50,200 bases of DNA from Flavobacteriales bacterium BRH_c54 (GTDB taxonomy: Bacteria > Bacteroidota > Bacteroidia > Flavobacteriales_E > Vicingaceae), in assembly GCA_000961845.1 (NCBI GenBank), contig LADZ01000039.1, forward strand, positions 1 to 50,200. The letters are read 5' to 3'. Below the pieces are notes generated by a model. That model had not been told where the DNA came from, searched no databases, and saw only the letters and a list, made by a program, of their open reading frames with translations. This document shows positions 1 to 50,200 of the stretch, one piece after another. The translations under genes were made by a program, and so were the position numbers. Positions within the stretch are counted from its first letter, which is position 1. Every line of letters begins with the position of its first letter.

Positions 1-626
1 TTACGCTTTCCTTTCATCCCACCAGTTTCCATAATAGTGGTATGCTTAAGTTGAAACTGGTGTTTTTCAAATAAGTCGAGCAAAGCAAAAGAAACACCAA
101 TAAGTAAGGTTTTTTGATGGTTTTCTTCTAATGCAATAAGTTGTTCGGCAAGTTCATCAATATTATGGAGGTAAAAACCACTTTCAGGATGTTTACTTTT
201 TTCAATTAGTTTTTCGGTCATGTAAATTAAAGAAGAACCATCTCGCTCTAAATAGGAGGGAAGTAATGCTAAGATGCAATAATTTTCTGGTTTGCCATAA
301 AACAATTCAAAACAAGTTGTAAACGATTTTTCATAAAGTGTAATGTTTTTAACAAAATGCCGACTAGTTGAATTTCCTGTTGTTCCGCTACTGGTAAAAA
401 TTATTTCTTCTTTAAAATGCTTGGTTTTTATTTCGTGCGTTTTAAAAAAAGAAACCGGTAAAAAAGGAATTTCATCTAAGGTTTTTACATTTTTTGGATT
501 GATTTTTAATAAGTTGCAAAAATTATGATAAACTGGGTTGTTGAGGTATTGATAATGAAAAGCATTTAATGCTTCATCAACAAAATTTAATTCTGAAGTG
601 TTAAAAATATGTTGATGATTTTCCAA
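1..626 (-). CDS. LuxE-like acyl-protein synthetase family protein (5' part, cut by window edge)
   Basis: About 208 residues are readable before the frame runs off the left edge, so the C-terminal part is missing. Residues around 80-90 contain FTSSGTTGNST, the Ser/Thr/Gly-rich nucleotide-binding loop of the LuxE/adenylate-forming family, preceded by the PFLPVSFFKTHEI stretch usual in this family. Family members activate a fatty acid with ATP and pass it to a protein thiol; in Bacteroidota they are often annotated acyl transferase and their substrate is unknown. There is no signal peptide, so it is presumably cytoplasmic. No in-frame ATG exists between the upstream stop (633-635) and the conserved region; the only sensible start is TTG at 624-626. 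Family assignment is fairly sure; the reaction in this organism is inference. Confidence 0.72.
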   Translation of the reverse strand, partial: MENHQHIFNTSELNFVDEALNAFHYQYLNNPVYHNFCNLLKINPKNVKTLDEIPFLPVSFFKTHEIKTKHFKEEIIFTSSGTTGNSTSRHFVKNITLYEKSFTTCFELFYGKPENYCILALLPSYLERDGSSLIYMTEKLIEKSKHPESGFYLHNIDELAEQLIALEENHQKTLLIGVSFALLDLFEKHQFQLKHTTIMETGGMKGKR

Positions 627-662
627 TAGAAATTATTTGTAATTTTATGTTATGAAACGAGC

Positions 663-685
663 AATAATAAAATGATTTTATTATT
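663..685. repeat. AT-rich perfect inverted repeat between divergent genes
   Basis: Arms 663-673 and 675-685 are perfect reverse complements around a single base, and flanking GC dinucleotides (661-662, 687-688) can pair across a one-base bulge. It lies in the 117-base gap between the divergent LuxE-like and lipoprotein genes. It could be a cruciform, a weak hairpin in the lipoprotein leader or a regulator site; nothing distinguishes these. Two very short reading frames, 652-675 and 672-725, overlap it by ATGA. Confidence 0.4.
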
Positions 686-743
686 TGCAGTATTATTAAT
701 AGCGAGTTACATAAGACCGACTTAATAAAATAAAAATTTACTT

Positions 744-1235
744 ATGAACCGAGTTGTAAAATTAAGTATAATAATGTCAATTTTTTTTGCGGTAGCTTGT
801 GAAAAAGATGATCCTACGCCTGTGCCGCCTGAAATTACTTTTTTGGATGGAGGATTAGCTACAGACGGTTCTTTTGCGTTGGTTAGGTTTGAGTTTTATG
901 ATGGAGATGGTGATTTAGGTTTAAAGCAAGATGAAAGTGAAGGTGATCAGCAGTATAATTTGTTTGTTGATTATTATGAAAAGCAAAATGGTGTTTGGGT
1001 ATTAAAATCACCAATTATTACCTATAATGTTGGAGAAAATAAATACGATACTACAGATTTACATTTAAGAATTCCTTTTATAGAAAATGAAGCCAAACGC
1101 CCATTAGAGGGAGAAACAGAAGTGAAATTATTATACGATTTTAATGTAGATACCTTCCGCTACGAAATGTATATTACCGACAGGGCTTTGCACAAAAGCA
1201 ATAGAATTACTACTACCGATTTTGTGGTGAATTAG
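744..1235 (+). CDS. predicted surface-exposed lipoprotein, function unknown
   Basis: 163 residues. The N terminus is a lipoprotein signal: a basic start, a hydrophobic stretch and the lipobox AVAC with Cys19 as the lipidated residue. The mature protein begins C-E-K-D-D, which fits the X-K-(D/E)2 lipoprotein export signal described in Capnocytophaga for transport to the outer face of the outer membrane, so surface exposure is likely. The body contains an acidic FYDGDGDLG stretch typical of small Bacteroidota lipoproteins with a beta-sandwich look, and no catalytic motif. Start is the ATG giving the signal peptide. It is divergent from the LuxE-like gene and probably monocistronic. Lipoprotein nature is well supported; function is unknown. 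Confidence 0.75.
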   Translation: MNRVVKLSIIMSIFFAVACEKDDPTPVPPEITFLDGGLATDGSFALVRFEFYDGDGDLGLKQDESEGDQQYNLFVDYYEKQNGVWVLKSPIITYNVGENKYDTTDLHLRIPFIENEAKRPLEGETEVKLLYDFNVDTFRYEMYITDRALHKSNRITTTDFVVN

Positions 1236-1263
1236 AAGTTCTAAAAGCTACCTAAATTCCTTA

Positions 1264-1370
1264 CTTCGGCTACGCTCAGCATAAACTCTGGGAGACTTTT
1301 CCAACATGTGAAGCCATCTCTAAACGTCATTCCCGAAATTTTGCAGTACAACGGAAAAATTATTGGGAAT
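1264..1370. repeat. probable degraded dispersed repeat with hairpin
   Basis: The 302-base gap 1236-1537 holds no reading frame I trust. It contains CTTCGGCTACGCTCAG (1264-1279) and a hairpin with ATTCCC (1329-1334) pairing with GGGAAT (1365-1370), extended inward by AATTTT/AAAATT. From memory, both segments resemble palindromic intergenic repeats common in Bacteroidota genomes; only the hairpin is seen directly. The base composition is richer in G+C than the surrounding gap. Confidence 0.4.
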
Positions 1371-1430
1371 CTGTTCTAAGGATGAATTATAAACTATTTT
1401 TTATACATTTGGAAAAATAAAGTATGATGA

Positions 1431-1503
1431 TTTTTCATATATACAACATTTTTCGTTGAATATGTATGAAAAAACTATGCATATATAAGTTGTATGCAAT
1501 GTG
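1431..1503. repeat. structured region upstream of the DUF1801 gene, left side of putative cassette
   Basis: Two inverted repeats lie back to back. TTTTTCATA near 1431 pairs with TATGAAAAA near 1465-1473, and TGCATA near 1478 pairs with TATGCA at 1492-1497. The segment GTTGTATGCAATGTG (1489-1503) has an inverted near-copy just after the gene (GCATACAACATTGTG, 1918-1932). Matching structured sequences on either side of one accessory gene are what an integron-like cassette or a small mobile unit would leave. Confidence 0.45.
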
Positions 1504-1537
1504 AAAAGACTGACAATCGTAACATAATTGGATTAAA

Positions 1538-1909
1538 ATGAGTAGAAAAGCAGAATTCAAAAATGCGGACGAATATTTTGACGCTCAACCCGAAAACATA
1601 AGAAAAGTGCTTTTGGAATTAAAAGAATGCATTCTTAAAGCGGAACCTAATGCAACTGAACTGCTGAATTATAACATTCCCGCTTATGCTTTGGTAGTAA
1701 ATGGAAAAAGAGAACAGCAGATTATGATTGCGGGATATAAAAAACACGTTGGCCTTTATCCACACCCAACGACTATGGAAAAATTTGATTCGGAATTGAG
1801 TGAATATAAACGGGCGAAAGGTTCAGTTCAGTTTCCATTAGACAAACCGTTACCGAAAGAACTGATTGTCCGTATGATAAAATATCGGATTGAGCTATTA
1901 AAAAAGTAA
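1538..1909 (+). CDS. DUF1801 / YdhG-like (frataxin-fold) protein
   Basis: 123 residues, the full length of the DUF1801 family. The order of features fits: an N-terminal segment with VDEYFDAQP-like wording (here ADEYFDAQPENIRKVL), a central NYNIPAYAL, then GYKKHVGLYPHP and a C-terminal KGSVQFPLDKPLP before the last helix. The fold is that of Bacillus subtilis YdhG, which has been described as a frataxin-like iron chaperone; whether this one binds iron is not known. No signal peptide or membrane segment is present. Its flanks carry inverted repeats and an attC-like structure, and it stands alone between unrelated genes, so recent acquisition is plausible. Confidence 0.8.
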   Translation: MSRKAEFKNADEYFDAQPENIRKVLLELKECILKAEPNATELLNYNIPAYALVVNGKREQQIMIAGYKKHVGLYPHPTTMEKFDSELSEYKRAKGSVQFPLDKPLPKELIVRMIKYRIELLKK

Positions 1910-1913
1910 AAAA

Positions 1914-1995
1914 CACTGCATACAACATTGTGTATAGTGCCTAGTTGACGATAGGAAATATGTGCCGTTTCTCCTCCAAACTAGCACCTAACGCC
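1914..1995. repeat. attC-like imperfect stem-loop downstream of the DUF1801 gene
   Basis: The first element is CACTGCATACA pairing with TGTATAGTG across a two-base bulge (1914-1939). It is followed by a long imperfect hairpin: GTGCCTAGTT (from 1937) pairs with AACTAGCAC (ending 1987), leaving one unpaired base, and inner GGAAA pairs with TTTCTCC. The sequence ends in ACCTAAC (1986-1992), which fits the RYYYAAC core-site consensus of integron attC sites. The partner GTTRRRY box is not clear, so this is attC-like rather than a certain attC. Confidence 0.5.
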
Positions 1996-1997
1996 TT

Positions 1998-4900
1998 TCA
2001 ATACTTCTCCAACCGTTCTTTAATTTCGGCAATACGTTTTTCTTTGTTGGCTCTGCGTAAGTTTTTAGCCGAATCGGTAAAGTAACGGTGAGCTTCTAAG
2101 AATTTTATTTGCAGTTCATCCCATTCCTTATCGGAGGAAACAATACCTCTTTCCATTAGCTCCAATTTAAGTTTATCGGCAGTTTCGTGGAATAAATCTC
2201 CTCCTAAATAATCTAAATCGGCATCGCAAATTATTTGCTCTAAATGATTGGTTGGTTGGTGAGGTATTTTGGTAACAGAAATCAGTTTTTTTATGGTTTC
2301 TATTTGTTCAAAAGAATAGCCAAATTTAGGTAATACTTCTACTGCTAGTGCTGCTCCTATATCTTCATTTTTTGCATATTGTTTTATAAATCCGGCATCG
2401 TGATACAAAGCAGCGGTTTTCAACAAAAAGATATCATCACCCTCCACGCCTTCCATAAGGGCTAAACGTTCTACAGCAGCACAAACATCTTTAGTATGGT
2501 TTATATCGTGATAGTGTAAGTTATCGGGCAATTCTTTTTGTAGTCTTTTTAGGATGTATTTTTCTGCTTTACGGTAGTTTATGCTACTGTAAATATGCAA
2601 ATCCACATATTTCTGGAACAATTCATTTGGTATTATTCCTTCGCCATCAACAGATAGTTCTGCTCTAATTCCATTAACAAAATACATGTCAATTAAGCCT
2701 TTATTTTTGGCTTTAATTTTTCCACGGTATTCGCAATTAAAGAATTCTTTGATATATTCATAAGTAGCTCCCGAGATGTTTACTTTACCAACTTCTCCGG
2801 CTTCTTCCATTCGGCTACCAATGTTTACACTATCCCCCCAAATATCGTAAGCAAAACGTTTGCTACCAATAACACCGGCAGTAATTTCTCCTGTATGAAT
2901 ACCAATTCGTAATCCCCACGGATGTTTGCCTTGTTCCACTCTTTCGGGGTTATGTTTGGCAACAAATCGTTGAATTTCTAATCCTGCCAAAACAGTATCT
3001 ATTGGGTTGCTTTTGTTTCTTAGCGGGATACCACCGGCACACATATAGGCATCTCCAATAGTTTTAATTTTTTCTACGTGGTATTTTTCAATGATGGCAT
3101 CAAAATTTACAAAGTAATAATCTAGTTCAGAAACCAAATCTTGTGGTGAAATTTTTTCTGCTATTTTAGTAAAACTTTGGAAATCGGTAAACATAATAGA
3201 AGCCAATCGGTATTGTCTGGCGGTTGCTTTTCCTTTATTTTTTAATTCAATAGCGATTTCTTCAGGAAGGATATTGTACAACAATTCATCGGCTTTTTCC
3301 TTCTCTTTTTCTAACAGTTCTTTTTGAATTTCAATTTCTTCTTTTTGCTTTATAACCTCATGGGTTCTTTCTCTAACTTGTAATTCAAGTAATAATTTTT
3401 GTGTTTTAATTCGGTTAATTCTAGTAATGTAATAAGCATAAACTAATAACAAAATCAATAATATAACTATGGTTCTGAACCACCAAGTTGCCCAAAGTGG
3501 AGGTTCTACAATTACTTTAATTTGAGCAATTTCATCGCTCCAAACGCCATCACTATTAGCTACTTTTATTTTAAATAAATATTCTCCCGGATTAAGGTTA
3601 GTATAATTGGCTCTTCTGTTGTTATCAACATAAACCCAGTCTTCATTAAAGTTTTCGAGCATATAGGCATGCTTGTTTTTTAATGGGAAAGAGTAGTGGA
3701 GGGCGGCAAATTCAAATGAGATAACATTTTGCTTGTGTTTTAAAACGATGGCATCTAGTTCAGAGATGTGTTTGTTAAGGATAGAGTTTTCACCAATATG
3801 AACGGGTTTATTAAATAAGTAAAAGTTGGTAATAAGCGGAATAGCTTTGGTTCTGTTAATTTTTACATCCTCCGGAAAAAAAGAGTTAAATCCATTTATA
3901 CCGCCAAAATAAATCTCACCATAATGATTTTTAAAAAAAGCTCCTGTATTAAACTCGTTGCTTTGCAAACCATCACTCTCTTCAAAATTTCTGAAAAACT
4001 TGGTGTGTGGATTAAAAAAGGAAATTCCTTTGTTGGTACTTATCCAAAGGTTATTGTTTTTATCGCCTAGAATTCCGTAAATTACATTGTTAGATAACCC
4101 TTCTTTTTCCGTAAAATGAGTAAAAGTTTCTGTTTTTGGATCAAACCTGTTGAGTCCACCACCAAAAGTACCTATCCATAAAAAACCTTTTTTGTCTTCA
4201 TAAATAGAAAGTACAGAATTGTTATTGAGGCTGTTAATTTTATTTTCGGCTCTTTGGTATATTTTAAATGAAAATCCATTTTTAATTTCTTTTATATTGC
4301 AAAATCCACCACCATCAGTTCCTATCCACATTGAGCCATTTTTTGTTTGTAGAATAACCCTTACAACATTATTTGGCAAATCATTTTTTATATTTTCTGA
4401 GGAGGTAATGGTTTGGCAAGTTGTTCTATCTTCAGAAACAATTACAATACCTTCCTTAGTGCCTGCCCAAAGCCTGTTTTTATTATCTTCGGTAATGGTA
4501 TAAGTTCTGGCATTATGGAAATTTTTAATTTTTAATTGAGCAATTTTATTGTTTTTAAAAGTAAAAATTCCACCATCTGTACCCAAATAAATAATTCCTT
4601 TTTTATCTTGATAGATACTATAAATACCAATATTTTTAAGGTTATTTTCTTGTGAAAAATCAGGTTTTAGATGAATTACTTTACCATTAATATTATCAAA
4701 AAAAGTAAGCCCTTGGTCAGTTCCCACATATAGATTTTCATCTCTATCCTGAAAAATAGACCAAACCATATTACTGCTAATGGTATTAGCTAGGTTAGGC
4801 CAATGTTGGTAATGTTTAAAAAATTGTTTTTGCTTGTCAAATTTATTTATTCCGGCTTGGGTTCCTATCCAAATAATTCCCGAACGGTCTTCTAAAATAG

Positions 4901-5861
4901 TATTTATTTTATTGGAACTAAGGCTTGTGGAAATGGTGGCACTATAAACATAATGGTCGACATTTTTTAATGATTTTAGTTTATATAAACCGTCAGTTTC
5001 AGTACCTATCCATAATATTCCGGCTTTATCTTCATAAAGTATTTTAATGATATTGTTTCCTATTAATTGGTCGAGTTCTTTGGGAATAGTCAGGCTACTG
5101 TTTTGATGGTTGTAAAAATTTATACCATTATTGGTGGCGATGGTAACAAATCCATGAATATCTTTATGGATATCCCATACGATATTGCTTTTTAATCTCG
5201 AGTTTTCTGAGGTATATTGGGTAAAATCTTTGGTATGGATATTATAAAGTAATAAGCCATTATTTTCTGTGGCAATCATTAATACGTCTGGAGTTACAAA
5301 AACTAATTTTCTAATATTAAGTTTTTTAATATTAGTGCTAAATGGGATGTTAATTTTTGAGATATGAAAATTTAGTGAATCTGTTTTTAATTTTGAAAGC
5401 TTGTATAACGATTGATCTGTTCCTATCCAAAGGCTTTTGTCATCTTCATTTTCTGTAATTGTCCAAACATTATGTTTTTTGGCATTTTTAGTTTTGTTTT
5501 CATTCAGGTAATGTGTAAAAGTTTGGTAATCTCTATTGAACAAATTTAGTCCGTTTTCTGTGCCTATCCAGAGGTTACTATCACTATCTTCATAAATTAC
5601 ATGAGCAAAACTGTTAGAAATAGAGGTGCTATCTAATAAGTCGTGAGAAAAAACAGTAAATTCATAGCCATTGTATTGATTAAGACCGTCTTGTGTTCCC
5701 ATCCAAATTAATCCTTTATAATCTTGGATAATACAGGTAACATCGCTTTGAGAAAGTCCGTCTTTGTAGTTGATTCTATCAAACTTTATATTGCTTTGTT
5801 GTGCTAAAACAAAAAGCGATAAACAGATAAAAAATAAAAGACTTCCAGCTTTTTTAAACAT
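1998..5861 (-). CDS. beta-propeller receptor adenylate cyclase with C-terminal HD domain
   Basis: 1287 residues. After a signal peptide (1-21) come some 14 Reg_prop blades (WIGT-type motifs, about 25-690), a Y_Y_Y domain (about 715-790), one membrane helix (about 795-815), a coiled coil (about 820-870), a class III nucleotide cyclase domain (about 885-1060) and an HD domain (about 1115-1250). Cyclase metal ligands D893 (FTDF) and D937 (TIGDAY) are present. K933 and D1006 (YDIWG) are the adenine-selecting pair, and the VNIGSR Asn/Arg are kept, so cAMP synthesis is predicted. The HD domain keeps H, HD and D in NLHYHD, LYHDAG and CDADLD. This is the architecture of a hybrid two-component sensor with the kinase replaced by a cyclase. 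It lies 40 bases downstream of the OmpA gene and may share its transcript. The ligand and HD substrate are unknown. Confidence 0.9.
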   Translation of the reverse strand: MFKKAGSLLFFICLSLFVLAQQSNIKFDRINYKDGLSQSDVTCIIQDYKGLIWMGTQDGLNQYNGYEFTVFSHDLLDSTSISNSFAHVIYEDSDSNLWIGTENGLNLFNRDYQTFTHYLNENKTKNAKKHNVWTITENEDDKSLWIGTDQSLYKLSKLKTDSLNFHISKINIPFSTNIKKLNIRKLVFVTPDVLMIATENNGLLLYNIHTKDFTQYTSENSRLKSNIVWDIHKDIHGFVTIATNNGINFYNHQNSSLTIPKELDQLIGNNIIKILYEDKAGILWIGTETDGLYKLKSLKNVDHYVYSATISTSLSSNKINTILEDRSGIIWIGTQAGINKFDKQKQFFKHYQHWPNLANTISSNMVWSIFQDRDENLYVGTDQGLTFFDNINGKVIHLKPDFSQENNLKNIGIYSIYQDKKGIIYLGTDGGIFTFKNNKIAQLKIKNFHNARTYTITEDNKNRLWAGTKEGIVIVSEDRTTCQTITSSENIKNDLPNNVVRVILQTKNGSMWIGTDGGGFCNIKEIKNGFSFKIYQRAENKINSLNNNSVLSIYEDKKGFLWIGTFGGGLNRFDPKTETFTHFTEKEGLSNNVIYGILGDKNNNLWISTNKGISFFNPHTKFFRNFEESDGLQSNEFNTGAFFKNHYGEIYFGGINGFNSFFPEDVKINRTKAIPLITNFYLFNKPVHIGENSILNKHISELDAIVLKHKQNVISFEFAALHYSFPLKNKHAYMLENFNEDWVYVDNNRRANYTNLNPGEYLFKIKVANSDGVWSDEIAQIKVIVEPPLWATWWFRTIVILLILLLVYAYYITRINRIKTQKLLLELQVRERTHEVIKQKEEIEIQKELLEKEKEKADELLYNILPEEIAIELKNKGKATARQYRLASIMFTDFQSFTKIAEKISPQDLVSELDYYFVNFDAIIEKYHVEKIKTIGDAYMCAGGIPLRNKSNPIDTVLAGLEIQRFVAKHNPERVEQGKHPWGLRIGIHTGEITAGVIGSKRFAYDIWGDSVNIGSRMEEAGEVGKVNISGATYEYIKEFFNCEYRGKIKAKNKGLIDMYFVNGIRAELSVDGEGIIPNELFQKYVDLHIYSSINYRKAEKYILKRLQKELPDNLHYHDINHTKDVCAAVERLALMEGVEGDDIFLLKTAALYHDAGFIKQYAKNEDIGAALAVEVLPKFGYSFEQIETIKKLISVTKIPHQPTNHLEQIICDADLDYLGGDLFHETADKLKLELMERGIVSSDKEWDELQIKFLEAHRYFTDSAKNLRRANKEKRIAEIKERLEKY

Positions 5862-5901
5862 AGGGTAAAGTTAGTTTAAAAAAATTAGCAGAAAAGAAAA
5901 A

Positions 5902-8199
5902 TTATTTAAGTTTTATTACTTTAAACTCAGTTCTTCTATTTTTAGCTCTTCCCTCAGGGTTGTCATCACCATTAGGTAATTTGTTAGGGGCAATAGGATG
6001 AGCTTTTCCATAGCCTTTGGCAATAATTCTTTTTTTCTCAATTCCTTTAGAAAGAATATATTCTACTGCAGCATCAGCTCTTTTTTGAGATAAGCTTAAG
6101 TTGAAGCTAGCACTACCAATATCATCGGTATGGGAACTTAATTCAACGCCAATATCTTTATTTTTCTTTAGAATGGTAATCAGTTTATCTAACTCTTTTT
6201 TAGAAGGTTCATTTATTTCATAAGAATCATAATCATAAAGAATTTTAGAGATGATAAAATTTTCATTTTCAGCAATTTTAATCACTTCATCAATTTCGTT
6301 TATAAGGGTAATAATGGTTTTATCGGAAGTTAATCTGAGGTATTTAAATTTACCACCAGATTTTTTGGCAGCATCTATCACTTTACCATTTTCATCTAAT
6401 AGAATTACATTAAAACTATCGTTACCTTCTTCTAACATAAACAGATAAACTTCGTCTGGAGCAAGTTTATCGAAAATAAATTTACCATCTTTGTCGGTAC
6501 GAGCTTTTCCGATAACATTACCTTCTTCGTCAAGGATTAAAATTTCCATTCCTTCAGAATAATCGCCTGGTAATTTTTTGTATACCTGACCATAAATATT
6601 GATGGTTAATAAACTTTCATCAACTTCTTCTAATAACTCTAATTCATCGTAATACGTGTAAGGTAAAGCTTTAAAGGTAAATTTTCCTTTATCTAGTTTA
6701 TTCGCTAAAATTACTTTTTCACCTTTTGAATTGGTTAAGTATAGTTTTGCTTGGTTGAGTTTAGATTCATCAGATTCATCAATTTTAATGAGGTAATTTT
6801 CGTCCATGCTTAATTTATCAAACTTGAAATTACCATTTTCGTCTGTTGTGGTAGATTGAATTACTTGGTCATTTTCATCTAATAAATCTATTTTTGTATT
6901 GTCGGCCGTTAATTTTCCATATTGAAGTACCCCTGTAATAGCTGTTTTTTCAACTAAACCTTCCCATTTAAAGCTGTAAATATCATCACTTCCAATTCCT
7001 CCGGGTCTATTAGATGAAAAATATCCTGTATCCTTATCTTGAAAAGTAATTCCAAAATCATCAGCAGGAGAGTTAATAGGAGCTTTTAAATTTTCAGGGG
7101 TTCCTAGTGCTTTACCATTTTTAAATATAATAGAATAAATGTCTAAACCGCCATAACCACCATGTCCATCAGAGGCAAAATAAAATAAGGTATCTTTTAT
7201 GTAAGGGAAAACTTCATCTAATGCAGTATTAATTTCTTTACCTAAGTTTACGGGTTTCCCCCATTCTTCTCCGGTTTTAGAACTCATGTATAAATCCATT
7301 CCTCCGAAGCCTCCGGGCATGTTAGAGGTGAAAAATAATGTTTTTCCATCTTCAGTTATCCAAGGATGAGCAACAGAATAATCTTCACTATTAAAGGGCA
7401 TAGGAGTAATGTCTTTCCACTTACTGCCTTTAGCAGATGCTTGGTAAATTTTAGAATGATTGATTGATTTTTTTGACAATTCGCCTTTTACAGAACGAGT
7501 AAAATATATGGTGTTTCCATCTTTACTAATAGAAACAGGTCCATCATGATATTCGGTGCTTAGTTGGTTAGAAAACTCTTTAACTTTCTCAAAGTTCTTT
7601 TCTTTTTTAGAATAGAAAATAGACAAATAAGGCCTGTTGGTAGAACTATTGGTTTTTTCATTTACAAAATCTATTTGCCTTTCAGAAATAAAAATAAGCG
7701 CATCTTGATAAACCAAAGCACAAAAATCTGAATATTTGGAATTGATATTTTCAACCAAGTTTATTTCAAATGCTTTTTCTTCTTTTTCCCATACTGTAAT
7801 TTCTTCTATAGAGTTGAGCAATACTTTTCCTAGAAAGCTATTAGGTTCTTTTTCTAAAAATAAATTGAATTGTTTTTTTGCCTCAGTAGGCTTGTTATTG
7901 TTTTTTAATACTTGACCATAGTGTAAGTGGTCTGAAGCCAATACATTGTTGCTAAGAGAAGTTGCTTTTTGATAATATTCTTCAGCAGCAGCATAGTTTT
8001 TAAGTTTTTTATGAGAAAAAGCTATATTTCTGAGTGCTTCAGCATTATTGGGGTCTTTTTTTAATGTTTTTTCGTAATATTTTATTGCTTCAGGGTAGTT
8101 GGTTAGTTCAAAATAGCCATTGGCTTTTTCAAGTTGAGCAAAACATGAAATAGTTAATACAAAAAACGTTATAAAAGAAAAGTAATATTTTAAAATCAT
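5902..8199 (-). CDS. OmpA-family protein with TPR, PD40 and CNA-B-like domains (T9SS-linked)
   Basis: 765 residues. A signal peptide ends near SCFAQ (about residue 22). Tetratricopeptide repeats fill about 25-135, PD40/WD40-like blades (FTSNMPGGFGGMDLY, YFASDGHGGYGGLDIY, FSSNRPGGIGSDDIY) about 150-410, carboxypeptidase-regulatory or CNA-B-like beta-sandwiches about 415-635, and an OmpA peptidoglycan-binding domain about 645-765. The last keeps SHTDDIG and LSQKRADA, the Asp and Arg contacts to diaminopimelate. Such proteins anchor outer-membrane machines to the wall and often follow PorP/SprF genes in Bacteroidota; PorE of Porphyromonas has a comparable TPR-PD40-OmpA plan. It begins 12 bases after the PorP/SprF gene, so co-translation and a shared complex are likely. 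Confidence 0.9.
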   Translation of the reverse strand: MILKYYFSFITFFVLTISCFAQLEKANGYFELTNYPEAIKYYEKTLKKDPNNAEALRNIAFSHKKLKNYAAAEEYYQKATSLSNNVLASDHLHYGQVLKNNNKPTEAKKQFNLFLEKEPNSFLGKVLLNSIEEITVWEKEEKAFEINLVENINSKYSDFCALVYQDALIFISERQIDFVNEKTNSSTNRPYLSIFYSKKEKNFEKVKEFSNQLSTEYHDGPVSISKDGNTIYFTRSVKGELSKKSINHSKIYQASAKGSKWKDITPMPFNSEDYSVAHPWITEDGKTLFFTSNMPGGFGGMDLYMSSKTGEEWGKPVNLGKEINTALDEVFPYIKDTLFYFASDGHGGYGGLDIYSIIFKNGKALGTPENLKAPINSPADDFGITFQDKDTGYFSSNRPGGIGSDDIYSFKWEGLVEKTAITGVLQYGKLTADNTKIDLLDENDQVIQSTTTDENGNFKFDKLSMDENYLIKIDESDESKLNQAKLYLTNSKGEKVILANKLDKGKFTFKALPYTYYDELELLEEVDESLLTINIYGQVYKKLPGDYSEGMEILILDEEGNVIGKARTDKDGKFIFDKLAPDEVYLFMLEEGNDSFNVILLDENGKVIDAAKKSGGKFKYLRLTSDKTIITLINEIDEVIKIAENENFIISKILYDYDSYEINEPSKKELDKLITILKKNKDIGVELSSHTDDIGSASFNLSLSQKRADAAVEYILSKGIEKKRIIAKGYGKAHPIAPNKLPNGDDNPEGRAKNRRTEFKVIKLK

Positions 8200-8211
8200 C
8201 TATCTTCGTTA

Positions 8212-9120
8212 TTAAAAATATCTAGGTGAAACAACTTGTGATTTATGCTTAAGAAAATCATAGCCAATAAAAATTTCGTGAGAACCTCCGTTAGAAAGTT
8301 GGGTGGCAGTATAATCATAAGCGTAGCCTATTTTAAATTGGGAAGAGATGTTAAATTCTGTTAGGAAAATTAGAGTTTGGCGAGAGGTTAATGTTATACC
8401 GAATAGAAATTTATTATTAAACAACATGCTGGCATTAATGTCGAGGAAGCCTTGTTTGTTTTGACCTCTCATTATGGCAGAAGTTTTTAATGTAAGTTTT
8501 TCAGTTAAACCAAAAGCTCTTCCAATTGTTGCGGTTCCGTTAATGTGTTTTTTTGCTACAGAAGTTGAAGTATCTATAACAGATAAGTTGTATTGAGCTT
8601 CATTAAGATGGTCTAATGCAATTCCTGCATAAAATTTATTGGTATTGTAATAAATTCCAAAATCGAAGTTGGGTAATATAAAGCTTTCGTTGGTGGTAGT
8701 TGGAATAGCATCATCTTGGTCTCTATAATCAATTTTAGCCCAATCATATTGATAATTTAAAATTCCGCCACGCAATCCAAAAGCTAACTTCCCTTTACCT
8801 AATTTAATTTTATAAGCATAAACCAAAGAGATATCTTGGGTTGTTCTTGGTCCAATTTTATCATTAATTAATTGAAACCCTAACGCCATATTTTGGTTTT
8901 TTAATGGAGAATGAATAGACAAAACTTGTGTTATAGGAGCTCCATCTAAACCAACCCACTGACTTCTGTGGACAAGTACGCCACTGATAGCATCACGACT
9001 ACCGGCATAACCGGGATTTACACCTAAAGGGTTAAACATATATAAACTGTACTGAGGGTCTTGTTGAGCAAAACCCTGTAAGCTTATTATAAACGTTAGT
9101 ATTAGTAGTATTTTTTTCAT
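8212..9120 (-). CDS. PorP/SprF family type IX secretion outer-membrane protein
   Basis: 302 residues from the ATG at 9118-9120; a TTG six bases upstream is in frame but less likely. A signal peptide ends at GFAQ, followed directly by QDPQYSLYMFNPLGVNPGYAGSRD, the family hallmark, and HRSQWVGLDGAP. The rest is alternating amphipathic beta-strands ending in a C-terminal aromatic (YF), as expected for an outer-membrane barrel. PorP/SprF-like proteins pair with particular CHU_C-bearing secreted proteins and help carry or anchor them at the surface. The gene lies between a CHU_C gene upstream and the OmpA gene downstream, with gaps of 27 and 12 bases, which is the classic arrangement. Confidence 0.92.
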   Translation of the reverse strand: MKKILLILTFIISLQGFAQQDPQYSLYMFNPLGVNPGYAGSRDAISGVLVHRSQWVGLDGAPITQVLSIHSPLKNQNMALGFQLINDKIGPRTTQDISLVYAYKIKLGKGKLAFGLRGGILNYQYDWAKIDYRDQDDAIPTTTNESFILPNFDFGIYYNTNKFYAGIALDHLNEAQYNLSVIDTSTSVAKKHINGTATIGRAFGLTEKLTLKTSAIMRGQNKQGFLDINASMLFNNKFLFGITLTSRQTLIFLTEFNISSQFKIGYAYDYTATQLSNGGSHEIFIGYDFLKHKSQVVSPRYF

Positions 9121-9147
9121 TTTCAATTATTCATTATTAATTGTAAA

Positions 9148-9873
9148 TTACCTTGTTATTTCTACCCAGCCTTTGTAAATCGTTCCATCAATATCAGCAA
9201 TATAAAAATAAGTGGAGCTTGAGAGTAAATCTCCTCCTTTATTACTCCCATCCCAAACAACGGTAGTATTATCGTAATTTTCTCCATACCAAACTTCTTC
9301 TCCCCAACGGTTAAATATTTTCACTTCATTTTCTGGAAATTGTTCTATGTTTTCTATAATCCAAACATCATTTTTACCATCGTTGTTAGGTGTAATTCCC
9401 GAATAGAATTTTAATAAACAATCTTCATCATTATCAATTCCAACAGTAATTTGTGTGTTATAAGAACAGTTGTTTCCGGTAATTTCCACATTATATGTTC
9501 CAGCCGAGAGTTTATCAGCTTCCCAAATGGTTACGCTGTCATCAACTGCTTTAATTATCAGTTGATATGGACCTGAGCAGCCTAATACGTTGGAAATAAA
9601 AATTGAACCATTTTGAGCTCCTCTACAAGATTCGTTTATTACTTCATAAGTAACAATAGAATCAGCAGTAGTTTCAGGTTGTTGAAAACCTTGTGTTAAA
9701 ATTTTAGAGGTTGAAAATAAGGTTTGTACAGTAGCTTCTCCAACTGTGGAAGAAAGTGTAATGTTACCTCCTGTTTGGTAACCGCCCGTAGCACCAATTA
9801 CTTGTCGAGAAATGGTGGTTTGAGCAGTTGCTTCCATGGAGAATAAGATGAATATGTAGAGTATTTTTTTCAT
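9148..9873 (-). CDS. short secreted protein with type B (CHU_C) T9SS sorting domain
   Basis: 241 residues with a signal peptide (ends near ATAQ, residue 18). The N-terminal part carries RQVIGATGG, TVGEATVQT and LTQGFQQPE, a head common in Bacteroidota T9SS cargo. A small Cys-containing SprB-like repeat follows (about 75-145). The C-terminal 85 residues form the CHU_C or gliding-motility-associated domain: GITPNNDGKNDVW, KIFNRWGEEVW, WDGSNKGG, YFYIADIDG. This domain directs export through T9SS and surface retention. The protein is very short for CHU_C cargo, so it may act as an adaptor or anchor. The two large proteins encoded just upstream lack such a domain. That role is inference. Confidence 0.88.
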   Translation of the reverse strand: MKKILYIFILFSMEATAQTTISRQVIGATGGYQTGGNITLSSTVGEATVQTLFSTSKILTQGFQQPETTADSIVTYEVINESCRGAQNGSIFISNVLGCSGPYQLIIKAVDDSVTIWEADKLSAGTYNVEITGNNCSYNTQITVGIDNDEDCLLKFYSGITPNNDGKNDVWIIENIEQFPENEVKIFNRWGEEVWYGENYDNTTVVWDGSNKGGDLLSSSTYFYIADIDGTIYKGWVEITR

Positions 9874-9894
9874 TATTAATGGATTGATCAGTTA

Positions 9895-12800
9895 TTAATC
9901 AGCTTTGTTTACAGTATAGGTTATTCTAACACCATATAATCTAATGTTACTTCCGGCATTTCCTTCACTTTGAAATTTTAAATAGTAAGCATTTTGGTTG
10001 TTAACAGTATGATTGGTTGTAATAGATAATGCTTGAGGTGTAGTTGATGCAGAATTACCAGGTAATGTTCCAGTTCCAACTATTCCGTAAGACCCTGATG
10101 CCATATTAATCATGTATAAGTAAATTCGAGGTTGATAGGTAATAGTTCCGTCATTATCATAGATATAAGCAGTAACATCAGTTATGACTGCATCATCGGG
10201 TAAATTTATTGGAGCTACAGCTATAGGATATGTTCCAGAGCCAGAACTCCATTGCCCGTAAATAAGATTTAATGAAGCATTCCATAAATCTAATCCTTCT
10301 CGTGTTCCTACAAATGAATTACCAGCAACAGAATAATAATGAGTTTTAGGAGTTTCGTAAGTGTATTCTCCATCTACTTCAATACTGCCACCACCATCAA
10401 CATCTAGTTTTTGAGATGGTGTAGATGTTCCGATACCAACATTACCTGCTTGGTTGATAAACATTCTTACATTTGATAATGTTGTGGTTGATGTTGCCGA
10501 ATTATCGGTTGTAAATGCAATACCATCGTAACCTGAAACTACTAACCCATCAGAAAATCCAGTTCCTCCTGAACTATGGTCATAAGTAACAATTCCTAAA
10601 TGAAAAGGACGAGCTAATGTAGTGTAACCCTCTCTAAAAGCTAAACCACCAATATTACCAGTACTACCAGCTGCATTTATCATTATACCATTAGTTCCAC
10701 CAATATGTAAATTCATTGTGGGAGTTGTTGTTCTAATACCCACATTGCTATTTCCAGTAATTCTCATCACTTCATTAAGGTTTGAAGAATTTCTGGTCAT
10801 AAATACCATATCACCTTGAACGGATCCAATTGTATGGTTAACATTTTGAACAACAATTTTGCCCATTTCAGCACTTGCTGAATTTGATAACATGGTTGTA
10901 AAAGCAATACTAGAAAAATTATTTGGAGTCATATCTGTATTGAACAATCTCAAAGCTGTTTCTGGAGAACCTCCATAGGCATTTAGTGTTGTTGATGTAT
11001 TTGTTCCTTGTATATGTAGGGCAACATTTGGTGCAGATGTTCCTATACCTACATTACCACTGTTATTGTTGTAAATATCAGTACCATTTAGACTCCACAA
11101 TGCAGTAGGTAAAGTAAGTACAGTATTAGGGTCAGTCCACGTCATAGTACCATTAGCATCTGATACAGGAATATAACCGTTGGTAGCCCCGTTTCTCATG
11201 GTGATTTTCCCATGAACATCTAATTCAGAATAAAATGGAGAACCATTAATTCCAACTTGACCTGATGGGTTAATATTAAAAGGTTGAAGAGAGTTGGTAG
11301 CATTCTCTATTCTAAACATTCCGGTTTCATTAGAAAGTAATACGTATTGATTCATACTTTCCATTACAAAAGCGGCTCCATTAGTAGGAGTAACTTCTTT
11401 TAACATCATTACAGCTGAAGCATTTTCTTCTATGTGAAGTTTAGCCAATGGAGTAGAAGTGCCAATACCAATGTTCCCTGTATTGATATTAATAGCCAAT
11501 CTTGTGTTAGGAGTTCCATTGTTTTCTTCTTTTAAAAACAGATTAGATACAGCATCAACATCCCAGAACCATTCTCGTGTCGGCTGATTTGGATGTCCAA
11601 ATTTGATTTGGTTGTTTGAACCACGTACATGTAACATGCTTTCTGCATTAGTAATTCCAACACCAACTCTATCACCAGCTGTAATTTCGTGTATAGTGGA
11701 TCCTGTTTTCATCCAAGGAGAAGCAGGTAAAGTAACTGTTCCACCACCATTAGAAAGGGTTAAAGTAGGAGCGGTATAAGTTAGTATTTGGGCTGGTGTA
11801 GAAACTGTAAAACTTGGAGAAGTACCGGACACTGTTGTTATACCACCACCTGTTATCGTTGTTGAACTTGCTGGAGAAGTATTGTTTATTGTAAAGTTTG
11901 GTTGAGTACCTGTAATGCTAATGCCTGTTCCTGCAGTATAAGTAGGAGGAGTTGGTAAGGTAACATTATTTCCATTAGAAATAGAAAGTACATTAGTGTT
12001 TAAGGATAATGTTTGAGCATCTGTATTATCTAAGTAAGGAGTTAAATCAACAGGTGTAGGGTCATTGGTTAATGATAAAGTGTTTCCTGTCAAAGTTAAA
12101 TCTTGATTATCGGTTAAAACACCATTTACACTAAGTGGATTACCTGCAGTACCATTTCCGTTTAGTGTTGCATCTGAAATTACAACTTGTGTACCCCAGT
12201 TGTCGTTACCTAACCCGAGTGTATTTGGGTCTGTCCATTTTGCCTGACCAGTTCCATCATTGGCTAAAATCCAGTTGATATTTAAAAAATTATTTCCAAG
12301 AACATATAAAGAATCTGTTAAAAAGGAGCCTGAATTAGCGTTAATAATTGGACCTGTAGAGGAGTAATTATAAATAGTGTCTGTGTTGTTATATATAGCA
12401 GTTTGAGCCTGATTAGCAATTTTTTGAGCTTGGTTTGCGATGACTAAAGTTTGATTAACTATTGCACTATCTGCATTTATAAAAATATGTCCGTCAGTTA
12501 CATCATTAACTAAGGATAATGTTTTTATAGTTGGAGAGTAAGCTATATAAGAAGTAATATTTGATCCACTTAAAAATGTTACACCAGAAGCACCAGTTGA
12601 GTTGGTATTTGAAACCGTTATAGCGGAAACATTAGGATTGCTACCAACAAAACTCGCAATAGAAGAATCAGGTGAAGCGACAGTTAATTTACTAAAAGAT
12701 AGGGGTGTACCTATACTTACATTTCCGGTATTGGAATTATTATTGTTGTATATAGTGTTTCCCGATTGTGACCAAAATCCTGCAGAACCAACATTCCCTG

Positions 12801-13506
12801 AGACTAAAGTGTCCCAAGTTGTGCCGTTATAAATGTAAGAGGTATTATGAGTGGAGTGATAAAACGCATCATTTTCATTATTAGGGGCAGGAGGGAAGTT
12901 AGTTCCATTTCCTAACCAGTTCACACCTAAACCTGTTGCACCACTGTCTCCATTACATACGTAATAAGTATAATCAATTTCTAATGCTTGTAAAATATTG
13001 TCTCCATTATCATCAGTACCGATATCAATTTTATTTCCACCATTTTGACAGTTCGCTCCTGTAGGTTCCGGAGTAACGATAGAAATGCTGCTTTTTCCGG
13101 GTGCACCTTGTGGTCCGTTTGCCGATTGTTTGGAATATAATGCATAAGGCACTGACAGCAGTTGAGAACTTCCCATAGGGTCACCATTCACTTCAACATA
13201 AAGATAATGTAAGCCAGCTCCCCAGTTAATTCCAGCAAATGTTCCAAAAAATGGTGTTCCGCCTCCTATTTCAGCTGTAAACAAACCAAATTGGTTGGTA
13301 GAAATGCCTGTATGTGTTTCTGTATAAATAGAAGTACCCGTTGGAGAACCTTGTCTTATTTCATAAGTAACATTTAGGGTTTGATTAACCAAAGGATTTC
13401 CAGATAAATCTCTAGCCACCGCTTGGTAGTTAATTTTTTCAGGAGCTTGTGCTTTAAGTATTAATCCTGAGAGGAAAAGAATAAGAAAGATTGATAATTG
13501 TTTCAT
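9895..13506 (-). CDS. large secreted tail-fibre-like protein (paralogue without S74 domain)
   Basis: 1203 residues with a signal peptide ending near LKAQ. The N-terminal 200 residues (APEKINYQAVARDLSG, then a beta domain, a short GPQGAPGK collagen-like patch and a Cys-containing GTDDNGDN block ending YVCNG) match the neighbouring 1067-residue protein. The middle is Ser/Thr/Asn-rich beta-repeat sequence, with about seven NVGIGTxTPxxxLxV units from about residue 270 onward, the repeat seen in phage tail fibres and bacterial fibre proteins. The C-terminal 130 residues look like a beta-sandwich (to NKAD) rather than a chaperone or sorting tail. No catalytic domain is recognised. It lies 29 bases after its paralogue and 21 before the CHU_C gene. 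Adhesin or fibre role is inferred. Confidence 0.8.
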   Translation of the reverse strand: MKQLSIFLILFLSGLILKAQAPEKINYQAVARDLSGNPLVNQTLNVTYEIRQGSPTGTSIYTETHTGISTNQFGLFTAEIGGGTPFFGTFAGINWGAGLHYLYVEVNGDPMGSSQLLSVPYALYSKQSANGPQGAPGKSSISIVTPEPTGANCQNGGNKIDIGTDDNGDNILQALEIDYTYYVCNGDSGATGLGVNWLGNGTNFPPAPNNENDAFYHSTHNTSYIYNGTTWDTLVSGNVGSAGFWSQSGNTIYNNNNSNTGNVSIGTPLSFSKLTVASPDSSIASFVGSNPNVSAITVSNTNSTGASGVTFLSGSNITSYIAYSPTIKTLSLVNDVTDGHIFINADSAIVNQTLVIANQAQKIANQAQTAIYNNTDTIYNYSSTGPIINANSGSFLTDSLYVLGNNFLNINWILANDGTGQAKWTDPNTLGLGNDNWGTQVVISDATLNGNGTAGNPLSVNGVLTDNQDLTLTGNTLSLTNDPTPVDLTPYLDNTDAQTLSLNTNVLSISNGNNVTLPTPPTYTAGTGISITGTQPNFTINNTSPASSTTITGGGITTVSGTSPSFTVSTPAQILTYTAPTLTLSNGGGTVTLPASPWMKTGSTIHEITAGDRVGVGITNAESMLHVRGSNNQIKFGHPNQPTREWFWDVDAVSNLFLKEENNGTPNTRLAININTGNIGIGTSTPLAKLHIEENASAVMMLKEVTPTNGAAFVMESMNQYVLLSNETGMFRIENATNSLQPFNINPSGQVGINGSPFYSELDVHGKITMRNGATNGYIPVSDANGTMTWTDPNTVLTLPTALWSLNGTDIYNNNSGNVGIGTSAPNVALHIQGTNTSTTLNAYGGSPETALRLFNTDMTPNNFSSIAFTTMLSNSASAEMGKIVVQNVNHTIGSVQGDMVFMTRNSSNLNEVMRITGNSNVGIRTTTPTMNLHIGGTNGIMINAAGSTGNIGGLAFREGYTTLARPFHLGIVTYDHSSGGTGFSDGLVVSGYDGIAFTTDNSATSTTTLSNVRMFINQAGNVGIGTSTPSQKLDVDGGGSIEVDGEYTYETPKTHYYSVAGNSFVGTREGLDLWNASLNLIYGQWSSGSGTYPIAVAPINLPDDAVITDVTAYIYDNDGTITYQPRIYLYMINMASGSYGIVGTGTLPGNSASTTPQALSITTNHTVNNQNAYYLKFQSEGNAGSNIRLYGVRITYTVNKAD
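11707..12204 (-). repeat. segment shared with the paralogous fibre gene (copy 1)
   Basis: From DNWGTQVVISDATL to SPWMKT this stretch is closely matched by 15333-15902 in the upstream fibre gene. Shared phrases include LTDNQDL, TLSLTNDPTPVDL, FTINNTSPASS and LTLSNGGGTVTL. The N-terminal parts (about 12945-13506 and 16165-16739) are also alike. Differences are scattered, so this is an old duplication, perhaps evened out by gene conversion. Confidence 0.7.
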
Positions 13507-13535
13507 GTTAATTATAAGTTTTTTATAAAAAAATC

Positions 13536-16500
13536 TTAGTTGTTTTTTAGTTCTTGAATTTCTTTTTGTAGTTCTTCAATCATTTTTTGTTGTTCTTGTA
13601 CGGCTTTAATTAAAACGGGTATTAACTGAGTATAATTTACTGTTTTAAAACTAACTGTTTGATCAGTTATATCACCATTTTCATTTGGGATGAAATGTTC
13701 AGACTCTAACACCATTTCCGGAAATACTTTTTCTAAGTTTTGTGCTATAACACCGTATTGTTTTGTGCTTGGAAAATTTAAGTATTTATATTCTTCCGTT
13801 TTAAAGTTATAAGTTTTAATGTCAATTTGAGTTAATTTTTCAATAGCTCCATTAAAACTTTTTATATTAGTTTTAAGCCTTTCATCAGAACCAGTCCAGG
13901 TCCCTGTGCTAGAGTAGGCTGGACCAAGACTATATAGTGCCCAATTTGTTCCTCCTCCGGTTGCGTAACCATACAAACCATAATTTGTAGTTGCTGCACC
14001 AGATGCCCTTGCATAAACACCAATATTAAAAGAACCTGTAGCATCTTGGGCATTTGCGTATATTCCATAATTGTAGGAAGTGGTAATTCTTGAATTTGAA
14101 AAATAACCAGCATAGGTATTGTCGGTTGTTCGAACAGTTAACTTATAAGAGGAAGATGGTGCTGTTCCTATTCCTACATCTCCATATCTTGAAATAGTCA
14201 TAGCTGCATCAGCAGCAGTTACATTAGCATTGCTGGCAATATTATTAACAGCAAAAACCATTGATCCTTCTCCATTAGTGCCTCCAGCGTGGTTAAAAAA
14301 TATTCCCCCTTTGTAGTGAAAATTTCCATTTATGGCAGTTGTCCCTCCAACTCTAAAACGAATACCTGTAGAAGTATTTGTAGTATTTGCTAAGTTTTGC
14401 ATGCTTAGATATGAGTTTCCTGATTCAGTAGTACTGGTGTTATTATCTTGGATAAAAAGTCTGGTAACAGATGTACTATTACCAATGGTAACATTTCCAC
14501 TTGAATTTTGAATGGTCAATTGAGTACCCGTACCTCCTGTTACAAGCATAGAGAGGTTATAATTTGCAGAATTAATCACCTTAAATTGTGCAGCAAGAGC
14601 TGCAGTACCTCCTATTTGAGTTACACCGTCTAATAATGTATTTCCCGCAACATGTAATGAATGAGCAGGAGTAGTTGTTCCAATACCAATATTATCAGTT
14701 AAAACTGTTGGGTATATATTCGTTCCTGTCTTTGTCCAGGCAGTTGCTCCAGGTGAAATGGTATTTAAATCAACCCAAGAAGCATATCCTAGTGCATTTG
14801 AAGTTAAAATTCTATTTAATCCTTCTGTTCCATCCTGAATTCTAACTTGCACAAAAAAATCAGCATTCCCATCATCTATTGTAAATGATGTTCCGCCACC
14901 ATTTGGGGCTATAGCAAATAGATTTCCTGTTTCAAGCATGGTTTGGCTTCCTGTTTGATATAAATCAGCTACACTTGTTCCTCCGTTACTTACACGGAGT
15001 TTACCATTTTGAATATGTAATTTTTCTGTTGGAGTAGTTGTACCAATACCAATATTTCCAAGTCCATCTATTCTAATTCTTTCAGCATTGTTGGTGTGGA
15101 AAGTCATTGGAGCATTGTTGTCTTGTTCTATTCTAAAATCAGTAGAAGCTCTACCACCTGCTCTAATTAATGCAGTACCTGGTGCAGGCGTTGCCAATAA
15201 AAGTCCCATATTTGCATTTCCTGCACCGGAACCAATTCTTGTATAACCAATTACATCTAGTTTTTGTTCTGGCGAAGTTGTTCCAATACCAACATTATCG
15301 GCTAATGTTACTTGATGGATATTTGTACTTGTTTTCATCCAAGGAGAAGAGGATAAAGTAACTGTTCCACCACCATTTGAAAGGGTTAAGTTAGGAGCGG
15401 TATAAGTTAATGTTTGAGCAGGTGTATTAATCGTAAAACTTGGAGCAGTTCCTGATACGGTAGTCATACCGGTTCCTGTTAAAGACATACTACTTGCAGG
15501 AGAAGTATTGTTTATTGTAAAGTTAGGGTAGGTCCCTGTAACATTTATTCCTGGACCATTATTGAGTGCAACAGTTTGGTCAGGAGCTGTATTAGTAATT
15601 ACATTTCCTGTTAAGTTAATACCAGTTCCTGCAGTATAAGTAGGAGCAGAAGGAAGTGTAACAGTATTTCCATTAGAAATAGAAAGGTTATTTGCATTAA
15701 TAGACAGTGTCTGGGCATCAGTATTATCCATATAGGGAGATAGATCCACTGGAGTTGGATCGTTGGTTAGTGATAATGTGTTTCCTGTTAGGGATAAATC
15801 TTGATTATCGGTTAAAATACCATTTACACCAAGAGGATTACCAGCAGTTCCATCACCAGTTAACGTAGCATCACTAATAACAACTTGAGTCCCCCAGTTG
15901 TCAGCTCCTGAACCAGCATTTTGAGCTATCCAAGCAGTTCCATTCCATGTAAGAACTTGTCCGGTTCCAGGTGCAGTAGGACTTAAATTAATTCCTGTAC
16001 CACCTGTAATTCCAATGGAATTTCCAGAAATACTTAAATCTTGAATTTCGTTGGTTGCGGAGGTATCATTATCAAAAACATTTAATGGGTTGGCAGTAGT
16101 TCCATCACCTGAAATATTGTTGCCTTGAGTAATTACTACTTGATTCCCCCAATCGTCACCCGTAGCAGTTCCACTATCTCCATTACAAACATAATAAGTA
16201 AAATCTATTTCTAATGTTTGTAATATGTTGTCTCCATTGTCATCAGTACCGACATCAATTTTATTACCACCGTTTTGGCAGTTAGCTCCGGCAGGCTCTG
16301 ATGTTACAATAGAAATACTATTTTTTCCGGGCACACCTTGTGGTCCGTTAGCAGATTGTTTAGCATAAAGTGCGTATGGAACCGAAAGTAGCTGAGAAGT
16401 TCCAATAGGAATTCCGTCAACAATAACACTTAGATAATGCAAGTTTCCTCCCCAGTTTATTCCTGCAAATGTTCCTGTTGACGGAATTCCACCACCAATT

Positions 16501-16739
16501 TCAGCAGTAAATAGTCCAAACTGGTTTGTACTAACACTAGCATGAGTTTCTGTATAAACCGAAGTTCCTGTTGGAGAGCCTTGTCGTATCTGAAAAATAA
16601 CAACCAATGATTGATTAACTAATGGAGTTCCTGAAAGATCCCTAGCTACTGCTTGATAGTTAATTTTTTCCGGAGCTTGTGCATTTGCAATTAAACAACT
16701 TATTGATAATGCAATTGATAGTAGTATATTTTTTTTCAT
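13536..16739 (-). CDS. secreted tail-fibre-like protein with C-terminal S74 intramolecular chaperone
   Basis: 1067 residues with a signal peptide (ends IANAQ, about 21) and the same N-terminal region as its downstream paralogue. The middle is beta-repeat sequence with at least four NIGIGTTTPxxxLxV units. The last 117 residues begin SDERLKTNIK (S951 to K956), the Ser-Lys dyad of peptidase S74, the self-cleaving chaperone of endosialidase-type tail spikes. They continue with YGVIAQNLEKVFPEMV and NYTQLIPVLIKAVQEQ, and end in a coiled coil. Known S74 domains drive trimerisation and then cut themselves off just before the Ser. A secreted homotrimeric fibre that loses its C terminus is therefore predicted. 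It is the first gene of the run and is preceded by a hairpin leader. Confidence 0.87.
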   Translation of the reverse strand: MKKNILLSIALSISCLIANAQAPEKINYQAVARDLSGTPLVNQSLVVIFQIRQGSPTGTSVYTETHASVSTNQFGLFTAEIGGGIPSTGTFAGINWGGNLHYLSVIVDGIPIGTSQLLSVPYALYAKQSANGPQGVPGKNSISIVTSEPAGANCQNGGNKIDVGTDDNGDNILQTLEIDFTYYVCNGDSGTATGDDWGNQVVITQGNNISGDGTTANPLNVFDNDTSATNEIQDLSISGNSIGITGGTGINLSPTAPGTGQVLTWNGTAWIAQNAGSGADNWGTQVVISDATLTGDGTAGNPLGVNGILTDNQDLSLTGNTLSLTNDPTPVDLSPYMDNTDAQTLSINANNLSISNGNTVTLPSAPTYTAGTGINLTGNVITNTAPDQTVALNNGPGINVTGTYPNFTINNTSPASSMSLTGTGMTTVSGTAPSFTINTPAQTLTYTAPNLTLSNGGGTVTLSSSPWMKTSTNIHQVTLADNVGIGTTSPEQKLDVIGYTRIGSGAGNANMGLLLATPAPGTALIRAGGRASTDFRIEQDNNAPMTFHTNNAERIRIDGLGNIGIGTTTPTEKLHIQNGKLRVSNGGTSVADLYQTGSQTMLETGNLFAIAPNGGGTSFTIDDGNADFFVQVRIQDGTEGLNRILTSNALGYASWVDLNTISPGATAWTKTGTNIYPTVLTDNIGIGTTTPAHSLHVAGNTLLDGVTQIGGTAALAAQFKVINSANYNLSMLVTGGTGTQLTIQNSSGNVTIGNSTSVTRLFIQDNNTSTTESGNSYLSMQNLANTTNTSTGIRFRVGGTTAINGNFHYKGGIFFNHAGGTNGEGSMVFAVNNIASNANVTAADAAMTISRYGDVGIGTAPSSSYKLTVRTTDNTYAGYFSNSRITTSYNYGIYANAQDATGSFNIGVYARASGAATTNYGLYGYATGGGTNWALYSLGPAYSSTGTWTGSDERLKTNIKSFNGAIEKLTQIDIKTYNFKTEEYKYLNFPSTKQYGVIAQNLEKVFPEMVLESEHFIPNENGDITDQTVSFKTVNYTQLIPVLIKAVQEQQKMIEELQKEIQELKNN
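15333..15902 (-). repeat. segment shared with the paralogous fibre gene (copy 2)
   Basis: Counterpart of 11707-12204. It is longer by an extra block near TAPDQTVALNNGPGINVTG, which is absent from copy 1. This suggests that repeat units have been gained or lost inside the fibre region. Confidence 0.65.
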
Positions 16740-16777
16740 AATTATTGAGTTAAGTCTTTTTTAAGTAGCAAACAGAC

Positions 16778-16830
16778 GCATAAAACACATCAGATGTTGC
16801 TTTTGTCTAAAACAACATGAGTTTTATCGC
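16778..16830 (-). promoter_or_regulatory. long interrupted hairpin upstream of the fibre operon
   Basis: The outer stem is GCATAAAAC (16778-16786) against GTTTTATCGC (16821-16830) with one bulge. The inner stem is ATGTTG-C-TTTT (16794-16804) against AAAACAACAT (16809-16818) with a four-base GTCT loop. The hairpin lies about 40 bases from the ATG of the 1067-residue gene and about 115 bases past the end of the SpoIIE gene. There is no T-run after it on the minus strand, so a leader or attenuator structure fits better than a terminator. Confidence 0.45.
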
Positions 16831-16945
16831 AAAAAAATGATACTTTAAGGGAACAAATATAAGAATGAAATTGGTAAAATAGAAATTTTTTTAAAAAGTT
16901 AAGAGGGTGTAAATTGTTGTTAATGAGCTTGAAATGCATAAGGGA

Positions 16946-18733
16946 TTATGCTGTCATACCAATTACAAGTATATCATCTATTTGTTCAAGATTGCCTTTC
17001 CATTTTTCAATGTTATCATTTAATAATTCTCTTTGATTATGGATAGGTTCATTATGAATAGTGAGTAAATAATCTCTAAAGTTTTTATACATTAATTTCT
17101 TGCCTTTTGGTCCGCCAAATTGGTCGGCATAACCATCTGAAAAAATATACACTTTATCATTTTTTTCTAATTTAAAAGTATGGTTGGTATATTTTTGTTT
17201 TGGATTATCAAAATAAGTTCCAATAGCAAATTTATCTGCTTTGGTTTGAATAATGTCGTTGTTTCTAATAATGTATAGTGGGTTAAATGCTCCTGCATAC
17301 TGAATTTCTTGTGTTCTTGGGTCGTAGCAACAAAGTGCTAAATCCATCCCATCTTTGGTTGTAGAAACACCTATTGTGTTATTATGCAATGTTGAGCTTA
17401 TTCCTTGGTTTAAGCTATCTAATATTTCTGATGGCGTATCAAACTCTCTTAAAGCATTGTTTAGAGCATTGTTTCCAATGATGCTCATAAATGCACCTGG
17501 CACTCCATGTCCGGTGCAATCTACTGCTGCAAAATACACTTTGTTGTTTTTTTCTTTTAACCAGTAAAAATCTCCTGAAACAATATCTTTTGGCTTATAT
17601 AAAATAAATGCTTGAGGAAGCATTTTTTTAACTAATTCGTTTGGGGGTAAAATAGCTTCTTGAAGTCCTTTTGCATATTTAATACTGTCGGTAACTTCTT
17701 TATAAAGTTCACTAATTTTAAGGTTTTGCTTTTCAATTTCTTCTTTTTTCTGAACTACTTCAGCAGTTCTTTCTTTTACTTTTTGTTCTAGTAATCTTTC
17801 ATTTTCGGCTAAATCATCACGCATTTTCAGTAATGCTTTCCCTAATGTGTCTTCATTACTTAATGGTTTATATTGAGCATCAAATCTTCCTGAACCTACA
17901 GCGTCAGCAAAATCTTTTGTGGCTTTTAAGTTTTCAACTAATCTATTAAGTGCCATGGTCATTTCACCAATTTCATCATTTCTGGCTTTAATATTTCCTT
18001 TAGGGAAGATTCCCTTACTTAATGTTAGTAGTATGCTTTTAAGGTTAGTTACTGGGGTGACAATAGATTTGGTGGTGTAAAAAGCAATAAGTAACCCCCC
18101 AATTATAAGTGCAATTCCTAAATACTGAGCTAAGGTTTTTAAAAAGTTAAATGAAGACTGCATTTTATTGGTAGCCTGATCGGTATGAAACTTTTGGATA
18201 TTAATTAATTCTTCTAATTGAAAAATAACTTCGTTGGTTTTTATGTATAAATCGCCATCATCACCAATCATTGAGTTGGCAAGAAATTTATTGGTAGCTT
18301 CTTCATAACTCTCAAAACTTGGAAGGTATTCCATTATTTCTCTGTGCATATCAAAAAGGACATCTATTTCCTTAAATAATTTTGACATTTTCTTTCTATC
18401 CTCTTTATTCCAATTTACAGCTAGTTTAGCAATTTTAGTTTTTAATGCAGGATATTCATTTTCAATAAGTTTTATAAGTTTTACTTTGTCCGGATGTTTG
18501 GAGTTAGATTGGTAATATACCCAATTAAAGACAAGCATTTTTGAACGTACTGCCATTAATTTAAGCTCTTCTAAAGTACTTAAAGAGGGGTTGTTTACAG
18601 TAGTAATTTTATCGTTAATGTTTATACTTCTGTCTAAGGTAGTATAAGTAATAGTAAAAACTGTTATTACCAAAAAAATCAGAACACCAAAACCAGTGCC
18701 TATTCTTTTTCCTATGGTAAATTTAAATTTCAT
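16946..18733 (-). CDS. membrane HAMP-PP2C (SpoIIE/RsbU-type) serine phosphatase
   Basis: 595 residues. Membrane helices at about 11-32 and 200-220 enclose a helical periplasmic sensor of about 165 residues. A HAMP domain follows (about 221-275), then a helical linker and a coiled coil (about 300-350), and a PP2C-like SpoIIE domain (about 365-595). Metal-binding aspartates are visible in AAVDCTGHGVPGAF, IFSDGYADQFGG and QIDDILVIG. Proteins of this type remove phosphate from anti-sigma-factor antagonists or other Ser/Thr phosphoproteins; no partner-switch gene is nearby. It lies 24 bases downstream of the TPR gene and is probably the output of the YfiR-TPR-phosphatase operon. Confidence 0.88.
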   Translation of the reverse strand: MKFKFTIGKRIGTGFGVLIFLVITVFTITYTTLDRSININDKITTVNNPSLSTLEELKLMAVRSKMLVFNWVYYQSNSKHPDKVKLIKLIENEYPALKTKIAKLAVNWNKEDRKKMSKLFKEIDVLFDMHREIMEYLPSFESYEEATNKFLANSMIGDDGDLYIKTNEVIFQLEELINIQKFHTDQATNKMQSSFNFLKTLAQYLGIALIIGGLLIAFYTTKSIVTPVTNLKSILLTLSKGIFPKGNIKARNDEIGEMTMALNRLVENLKATKDFADAVGSGRFDAQYKPLSNEDTLGKALLKMRDDLAENERLLEQKVKERTAEVVQKKEEIEKQNLKISELYKEVTDSIKYAKGLQEAILPPNELVKKMLPQAFILYKPKDIVSGDFYWLKEKNNKVYFAAVDCTGHGVPGAFMSIIGNNALNNALREFDTPSEILDSLNQGISSTLHNNTIGVSTTKDGMDLALCCYDPRTQEIQYAGAFNPLYIIRNNDIIQTKADKFAIGTYFDNPKQKYTNHTFKLEKNDKVYIFSDGYADQFGGPKGKKLMYKNFRDYLLTIHNEPIHNQRELLNDNIEKWKGNLEQIDDILVIGMTA

Positions 18734-18757
18734 TAATAGTATAAACTCTTTCGAATT

Positions 18758-19639
18758 TTATTTTTGTAACGATTCTAATTCCTGTTTGTAATAATTAGAT
18801 TTTTCGGCATCGTTTAGCCCATAATAAATGTTTTTCAAACCTTCTAGGGTGTCTTCTTTTCTGTAATTAGATTCGTAAGCTTTAAGCATAAATGGTAAAG
18901 CTTCTTTGAATAAATCTGCAATTTTTTCTTGAGTTGCCATTAAGTTTTCAAACTCCATGTCATAATCCATGTTATTTACAATATCAACTCCTTCATTATA
19001 ATATAAAAGTGATAAGTTGTAGTTAGCAGAAGGATTGTTTTGATCGATAGCTAAAATTTCTTTGTAAATAGCTGCCAATTGATGTCTTTGTGTAGAGTCA
19101 ACTTTGTCTTGTCCTTTACTAATAGCTGTTGCTATAGCAAATTTAAACTGGATTTCATGCTCGTTTAATGTATTTTTATCAGTATTAATTAGCGTTTGTA
19201 GTTGTTTGTACTGATTAAAGTTTTGGTTAGCAAGCTCATAATTTTCATTATTTATTGCTCTTGCAGCATCGTTATAATAAGTTGAAGAAATGTATTTAAC
19301 TAAAGGTTCTGCTTGAGATAAGTAAGTACTAGCAGTATCTATTTTATATAATTTATGAATTGATGTAGCACATTCATTTCTAAGTTCGGAATTCAATTCT
19401 TGTTTTTCTTTAGTTTTATATTGCTCTTTATAAATAAAGCTGCGGTAAAACCAAACTTTAGCTAGTGTTGTAAATTCTTCTTGAGTTGCAGCAATATCAA
19501 TGTATTTCTGTGCACTGTCAAATTCAGCTTTCTGAATATAAAATTCAGCTTTAGACATGCTGTTATTTTGCACGAACTGAGCATTAACTGTTGTTGTAAC
19601 AGCAACCAAAAGGAATAATATGTAAATTAATCTTTTCAT
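18758..19639 (-). CDS. periplasmic TPR-repeat protein
   Basis: 293 residues with a signal peptide ending near TVNAQ. The rest is nearly all helical and carries tetratricopeptide-like units (KAEFYIQKAEFDSAQKYID, ASYNLSLLYYNEGV-like and a C-terminal repeat). The ATG overlaps the stop of the YfiR-like gene (ATGA at 19636-19639), so translation is coupled. It sits between a periplasmic YfiR-like protein and a membrane phosphatase with a periplasmic sensor, which suggests a scaffold or ligand in that pathway. No catalytic residues are recognised. Confidence 0.75.
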   Translation of the reverse strand: MKRLIYILFLLVAVTTTVNAQFVQNNSMSKAEFYIQKAEFDSAQKYIDIAATQEEFTTLAKVWFYRSFIYKEQYKTKEKQELNSELRNECATSIHKLYKIDTASTYLSQAEPLVKYISSTYYNDAARAINNENYELANQNFNQYKQLQTLINTDKNTLNEHEIQFKFAIATAISKGQDKVDSTQRHQLAAIYKEILAIDQNNPSANYNLSLLYYNEGVDIVNNMDYDMEFENLMATQEKIADLFKEALPFMLKAYESNYRKEDTLEGLKNIYYGLNDAEKSNYYKQELESLQK

Positions 19640-20169
19640 TTAACGGCAACAGCTAGTGCTTCTAAGTTTGAACTTACTTTTAGTTTTTGTGTTTCTATGC
19701 TTTTGGTATTCATTTCAAACTTTTGTTTGTTATCTCTAACAACAAAGTTTATTCCGGCTCCTTTATCTACTAAGCCTTCTTGTTCGGTAACTATTAATGT
19801 ACTTCCTGATTTGACTTTTTTAATTACATTACTTAATTCGCTGCTTTTGCCTTTAGTAACATAAAGTAAATGACATTTGTCTAGTTCGGCAGCAGAACTA
19901 AATTTCTTTACTAAAATAGGCTGATTACCAATTTTTTTGGTTTGAGCCATTTTAGTTAATTCATCATAAAGAGGGGTGTCACCCACTATGCCAAAAACAA
20001 AATAACCTGTTTGATAGGCTTTTGGCCATTCTATATACTTAGTGAAATTGTACATAAAAACAGCTTTTAATTTGGCGTTAGTATCTACCTCTTTCTTTGT
20101 AATAAAAGAAGAACCGATAATAAATACCAATAATAATATGAAGCTTGTTTTTTTCACTAATAAGTTCAC
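19636..20169 (-). CDS. YfiR/HmsC-like periplasmic protein (DUF4154)
   Basis: 177 residues; signal peptide, then LKAVFMYNFTKYIEWP, the opening signature of the YfiR family, and later GDTPLYDEL, KIGNQPILVKKF, CHLLYVTKG, STLIVTEQEG and INFVVRDNKQKFEMN. In Pseudomonas, YfiR is a periplasmic inhibitor of the HAMP-containing cyclase YfiN; here the HAMP protein downstream carries a phosphatase instead. The start is GTG at 20167-20169, or GTG twelve bases further in; there is no ATG. Only one Cys is seen, so the disulphide-based control known in Pseudomonas is probably absent. Family assignment is good; the partner is inferred from the operon. Confidence 0.8.
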   Translation of the reverse strand: MNLLVKKTSFILLLVFIIGSSFITKKEVDTNAKLKAVFMYNFTKYIEWPKAYQTGYFVFGIVGDTPLYDELTKMAQTKKIGNQPILVKKFSSAAELDKCHLLYVTKGKSSELSNVIKKVKSGSTLIVTEQEGLVDKGAGINFVVRDNKQKFEMNTKSIETQKLKVSSNLEALAVAVK

Positions 20170-20364
20170 TTGCAGTCAAATTCTAAGCCAAAATAGATTT
20201 AGAATAAATGCAAATATAATTTTTTTAAGCTAAAATAAAAGATGTTTTCTACTTTTTAAAACAATAAGCTTTTAAGCTCTTAGCTTTATAGGAGTTTTGA
20301 TTAATAAAGAAGTAGAGATGAAGATATGTTTTAAGATTTGCAGGATATGATTTAGAACTTATAA

Positions 20365-20691
20365 TTAGTTCTTTTTACGACCTTTTCCTGATTTTCTTCC
20401 ACCACTAGCTTCGCCTTTTTTATCTTGTTTATTGGTTTTAACATTTACTGTTTTACCATATCTGGCTTTTGAAGAAGAGAATGGAGAACCTCTTTTCCCT
20501 TTAATTTTTTTTCTACTAGTAGAATGAAGATAGTTTTTACTTTTTGATTTGCCATTACCGGAACCATTATCAACCTGAATATTTGGTCCTTTTTTAGAGC
20601 TGCTTGTGAAAAGCGAATCACCTCCCGATTTACAAGAAATAACTGCCAAAGCAATGAAAAGTAGATATATAATATGTTTAAATTTATTCAC
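20365..20691 (-). CDS. small basic lipoprotein, paralogue of the next upstream gene
   Basis: 108 residues starting at GTG. The lipobox is AVISC, with Cys at about residue 20. The mature part is low complexity and strongly basic (Lys, Ser, Gly, Arg) and contains SKKGPNIQVDNGSG and HSTSRKKIKGKRG. The same order of motifs is found in the protein encoded 28 bases upstream, so the two are tandem paralogues. Nothing enzymatic is visible. Such charge could bind lipopolysaccharide, nucleic acid or polyphosphate, but this is a guess. I do not recognise the family. Confidence 0.6.
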   Translation of the reverse strand: MNKFKHIIYLLFIALAVISCKSGGDSLFTSSSKKGPNIQVDNGSGNGKSKSKNYLHSTSRKKIKGKRGSPFSSSKARYGKTVNVKTNKQDKKGEASGGRKSGKGRKKN

Positions 20692-20719
20692 TAGATTGTT
20701 TTATGACAAATGGCTGTAA

Positions 20720-21079
20720 TTATTTTCCTGATTTTCTTCCCGAACGAGATTTTCCACTTGTAGGATCTCCTTTTTGTTTTTTACTACTTGATTTATATCT
20801 TCTTTTTTTAGACGAAAACTCGGCTTGTTTTTTCATGTCTTTTCTTTTTACATTTTTTCTTGAAATAGAATGCTTGTAGCTTTTGGCTTTATTTCTTGAG
20901 CCTCCACCGTCAACATCAATATTCGGACCTTTTTTAGATTTGCCTGAAAAAGCATCTCTTTTTGCAACGACTTCAGTTGAAGAAGCTTTGCTGGAAGCAG
21001 TCCCTTTATTCTTCTTTTGTCCAAATACAGAAATAGAAATAAAGAAAATGAATATAAAAAGTAAATATAATTTATGCAT
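20720..21079 (-). CDS. small basic exported protein, paralogue of the next gene
   Basis: 119 residues from the ATG at 21077-21079. A longer in-frame extension upstream lacks sense and would put a non-signal segment before the signal peptide. The signal peptide ends at VFGQ with no lipobox, so unlike its paralogue it is probably soluble. The mature region is Lys/Ser/Gly/Arg-rich and contains SKKGPNIDVDGGG, KSYKHSISRKNVKRKD and a GRKSGK end. The KKGPNI-VD and HS-SRK motifs are shared with the neighbour. Function is unknown. Confidence 0.6.
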   Translation of the reverse strand: MHKLYLLFIFIFFISISVFGQKKNKGTASSKASSTEVVAKRDAFSGKSKKGPNIDVDGGGSRNKAKSYKHSISRKNVKRKDMKKQAEFSSKKRRYKSSSKKQKGDPTSGKSRSGRKSGK

Positions 21080-21197
21080 TTTGATGGTTAATAAACGTCT
21101 AAAAAATTTTGGGAGTAAATGTAATAAGTACAAAGCAGTTTGACGAATTTCTGTCGAGCCATTTATTAACAAAACATTTTTACCTATGTTAACAACT

Positions 21198-21713
21198 TTA
21201 TTTTACCGGAGCGTTAGAAGCTTGTACAGTTAATGTTTCAATATCTCTATCAAATAAATACAATCCACCTTTGTCTTCTCCAATCAAATGAAGTTTATCC
21301 ATGATGGTTCTTGCTAATGCTTCTTCTTCAATTTGTTCAGCAACATACCATTGCATAAAATTGTGAGTAGTGTAGTCTTTTTCTGTTAAACAAATTTCAA
21401 CTACGTCATTAATATCGTTAGAAACACTTACTTCATGATCTAACAATGTTTGAAATAACTGATTTAGTGATTTATACTGAGATTCTGGTTTTGCTAAAGC
21501 AGGAATAATGGCTTTTCCGCCTCTTTCGTTTACATACTGAACTATTTTTAGCATGTGCATTCTTTCTTCTTCGGCATGTTGGTATAAAAACTGAGCTGTC
21601 CCACCTAATCCTTTAGTCTCTGCCCATGAAGCCATAGCTAAATAAGCTTGAGAAGATTCTGCTTCAATTTTAATTTGGTTGTTAAGTGCTTTTTCAATAG
21701 TTGGTTTTAACAT
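21198..21713 (-). CDS. ftnA: non-haem ferritin
   Basis: 171 residues, normal ferritin length. The di-iron ferroxidase residues line up by number with E. coli FtnA: E17, E50, H53, E94, Q127 and E130, with E129 as the third-site ligand. The four-helix segments are intact and the C terminus has the short fifth helix. It stores iron as a 24-subunit shell in the cytoplasm and limits iron-driven oxidative damage. There is no Met pair at a dimer interface to suggest bacterioferritin. The gene stands alone; a TAACTTTG -7 box lies just upstream. Confidence 0.93.
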   Translation of the reverse strand: MLKPTIEKALNNQIKIEAESSQAYLAMASWAETKGLGGTAQFLYQHAEEERMHMLKIVQYVNERGGKAIIPALAKPESQYKSLNQLFQTLLDHEVSVSNDINDVVEICLTEKDYTTHNFMQWYVAEQIEEEALARTIMDKLHLIGEDKGGLYLFDRDIETLTVQASNAPVK

Positions 21714-21738
21714 GTCTTTTTCTTTTTTGAGTTTTGCT

Positions 21739-21746
21739 CAAAGTTA
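21739..21746 (-). promoter_or_regulatory. TAACTTTG -7 promoter box for ferritin, with hairpin
   Basis: On the minus strand the octamer TAACTTTG matches the Bacteroidota -7 consensus TAnnTTTG. The ferritin ATG lies 26 bases downstream. The end of the box begins a small stem, TTTGAG/CTCAAA around a CAAAA loop, which would sit at the start of the transcript. No clear -33 TTG is present at the usual distance. Confidence 0.5.
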
Positions 21747-21798
21747 ATAAGTTAACGGCAATAATAAAAGTGAAGAGCTAGGTTTTTTTAGTCAAAGT

Positions 21799-22494
21799 TT
21801 ACTTATGCACTACAAATCTAAATCCTTTTCCATGTACATTGATAATTTCTATGTTTTCATCCTTGTTAAGGTGTTTTCTTAGTTTAGCAATATAAACATC
21901 CATGCTTCGGGCATTAAAATAATTGTCGTCTTCCCAAATGGCTTTTAGTGCATGGGTTCTATCTAATACTTTGTTTTCATTCAAACATAATAACCTTAAT
22001 AAATCACTTTCTTTAGAGGTGAGTTTGGTAGTTTCTCCTTTAAAGGTTAAGTGTCTTTTTTGATAGTCGAAAGTATAATTGCCAATAGTGAAAAAAGTTT
22101 CATTTTGGGCTTCATTATCTTCTTGGCTTCTTCTTAAAACAGCATTTATTCTGGCTAATAACTCTTCCATGCTAAACGGTTTGGAAATATAATCATCAGC
22201 ACCTACTTCAAAACCTTTAAGGGTATCTTCTTTCATAGATTTTGCCGTAAGGAAAATAATAGGCACTTTTTGGTTTATTTTTCTGATTTCTTTAGCAGTT
22301 GTAAAACCATCTTTTATGGGCATCATTACATCTAACAAGCACAATTGGTAGCTGCCTTTTATAAAGTTAGAAAAAGCTTCTTCTCCATTATTGGTAAGCG
22401 TTACTTCATAACCTTTGGCTTTTAAAAAATCGGATAATAAGTTGCCTAGATTTACATCATCTTCGGCTAGTAATAATTTAATTTTTTCTGACAT
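21799..22494 (-). CDS. rprY: OmpR-family response regulator (RprY-like)
   Basis: 231 residues. The receiver domain (about 5-118) has the acidic pocket AEDD, phosphoacceptor D55 in LLDVMMP, the conserved Thr in FLTAK and the Lys in SKPFS. A winged-helix DNA-binding domain (about 133-231) contains KLTSKESDLLRLL and DVYIAKLRKHL. It begins five bases after the kinase gene, so the two form an operon. Similarity is to the RprY/RprX pair of Bacteroides; the symbol is by resemblance only. Repeats upstream of the kinase gene are a candidate binding site for this regulator. Confidence 0.88.
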   Translation of the reverse strand: MSEKIKLLLAEDDVNLGNLLSDFLKAKGYEVTLTNNGEEAFSNFIKGSYQLCLLDVMMPIKDGFTTAKEIRKINQKVPIIFLTAKSMKEDTLKGFEVGADDYISKPFSMEELLARINAVLRRSQEDNEAQNETFFTIGNYTFDYQKRHLTFKGETTKLTSKESDLLRLLCLNENKVLDRTHALKAIWEDDNYFNARSMDVYIAKLRKHLNKDENIEIINVHGKGFRFVVHK

Positions 22495-22499
22495 ATCAT

Positions 22500-24122
22500 T
22501 TAATTATTTTGGTTCATATCAAAAGGAAGGTAAATTTGAAATTTAGTGCCTTTCCCGTATTCGCTTGTTGCTTTTATTTCTCCTTGGTGCTTATCTACAA
22601 TGGCTTTCACATAGTTTAGTCCTAATCCAAAACCTTTCACATTATGTACATCACCTGTAGGAACTCTGTAAAATTTTTCAAAAATCTTACTCAGGTTTTC
22701 TTTTTTAATTCCGCTTCCTTTATCACTTACACAAAGTAAAATTCCTTCTCTCAAATTTTTAGTTTCTATTGTAATTTCCGGGGTTTTAGGCGAATATTTA
22801 TTGGCGTTATCCAATAAGTTGTATATAAGGTTGGTAATATGTACTTTGTCTGCTTTTAATATAGGGTTTTCTGCATTTAGTTTTTGGTAAATAACACCAT
22901 TTTTAGATGTAATTTGAATGTTAATATTGTCAGCAACATTTTTAATTACATCGTGCAGGTTAAAGCTTTCTCTGTTCAGTTTTAAATCGGTTTTATCCCA
23001 AGTGGCACTTTTTAAAACTCTTTCTACCAACAAACCTAGTCGTTGATTTTCTTGATTAATAATGTTTACATAATTAGATTTTATTTTACCATCACTGCAA
23101 ATATCGACATCATTAAGAGCTTCGCAAGCTAATGATATAGTAGAAATAGGAGTCTTCAATTCATGCGTCATGTTATTGATAAAATCATTTTTTACTTCGG
23201 AGAGTTTCTTTTGTTTAAAAATGGTTTGAATGGTAAAAGTAAATGCCCAAATAATAATTAATAATAATATGATAGAGCTGAGTAGTAACATCCACATAGA
23301 TTTTAGGATAAAACCTGTTTTGTTGGGAAAATAAATGCTTAAAAAGTGAGGAGTACTAAAGATATCATTAGGAAAAAGTTGGGTCCAATAGCCGGACATC
23401 CTAATATCTTCAGTATAAATTAAAGAATCGTGATTAATTACATCGTTGCCATTATAATCAAAAATTCCGTATTTAAACTTGGTACTAATTCCTCTATTTT
23501 CCAGTTCGTTTTTTATAAGCGAATCTAAATCAATTCCGGCAACTCTTTCCTTTATGTTTCTGTGTCTGTTTAATTCATAAAGGTTTTCAAGAATATCATC
23601 TATCAACATCGATTTTTCATATTCTTTGTAGTTAAAAATAGAGTCGTTAAATTTTGGAAAATCATCTTTAATACCTTCGGTCTCTTGTGGAACATTGCTA
23701 CTACCAAAACTAAATTGAAAACCAAATTTTCCTTTATCGGAAAAAGATTCAATAGATTTTTGATAAAGTAATTTGTCAGATTCTTGTCTTTGTCGTTCGC
23801 TAATTTTATACTTTATACCATTTTCTTCAAAGGTGGTAGAAGTATCGTAATTTAAATTCTGATTAGCATTAAAAGATTTTCTTATGTTTTTAGCTCTTAA
23901 CTTAAGTAATTCCTGACTTTTTTTATGAGATTTTAATCTGTTGAACGTTTCAATTTTTTCGGTTTTATGAGCAACAGTAATTAAGGCATTAGTAACATCG
24001 TTTCTAAAACCTTCTTCTCTTAGCGTAATGGCATTGTTTATCCAATAAATTTGGATAGCAACAAGTCCTACCAAGGCAAAAGTAATTAGTCCGATTAATG
24101 TATAAATGTACTTTCTCTTCAT
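22500..24122 (-). CDS. rprX: membrane sensor histidine kinase (RprX-like)
   Basis: 540 residues from the ATG at 24120-24122; an in-frame TTG nine bases upstream falls inside the promoter box. Membrane helices at about 6-28 and 275-298 enclose a periplasmic domain of about 245 residues, large for this class. Cytoplasmic motifs follow in order: H-box NNMTHELKTPIS, N-box LLDNANKYSP, G1 VSDKGSGI, F-box FEKFYR and G2 GFGLGL. All catalytic motifs are intact. It should phosphorylate the regulator encoded next. The signal sensed is unknown. Confidence 0.9.
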   Translation of the reverse strand: MKRKYIYTLIGLITFALVGLVAIQIYWINNAITLREEGFRNDVTNALITVAHKTEKIETFNRLKSHKKSQELLKLRAKNIRKSFNANQNLNYDTSTTFEENGIKYKISERQRQESDKLLYQKSIESFSDKGKFGFQFSFGSSNVPQETEGIKDDFPKFNDSIFNYKEYEKSMLIDDILENLYELNRHRNIKERVAGIDLDSLIKNELENRGISTKFKYGIFDYNGNDVINHDSLIYTEDIRMSGYWTQLFPNDIFSTPHFLSIYFPNKTGFILKSMWMLLLSSIILLLIIIWAFTFTIQTIFKQKKLSEVKNDFINNMTHELKTPISTISLACEALNDVDICSDGKIKSNYVNIINQENQRLGLLVERVLKSATWDKTDLKLNRESFNLHDVIKNVADNINIQITSKNGVIYQKLNAENPILKADKVHITNLIYNLLDNANKYSPKTPEITIETKNLREGILLCVSDKGSGIKKENLSKIFEKFYRVPTGDVHNVKGFGLGLNYVKAIVDKHQGEIKATSEYGKGTKFQIYLPFDMNQNN

Positions 24123-24128
24123 ATACAA

Positions 24129-24136
24129 CAAAGGTA
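24129..24136 (-). promoter_or_regulatory. TACCTTTG -7 promoter box of the rprXY-like operon
   Basis: The minus strand reads TACCTTTG, a full match to TAnnTTTG. With the usual 5-7 base distance, transcription would start almost at the ATG (24122), implying a leaderless or near-leaderless mRNA. No TTG stands at the -33 position, so an activator may be needed. Confidence 0.55.
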
Positions 24137-24153
24137 CTTCTTAAACTCTCTAT

Positions 24154-24200
24154 TTAATTGATGTTTAACACTTTTTAACTTTTGTTAACTCGAAATTAAC
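24154..24200 (-). promoter_or_regulatory. helically phased TTAAC direct repeats, candidate response-regulator operator
   Basis: On the + strand TTAAC occurs at 24165, 24175, 24185 and 24196, with a weaker TTAAT at 24154; the steps are 11, 10, 10 and 11 bases. One helical turn between same-direction half-sites is the pattern bound by OmpR/PhoB-class regulators, and the half-site resembles the TTAACA of the Bacillus PhoP box. The array starts about 18 bases beyond the -7 box, where an activator would touch polymerase. Confidence 0.55.
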
Positions 24201-24295
24201 ACCCTTTTTTTAGGGGTAAGAATACTTTTGTGTTACTGAATAAGAAAACAGTAAATCCCACCTAGTAATAAACTTCTTGTTTAGTTAGTGCAAAA

Positions 24296-24325
24296 AAAAA
24301 TCTCCTAAGTTCTTAGGAGATTTTT
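24296..24325. terminator. bidirectional intrinsic terminator after atpC
   Basis: Perfect 13-base arms, AAAAATCTCCTAA and TTAGGAGATTTTT, enclose a GTTC loop. On the minus strand the element follows atpC and precedes the rprX-like promoter region. It is flanked by an A/T tract on both strands, so it should work in either direction. Confidence 0.85.
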
Positions 24326-24350
24326 CTATTTATGAGGGTTTCTGTTTAAA

Positions 24351-24587
24351 TTACTCTGCCAATACAATAATTTTATTGTTGCTAACTTCAACAACTCCAC
24401 CATTAATCGCAAATAAATTCGATTTTTTATTTTCGTCAATCACACTAATATCGCCTTTTTTTAAGGTAGAGATAATAGGACTGTGATTAGGAAGCACACC
24501 AAAAGAACCTTCAGTTCCAGGGAAAATAGCAGAGTCTATTTCTCCTTTAAAGATACTTTTTTCTGGTGTAATGATTTCTAAATGCAT
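24351..24587 (-). CDS. atpC: F1Fo ATP synthase epsilon subunit, short form
   Basis: 78 residues. The N-terminal beta-sandwich motifs are present: LEIITPEKSIFKGEI, FPGTEGSFGVLPNHSPII and AINGGVVEVSNNKIIVLAE. The E. coli subunit is 139 residues and ends in a helical hairpin that inhibits ATP hydrolysis; here the protein stops after the sandwich, so that inhibitory arm is missing. Short epsilon subunits are usual in Bacteroidota. It follows atpD by 22 bases and a strong terminator comes after it. Confidence 0.95.
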   Translation of the reverse strand: MHLEIITPEKSIFKGEIDSAIFPGTEGSFGVLPNHSPIISTLKKGDISVIDENKKSNLFAINGGVVEVSNNKIIVLAE

Positions 24588-24609
24588 AGTTTATTAAGTT
24601 TAAAGTTAA

Positions 24610-26115
<1,506 letters not shown>

Positions 26116-26159
26116 TTATGTTTTATTTATGAAAAAATTAGTCTTAAAATTTGTGGCTG

Positions 26160-26191
26160 CAAAACTAATTATAAATTATTGATAATGGCAA
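26160..26191 (-). promoter_or_regulatory. promoter of atpDC
   Basis: On the minus strand a TTG (26189-26191) lies 21 bases before TAGTTTTG (26160-26167). This is the -33/-7 layout of Bacteroidota primary sigma factor promoters. The leader to the atpD ATG would be about 40 bases. Confidence 0.6.
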
Positions 26192-26283
26192 TAATTATTC
26201 TCCTTTTTTTGTCGAAAAAATTGTGATTTTTAGTGATATTTGCCAACCTAATTATATTCATCATTATAGGACGATTTTTATAA

Positions 26284-27210
26284 GTGAAAGTTTACACTAA
26301 TATTCAGGAATTTAAGTCAACAAAAAACGTTGTAGTTACCATTGGTACTTTTGATGGAGTTCATCTGGGGCACAAAGTAATTATCAATCAACTAAAAAAA
26401 GCTGCAGAAGAACTTGAAGGAGAAAGTGTGTTGCTTACTTTTTTCCCTCACCCAAGAATGATTGTTTTTCCTGATGATAATGAATTGAAACTGTTAAATA
26501 CTATTGAAGAACGTAAAGAGTTACTTGAAAAAGCAGGTATTGACCATTTAATTATTCATCCTTTTTCTAAAACATTTTCTAGACTAACGGCTTTAGAATT
26601 TGTTAGAGATATTTTAGTAAATCGTTTAAATGTAAAAAAAATGGTAATTGGTTACGATCACCATTTTGGTAGAAATCGAGAAGGTTCCTTTGAAGATTTG
26701 GTTGAATTTGGAGAGGTGTATGGTTTTTCTGTTGAAGAAATTCCTGCTCAAGATATTCAACAAATAAATGTAAGTTCTACAAAAATTAGAACTTCTTTAC
26801 TTGCCGGAGAAATTCATGCTGCAACAAAATTTTTAGGGTATCCTTATTTTGTTAGTGGAACTGTAGTAAAAGGTGATAAAATTGGCAGAGAAATAGGTTT
26901 TCCTACGGCCAACATAAAACCTGATGAAACGTATAAACTTATTCCGAAAAATGGGGTGTATGCGGTAAAGGTAATTGTAAATGAAAAAGAATATGAAGGG
27001 ATGCTTAATATTGGCATTAGGCCAACACTGAAAGGAATTAATGAAACCATAGAGGTAAATATTTTTGATTTTGATGAGGAAATTTACGGGCAAAAAATTC
27101 AGGTAAAATTTTACGAAAGAATTCGTGATGAACAACCTTTTGAAAATCTTAACGAACTTAAAAACCAATTGAATATTGACAAAACCAAAACCATACAAAT
27201 TTTTAGTTAA
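26284..27210 (+). CDS. ribF: bifunctional riboflavin kinase / FAD synthetase
   Basis: 308 residues starting at GTG (26284). The N-terminal FAD synthetase domain has TIGTFDGVHLGHK (nucleotidyltransferase HxGH site) and the distal INVSSTKIR motif. The C-terminal kinase domain has GREIGFPTANI (the PTAN motif), NGVYAVKV and the GMLNIGIRPT segment. It converts riboflavin to FMN and then FAD in the cytoplasm. A family-standard length supports the GTG. It is divergent from atpD, and the next gene starts inside its last 35 bases in another frame, so the two are probably co-translated. Confidence 0.95.
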   Translation: MKVYTNIQEFKSTKNVVVTIGTFDGVHLGHKVIINQLKKAAEELEGESVLLTFFPHPRMIVFPDDNELKLLNTIEERKELLEKAGIDHLIIHPFSKTFSRLTALEFVRDILVNRLNVKKMVIGYDHHFGRNREGSFEDLVEFGEVYGFSVEEIPAQDIQQINVSSTKIRTSLLAGEIHAATKFLGYPYFVSGTVVKGDKIGREIGFPTANIKPDETYKLIPKNGVYAVKVIVNEKEYEGMLNIGIRPTLKGINETIEVNIFDFDEEIYGQKIQVKFYERIRDEQPFENLNELKNQLNIDKTKTIQIFS

Positions 27211-27802
27211 GCTATTTTTTATAATGAGCTTTATTGTAGTTTTTCACAATTCCTATGCTCAGCTGCTAGACGAGAAAGCACTTAAAAAATCCACTAAATT
27301 TTCTTGGGAAAAAGCACAGGAAACAACTCCCGAAAAGGTGCTAAAACTAAAATTAAAAGAAGAAGAAGTAGCACTTTTTTTAGAAAAAATAGAGACTTAT
27401 ATTTATTTGCAATCGTTAGATTTAAATAATTGTAATTTGAGCGAGTTGCCAAAAGCAATTTTTAAGTTAACTAATTTGCAGGAATTAATCATTTCTAATA
27501 ACCCAATAACAGTTATTCCATCAGAAATAGGAGAATTGAAAAATTTGAAATGGTTATATGCTACTTTTATAAAAGCAACTACACTTCCATCGAGCATCAA
27601 AGAATTAAAAAAATTACATACGCTTTTTTTGTGGGGAAGTGAGATTACTTATTTCCCTCCTGAGTTTTTAGAATTGAAGTCAACTTTAAAGGTGCTCAAT
27701 ATTCGTTCGGTAAAAATAAGTAAAAAAGCGGCTAAAGAATTAAAAAACCAACTATCAAATACACGAGTTCGTTATTCGTACAGGTGTGATTGTAGTTTTT
27801 AA
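27176..27802 (+). CDS. exported leucine-rich-repeat protein
   Basis: 208 residues. Starting at 27176 gives a good signal peptide (basic head, hydrophobic core, NSYAQ cleavage) and overlaps ribF by 35 bases. An internal ATG at 27224 would leave a signal too short. At least four leucine-rich repeats follow between about 75 and 175: LQSLDLNNCNLSELP, LQELIISNNPITVIP, LKWLYATFIKATTLP and LHTLFLWGSEITYFP. The C terminus has a Cys pair in RCDCSF. Such proteins usually bind other proteins. The partner and place (periplasm or surface) are not shown. Confidence 0.72.
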   Translation: MTKPKPYKFLVKLFFIMSFIVVFHNSYAQLLDEKALKKSTKFSWEKAQETTPEKVLKLKLKEEEVALFLEKIETYIYLQSLDLNNCNLSELPKAIFKLTNLQELIISNNPITVIPSEIGELKNLKWLYATFIKATTLPSSIKELKKLHTLFLWGSEITYFPPEFLELKSTLKVLNIRSVKISKKAAKELKNQLSNTRVRYSYRCDCSF

Positions 27803-27824
27803 ACAATTTATAAAAATAGAAGTG

Positions 27825-27846
27825 AAGTAACCAATTATAGTTACTT
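27825..27846 (+). terminator. possible weak terminator after the LRR gene
   Basis: AAGTAAC (27825-27831) pairs with GTTACTT (27840-27846) around an eight-base loop. A short, interrupted T-rich tract follows (TTGTCTTTATA). The stem is only seven pairs, so termination may be partial. Confidence 0.4.
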
Positions 27847-27892
27847 TTGTCTTTATATAAATATAATATATAAAAAAAATTTAGAATAAGAT

Positions 27893-28501
27893 TTGAACAA
27901 TTTAAAAGTTATAACCGTTTTTCTTTTGCTATTATTTATGGCAATTTCAGCATCTGCTCAAGATGAGTTATTGTTTTTAAATGGTAAACAACTGGAAGGA
28001 AAGATTTTAGAGTACAATAAATATCAACTTACTTTTCAAACTAAAAAAGACAAAGAGTTGACCATAGAAAATTATCGTTTATTTTCTTTTTCGAAAGATA
28101 GTAAAGACACTATATTATATAAGTATGATACGTTAGAAGGGAATTTTTTAAGTGAAAAAGACATGAAACTCTTTGTTTATGGAGAGCGAGATGCACATTT
28201 AACTTATTCTTCAAAATTTTCTAACGTGTTGGGTTTTGCTGTTGGAGGTGGAGCCGGTTATTTTATGCATTACGATCAAAGTTTTGTTTTTGTAGCAACT
28301 CCTTTAGTATATACATTAGGGACATTAATTTTCCCAACACGAGTAAAACAGAGAAAAATTAAAGATTTGCAATACATTAAAGAAGATGAGTATTTAAGAG
28401 GGCATGAACGTGTTGCTCGGGCAAAAAGAACTCAAAGTGCTCTTGTTTCCACTTTAATAGGGTTGGGCGTAGGGTTTACTGTCAGTTTAATTGCCAATTA
28501 G
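27893..28501 (+). CDS. exported or membrane protein of unknown function
   Basis: 202 residues from a TTG start at 27893; no ATG precedes the signal peptide, which ends near ASAQ (residue 23). A small beta-rich head follows (LFLNGKQLEGKILEY and FQTKKDKELTIENYRLFSF, resembling short Bacteroidota domains that read like a reporter of response elements). Hydrophobic segments at about 112-128, 132-147 and 183-200 then suggest membrane association. No catalytic motif is seen. It lies directly upstream of the UbiA-like gene and may be co-transcribed with it. Not recognised beyond that. Confidence 0.6.
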   Translation: MNNLKVITVFLLLLFMAISASAQDELLFLNGKQLEGKILEYNKYQLTFQTKKDKELTIENYRLFSFSKDSKDTILYKYDTLEGNFLSEKDMKLFVYGERDAHLTYSSKFSNVLGFAVGGGAGYFMHYDQSFVFVATPLVYTLGTLIFPTRVKQRKIKDLQYIKEDEYLRGHERVARAKRTQSALVSTLIGLGVGFTVSLIAN

Positions 28502-28553
28502 AGTAAGTCTAGTAAAAAAAAGACTATATTTATTTCCAAACTCCCTATGGAAA

Positions 28554-29411
28554 ATGCCATTTATACGCCTAATAGTATTCAGTAATTTTTTTGTTTCACT
28601 TTGTGTTGCAGCACTCACCTACAGAACGTTTTTATATTTTAATATAACCCCATCCAACGCTATGTTGGTGTTGGTTTTTTGTGCTACTTATTTTATTTAT
28701 AATTTTCAGCGTTTGGTAAGAATGAACCAAAAAGAGATTGATGAAGCCAATATTGGCTTTAGAATGAGGTGGGTTTATAAAAACAAACAACCTATTATTT
28801 TTACTATTGTTATTGCAGCCATAATCCTTGTTGTTTCTTTGTTTTATATAGATATAAAAACCATAATAGTGTTGGCAATTATGGGACTTTTTTCTGTAGT
28901 TTATGTGGTAAGATTCATTCCTTATAATAATAAGTGGCTAGCCTTAAGAGATATTCCTTTTCTTAAAATTTTTGTAATAGCATTTGTTTGGGCGTTAGTG
29001 ACAGGATTGTTGCCTTTAATAAGTAGTAAAGATTTGATTCAAATAAATTTACAACACATATTGTTTCTTACTAAACAATTTTTATTTGTTGTTGCTATTA
29101 CTATTCCTTTTGATATTAGAGATATGAAATATGATGTGGAAAAAGGCATAAAAACATTTCCTTTAGTTGTTGGCGTAAAGAAAATTATTATATTAGGAAT
29201 ATTACTGTTATTGGGCTTTATTGTTACAGCAAGTTATGAGTTTTTGGTGTTTCAAAACATAACGATGAGTTTATGGATAACCGAAATCATTACCATATTG
29301 TTAGTAATGGTGTTACTGCTTCTTTCTAAGAAACAACAACCCGAACTTTTTTATTCCTTTATTATTGAGGGAACTTCTTTGTTACTAACAATTACTGTTT
29401 TGTTGAACTAA
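28554..29411 (+). CDS. UbiA-like prenyltransferase-family membrane protein with degenerate first motif
   Basis: 285 residues from the ATG at 28554; a TTG at 28491 is in frame but overlaps the previous gene and adds a non-conserved head. About eight or nine membrane helices are seen. The second Asp-rich motif of UbiA enzymes is recognisable as PFDIRDMKYDVEKGIKTFP (about 200-220). Where the first NDxxDxxxD motif should be, the sequence reads YNFQRLVRMNQKEID, so the first metal site looks altered. UbiA enzymes transfer prenyl chains to aromatic acceptors; whether this one is active is open. It overlaps the convergent biotin carboxylase gene by four bases. Confidence 0.65.
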   Translation: MPFIRLIVFSNFFVSLCVAALTYRTFLYFNITPSNAMLVLVFCATYFIYNFQRLVRMNQKEIDEANIGFRMRWVYKNKQPIIFTIVIAAIILVVSLFYIDIKTIIVLAIMGLFSVVYVVRFIPYNNKWLALRDIPFLKIFVIAFVWALVTGLLPLISSKDLIQINLQHILFLTKQFLFVVAITIPFDIRDMKYDVEKGIKTFPLVVGVKKIIILGILLLLGFIVTASYEFLVFQNITMSLWITEIITILLVMVLLLLSKKQQPELFYSFIIEGTSLLLTITVLLN

Positions 29412-30886
29412 TTTCTTCTTAACTTCCATTTAGAAACAACATTTTTATTGGCACCAACGCTGAGTTTTTGTTCGTTCTCTTCATATACTTTTACAGCAAA
29501 CAAAGCAGCAACTTCTTCTAACTCTGGAAAAGAGTTTAATAGTTTTTCGGGGGTAAAGTGAGTTCCTACAAAGTGTGTATCAAAGTTTCCGCTTCTAAAA
29601 GCATCGTGTTGTAAGGCAAATTTACAGAAAGGTAAAGTAGTTTCTACCCCACTAATAATATAGTCGTCAATAGCTCGTATCATTCTGTTTATCGCTTCTT
29701 CTCTGTCTTTTCCGTGTGTAATTAATTTAGAAATCATTGGGTCGTAATAAATTGGAATTTGCATGCCTTCTTCAAAACCATCATCTACTCTAATGCCCAT
29801 TCCTTCCGGACGTTGATAGGTATTTAGCCTTCCTATATCAGGCAAAAAGTTGTTCATAGGATCTTCGGCATAAACCCTAACTTCAATAGAATGCCCATTA
29901 ATGGTTAGTTCCTCTTGCGTAAAACTTAACTTTTCGCCTCTTGCTACATTTATTTGTTCTTTTACCAAGTCTTTTCCGGTAATCATTTCCGTTACAGGAT
30001 GTTCTACTTGTAAACGGGTATTCATTTCCAAAAAGTAAAAATCTTTGTTGTTTTCCAATAGAAACTCTACCGTTCCGGCACCAACATAGTTACAAGCTCT
30101 TGCCACATCTACCGCACTTTCGCCCATGGCTTTTCTAATTTCAGGAGTAAGTACAGATGAAGGAGCTTCTTCAATTACTTTTTGGTGTCTTCGTTGTATA
30201 GAACATTCTCTTTCAAATAAATAAACAATGTTTCCATGACTATCAGCCATAACTTGTATTTCTATATGACGAGGAGAGCCTACATATTTTTCAATAAAAA
30301 CAGCTCCATCTCCAAAAGAAGAAACCGCTTCACTAACTGCACGATTCATTTGTTCTTCAAATTCTTTCGCATTTTCGACCACACGCATTCCTTTACCACC
30401 ACCACCGGCAGAAGCTTTTATTAAGATAGGGAAACCTATTTCTAGTGCTATTTTTTTTGCTTCGTTAATGTTGTCAATGGCTTCGTCTGTTCCCGGAACC
30501 ATAGGAATGTTGTATTTTTTTACAGCAGCTTTTGCTGCTAGTTTACTTCCCATTAATTCCATTGCTTCGGGTGAAGGGCCGATAAACGTAATGCCTGCTT
30601 CAGTAATTTTTCTGGTAGCTTCGGCATTTTCAGATAAAAATCCATAGCCTGGATGTAGTCCGTCAACATTTAATTCCTTACAGATTTCAATGATTTTATC
30701 TACCTTTAAATAAGATTGATTAGAAGGAGGAGGTCCAACACAAACTGCTTCATCAGCATATTTTACAAATGGAGCATCTCTATCAGCTTCAGAAAAAATA
30801 GCAACAGTTTTAATGTTCATTTCTCTGCAAGTACGCATTATTCTTAATGCAATTTCTCCTCTATTGGCTACTAATATTTTGTTCAT
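29408..30886 (-). CDS. accC: biotin carboxylase subunit of an acyl-CoA carboxylase
   Basis: 492 residues. It begins ILVANRGEIALRIMRTC, followed by the biotin carboxylase N domain with HPGYGFLSENA, the ATP-grasp glycine loop ASAGGGGKGMRVV, the catalytic NTRLQVEHPVTE segment and a BC C-terminal domain with EVRVYAEDP. It uses ATP and bicarbonate to carboxylate biotin on a carrier protein. It is about 40 residues longer than E. coli AccC, with an extra C-terminal tail; subunits of propionyl-CoA-type carboxylases in Bacteroidota have this length, so the partner could be acetyl- or propionyl-CoA carboxylase. No accB or carboxyltransferase gene is adjacent. Confidence 0.9.
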   Translation of the reverse strand: MNKILVANRGEIALRIMRTCREMNIKTVAIFSEADRDAPFVKYADEAVCVGPPPSNQSYLKVDKIIEICKELNVDGLHPGYGFLSENAEATRKITEAGITFIGPSPEAMELMGSKLAAKAAVKKYNIPMVPGTDEAIDNINEAKKIALEIGFPILIKASAGGGGKGMRVVENAKEFEEQMNRAVSEAVSSFGDGAVFIEKYVGSPRHIEIQVMADSHGNIVYLFERECSIQRRHQKVIEEAPSSVLTPEIRKAMGESAVDVARACNYVGAGTVEFLLENNKDFYFLEMNTRLQVEHPVTEMITGKDLVKEQINVARGEKLSFTQEELTINGHSIEVRVYAEDPMNNFLPDIGRLNTYQRPEGMGIRVDDGFEEGMQIPIYYDPMISKLITHGKDREEAINRMIRAIDDYIISGVETTLPFCKFALQHDAFRSGNFDTHFVGTHFTPEKLLNSFPELEEVAALFAVKVYEENEQKLSVGANKNVVSKWKLRRN

Positions 30887-30993
30887 AAGGCTATCTTTTT
30901 ATGGGGCATAAAAATAAGCATATCACAGTAAATTAAAAGTAGAATTTTAGATATTTTATTAATTAACTTTGCATTATTATTTTAAGTTAACTC

Positions 30994-31176
30994 ATGGCTA
31001 GACTAATATTAATATTATTGCTTTTAGGCTTCTTTCTTTCAGGATGGGCTTTTTCTGAAGTAAACAGAACCCATTTTAATAACCCTAAAGCTAAACGAAA
31101 TTGGTTGTGGGTAATAATATTGTTGCCCATTATTGGAGCTATCTTGTTTTTTACTCAGAAAAATAAGAAGAATTAA
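30994..31176 (+). CDS. small two-helix membrane protein, PLDc_N-like
   Basis: 60 residues with two hydrophobic helices (about 3-22 and 37-54) joined by a short polar loop. The second helix, WLWVIILLPIIGAILFF, resembles the PLDc_N domain (W, then Pro, Gly) found at the head of cardiolipin synthases and as stand-alone small proteins. Its stop overlaps the end of the convergent ftsX gene by four bases. The ATG is the only reasonable start. Function is unknown. Confidence 0.65.
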   Translation: MARLILILLLLGFFLSGWAFSEVNRTHFNNPKAKRNWLWVIILLPIIGAILFFTQKNKKN

Positions 31177-32048
31177 TACAAATCTCCGGTTTGTATTCTC
31201 AGGTATTTGCGCACTGCCAAGTTGGTAGAAATCCATGAAATTAAAATTCCTAATATTATCATAATTAAGAAAAGTGCTCCATAAAGCTCAAAATTTCTGA
31301 AATCGATTAACTCGGGGTATTGTTGTTGGAAATAATATAATACTACAATAATTAAACTTATAGCGATAAATGCACTGACAATACCGTTGCCAATTCCTTG
31401 CAATACAAATGGTCGCCTAATAAAAGAATGGCGAGCGCCTACCAGTTGCATGGTTTTTATTAAAAATCGTTTGGAGTAAATAGATAATCTGATGGTGTTG
31501 TTAATTAAAGCAGTAGCTATAAAAAGTAGTAATCCGCTAAAAGCCAACATGTAAAAACTAATTTTCTTTACGTTTTGGTTGACTAAACTCACCAAATCTT
31601 TTTGGTAAATTACTTCTTTAATATTAGGATTGTTTAATAAGTCGGCTTCAATAATGCTTAAGCTATCAGTATTGGCGTAATCGGCATTTAGTTTTACATC
31701 TATAGAAGGCAACAGCGGATTATAACCTAAAAAGCTGATAAAATCCTCGCCTAAGTCTCTTTTTAGGTCAGCAGCAGCAGAATCAGGATGGATAAAGTGT
31801 GTTGCTTTTACATAGGTTTCAGCATCTAAGGTTTTCTTAATTTGGTTAATGTCTACATCTTTAATTTCACCTTTAAGGATAATAGAAAAACCAATATTTT
31901 CTTTTACATGATTAGAAATTTGTTGTGTGTTTAACAAGATTAATCCTAATATTCCCAACATAAAAAGCACTAACGAAATACTGATGATAGTGGTAAAGTA
32001 GGAAGAAATTAATCTTCTTTTGGTATGAGATTGATGATTAGCTGACAT
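31173..32048 (-). CDS. ftsX: cell-division ABC transporter permease FtsX
   Basis: 291 residues with the FtsX plan: a cytoplasmic head, one membrane helix (about 17-42), a periplasmic domain of about 120 residues (including IKEVIYQKDLVSLV), then three helices (about 165-190, 215-240, 257-280). The motif LIKTMQLVGARHSFIRRPFVLQGIGNGI (read in parts) is typical. FtsX works with the ATPase FtsE to activate wall hydrolases at the division site; ftsE is not in the window, and in Bacteroidota ftsX is commonly apart from it. It is divergent from leuS with a 133-base gap. Confidence 0.9.
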   Translation of the reverse strand: MSANHQSHTKRRLISSYFTTIISISLVLFMLGILGLILLNTQQISNHVKENIGFSIILKGEIKDVDINQIKKTLDAETYVKATHFIHPDSAAADLKRDLGEDFISFLGYNPLLPSIDVKLNADYANTDSLSIIEADLLNNPNIKEVIYQKDLVSLVNQNVKKISFYMLAFSGLLLFIATALINNTIRLSIYSKRFLIKTMQLVGARHSFIRRPFVLQGIGNGIVSAFIAISLIIVVLYYFQQQYPELIDFRNFELYGALFLIMIILGILISWISTNLAVRKYLRIQTGDLY

Positions 32049-32181
32049 GATTAATTGTCCATTTTAATAATTAGTAAAATACAAAGGTAAACGTTTCTCC
32101 AACACTTACTTTTCCAAATTCACCAACAAAAATACAGCTATTATTTGTTAATTTCGCACCTCATTTAAAGACTTATTAACG

Positions 32182-35154
32182 ATGCAATATCAATTTAACG
32201 AGATTGAAAAGAAATGGCAAAAGTATTGGGAAGAAAACAAAACTTATGCGGCAAAAGATAACAGTGTAAAACCAAAATACTATGTGTTAGACATGTTTCC
32301 TTACCCTTCGGGAGCAGGGTTGCATGTTGGTCATCCACTGGGTTACATTGCTTCTGATATTTTTGCTCGTTATAAACGTTTGCAAGGTTATAATGTATTG
32401 CACCCAATGGGGTACGATTCTTTTGGATTACCCGCTGAACAATATGCTATACAAACCGGTCAGCATCCTGCTGTTACTACTAAAGTAAATATTGAAGGTG
32501 GTGTGGACAAACAAGGAAATGTTATTCCAGGCTACAGAAATCAATTAGATAAAATAGGCTTTTCGTTTGATTGGGACAGAGAAGTTAGAACTTCGGATCC
32601 GAATTATTATAAATGGACACAATGGATTTTTAAGCAATTATTTAATTCGTGGTACAATAACATTACCGACAAAGCAGAAAAAATAGATACGTTAATTGAA
32701 AAATTTGCTGCTGAAGGCAATACAAACGTTAATGCTGTTTGTGCTGATGTAGCTAATTTTTCGGCAGATGAATGGAAGAGTTGGGGAGAAGAAGAACAAC
32801 AAAAAATGCTAATGAATTACCGTATTACTTTTTTATCGGATACTTGGGTAAACTGGTGTCCCGCTTTGGGAACCGTATTAGCCAATGATGAAATTAAAGA
32901 TGGTGTTTCTGAGCGTGGCGGTCATCCGGTAGAGCAAAAGTTAATGCGTCAGTGGAGTATGCGAATTACTGCGTATGCCGAGCGTTTACTTTCAGGATTA
33001 GAAGGCTTGGATTGGTCAGAATCGATTAAAGATGTACAAAGAAATTGGATTGGAAAAAGTGTGGGAGCGTCAGTTGAGTTCCAAGTTCAAAATTCAACAG
33101 CTAAAATTGAGGTTTTTACGACAAGACCAGATACTATTTTTGGCGTGTCGTTTATGGTATTAGCACCGGAACATCCGTTGGTAAATAAAATTACTACTGT
33201 TGAGCAAAAAGCTGAGGTGGAAGCCTACCAAAAAGCAGCGTCATTAAAATCGGAAAGAGACCGACAATCAGATATTAAAAATATTACGGGTGCATTTACG
33301 GGAGCTTTTGCTATTCATCCTTTTACTGGAGATAAGGTGCAAATTTGGATAGGCGATTACGTATTGGCAAGCTATGGAACCGGAGCAGTTATGGCTGTAC
33401 CTTGTGGCGATCAACGTGATTGGGATTTTGCTACTCATTTTGGTATTGAAATTAAAAATATTTTTAAAGATAAAGATATCTCAGAAGGGGCTTATGCAGA
33501 GAAAGATGCAGTTATTGCCCATTCTGATTTTTTAAATGATTTACCTGCTAAAGAAGCGATAAAAAAAGCCATTGCCGAAATTGAAAAAAGAGGTTTAGGT
33601 AAAGGCAAAACTCAATACAGATTAAGAGATGCAGTATTTTCTCGTCAGCGTTATTGGGGAGAACCATTTCCTGTGTATTATAAAAATGAAGTGCCTTATT
33701 TAATTGATGATAAGGATTTGCCAGTTGTATTGCCGGAGGTAGATAAGTATTTGCCTACCGAAGATGGGCAACCACCGTTGGCTCGTGCAAAAAAAGAAGA
33801 TTGGAATGTAACTTGCCCGGGAGAGCGAATGGAGTATAACACCATGCCGGGCTGGGCAGGAAGTAGTTGGTACTTTTTACGTTATATGGATCCAACCAAC
33901 GATAATGAGTTTGTTGCTAAAGAAAAAGTAGATTACTGGCAAAATGTAGATTTATACATTGGTGGAGCAGAACATGCTACCGGACATTTATTGTATGCTC
34001 GTTTTTGGACGAAGTTTTTACATGATTTAGGTTACGTCCCTTTTGATGAACCTTTTCAAAAAATGATTAACCAAGGAATGATTCAGGGGAATAGTGCTTT
34101 GGTTTATAAAGTAATTCCAGATACTACAAATAGACGACAAGAAGATTATATAATATATGTTTCTGCTAATTTTTCAAGTGAACTGAAAGAGATTGATAAA
34201 AAGTTTAAGGTTAATGAACTAACTCCTAGAGCAAAAGAAATTTATGAGTTTATTAGAAACAAAGAGGAAGAGGGAGTAGTAGATTATTTTACAAAATTTG
34301 GGGAAGAAGAATTCCAACTTAATTATTCTTCATCACTTATTAATGTAGATATTAACTATTTAGACGGAGATAAATTAGATTTAGATAAATTTAGAAATTG
34401 GAGAGCAGAGTTTAAAAATGCTGAATTCATAAAAGAAGAAAACGGAGATTTTATTGTTGGTAGAGAAATAGACAAAATGTCCAAATCCAAATACAACGTA
34501 CAGACACCTGATGAGTTAGTAGAAAAGTTTGGAGCAGATACCTTGCGTTGTTACGAAATGTTTTTAGGACCATTGGAGCAACACAAACCTTGGGATACGC
34601 AAGGCATTACGGGAGTGCATGGTTTCTTAAAAAAACTATGGCGTTTGTATCATGATGATAATGGGTTTAATGTTTCGGACGAAATTCCAAGCAATGAGGA
34701 ATTGAAGAGTTTACATAAAACCATTAAAAAAGTAAAAGAAGACATTGAACGTTTTTCGTTTAATACGCCAGTTTCTGCTTTTATGATATGTGTAAACGAA
34801 CTGACTGCTTTAAAATGTAACAAACGTGAGATTTTAGAACCACTATTGATTATTTTAGCACCTTATGCTCCGCACATTGCAGAAGAATTGTGGGCAAAAT
34901 TGGGTAATACCGAAAGCATTACCTATGCTGTTTTTCCTAAGCATAATGATGCTTATTTGGTAGAAAGCAATCATAAATACCCGGTTTCTTTTAATGGAAA
35001 AATGCGTTTTATGTTAGAACTTCCTGCCGATATGAGTAAAGAAGACATTGAGAAAGAAGTATTGGCAAACGAACAATCTCAAAAATACTTGGAAGGTAAA
35101 GCTCCTAAAAAAGTAATTGTAGTGCCGAAGAAAATTGTAAATGTGGTAATTTAA
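32182..35154 (+). CDS. leuS: leucyl-tRNA synthetase with unusual insertion
   Basis: 990 residues. Class I signature HVGH at 48-51 (in FPYPSGAGLHVGHPLGY) and KMSKS at 765-769 are intact; the editing domain includes TTRPDT-type TTRPDTIFGVSFMVLAPEH (about 313-332). It charges tRNA-Leu with leucine and hydrolyses mischarged products. A Bacteroidota-type insert near 165-215 (AEGNTNVNAVCADVANFSADEW) is present. In addition, about 70 residues (roughly 647-719, charged and AT-rich in DNA) lie between VYKVI and INVDINYLD, where I recall about 20 in relatives. The frame is open throughout, so it is an insertion rather than damage. Confidence 0.95.
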   Translation: MQYQFNEIEKKWQKYWEENKTYAAKDNSVKPKYYVLDMFPYPSGAGLHVGHPLGYIASDIFARYKRLQGYNVLHPMGYDSFGLPAEQYAIQTGQHPAVTTKVNIEGGVDKQGNVIPGYRNQLDKIGFSFDWDREVRTSDPNYYKWTQWIFKQLFNSWYNNITDKAEKIDTLIEKFAAEGNTNVNAVCADVANFSADEWKSWGEEEQQKMLMNYRITFLSDTWVNWCPALGTVLANDEIKDGVSERGGHPVEQKLMRQWSMRITAYAERLLSGLEGLDWSESIKDVQRNWIGKSVGASVEFQVQNSTAKIEVFTTRPDTIFGVSFMVLAPEHPLVNKITTVEQKAEVEAYQKAASLKSERDRQSDIKNITGAFTGAFAIHPFTGDKVQIWIGDYVLASYGTGAVMAVPCGDQRDWDFATHFGIEIKNIFKDKDISEGAYAEKDAVIAHSDFLNDLPAKEAIKKAIAEIEKRGLGKGKTQYRLRDAVFSRQRYWGEPFPVYYKNEVPYLIDDKDLPVVLPEVDKYLPTEDGQPPLARAKKEDWNVTCPGERMEYNTMPGWAGSSWYFLRYMDPTNDNEFVAKEKVDYWQNVDLYIGGAEHATGHLLYARFWTKFLHDLGYVPFDEPFQKMINQGMIQGNSALVYKVIPDTTNRRQEDYIIYVSANFSSELKEIDKKFKVNELTPRAKEIYEFIRNKEEEGVVDYFTKFGEEEFQLNYSSSLINVDINYLDGDKLDLDKFRNWRAEFKNAEFIKEENGDFIVGREIDKMSKSKYNVQTPDELVEKFGADTLRCYEMFLGPLEQHKPWDTQGITGVHGFLKKLWRLYHDDNGFNVSDEIPSNEELKSLHKTIKKVKEDIERFSFNTPVSAFMICVNELTALKCNKREILEPLLIILAPYAPHIAEELWAKLGNTESITYAVFPKHNDAYLVESNHKYPVSFNGKMRFMLELPADMSKEDIEKEVLANEQSQKYLEGKAPKKVIVVPKKIVNVVI

Positions 35155-35241
35155 CTTAACCTTAATTATTACTTAGCAATTTTAATTTGATTAGATGAAA
35201 TTTTATGATTAACTATGCAAAAACTTAAAAATGATAATACT

Positions 35242-37617
35242 ATGAAAAAACTAATACTTTCTTTATTTTGTGTAGGTATGTTTATAAGTACCCAAGCACA
35301 ACTACAACAAGATAATAGAACAATTTCTTTTGGAACAATTAGTAAACAAAACAATGTAATTAATAAAGGGCTTACTACATGTAGTAATGACACGCTTGAC
35401 TATACAATTGCAAAAGCAACAGGCTTACAGTCTATAAGTATTAACAATGCTACTTCTGCTCAAGCATTATCTCAGTATTACAATGCTCCCCAAGCTATTA
35501 CTGTTCATGGAGCGACATTTTATGCTTATAAATTAGATGCTAATGGTGGTACAACATTAAATGCTACTGTTCAATTATATCTAGCAGGAACTGATTCAAT
35601 GCCTACCGGAATGGCATTGGCAAGTGGAACAATTACAGTTGATACTACTTTTGGAGGTGGAGCATTATCGGTGCTAGAAAAAAACATTTCGTTTTCAACT
35701 CCAGTTACAGTGAATCAACCTTATGTTATTGTGGTTGGTAATTACTCAGCAAATGGAATGGGAATGGTTTGTAACTCATGGACTGCTGCTGATGGGGGGC
35801 AAGAGTGGCTAGCAGGCGTGGATTTAGCCGGAACATGGATTCGTTCATACAATATAAACGTTGGAGGTGTTCCTTTTGATGCAGATCCCTTAATATTACC
35901 TCATGTTTCTTATGATTTAACTTCAGATTTTTCAGCTACCCCATTATATTTCAATACAGCTCCTACAAATGTAACATTTACTGATAACTCATCTCCGATA
36001 TTACAAGATAGAATGTACAATCAGGCTGCATTTATTGCTTCTACTCAATTATCTTATACTTATGATTTTGGTGATGGAAGTCCGGAAGTTAATGCTATTA
36101 ACACTAACAATAATTACACTCTTGTACAGCCTTATACAGTTACATTAAAAGATACGCTTTTTGGTTGGAGAGTTAACTGCAGTAGTTCTGACACATTGAT
36201 GCTTAATACGCCTGCTGATTTAGTAATTACAGAAATTATGTATAATCCACCTGAATCAGGAACTGATACAAGTGAGTTTATTGAAATATATAACAATGGA
36301 GCTAATGCGGTTAACTTACTTAATTTTACTTGTACGGGTGGAATTTACACATTTCCAAATGTAAGTTTAGCTGCAGGTGCATATTATGTGATAACGGTTG
36401 ATAGCAGTGGGTTTTATAATACTTATGGATTTAGTGCAGACGGTGTTTTTACAAGTGGACTTAGTAATGGTGGTGAAAGTATAGTGATTAAAAATCCTGC
36501 AGGGACAGTTATTGATTCAGTTTTTTATGATGATGTTGCCCCATGGCCATCAGGTTTTGCAGCCGGTCAACCAGATGGAGGAGGAGCTTCTTTAATTTTA
36601 TGTGATGTAAATACTGATAACAACATAGGATCAAATTGGTCTGCATGTACTACTAGTGCTAATATTACTATTAATGGGTTTCCTGTTTTAGCTAGTCCTG
36701 GGGTTGCTAATGTATGCGCACCACCATGTAATAACCCGGATGTTCCGACTGTAACTAGTAGTCCAACTACTGTTTGTGATGGATTAACTACAACATTAAC
36801 GATTACGGGTAATTTAAATGATGCTAGTAAATGGTATATCTATACTGGTTCTTGTGGAGGAACTATTGTAGATTCAACAGCAAATAGTACTTATGTGGTA
36901 ACACCTGCCGGACCAAATACTACTTATTATGTTAGAGGAGAAGGAAATTGTGTAGTTCCTGGAAGTTGTGGAAATGTAACCATAAATGTGTTGCCTGCTT
37001 CAACTGGTTCTGTTACCAATACTATTTGTAATAATGACAGTATTGTAGTTAATGGTACAGTTTATAATGCTAACAACCCATCAGGAACAGAAGTATTTGT
37101 AAATGGTGGAGCAAATGGATGTGATTCAACAGTAACGATTAACTTAACTGTTTTACCGGCAATAGATATTACTACAACAGTGAGTGGTAATACTATTACA
37201 GCTAATGAAACAGGAGCTACTTACCAATGGTTAGATTGTGATAATGGAAATGCAGTAATTAATGGAGAAACCTCTCAAAGTTTTACAGCAACAGTTACCG
37301 GAAACTATGCAGTAGAAATCACTGTTGGAAACTGTGTTGATACATCAGCCTGTGAGAATATTACTGTTGTTGGAATTGATGAGTTAAGTAAAGCAAGTGT
37401 TACTATTTATCCAAACCCAAATGATGGAGTGTTTAATGTAGTTACTTCTGAACAAGTAAATATTACTATTTATAACATGTTAGGGGAGATTGTTTTGACA
37501 AATGTATTAAATGGAGGAACTCATGTTTTATCATTAAATAGTCATCCTAAAGGAGTTTATTTTGTTAATATTCAACAAAACGAAAGTGTTACAACCTATA
37601 AGATGATAGTGAAATAA
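35242..37617 (+). CDS. T9SS-secreted multidomain protein with lamin-tail domain
   Basis: 791 residues from the ATG at 35242, which begins the signal peptide MKKLILSLFCVGMF; an ATG 27 bases upstream adds only a polar head. Visible parts are a beta-rich N-terminal region (about 30-230), a PKD-like segment (YDFGDGSPEV, about 280), a lamin-tail (LTD) domain (VITEIMYNPPESGTDTSEF to VIDSVFYDDV, about 330-440), and Ig-like repeats with Cys pairs (CNNPDVPTV..., GCDSTVTINL). The C-terminal type A sorting tail is VTIYPNPNDGVFNV to KGVYFVNI and KMIVK. It should be exported by T9SS and held on the surface. A strong terminator follows. Confidence 0.85.
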   Translation: MKKLILSLFCVGMFISTQAQLQQDNRTISFGTISKQNNVINKGLTTCSNDTLDYTIAKATGLQSISINNATSAQALSQYYNAPQAITVHGATFYAYKLDANGGTTLNATVQLYLAGTDSMPTGMALASGTITVDTTFGGGALSVLEKNISFSTPVTVNQPYVIVVGNYSANGMGMVCNSWTAADGGQEWLAGVDLAGTWIRSYNINVGGVPFDADPLILPHVSYDLTSDFSATPLYFNTAPTNVTFTDNSSPILQDRMYNQAAFIASTQLSYTYDFGDGSPEVNAINTNNNYTLVQPYTVTLKDTLFGWRVNCSSSDTLMLNTPADLVITEIMYNPPESGTDTSEFIEIYNNGANAVNLLNFTCTGGIYTFPNVSLAAGAYYVITVDSSGFYNTYGFSADGVFTSGLSNGGESIVIKNPAGTVIDSVFYDDVAPWPSGFAAGQPDGGGASLILCDVNTDNNIGSNWSACTTSANITINGFPVLASPGVANVCAPPCNNPDVPTVTSSPTTVCDGLTTTLTITGNLNDASKWYIYTGSCGGTIVDSTANSTYVVTPAGPNTTYYVRGEGNCVVPGSCGNVTINVLPASTGSVTNTICNNDSIVVNGTVYNANNPSGTEVFVNGGANGCDSTVTINLTVLPAIDITTTVSGNTITANETGATYQWLDCDNGNAVINGETSQSFTATVTGNYAVEITVGNCVDTSACENITVVGIDELSKASVTIYPNPNDGVFNVVTSEQVNITIYNMLGEIVLTNVLNGGTHVLSLNSHPKGVYFVNIQQNESVTTYKMIVK
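37113..37392 (+). repeat. 280-bp segment nearly identical to 39561-39840 (copy 1)
   Basis: Aligned without gaps at a constant offset of 2448 bases, I count 15 differences in 280 positions (about 95 % identity). One uninterrupted identical run is about 100 bases long. It covers the last Ig-like repeat up to IDELSK, just before the sorting tails, which are different. Confidence 0.85.
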
Positions 37618-37639
37618 CAAAACATCACAATTCAACATT

Positions 37640-37680
37640 AAAAAAAGTCATTCTTTTATTCAAAAGAATGACTTTTTTTT
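37640..37680. terminator. bidirectional intrinsic terminator
   Basis: An AAAAAAAGTCATTCTTTT arm pairs perfectly with AAAAGAATGACTTTTTTT around ATTC. It stands 22 bases after the lamin-tail gene and ends in eight T, so termination of that gene is expected. Confidence 0.9.
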
Positions 37681-37734
37681 GTTTTAAATCAAAATTATTT
37701 TATTTTCGGGGCGTAATAATTTAAATCAAATCAA

Positions 37735-38139
37735 ATGAAAAACAAAATGGTAAAAACGGGAATATTGTTAGGTGTTTCAATATTCTCGGTTGTTTTCTTT
37801 CATGGAAAAACAATAGCGAGTAACACAATAAGAACAACAATGAGTATGAATTTAAGTGAGGTTTGGGAAGAAGTGAAAGAAGAAAATGGCGTGAAAGTTT
37901 ATTATTCATTAATTGAAGAAAATGGAAGGACGTTTCTTAAAGTAAAGTTTGAAAATACAACAAATACTGTCATTAATTTTAATTGGACATTAACAAACGA
38001 TACTGAAATTGTTGTTGCAGAAAAATCAAATAAAATTGAAGCGGGGCAATCAATAGAAATATATGATGCTACTATGTTAATTCCATTTCAAAATGGAGAT
38101 TCTTTTCAAAATTATTCAATATTAATTTCAAAATTTTAA
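37735..38139 (+). CDS. small exported protein of unknown function
   Basis: 134 residues with a signal peptide (MKNKMVKTGILLGVSIF, ends near TIAS). The mature part, about 105 residues, reads as one beta-sandwich: VWEEVKEENGVKVYYSLIEE, then KVKFENTTNTVINFNWTL and IEAGQSIEIYD. No Cys or catalytic residues stand out. It lies six bases before the glycine-rich T9SS protein, so they are probably co-transcribed. Not recognised further; it could be a carbohydrate- or partner-binding domain. Confidence 0.65.
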   Translation: MKNKMVKTGILLGVSIFSVVFFHGKTIASNTIRTTMSMNLSEVWEEVKEENGVKVYYSLIEENGRTFLKVKFENTTNTVINFNWTLTNDTEIVVAEKSNKIEAGQSIEIYDATMLIPFQNGDSFQNYSILISKF

Positions 38140-38145
38140 GAACAG

Positions 38146-40074
38146 ATGAAAAAAACTATACTAAAATCAATGCTCATAGTATCAACATTACTTATGGGGA
38201 TTAACGTTAAAGCTCAATGTCCAACGATAACTTGTCCAAGCGATATGGTTGTAAATAATGATTCGGGACTTTGTTCTGCTGTTGTAAATTATGCAGCACC
38301 AATTGGTAATGATTTTTGTGCTACTGTTAGAGATACATTGTTTTATACTGGAGCTATTGTAAACTGGACGGTTCCTGCGGGAATAACTAACCTAAATATA
38401 GAAGTAAGGGGAGCAGAAGGTGGATATACTACTTCTTCTTCTATTGTTCCTGGATTAGGTGCAATTATGATTGGAGATTTTGCTGTAAATCCTGGTGATG
38501 TATTTAAAGTATTAGTTGGAGAAAACAATAATGCCGGAAATGGAGGTGGCGGAGGGTCATTCGTTACTGATTTATCAAATAACCCATTTATTATTGCTGG
38601 AGGTGGCGGTGGAGCTTCAGGAGGTATAGATTCTCCAGATAAGCATGGGCAAGTTGGAACTACCGGAGGAATAGGAGCCGGTGGAGGAGGTGTTGGTGGT
38701 ACAGCTGGAAATGGTGGAAATATAGGAGCTTCTTTTGCTGCTGGAGCAGGAGGAGGATTGCTTACTAATGGTGCTGATGGATGGACTACTGGTTCTGGAG
38801 GTCAGGCTTTTATTAATGGTGGTGCTGGTGCAAATGTTGGTTTTGGTATAGGTGGTTTTGGTGGCGGAGGAAATGGTTCAGGAAACCAAGTTGGTGGTGG
38901 AGGAGGAGGCTACTCCGGTGGAGGAGGAGGCTCTAACAGTGCAGGAGCTGGTGTTGGTGGCGGGGGTGCTTCATTTAATTCAGGTACAAATCAGAATAAT
39001 ACTAGTGGTGCAAATACAGGTCATGGAATGGTAGTATTTACTTATACTAACCCGTCTACATTAACTGTTACTCAATTGTCCGGATTAAGTAGTGGTTCTA
39101 CTTTTCCGGTAGGTGTTACAACAAATACTTTTGAAGTATCTAATGGAACACAAATGGATACATGCTCATTTACAGTTACTGTAAATGATACTGAAATTCC
39201 TACAATTTCATGTCCAAGTAATGTAACTTCTTGTGTGCCTGTTGTTAATAATATTGCACCTGTTGCTGCTGATAATTGTAGCGGAGAAACGGTAGCTTAT
39301 ACTTTAACTGGTGCCACTATAGGAAGTGGTGCTAATGATGCTTCTGGATCTACCTTTAATCAAGGTATTACTACAGTTAAGTATATTATAACTGATGCTT
39401 CAGGAAATAAAGACAGTTGTTCTTTTAATGTTGAAGTATTAGCTCCATTAACAGGTAGTATTACTAGTACTATATGTAATAATGATAGTGTTGTTGTAAA
39501 TGGAACAACATATAATGCTTCTAACCCTTCTGGTACGGAAGTGTTTACTAATGTTGGTCCAAATGGATGTGATTCAACAGTAACGATTAACTTAACTGTG
39601 AGTCCAGCAATAGATAATACTACCACGGTGAGTGGTAATACTGTTACAGCTAATGAAACAGGAGCTACTTATCAATGGTTAGATTGTGATAATGGAAATG
39701 CAGTAATTAATGGAGAAACCTCTCAAAGTTTTACAGCAACAGTTACCGGAAACTATGCAGTAGAAATCACTGTAGGAAACTGTGTTGACACATCAGCTTG
39801 TGAGAATGTTACTGTGGTTGGAATTGATGAGTTAAGTAAAACAGATGTTACTGTTTATCCAAATCCAACTAATGGAATTATAACTGTTGATTTCTCATCT
39901 ACTGTTTCATCAATAGATTATACCTTAATGAGTATTGATGGAAAAACCGTTGCTCAAGGTAAATTTTCAGGAACAAAGTTGATGTTGAATTTAGAGAATG
40001 AATCTAAAGGGATTTACTTTTTAAAGGTAGAAAATGCAACTATTAATTATGTTCAAAAAGTATTTAAGCACTAA
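38146..40074 (+). CDS. T9SS-secreted protein with glycine-rich and HYR domains
   Basis: 642 residues. The signal peptide ends near NVKAQ. A first HYR-like segment (CPTITCPSDMVVNNDSGLCSAVV) follows and is interrupted by a glycine-rich domain (about 65-300: WTVPAGITNLNIEVRGAEGG, then runs such as GGGGGSF and GGGGGYSGGGGG). This resembles the ALK-type glycine-rich domain. The HYR fold then resumes (FPVGVTTNTFEVSNG, then CPSNVTSCVP), with an Ig-like repeat nearly identical to that of the 791-residue protein. The C-terminal type A sorting tail is VTVYPNPTNGIITV to KGIYFLKV and VQKVFKH. A surface adhesin or matrix role is likely but inferred. Confidence 0.83.
   Translation: MKKTILKSMLIVSTLLMGINVKAQCPTITCPSDMVVNNDSGLCSAVVNYAAPIGNDFCATVRDTLFYTGAIVNWTVPAGITNLNIEVRGAEGGYTTSSSIVPGLGAIMIGDFAVNPGDVFKVLVGENNNAGNGGGGGSFVTDLSNNPFIIAGGGGGASGGIDSPDKHGQVGTTGGIGAGGGGVGGTAGNGGNIGASFAAGAGGGLLTNGADGWTTGSGGQAFINGGAGANVGFGIGGFGGGGNGSGNQVGGGGGGYSGGGGGSNSAGAGVGGGGASFNSGTNQNNTSGANTGHGMVVFTYTNPSTLTVTQLSGLSSGSTFPVGVTTNTFEVSNGTQMDTCSFTVTVNDTEIPTISCPSNVTSCVPVVNNIAPVAADNCSGETVAYTLTGATIGSGANDASGSTFNQGITTVKYIITDASGNKDSCSFNVEVLAPLTGSITSTICNNDSVVVNGTTYNASNPSGTEVFTNVGPNGCDSTVTINLTVSPAIDNTTTVSGNTVTANETGATYQWLDCDNGNAVINGETSQSFTATVTGNYAVEITVGNCVDTSACENVTVVGIDELSKTDVTVYPNPTNGIITVDFSSTVSSIDYTLMSIDGKTVAQGKFSGTKLMLNLENESKGIYFLKVENATINYVQKVFKH
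39561..39840 (+). repeat. 280-bp segment nearly identical to 37113-37392 (copy 2)
   Basis: Second copy of the Ig-like repeat just upstream of the sorting tail. Differences cluster at the 5' end (five within about 11 bases near 39600), while the middle is identical, as expected for a conversion tract or a recent duplication. Confidence 0.85.
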
Positions 40075-40094
40075 TTGTTCTTAAATATAGGTAT

Positions 40095-40127
40095 AAAAAA
40101 ACATCGCTGATTCAGCGATGTTTTTTT
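40095..40127. terminator. bidirectional terminator between convergent genes
   Basis: AAAAAAACATCGCTG-type arm pairs with CAGCGATGTTTTTTT around an ATT loop. It separates the glycine-rich T9SS gene from the convergent 606-residue gene and has A/T tracts on both sides. Confidence 0.9.
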
Positions 40128-40159
40128 ATTACGTAAAAAGTTTAAAAATTCCTTCCCCT

Positions 40160-41980
40160 TTATTTAACAGTTACTTCTTGATAAACAGGAAGACTAATGT
40201 CGTTAATTTTGTAGTAATACTTTTCTAGTTCTTCAACCATTTTAGCTTTGTAGATGTCAGATTCTTCTTTCATATCATCTATTATTTCTTTGTAGTATTC
40301 AATACCGGAAATAAGGTTATCTTTAAATTCTTCAAAGTATTTTTGTTTCTTTTCGTTGATGGCATCTATGGATTCATTGATTTCTCTTTTCAAATAATCA
40401 ACATACATGCTCAATTCTTTTACAAAAAGATTTGGACGATAAGTATCGTTTAATAAGTTAATTCTACCATAAATATGGCTTACCATTTCTGCTATAGTAG
40501 ATTTTTTAGAGAAATACGCCATATTTGGTCCCGGACAAACGGAAATGCCTTTTCCATCAGAAGATTTAAGCATATCGTGTTCAATATAAGGAGTCATAAC
40601 TAACCCTGCACAAATACAAGATTTAACAGTTATTTTTTCAAACTCTTTTTGATGTTGATCATTAGGTAGGTTTTTTTTGTTTAGCTCTTCAATTTTAAGT
40701 TTTTGATATTGTCTTGAAGCAACACAAATGGGCCTGTCTGTAAATTCGGTGTTGTATAATTTTAAATATTGACTAGGGCATGTACTACCAGGCTTTCCTG
40801 CAGCAATTTTTTCGTCTTTTTCAACATCTTTAGTATTTCCTCTTAACGAATTAAAAGGTACTCCTATAGGCGAAATGTTACTTAAATAAAGATCATCTTC
40901 TGTTGCAGTTGATAATTTCTCGAAAGTATCTTTATCAACATTAACAGCTTCAGGAACTAATAAAAATGGGGTTCCCCAACCAATGCTGTCTAAGTTGTAT
41001 TTTGTAAGTAAGAAGTTATGTTCTTTAGCTGTTCCAACACCGCCCTGAGCAGTAACTAATAGCTTAAGAGGCTGTTTTGCTATTGGCCGTTTTTGTTGTG
41101 TTAGACTATCGTTCAATATTGTATGAACTTCTTTAATTAACGCGTCTCTATTGTTCTTAAATTCATCTAAAATAGGTCCCATTAAAAACCCATTAGTAGC
41201 AAAAGCGTGTCCACCACAATTTAAGCCTGATTCTACTCTGTATTCAGAAACCCATAATCCTTTTTTGGCTAAAAACTTACCTTGAATTAAAGAAGAACGG
41301 TAATCACTTACTTTAAGAATAATTTTTTTATCTAAGTTGCCATTTTCATCAGGAAAAAAGCAATCGAATTTTGATAAGTAGGAGTACAGTCTAGGACTTA
41401 ATCCTGCGGAAAGTACCAATCCGGAATTTAATGTACTATGAGCAAAACCTCTAACGGCAGCATGAGCATCATTATATTCGATAGGCATTTTTTCGCCTTT
41501 TTTGGTGTAATTATCTTTATCCAACTTGGTCATAATGTTCACATCAATTGAACCTGCTTCCATGTTGTTTTTTAGTTCTTTTTGTAACGTTGCTTTTTTT
41601 GAACCGTCAGTTTCTTTAAGCATTTCTAAGTAATCTTTTCTCAGAGGAGAAGATTCAGGAAGCATCTCAAAGTATTTGGTAAGGTTGCTTTCAGGTGTAA
41701 AAGATTCTTTCTTAAGGGCATTAAAATTCTGTTGAACAATTTGGTCTATTAAATTCAAATAAGCGGTAATTCTTTTGGCTCGGTAATCTTCTGTGTCATT
41801 GTCTATTTCTGTGTAAGGAAGATTAAGTTGTTTGCAATAAAAAGCTCTCATTCTTTCAATAAGCCCATCATCTCCTAAAGAAATAACAGATGAAATGCCA
41901 AAATGTGCTACTTTTACAGGAGTGTCTATCGTGTAGCCAATTCCCATAACAGGGATATGAAAGTGATGTGTTTTTAACAT
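40160..41980 (-). CDS. conserved-looking cysteine-rich cytoplasmic protein, function unknown
   Basis: 606 residues from the ATG at 41978-41980; an in-frame TTG at 42005-42007 lies inside the -7 box and is rejected. There is no signal peptide. The head HFHIPVMGIGYTIDTPVKVAHFGISSVISL recalls the first strand of TIM-barrel flavoenzymes such as 2-nitropropane dioxygenase, and LLVTAQGGVGTAKEHNFLL could be a phosphate- or FMN-binding loop. Cysteines sit in short patterned motifs: LNCGGHAF, GSTCPSQY, RPICVASRQY, SCICAGLV and SVCPGPNM, which would suit an iron-sulphur or zinc site. A long coiled coil closes the protein (about 515-580). It is monocistronic. I do not know its function; flavin plus metal cofactor is a guess. 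Confidence 0.75.
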   Translation of the reverse strand: MLKTHHFHIPVMGIGYTIDTPVKVAHFGISSVISLGDDGLIERMRAFYCKQLNLPYTEIDNDTEDYRAKRITAYLNLIDQIVQQNFNALKKESFTPESNLTKYFEMLPESSPLRKDYLEMLKETDGSKKATLQKELKNNMEAGSIDVNIMTKLDKDNYTKKGEKMPIEYNDAHAAVRGFAHSTLNSGLVLSAGLSPRLYSYLSKFDCFFPDENGNLDKKIILKVSDYRSSLIQGKFLAKKGLWVSEYRVESGLNCGGHAFATNGFLMGPILDEFKNNRDALIKEVHTILNDSLTQQKRPIAKQPLKLLVTAQGGVGTAKEHNFLLTKYNLDSIGWGTPFLLVPEAVNVDKDTFEKLSTATEDDLYLSNISPIGVPFNSLRGNTKDVEKDEKIAAGKPGSTCPSQYLKLYNTEFTDRPICVASRQYQKLKIEELNKKNLPNDQHQKEFEKITVKSCICAGLVMTPYIEHDMLKSSDGKGISVCPGPNMAYFSKKSTIAEMVSHIYGRINLLNDTYRPNLFVKELSMYVDYLKREINESIDAINEKKQKYFEEFKDNLISGIEYYKEIIDDMKEESDIYKAKMVEELEKYYYKINDISLPVYQEVTVK

Positions 41981-41992
41981 AAAATTAAAATG

Positions 41993-42006
41993 TGTGTTCG
42001 AACACA
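41993..42006. promoter_or_regulatory. perfect 14-bp palindrome at the predicted transcription start
   Basis: TGTGTTCGAACACA is its own reverse complement. It overlaps the end of the -7 box of the 606-residue gene and covers the expected start of transcription, which is where a repressor dimer would block polymerase. Confidence 0.5.
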
Positions 42007-42012
42007 AAGGTA
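42005..42012 (-). promoter_or_regulatory. TACCTTTG -7 promoter box
   Basis: The minus strand reads TACCTTTG, identical to the box before the rprX-like gene and a full TAnnTTTG match. The ATG at 41980 lies 24 bases downstream. No -33 TTG at the usual spacing is seen. Confidence 0.5.
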
Positions 42013-42126
42013 CTTAACTTTTTCTTTAATGGTAGTTGATTTTAGATTAATTTGTTGAATGGATACATTAATAGATATGTTTTGACGATTTATCTATTTA
42101 ATTTCAAATATGTTTTAGCTATTTTG

Positions 42127-42134
42127 TATATTTG
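42127..42134 (+). promoter_or_regulatory. TATATTTG -7 promoter box
   Basis: Full match to TAnnTTTG, 19 bases before the ATG of the binding-protein gene. It is divergent from the promoter of the 606-residue gene about 115 bases away. Confidence 0.5.
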
Positions 42135-42153
42135 AAGCCTCAAAAAAATTATT

Positions 42154-43881
42154 ATGAAACCAACAAGATTATTATACATAGCTTTAGCGTCATTCATTCT
42201 GTTTTCGTGCGGAGATGACAACAAAACTAAAAAAGACGATAAAGAGGTAAAAGACAAATCAGAGAGTAATACTGCAAATATAGTTGACTTTGCTGTTTCA
42301 GAAGCTTATCAAACATTAGATCCCATAGAGATTATAGATGTAAATTCGTTTCAGGTACAAAGTCAAATTTTTGAAGGATTGCTTCGTTTTGATGAAAATG
42401 ATTTGTCATTAAAACCAGTTTTAGCAAAATTTTGGGAGGTTGATAATGCCGGATTGGTTTATACTTTCCACTTAAATAAAGGAATTTATTTTCATGATAA
42501 TGCTTGTTTTGATGGAGGAAAAGGTAAGGAAATGACTGCCAAAGATGTGGTTTTTACTTTTAAAAGAATATGTACAGAACAAGAAAATAATTATGCTTTT
42601 AGTTTATTTAATGAAGTAATTGCAGGAGTAAAAGAATTAAATTCAGGAAGTGCTACTGAATTTAGTGGTGTTAAAGCAATTGACGATTATACTGTACAAT
42701 TTACCCTATCCAAAACGTCTTCAAGTTTTTTACAAATGTTGGCAACTCCCTTTAGTGCAATTGTTTGTGAAGAAGCTATTAGTGTAAATGCTGTAGTTGG
42801 TACAGGACCTTTTGTTTATGATAAATCGTTAGATACAGAAAATAGCATTACATTAAATAGAAACAATAATTATCATTTAAAAGATAATGGAAATCAGTTG
42901 CCTTATGTTGCAGGAGTTAAATATAACTATATTATAGAGGGAAGAGAAAGATTAGCGGCATTTAAAGAAGGAAAAATTGATATTTTAGAAAATATTCCTG
43001 TTGAAGAAATAAATAATTTAGTTCAGGAAAATATAAGTGCCTTTCAGAACAAACCTGCTCAGTATGTGCTGGCAAGAAATAAAGAATTAGCCATTACTTA
43101 TTTGAATTTTAATACAGCAGTTGCTCCGTTTGATAATGTGAAATTGAGAAGAGCTTTTGCTTTAGCCATAGATAAAAATAAAATAGTTGATAGAGTTTTA
43201 AAAGGCGAGGCTTATGGTCCGGCTGTAAATGGAATTGTGCCTCCTGCAGTAAAAGATTATGATTATTCATCCATTATAGGAATTGAGTTTGATGTTGATA
43301 AAGCTAAAAAAGCATTGGCAGAAGCAGGGTATGGTTCTAATAAAGCATTTCCTAAGTTAGAAATTGTTTCTAGTAAAGAAAGTGTTTCTGTTCGTGTTGC
43401 TCTTGAAATTCAAAAACAACTTAAAAATAATTTAAATATTAATGCTGAGGTAACTTCTATGTCATTATCAGAAATGCTTAAATATAAAAGTTCTAATAAT
43501 GCTAGTATTGTAGTTTCTTCTTGGTTAGCTGAGTTTCCAGACCCACTTAATTTTCTATCTATATTGTATGGAGGTTATGTTAGTGAATCTTTAGATAAAT
43601 CCTCTTATCCAAATGACTCTAGATATAAAAATGCGGCTTTTGATAAAGCTTATAAAGAAGCGATGGAAACAACTGATGAAATAAGAAAAATGGAATTGTG
43701 TTTAGAAGCAGATCAAATTGCAGCTAATGAAGTGCCTATTATTCCACTTTGGTATTACGAAAGATATCAGTTAATTCAAAGTGAAGTGAAGAATTATACG
43801 CCCAACGCTATGAGAATTCACTATTTGCCTTATGTTAAGTTAGAAAAACCACAGGCAACAACAAAAATAGAAACTCACTAA
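42154..43881 (+). CDS. oligopeptide-type ABC transporter substrate-binding lipoprotein (SBP_bac_5)
   Basis: 575 residues. A lipoprotein signal with lipobox LFSC (Cys about residue 19) is followed by a short charged linker rich in Lys/Asp. The family 5 binding-protein pattern follows: DFAVSEAYQTLDPIEI, FEGLLRFDENDLSLKPVLAKFWEV, MTAKDVVFTFKRI, VGTGPFVYDKSL, FDNVKLRRAFALAIDKNKIV and the C-terminal NEVPIIPLWYYERYQL. Such proteins bind peptides or nickel and feed a permease. No permease or ATPase gene is adjacent, so its partner is elsewhere. The mature C-G-D-D head is acidic, which could favour surface export. Confidence 0.88.
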   Translation: MKPTRLLYIALASFILFSCGDDNKTKKDDKEVKDKSESNTANIVDFAVSEAYQTLDPIEIIDVNSFQVQSQIFEGLLRFDENDLSLKPVLAKFWEVDNAGLVYTFHLNKGIYFHDNACFDGGKGKEMTAKDVVFTFKRICTEQENNYAFSLFNEVIAGVKELNSGSATEFSGVKAIDDYTVQFTLSKTSSSFLQMLATPFSAIVCEEAISVNAVVGTGPFVYDKSLDTENSITLNRNNNYHLKDNGNQLPYVAGVKYNYIIEGRERLAAFKEGKIDILENIPVEEINNLVQENISAFQNKPAQYVLARNKELAITYLNFNTAVAPFDNVKLRRAFALAIDKNKIVDRVLKGEAYGPAVNGIVPPAVKDYDYSSIIGIEFDVDKAKKALAEAGYGSNKAFPKLEIVSSKESVSVRVALEIQKQLKNNLNINAEVTSMSLSEMLKYKSSNNASIVVSSWLAEFPDPLNFLSILYGGYVSESLDKSSYPNDSRYKNAAFDKAYKEAMETTDEIRKMELCLEADQIAANEVPIIPLWYYERYQLIQSEVKNYTPNAMRIHYLPYVKLEKPQATTKIETH

Positions 43882-43976
43882 TTCAAATTGATATAGTTGT
43901 TAAATAATCTTTAAAACCCCATTTGGTTATCTAATAATCGTGATATTTGCTGAAAATGGTATCCGGGGAATAATAT

Positions 43977-46430
43977 ATGTGGTTTAATTTTTCAAGAATA
44001 ATATTACGAAATAGATTATTGTTTCTTATCCTAATTGGATTGGCAACAGTGTTCATGGCTTATCAAGCCCAGTTCGCCCGAATGAGCTACGAAATGGCTC
44101 AAATTCTCCCTAAATCGGACCCTACTTATAAAGAATACGATAAGTTTAAAGAAATTTTTGGTAAAGATGGTAGTATGGTTGTCGTAGGAATAGACAACTC
44201 TAACATTTACCAACTCAACAATTTTAATGCTTGGTTTGATTTAACTCAAGGTATCAAAAAAATAGAGGTAGATTTTAAAAAAGATGGGGAATTAATAAAA
44301 GTAAACGGTGTTACAGAAGCTCTTTCGGTAGCCAATGCTTACACACTTAAGAAAAACTACGAAAGCAAAAAATTTGATTTTAATCAAATTGTCCAAAAAA
44401 AGCCTAACACTCAGGAAGAAGTTGATGAGATTAAAAAAGCTATTCATCAACAGCCATTTTATAACGGGTTTTTATACAATGATACTACTCATGCAACGCT
44501 TATCCTAATTACCTTAGATAGAGAGGTACTGGATTCTAAATACAGAAATGCACTTTTTGAAAGAATTGATGAAGAAGTAGCAGAATTTGAGCAACAAACT
44601 GGAATTAAGACCTATAAATCTGGTCTTCCTTATATTAGAGCGAATTCAACCACTAAAGTAGCTGATGAAGTAGAGTTGTTTTTATTACTTTCTGTATTAA
44701 TAACTTCACTTATTTTATATTTGTTTTTCCGCTCCTTTAAGGTAATGATGTATTCTATGTTGGTTGTGAGTATTGGGGTGGTTTGGTCATTAGGTGTTTT
44801 ATCACTTTTCGATTTTGAAATTACGCTTTTAACAGGTCTAATTCCACCACTTATTATAGTTATAGGTATTCCTAATTGTATTTTCCTATTAAACAAATAT
44901 CATAGAGAATACAAAAAACACAATAACCAGATAAAAGCACTAAGTAGGGTAATTGAGAAAACAGGAAATGCCATTTTCCTTACTAATACAACCACAGCAT
45001 TGGGTTTTGCAACTTTTATTTCTACCAAAAGTGCTATGTTGGTAGAATTTGGTATCGTTGCGGCTCTAGATATTTTCTTGGTATTTATATTGTCAATTTT
45101 TCTTATTCCAATTATTTTCAGTTTCTTAAAGCCACCTAAGAAACGTCATACCAAGCACCTTGAAAATAAAATTATGGGTAAGGTGGTTGATTTTGTTGAG
45201 ATAATTGTACTCAACCACAGAAAAAAAGTATATGCTGTTTCTATTTTGATTTTTATATTTAGCTTATTTGGTATTAGTAAAATGACTACTACAGGTAATC
45301 TTATAGATGATTTACCTAAAAACGATCCGATTGTTGAGGATTTAAAATTTTTTGAAAAAGGATTTAATGGAGTGATGCCTTTTGAGGTAATGATAGATAC
45401 CAAAGAGAAGAATGGTGTTTTTTCTGATAATGCTAAAACCTTATACAAAATCCAGAAGTTTCAAAAGGAAATGGCAAAATATAAAGAGTTTTCTAAGCCA
45501 TTATCTATTGTTGAAGCCATAAAATTTGCCTATCAATCGTATAAAAATGGAAAACCAAAATTTTATATTTTACCTCCGGCATCTGAGTTAAATAAATTAA
45601 AAACCTTTTTAGGTAATGATAATGAAAAAGGAAATTTCGCTTCATTTATAGATTCAACTAATCAATATACCAGAGTTAGTTTCCAAATGGCAGATGTTGG
45701 TACTAAAGAAATGGATGAAATATTAAATGAAATTCAACCCATTATTGATGATATCTTTCCTAAAGAAGATTATGATGTTTATACCACAGGGACTAGTGTG
45801 ACTTTCTTAAAAGGAACAGGATATCTTATTGAAAATTTATTTACCAGTTTATCGTTAGCTATTTTTTTGATAGCTATATTAATGTCAATATTGTTTTCTT
45901 CAGTGAGAATGGTATTAGTTTCTTTAATCCCTAACTTCTTACCTTTATTAACTACAGCGGCTATTATGGGTTATTTGGGTGTTGCCATTAAGCCTTCTAC
46001 TATTTTAATTTTTAGTATTGCTTTTGGTATTTCTGTAGATGATACCATTCATTTTTTATCGAAATACCGACAAGAACTTAAAATTCACAGATTAGGAATT
46101 AAAAAGGCAGCGATTTTGGCACTTAGAGAAACAGGCTTTAGCATGATTTACACGTCAACTATTTTGTTTTTTGGGTTTGGAGTATTTACTGTTTCCAGTT
46201 TCGGAGGTACAGTTGCTCTTGGAACTTTGGTGTCATTAACCATTTTATTTGCTGTTTTTGCAGACTTAGTATTGTTGCCTTCATTTTTATTATCGTTAGA
46301 TAAAGCATTAACTACTAAAGCGTTTAGAAAAGAACCTTTAATAAGTGTGTTAGATGAAGAGGAAGATATCGATATTTCTAAATTGAAAGTAAAGAAAAAT
46401 AAAAAATTGCCAAAAGAAGAAACCCCTTAA
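43977..46430 (+). CDS. RND superfamily (MMPL-type) exporter
   Basis: 817 residues in two homologous halves. Each has one membrane helix (about 10-30 and 415-435), a large extracytoplasmic loop, then a block of five or six helices (about 225-390 and 620-785). Conserved RND features are seen in ITLLTGLIPPLIIVIGIPNCIFLLNKYHRE and, in the second half, FSIAFGISVDDTIHFLSKYRQE with the Asp pair (read in parts). The C-terminal tail is charged and cytoplasmic. Such proteins use the proton gradient to export lipids or other hydrophobic compounds, and the hopanoid exporter HpnN is one relative. Substrate is unknown; the downstream rmlA, epimerase and polyprenyl synthase genes 12 bases away hint at an envelope task. 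Confidence 0.88.
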   Translation: MWFNFSRIILRNRLLFLILIGLATVFMAYQAQFARMSYEMAQILPKSDPTYKEYDKFKEIFGKDGSMVVVGIDNSNIYQLNNFNAWFDLTQGIKKIEVDFKKDGELIKVNGVTEALSVANAYTLKKNYESKKFDFNQIVQKKPNTQEEVDEIKKAIHQQPFYNGFLYNDTTHATLILITLDREVLDSKYRNALFERIDEEVAEFEQQTGIKTYKSGLPYIRANSTTKVADEVELFLLLSVLITSLILYLFFRSFKVMMYSMLVVSIGVVWSLGVLSLFDFEITLLTGLIPPLIIVIGIPNCIFLLNKYHREYKKHNNQIKALSRVIEKTGNAIFLTNTTTALGFATFISTKSAMLVEFGIVAALDIFLVFILSIFLIPIIFSFLKPPKKRHTKHLENKIMGKVVDFVEIIVLNHRKKVYAVSILIFIFSLFGISKMTTTGNLIDDLPKNDPIVEDLKFFEKGFNGVMPFEVMIDTKEKNGVFSDNAKTLYKIQKFQKEMAKYKEFSKPLSIVEAIKFAYQSYKNGKPKFYILPPASELNKLKTFLGNDNEKGNFASFIDSTNQYTRVSFQMADVGTKEMDEILNEIQPIIDDIFPKEDYDVYTTGTSVTFLKGTGYLIENLFTSLSLAIFLIAILMSILFSSVRMVLVSLIPNFLPLLTTAAIMGYLGVAIKPSTILIFSIAFGISVDDTIHFLSKYRQELKIHRLGIKKAAILALRETGFSMIYTSTILFFGFGVFTVSSFGGTVALGTLVSLTILFAVFADLVLLPSFLLSLDKALTTKAFRKEPLISVLDEEEDIDISKLKVKKNKKLPKEETP

Positions 46431-46442
46431 ACCTTAATACAC

Positions 46443-47306
46443 ATGAAAGGAATAGTATTAGCCGGAGGTTCCGGAACTCGTCTCCATCCATTAACATTAG
46501 CCGTTAGTAAACAGTTAATGCCAATTTACGATAAGCCAATGATCTATTACCCTATTTCAACACTGATGAGTGCCGGAATTAAGGAGATTCTTATCATTAC
46601 AACACCTCATGATAATTTAAGCTTTAAAACCTTGTTAGGAGATGGTTCTCAGTTTGGGTGTAAGTTTGAATATGAAGTACAAGAAGTACCAAATGGGTTA
46701 GCACAAGCGTTTGTTATAGGCGAAAAATTTATTGGAAACGATAGTGTTGCCTTAATTTTGGGAGATAATATTTTTTATGGAACAGGTTTAGAACAGTTAT
46801 TAGTTGAGCTGAAAGAACCAAAAGGTGGAGTTGTTTTCGCTTATCATGTTTCTGACCCACAACGTTATGGAGTAGTGGAGTTCGATAAAAACAACAAAGC
46901 CATTTCTATTGAAGAGAAACCACTCAAACCTAAATCGCATTTTGCTGTTCCCGGTTTATATTTTTATGATAATCAAGTAGTAGAAATAGCTAAAACATTA
47001 GAACCAAGTGCTAGAGGTGAGTATGAAATTACAGATATCAATAGAATATACTTAGAAAAAAACCAGTTAGAGGTTGGTATTTTAGATAGAGGAACAGCTT
47101 GGTTAGATACCGGAACACATCAGTCTTTAATGCAAGCATCGCAGTTTGTTCAGGTTATTGAAGAACGTCAGGGATTGAAAATTGGCTGTTTAGAAGAAAT
47201 TGCCTACCGAAAAGGTTTTATTACTAAAGAACAATTACTTAAATTAGCAGAACCATTGATTAAAAGTGGTTATGGTACTTACTTGATGGATATTGTAAAT
47301 GAGTAA
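46443..47306 (+). CDS. rmlA: glucose-1-phosphate thymidylyltransferase
   Basis: 287 residues, standard length. The nucleotide-binding head is [18 protein letters not shown]; later come [27 protein letters not shown], the sugar-binding YGVVEFD and EEKP, and [13 protein letters not shown]. It makes dTDP-glucose, the first step to dTDP-rhamnose and related sugars for surface polysaccharides. rmlB, rmlC and rmlD are not adjacent, but an NAD-dependent epimerase starts inside its last eight bases, so the two are translationally coupled. Confidence 0.95.
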
Positions 47307-48246
47307 TAATAAAACCATATTAGTTACCGGTGGAGCTGGTTTTGTAGGAAGTTCTTTAGTTGAAGGATTGATTAAAGATGTCAATAATTTTGTGGTGGTA
47401 GTTGATAATTTAAAAACGGGAGATAAAAATAAATTGCCCAATGCTCCAAAAGATAACCTTAAATTTATTCAGTGTGATGTGAATAATTTAGATGAAATAC
47501 GTAGCGTCTTTCATACTTTTTCATTCGATTACGTTTTTCATTATGCGGCTTTGGTTGGTGTACAGCGAACGTTGCAAAACCCCATACAAGTTTTAAAAGA
47601 CATTAATGGAATTGAAAATATTTTAAAACTTTCAAAAAATACAGGAGTTAAAAAAGTAATTTACTCTTCTTCTTCGGAAGTATATGGAGAACCTGTAGAA
47701 TATCCACAAAATGAAGAAACTACACCACTAAATTCACGCTTGCCTTACGCTATTGTAAAAAATGTTGGAGAAGCTTTTCTAAAATCATACAAACAAGAAT
47801 TTGATTTAGATTTTGTAATTTATAGGTTTTTTAACACTTACGGTCCAAAACAAAGTAAAGATTTTGTTATTTCTAAATTTATTAATGCGGCACTTAATAA
47901 TAATGATATTACGATTTATGGAGATGGTTCTCAAACCAGAACTTTTTGTTACGTGCAAAATAATGTTGAAGCAACTATAAAGGCTGCTTTTAGCGATGAG
48001 CATGTTAATCAAACCATTAATATTGGTAATGATGTAGAAACTTCTATTTTAGAGTTAGCTAAACTGATTATCAGGTTAACAGGGTCGTCTTCAAAAATAG
48101 TTCATTTACCACCTTTAGAAGAAGGAGATATGACAAGAAGAAGGCCTGACATTACTAAAATGAAACAACTCTTGGGAAATAATAACATTTACACCTTGGA
48201 GGAAGGATTAGTCCAAGTACTTAAAAATACTTCATTTATTTTATAA
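47299..48246 (+). CDS. NAD-dependent nucleotide-sugar epimerase/dehydratase
   Basis: 315 residues of the extended short-chain dehydrogenase type. NAD-binding [15 protein letters not shown] stands at the head, [11 protein letters not shown] gives the Ser/Thr position and [11 protein letters not shown] the YxxxK catalytic pair. FFNTYGPKQ and [14 protein letters not shown] form the sugar-binding half. It could be a UDP-glucose 4-epimerase, UDP-glucuronate decarboxylase-like enzyme or dTDP-glucose 4,6-dehydratase; position after rmlA points to a dTDP-sugar. It overlaps rmlA by eight bases, and the polyprenyl synthase starts 10 bases after it. Confidence 0.88.
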
Positions 48247-48256
48247 GATAAAAGTA

Positions 48257-49231
48257 ATGGATAAACTGACTAACTTTATACAGATAGTTGAAGAAGCAAT
48301 AGAGAAAAATGCTTATAAAAAACAACCTCAATCGCTTTATGCTCCCATAAATTATACACTTGCACTTGGCGGAAAAAGAATTCGTCCGGCATTACTTTTA
48401 TTGGCTAATGATTTATTTAACGGTAAACCCGAAAAAGCTATAAATGCTGCATTGGCAATAGAAGTATTTCATAATTTTACTTTGGTTCACGATGATATTA
48501 TGGACAATGCTCCAATACGAAGAGGGAAACCAACCGTTTTTAAAAAGTGGGATGTAAACACTGCTATTTTATCCGGAGATGTAATGTTGGTGGAAGCTTA
48601 TCAGTTATTAGCTGCTTGTGAAGCTTCTGTATTACCAGAACTTCTAAAACTTTTTAATAAAACAGCAGTAGAGGTTTGCGAAGGACAACAATACGATATG
48701 CTTTTTGAGAAAGCTGCTGATGTTACCATTGATAATTATTTAAAAATGATTGAGTTAAAGACAGCAGTTTTGTTGGGAACTAGTTTGAAAATGGGAGCAA
48801 TAATAGCAGGAGCATCAAAAAGTGATGCCAAGCATTTTTATGAATTTGGTAAAAACATAGGTGTTGCTTTTCAGTTAATGGATGATATTTTAGATGTTTA
48901 CGGAAATCCTGAAAAATTTGGTAAGCAAGTAGGTGGAGATATTTTGGCGAATAAAAAAACATACTTGTTACTAAAAACCATGGAATTAGCTAACGGAGCG
49001 TTAAGAAAAGAGCTGGAATTTTGTTTAAACTCTAAAACTTTATCTCCCGAAAATAAAATTACCAGAGTAAAATCCATCTACAATCAATTAAAGATTAAAG
49101 AAAAATCAATTGATGAGATGAACCACTTTTACAATACAGCTATTGCTCACTTAGATAGCATTGAAACTCCAAAAGAGAAAAAAGCTATTTTTGAAAATTT
49201 TGCTAAAAAATTGATGAATAGGGAAAGTTAA
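48257..49231 (+). CDS. trans-polyprenyl diphosphate synthase
   Basis: 324 residues. Both Asp-rich motifs are present: first DDIMDNAPIRRGKPT (FARM, about 78-92) and second QLMDDILDVYG (SARM, about 208-218), plus GGKRIRPAL at the head. It condenses isopentenyl diphosphate with allylic diphosphates. Small residues (VFHNFTLVHDD) precede the first motif: His and Asn near the chain-length position leave the product length uncertain, so geranylgeranyl, farnesyl or longer are possible. It is last in the rmlA operon and only four bases from the convergent ABC-F gene. Products could be quinone side chains or lipid carriers. Confidence 0.9.
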   Translation: MDKLTNFIQIVEEAIEKNAYKKQPQSLYAPINYTLALGGKRIRPALLLLANDLFNGKPEKAINAALAIEVFHNFTLVHDDIMDNAPIRRGKPTVFKKWDVNTAILSGDVMLVEAYQLLAACEASVLPELLKLFNKTAVEVCEGQQYDMLFEKAADVTIDNYLKMIELKTAVLLGTSLKMGAIIAGASKSDAKHFYEFGKNIGVAFQLMDDILDVYGNPEKFGKQVGGDILANKKTYLLLKTMELANGALRKELEFCLNSKTLSPENKITRVKSIYNQLKIKEKSIDEMNHFYNTAIAHLDSIETPKEKKAIFENFAKKLMNRES

Positions 49232-49235
49232 AAAA

Positions 49236-50200
49236 TTAATCCACTAACCTCTCTAATTCTTCTTGAGCTTTTTCCCAATCATTTTCGGCAGTTTCTAACT
49301 CTTTTTTAAGTGCAGTAAATTCATCAACTAATTCTTGAGAATAAGTTGACGGATTTAATAGCTGCTCATTTATTTTTTTAATTTTCTCTTCCAATTTAGT
49401 AATTAAATCTTCTGATTTTTTAACTGCATTTTCAGCTTTTCTAAGTTCTCTATCTTTATTTTTTCTTTCCTCGTAGCTGAGTTTATTCTCAGAGTTAGCA
49501 CTTTTTTGTTCGGCTACTTGCTTTTCTTTTCTTTCAAACTCTTTAATAGAATCTACTTTTTTAGATTTAAGGAATTCATAAACATCGCCTAAGAATTGTT
49601 TTACATTTCCATTAGTAAATTCATACATTTCGGTAACCAATCCATCTAGAAAATCTCTATCGTGAGAAATAACAATTAATGTTCCATCATAGCGTTTTAA
49701 GGCGGCTTTAAGAATTTCTTTAGATTTAATGTCTAAGTGGTTAGTTGGTTCATCGAGCACCAATAAGTTTACTGGCTCTAGCATTAGTTTACACAACGCT
49801 ACCCTAGCTCTCTCTCCACCAGAAAGTACTTTAATTTTTTTATCAGCATCTTCGCCACCAAACATAAAAGCTCCCAACAGGTTTCTTACTTGTTTTCTAA
49901 TTTCTCCGTGAGCTACTTTGTCTATGGTTTCAAAAACAGTTAATTCTTTATCTAGTTCTTCAGCTTGGTTCTGAGCAAAATAAGCCAACTTAACCTGATG
50001 TCCTAGTTTTAACTCTCCTTGGTGTTCTAATTCACCAACAATAATTTTACTCATGGTGGTTTTACCTTCACCATTTTTACCCACTAAAGCTACTTTTTTA
50101 CCTTTTTCAATAAAAAAATTTACATCTTTAAAAACTTGTTTTTCGCCAAAGCTTTTAGCAATATTTATAGCTTCTACAACTACTTTTCCGGAATGTGGAG
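49236..50200 (-). CDS. ABC-F family ATPase, C-terminal part (cut by window edge)
   Basis: The frame runs off the right edge; 321 codons are visible, covering the second ATP-binding domain and the tail. Before the apparent start at 50084 the frame is open (GKVVVEAINIAKSFGEKQVF, KGKKVALVGKNGEGKTT), so that GTG lies inside the Walker A loop and is not a start. Signature LSGGERARVAL, Walker B LLVLDEPTNHLD and the H-switch ISHDRDFL are intact. A charged coiled-coil C-terminal domain (about the last 120 residues) ends in EELERLVD. ABC-F proteins act on ribosomes rather than in transport (Uup/EttA type). The N-terminal domain is missing here. Confidence 0.92.
   Translation of the reverse strand, partial: PHSGKVVVEAINIAKSFGEKQVFKDVNFFIEKGKKVALVGKNGEGKTTMSKIIVGELEHQGELKLGHQVKLAYFAQNQAEELDKELTVFETIDKVAHGEIRKQVRNLLGAFMFGGEDADKKIKVLSGGERARVALCKLMLEPVNLLVLDEPTNHLDIKSKEILKAALKRYDGTLIVISHDRDFLDGLVTEMYEFTNGNVKQFLGDVYEFLKSKKVDSIKEFERKEKQVAEQKSANSENKLSYEERKNKDRELRKAENAVKKSEDLITKLEEKIKKINEQLLNPSTYSQELVDEFTALKKELETAENDWEKAQEELERLVD

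Follow-up and report, generated by a model that had tools for sequence, protein, structure and literature searches.

We analyzed a window of 50,200 nucleotides from Flavobacteriales bacterium BRH_c54 (contig LADZ01000039.1, positions 1 to 50,200). Five consecutive minus-strand open reading frames lie within positions 5902-16739, separated by intergenic gaps of 12, 21, 21, and 29 bases, as described in the first-pass annotation. In the order to which this genome belongs, the conserved block is larger than these five genes and often also includes three upstream genes (16946-20169). The features of the locus are as follows.

5902-8199, minus strand: PorE-like protein with TPR, PD40 propeller, carboxypeptidase-regulatory-like, and OmpA domains
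8212-9126, minus strand: PorP/SprF-family outer-membrane protein (PF11751, 241.5 bits; TIGR03519, 247 bits; both above cut-off)
9148-9873, minus strand: small adaptor-like protein ("mini CHU_C"), 241 aa, with signal peptide (by eye), N-domain, middle region, and type B T9SS sorting domain
9151-9411, minus strand: CHU_C / type B sorting domain of the small protein, residues 155-241 (Pfam and NCBIfam)
9673-9822, minus strand: N-domain of the small protein, about residues 18-67, common to small proteins beside fibre heads across the phylum
9895-13506, minus strand: fibre 2, MAT-like without S74, 1203 aa, with head and DUF7151 as in fibre 1 and a different C-terminal tip
13132-13449, minus strand: fibre 2 head, residues 20-125, 80% identical to the fibre 1 head
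13536-16739, minus strand: fibre 1, MAT-like S74-type, 1067 aa, with signal peptide (by eye), N-terminal head, DUF7151, repetitive shaft, and C-terminal S74 chaperone/protease domain
13707-13889, minus strand: Peptidase_S74 domain of fibre 1, residues 951-1011 (PF13884, 59.6 bits)
16362-16679, minus strand: fibre 1 head, residues 21-126, directly after the signal peptide, matched by NCBIfam Bdello_MAT_N
16946-18733, minus strand: HAMP/SpoIIE-type phosphatase of 595 aa, a conserved upstream neighbour of type B fibre clusters within the window's taxonomic order
18758-19639, minus strand: TPR-like protein, 293 aa, conserved upstream together with the phosphatase
19636-20169, minus strand: YfiR/HmsC-like protein (DUF4154), 177 aa, conserved upstream together with the phosphatase

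A nearly full-length homologue of the phosphatase was present at 9 of 16 type B loci, the window counted, versus 0 of 33 type A loci. TAnnTTTG is a -7 motif of Bacteroidota promoters, and one such site each was found at 16861, upstream of fibre 1, and at 20218. The longer promoter pattern TTG-N16-22-TAnnTTTG had no match within 1998-21000, and thus no promoter is claimed.

In both fibres the head starts at residue 20-21, right behind a signal peptide judged by eye. Neither a type A nor a type B T9SS sorting domain was matched in fibre 1 or fibre 2 (Pfam and NCBIfam, E up to 1), which agrees with the earlier description of two fibre-like proteins with signal peptides and without a sorting tail of their own. 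Peptidase_S74 was matched at the end of fibre 1 only, with SDERLK (residues 951-956) as its SDxxxK motif, and a Pfam scan did not match it in fibre 2. The profile Bdello_MAT_N (NF053851) scored 27.5 and 23.1 bits on the whole fibres and 31.3 bits (E 1.5e-7) on the fibre 1 head alone. Because every match in the heads of the window was under the curated 60-bit cut-off, the fibres are labelled MAT-like rather than MAT. The profile was matched by 76 of 76 strong heads (E up to 0.01) and had no matches in 14 control genomes. The modelled head of a relative was almost entirely beta, and a profile built from the 76 heads had no matches among PDB sequences up to E 1.

The fibres resemble the mosaic adhesive trimer (MAT) fibres of Bdellovibrio bacteriovorus, for which PMC10769870 gives a signal peptide followed by a conserved MAT_N-type domain, S74 and non-S74 forms, and SDxxxK in the S74 form. 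A stretch of the fibre 1 shaft was also similar to Bd2133 (8ond, E 9.5e-5). Unlike the Bdellovibrio MATs, the heads of the window match roughly the first half of the MAT_N profile at scores under 60 bits, and the fibres come paired with a T9SS-tagged partner. We infer that the fibres of the window are trimeric. MAT fibres reach the Bdellovibrio cell surface by a route unnamed in the consulted passages of PMC10769870, and that paper leaves their surface partner open.

The CHU_C protein had been described as almost only a sorting domain. This proved incorrect, as CHU_C accounts for just 85 of its 241 residues and is preceded by a separate conserved N-domain of 45-50 aa, whose profile scored 60.9 bits (E 3.2e-16) for the window in its own genome. 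The C-terminus matched CHU_C (PF13585, 83.9 bits; cut-off 27) and TIGR04131 (54.8 bits; cut-off 35). From its signal peptide, judged by eye, and a sorting domain above cut-off, the small protein is predicted to be a T9SS type B substrate; SprA is present in the genome and the PorP gene adjoins the small-protein gene. The modelled CTD of a relative's small protein resembled the CTDs of T9SS substrates (8glk_D, Z 8.5; 8qb1_C, Z 9.2).

The domains of the PorE-like protein follow the list given for PorE (PMC9143113). It scored 340.6 bits with the PorE profile NF052230 (cut-off 600) and 439.1 bits with the CHU_0125 profile (cut-off 620), and it is labelled PorE-like only because the NF052230 score is under the cut-off. 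The protein is presumed to be a peptidoglycan anchor, and the PorP/SprF protein, by analogy with the role of its family (PMC12618676, PMC9143113), is presumed to be the shuttle and anchor for the type B sorting domain. The couplings of type A with PorV, type B with PorP, and PorP with PorE have been published for relatives. The first-pass annotation was right that the CHU_C-PorP-OmpA order is known in Bacteroidota, since the OmpA-PorP-type B arrangement has already been published (PMC9143113, PMC12618676). PorP and PorE of Porphyromonas gingivalis are found in a complex with a type B CTD protein, and PG1035 is speculated to cap PorP (PMC9143113). The window has the same three components as this PorE-PorP-PG1035 system, its PorE-like protein likewise combining TPR, propeller, and OmpA domains, but its type B protein carries a head-linked N-domain and the fibres are in the same operon. 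Consecutive genes for a type B substrate, its cognate shuttle, and a PorE-like protein also occur in Flavobacterium johnsoniae (Fjoh_3952-3951-3950), and a static adhesin anchor was proposed for such type B/SprF-like/PorE-like operons (PMC12618676). In the F. johnsoniae operons the CTD is on the substrate itself, whereas in the window it is on a separate small protein beside CTD-less fibres.

The N-domain was searched genome-wide in a sample of 296 Bacteroidota genomes. Of 76 matches, 66 had a fibre head no more than 5 kb away, against an expectation of about 0.4, and the 10 others all scored 36 bits or less. Head and N-domain occurred together in 55 genomes, the head only in 10, the N-domain only in 5, and neither in 226, counts that are uncorrected for phylogeny. 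A small protein was found at most two genes from the head in 58 of 68 strong head clusters, a tally including two weak N-domain matches (L106 and L108; 12.8 and 13.7 bits). Clusters without a recognisable small protein were 8 of the 68 strong and 18 of 31 weak ones; among these was counted L053, whose adjoining 167-aa protein has a type A motif and an unrecognisable N-domain. In 80 named-record loci, the small protein accompanied 73 of 86 head clusters (4 were cut at a contig edge and 9 lacked it). The small protein came first in gene order in 50 of 58 pairs, and the gap was under 30 bases in 51 of the 56 cases in which it was directly upstream of the head gene. Adjacency of small-protein and fibre genes can come from shared regulation alone.

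The absence of a sorting domain was also general. Within the last 120 residues, 99 of 100 complete head proteins had no T9SS sorting domain by Pfam and NCBIfam, and the one exception bore a type A domain. Our own head profile points to L136 as the probable exception, a 3092-aa protein that carries a distant head (81 bits) and has no recognisable small partner. A motif test found sorting domains in 0 of 112 head ORFs (8 cut at the locus end), missing the one found by Pfam/NCBIfam. The SprA translocon was present in 65 of 65 head genomes versus 227 of 296 overall (chance 2.4e-9, uncorrected for phylogeny). In the open-licence literature, we found no description of the head and small-protein pair or of T9SS export of a CTD-less partner.

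Sorting types A and B were assigned from sequence motifs and NCBIfam counts, and PorP was sought with a profile of our own. An HMM seeded with the CHU_C region of the small protein was unfit for typing, as it drifted and scored type A domains too. The type A profile TIGR04183 matched 55 of 62 small proteins and the type B profile TIGR04131 matched 4 of 62; type A small proteins contained little beyond the N-domain and sorting domain. Among the 68 strong head clusters, PorP was near the small protein in 6 of 6 type B versus 0 of 48 type A cases. The type B tally includes L065 and L101 (N-domain 8.0 and 4.6 bits), which are outside the 58. L257 is type B with the sorting-domain motif variant TPNADG, and at L073 the PorP gene overlaps another ORF. 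In the taxonomic order of the window, all 16 type B small proteins shared a cluster with fibres and PorP, and the set of fibre, type B small protein, PorP, and OmpA-domain protein recurs there; none of the 33 type A loci had a protein homologous to the PorP or PorE of the window across 60% of its length. Together with the phylum-wide pairing, these tallies indicate that PorP follows the sorting type while the N-domain stays with the head. The first-pass annotation had taken the CHU_C protein to be a bridge docking fibres to PorP/SprF, and had named fibres mostly without CHU_C/PorP neighbours as evidence against it. Taken literally, this is what the survey found, since CHU_C with PorP occurred in 6 of 68 clusters and type A without PorP in 48 of 68. 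CHU_C with PorP is therefore one variant of a wider rule. A role of the small protein as a bridge between CTD-less fibres and the T9SS is supported by the N-domain tracking the heads.

Complex prediction of the small protein with a fibre head had been proposed as a check of the bridge. The adjacent genes of a relative were co-folded as one chain, with one stop codon read through, and the small protein alone served as the control. No confident interface was obtained; the head and the sorting domain folded well, but the N-domain did not (pLDDT about 40), and the pTM was 0.44, much like the control. Foldseek searches with the fused model returned generic tandem Ig/FN3-like sandwiches, and informative T9SS matches came from the CTD part only. 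In a mirror-tree comparison across species, head distances correlated at 0.85 with N-domain distances and at 0.79 with those of the CTD from the same protein (by bootstrap, a difference of 0.02 to 0.10). Among paralogues within a genome, rho was 0.56 for the N-domain versus 0.51 for the CTD in 30 type A pairs, and all 49 pairs gave 0.25 (p 0.08). Because the N-domain is favoured across species and not among same-genome paralogues, the mirror-tree gives weak support. Contact of the N-domain with the fibre head is putative.

What the sequences themselves show is the gene order, the domain content, the pairing across the phylum, the alternation of PorP-less type A with PorP-linked type B, and a sorting domain missing from nearly all fibres. 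We consider it slightly more likely than not that the small protein is an adaptor, gripping the head of the fibre and directing the fibre into the T9SS, which at this locus would lead to a PorP/PorE anchor. The locus would then be a split T9SS cargo. The two trimeric MAT-like adhesive fibres, which have no recognisable outer-membrane export signal, would enter the periplasm by their own signal peptides, and the small partner would provide the export signal, its N-domain binding the head at the fibre base and its C-terminal domain being recognised by the T9SS. Fibre and small protein would thereby cross the outer membrane jointly. For the majority of Bacteroidota pairs, the type A partner would lead to the general PorV route; in the window and its relatives, the type B partner would be collected by the neighbouring PorP/SprF, and the PorE-like protein would fasten it to the cell wall. 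The outcome may be static fibres with interchangeable tips. More tentatively, at somewhat short of an even chance, there may be a two-part class of T9SS cargo in which phylum-wide adaptors, combining a head-binding domain with either sorting type, export and anchor signal-less trimeric fibres. In that case, MAT-like heads of Bacteroidota would have the N-domain as their partner at the cell surface, and exchanging the sorting domain alone would redirect the fibres from the PorV route to wall anchoring by PorP/PorE.

The pairing and domain evidence applies equally if fibres surface by another route and the small protein, exported alone via the T9SS, then holds the head as a receptor, and the unnamed route of the Bdellovibrio MATs is in keeping with such docking. 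This alternative is fairly unlikely: no other outer-membrane exporter family was recognised beside the heads among the genes of the window, each scanned over its full length, SprA was present in every head genome, and the tight gene order, mostly with the small protein first, fits joint periplasmic assembly. It is less probable still that the two are surface proteins of one adhesion programme, co-regulated without physical contact. Co-folding without an interface and the failure of same-genome paralogue distances to discriminate are what such a programme would predict, but the N-domain is rare away from heads, the type A small protein is little besides N-domain and sorting domain, and the pair persists despite changing genomic setting and sorting type.

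The type B CTD-PorP-PorE complex of P. gingivalis, with the same trio in the window, would also suit a small protein that is a PorP cap or accessory, as speculated for PG1035, with the fibres as bystanders. We regard this as very improbable, as most of the family is type A and lies beside fibres with no PorP neighbour. Finally, the S74 domain and a similarity to a long tail fibre (6f45, E 0.0024) recall phage, but we give almost no credence to the idea that the fibres are what remains of a phage or contractile-injection tail: their sequences show signal peptides, the head was unmatched in 50,697 phage records (E up to 0.01), and phage tail or injection genes were not recognised within 1998-20169.

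The usual description of the T9SS is that its cargo proteins bear their own C-terminal signal. A recurrent partner carrying the signal for another protein would alter T9SS secretome prediction, because CTD-less fibres would need to be counted. The small protein is also a named candidate for an open question on MATs, namely what the conserved head grips at the cell surface. If the adaptor reading is true, Bacteroidota would have a modular display of large trimeric fibres with interchangeable tips.

Five genes run along the minus strand of the window from 16739 down to 5902, separated by gaps of only 29, 21, 21 and 12 bases, as the first-pass annotation had described. By Pfam and NCBIfam searches, two of them encode fibre proteins, one a CHU_C protein of 241 residues (hereafter the small protein), one a member of PorP/SprF and one a PorE-like protein with an OmpA domain. 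These and other features of the window are:

13536–16739 (−), fibre 1, 1067 aa
9895–13506 (−), fibre 2, 1203 aa
9148–9873 (−), small protein
8212–9126 (−), PorP/SprF protein
5902–8199 (−), PorE-like OmpA protein
1998–5861, protein of 1287 aa with Reg_prop propellers, Y_Y_Y, adenylate/guanylate cyclase and HD domains, 40 bases past the PorE-like gene
16946–20169, trio of HAMP-SpoIIE phosphatase, TPR-like and YfiR/HmsC-like genes
38146–40074, HYR-domain protein, 642 aa, with a type A T9SS sorting tail

Homologues of the 1287-aa protein, or portions of them, occurred in some relatives, and the HYR protein apparently bears no relation to the fibre cluster.

In both fibres the signal peptide is directly followed by an identical type of N-terminal domain (the head; 80% identity between the two) and then by DUF7151. 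At its C-terminus fibre 1 carries an S74 chaperone domain (SDERLK at 951–956); the tip of fibre 2 is different. No T9SS sorting domain was found in either by Pfam or NCBIfam, which bears out the earlier claim that both window fibres lack a sorting tail of their own. The small protein has a conserved N-domain (approximately residues 18–67) and a type B sorting domain (155–241); type A and type B denote the TIGR04183 and TIGR04131 kinds of T9SS sorting domain.

The heads resemble those of the mosaic adhesive trimers (MATs) of Bdellovibrio. NCBIfam Bdello_MAT_N matched all 76 strong aligned heads at E values up to 0.01 (best 4.3e-14), and the window's own heads scored under its cut-off. The shaft of fibre 1 was similar to the sequences of 8ond (named bd2133; E 9.5e-5) and 8ojn (named cell wall surface anchor family protein; E 1.8e-4). 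According to excerpts of the MAT paper (PMC10769870), a beta-rich domain directly follows the signal peptide in 21 of 21 Bdellovibrio MATs, 13 of which have an S74 end with SDxxxK and 8 of which are without it. The two window fibres, one S74 and one non-S74, parallel these two classes. Among 100 complete head proteins, 27 had S74 within the last 120 residues.

Searching 296 Bacteroidota genomes for the head revealed 112 heads in 65 genomes; the surroundings of 110 were examined, two weak matches (G148:C9 and G279:C6) being excluded. This gave 100 fetched loci (L-numbers), of which L044–L046 were picked for S74 matches in the window's own genome and not for heads. Among 5080 ORFs, counted over the window and these loci, the N-domain profile gave 73 matches: 67 had a same-strand head as immediate neighbour, 5 were two genes off and 1 was farther away. 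Because this set was centred on heads, the 296 genomes were also searched with the N-domain alone. This yielded 76 matches in 60 genomes; 66 were no more than 5 kb from a head match, against approximately 0.4 expected, and the remaining 10 scored at most 36 bits. Head and N-domain were both present in 55 genomes, the head only in 10, the N-domain only in 5 and neither in 226 (Fisher p 2.6e-43, phylogeny not corrected for). The small protein lay at most two genes away in 58 of the 68 head clusters of at least 90 bits (upstream in 50 of the 58) and in 13 of 31 weaker ones; where it was directly upstream, the gap was below 30 bases in 51/56. Named records (Flavobacteriales, Bacteroidales, Chlorobiota and others) contained at least 577 relatives, and the best 80 served as a second set: here the small protein accompanied 73 of 86 head clusters, 4 being at contig edges and 9 without it.

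The first-pass annotation had suggested a search for co-occurrence of head, small protein and PorP/SprF. Head and small protein recur together whichever sorting type the latter has, and in strong head clusters PorP goes with type B. NCBIfam typing of 62 small proteins gave 55 type A and 4 type B. In strong head clusters, where small proteins were typed by motif and PorP was sought with a profile built for this analysis, none of the 48 clusters whose small protein is type A had a PorP neighbour, and PorP adjoined the small protein in all six of type B (window, L058, L063, L065, L073, L101). Six further small proteins remained unclassified as to type, with no PorP beside them. This pattern fits the published routes: excerpts of three papers (PMC12618676; PMC9143113; PMC10994853) state that all type A CTDs (sorting domains) go via PorV, that type B CTDs depend on a cognate PorP/SprF shuttle, whose gene is often close by, and that static anchoring is associated with PorE-like neighbours. 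PorP and an OmpA domain were fused in one ORF downstream of the fibre and CHU_C protein in L065 (12033–13754), L101 (12143–13945) and L273 (349–1734); the single protein in L065 and L101 supports joint action of PorP and the wall anchor. PorP matches are few or absent in the f24 family. There the fibre was repeatedly followed by a gene of about 196–199 aa and then, on the opposite strand, by one of about 359 aa (L054, L072, L077, L090, L092–L095, L100). These are possibly further components of the type A version.

In the taxonomic order of the window's organism, heads occurred in 44 of 46 genomes. The small protein was at most two genes off in 50 of 65 head clusters (from 60 fetched loci out of 80 planned, the window and two other own-genome loci); of the other 15, 10 were cut by a contig edge, and L257 had it farther downstream. 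All 16 type B small proteins, counting that of the window and a near-identical protein in L271, were in a cluster with PorP, directly before it in 15 (L270 has a fibre between). In 16/16 PorP was accompanied by an OmpA-domain protein: 15 had a PorE-like gene, truncated at the end of the locus in L257 and L266, and L273 had a fusion with PorP. In the 33 type A loci, neither PorP nor PorE of the window had a homologue over 60% of its length; two of these loci (L231, L264) had another OmpA-family gene nearby. The YfiR-like/TPR-like/HAMP-SpoIIE trio, possibly a regulatory unit, was upstream in 9/16 type B loci (some others being truncated) and in 0/33 type A loci. Since one to four fibres usually precede a type B small protein, a single adaptor may serve several. 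In L226, a type B cluster, a type A small protein and its head separate a fibre from the type B small protein, as though the two had been inserted together as one unit.

Within the last 120 residues, NCBIfam and Pfam detected no T9SS sorting domain in 99 of 100 complete head proteins. The single exception is probably L136 (806–10084): this protein of 3092 aa has a distant head, probably carries a type A sorting domain itself and lies near no small partner that could be recognised. This one case would fit the idea that a head depends on a partner or, failing that, on a signal of its own. Distant heads (59–87 bits) near the N-terminus of proteins of about 1700 to >3000 aa were seen in L126, L133, L136 and L141; for most of them no small partner could be recognised, and the proteins may be anchored differently. 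A natural contrast to the head fibres is a 775-aa S74 protein of the window's genome (L046, 5037–7361), with no recognisable head and an apparent C-terminal T9SS sorting domain of its own, the profile used not distinguishing type A from B.

The type A small protein is essentially an N-domain plus a sorting domain, the latter matching the CTDs 8glj_D and 8glk_D in sequence. A relative's model structurally matched the T9SS-bound NucA CTD (8glk_D, Z 8.5) and the mirolase CTD (8qb1_C, Z 9.2). Judged from sequence and modelled structure, this domain is a real T9SS signal. No recognisable outer-membrane signal was found on the fibres, and the most plausible job of the small protein would be to bring its partner along. 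SprA, the T9SS translocon, was present in all 65 head genomes versus 227/296 overall (2.4e-9 by chance, phylogeny not corrected for); 16 of the 20 listed among 69 genomes without SprA come from one family, and the association therefore supports this role only weakly. Head distances correlated with N-domain distances at r 0.85 and with those of the CTD of the same polypeptide at 0.79 (96 pairs). Within-genome paralogues did not separate N-domain from CTD by head distances, and a single-chain co-fold gave no confident docking; we therefore rate adaptor action as likely only.

The surface partner of the conserved MAT domain is described as an open question in the excerpted MAT paper (PMC10769870). 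In open-licence PubMed Central, we found no publication connecting MAT-like fibres to Bacteroidota or the T9SS, or reporting a CTD-bearing partner for CTD-less T9SS cargo. The OmpA-PorP-type B portion of the arrangement is already known; what is new is the pairing of fibre and small protein, how widely it occurs, and the switch between type A and type B that goes with PorP.
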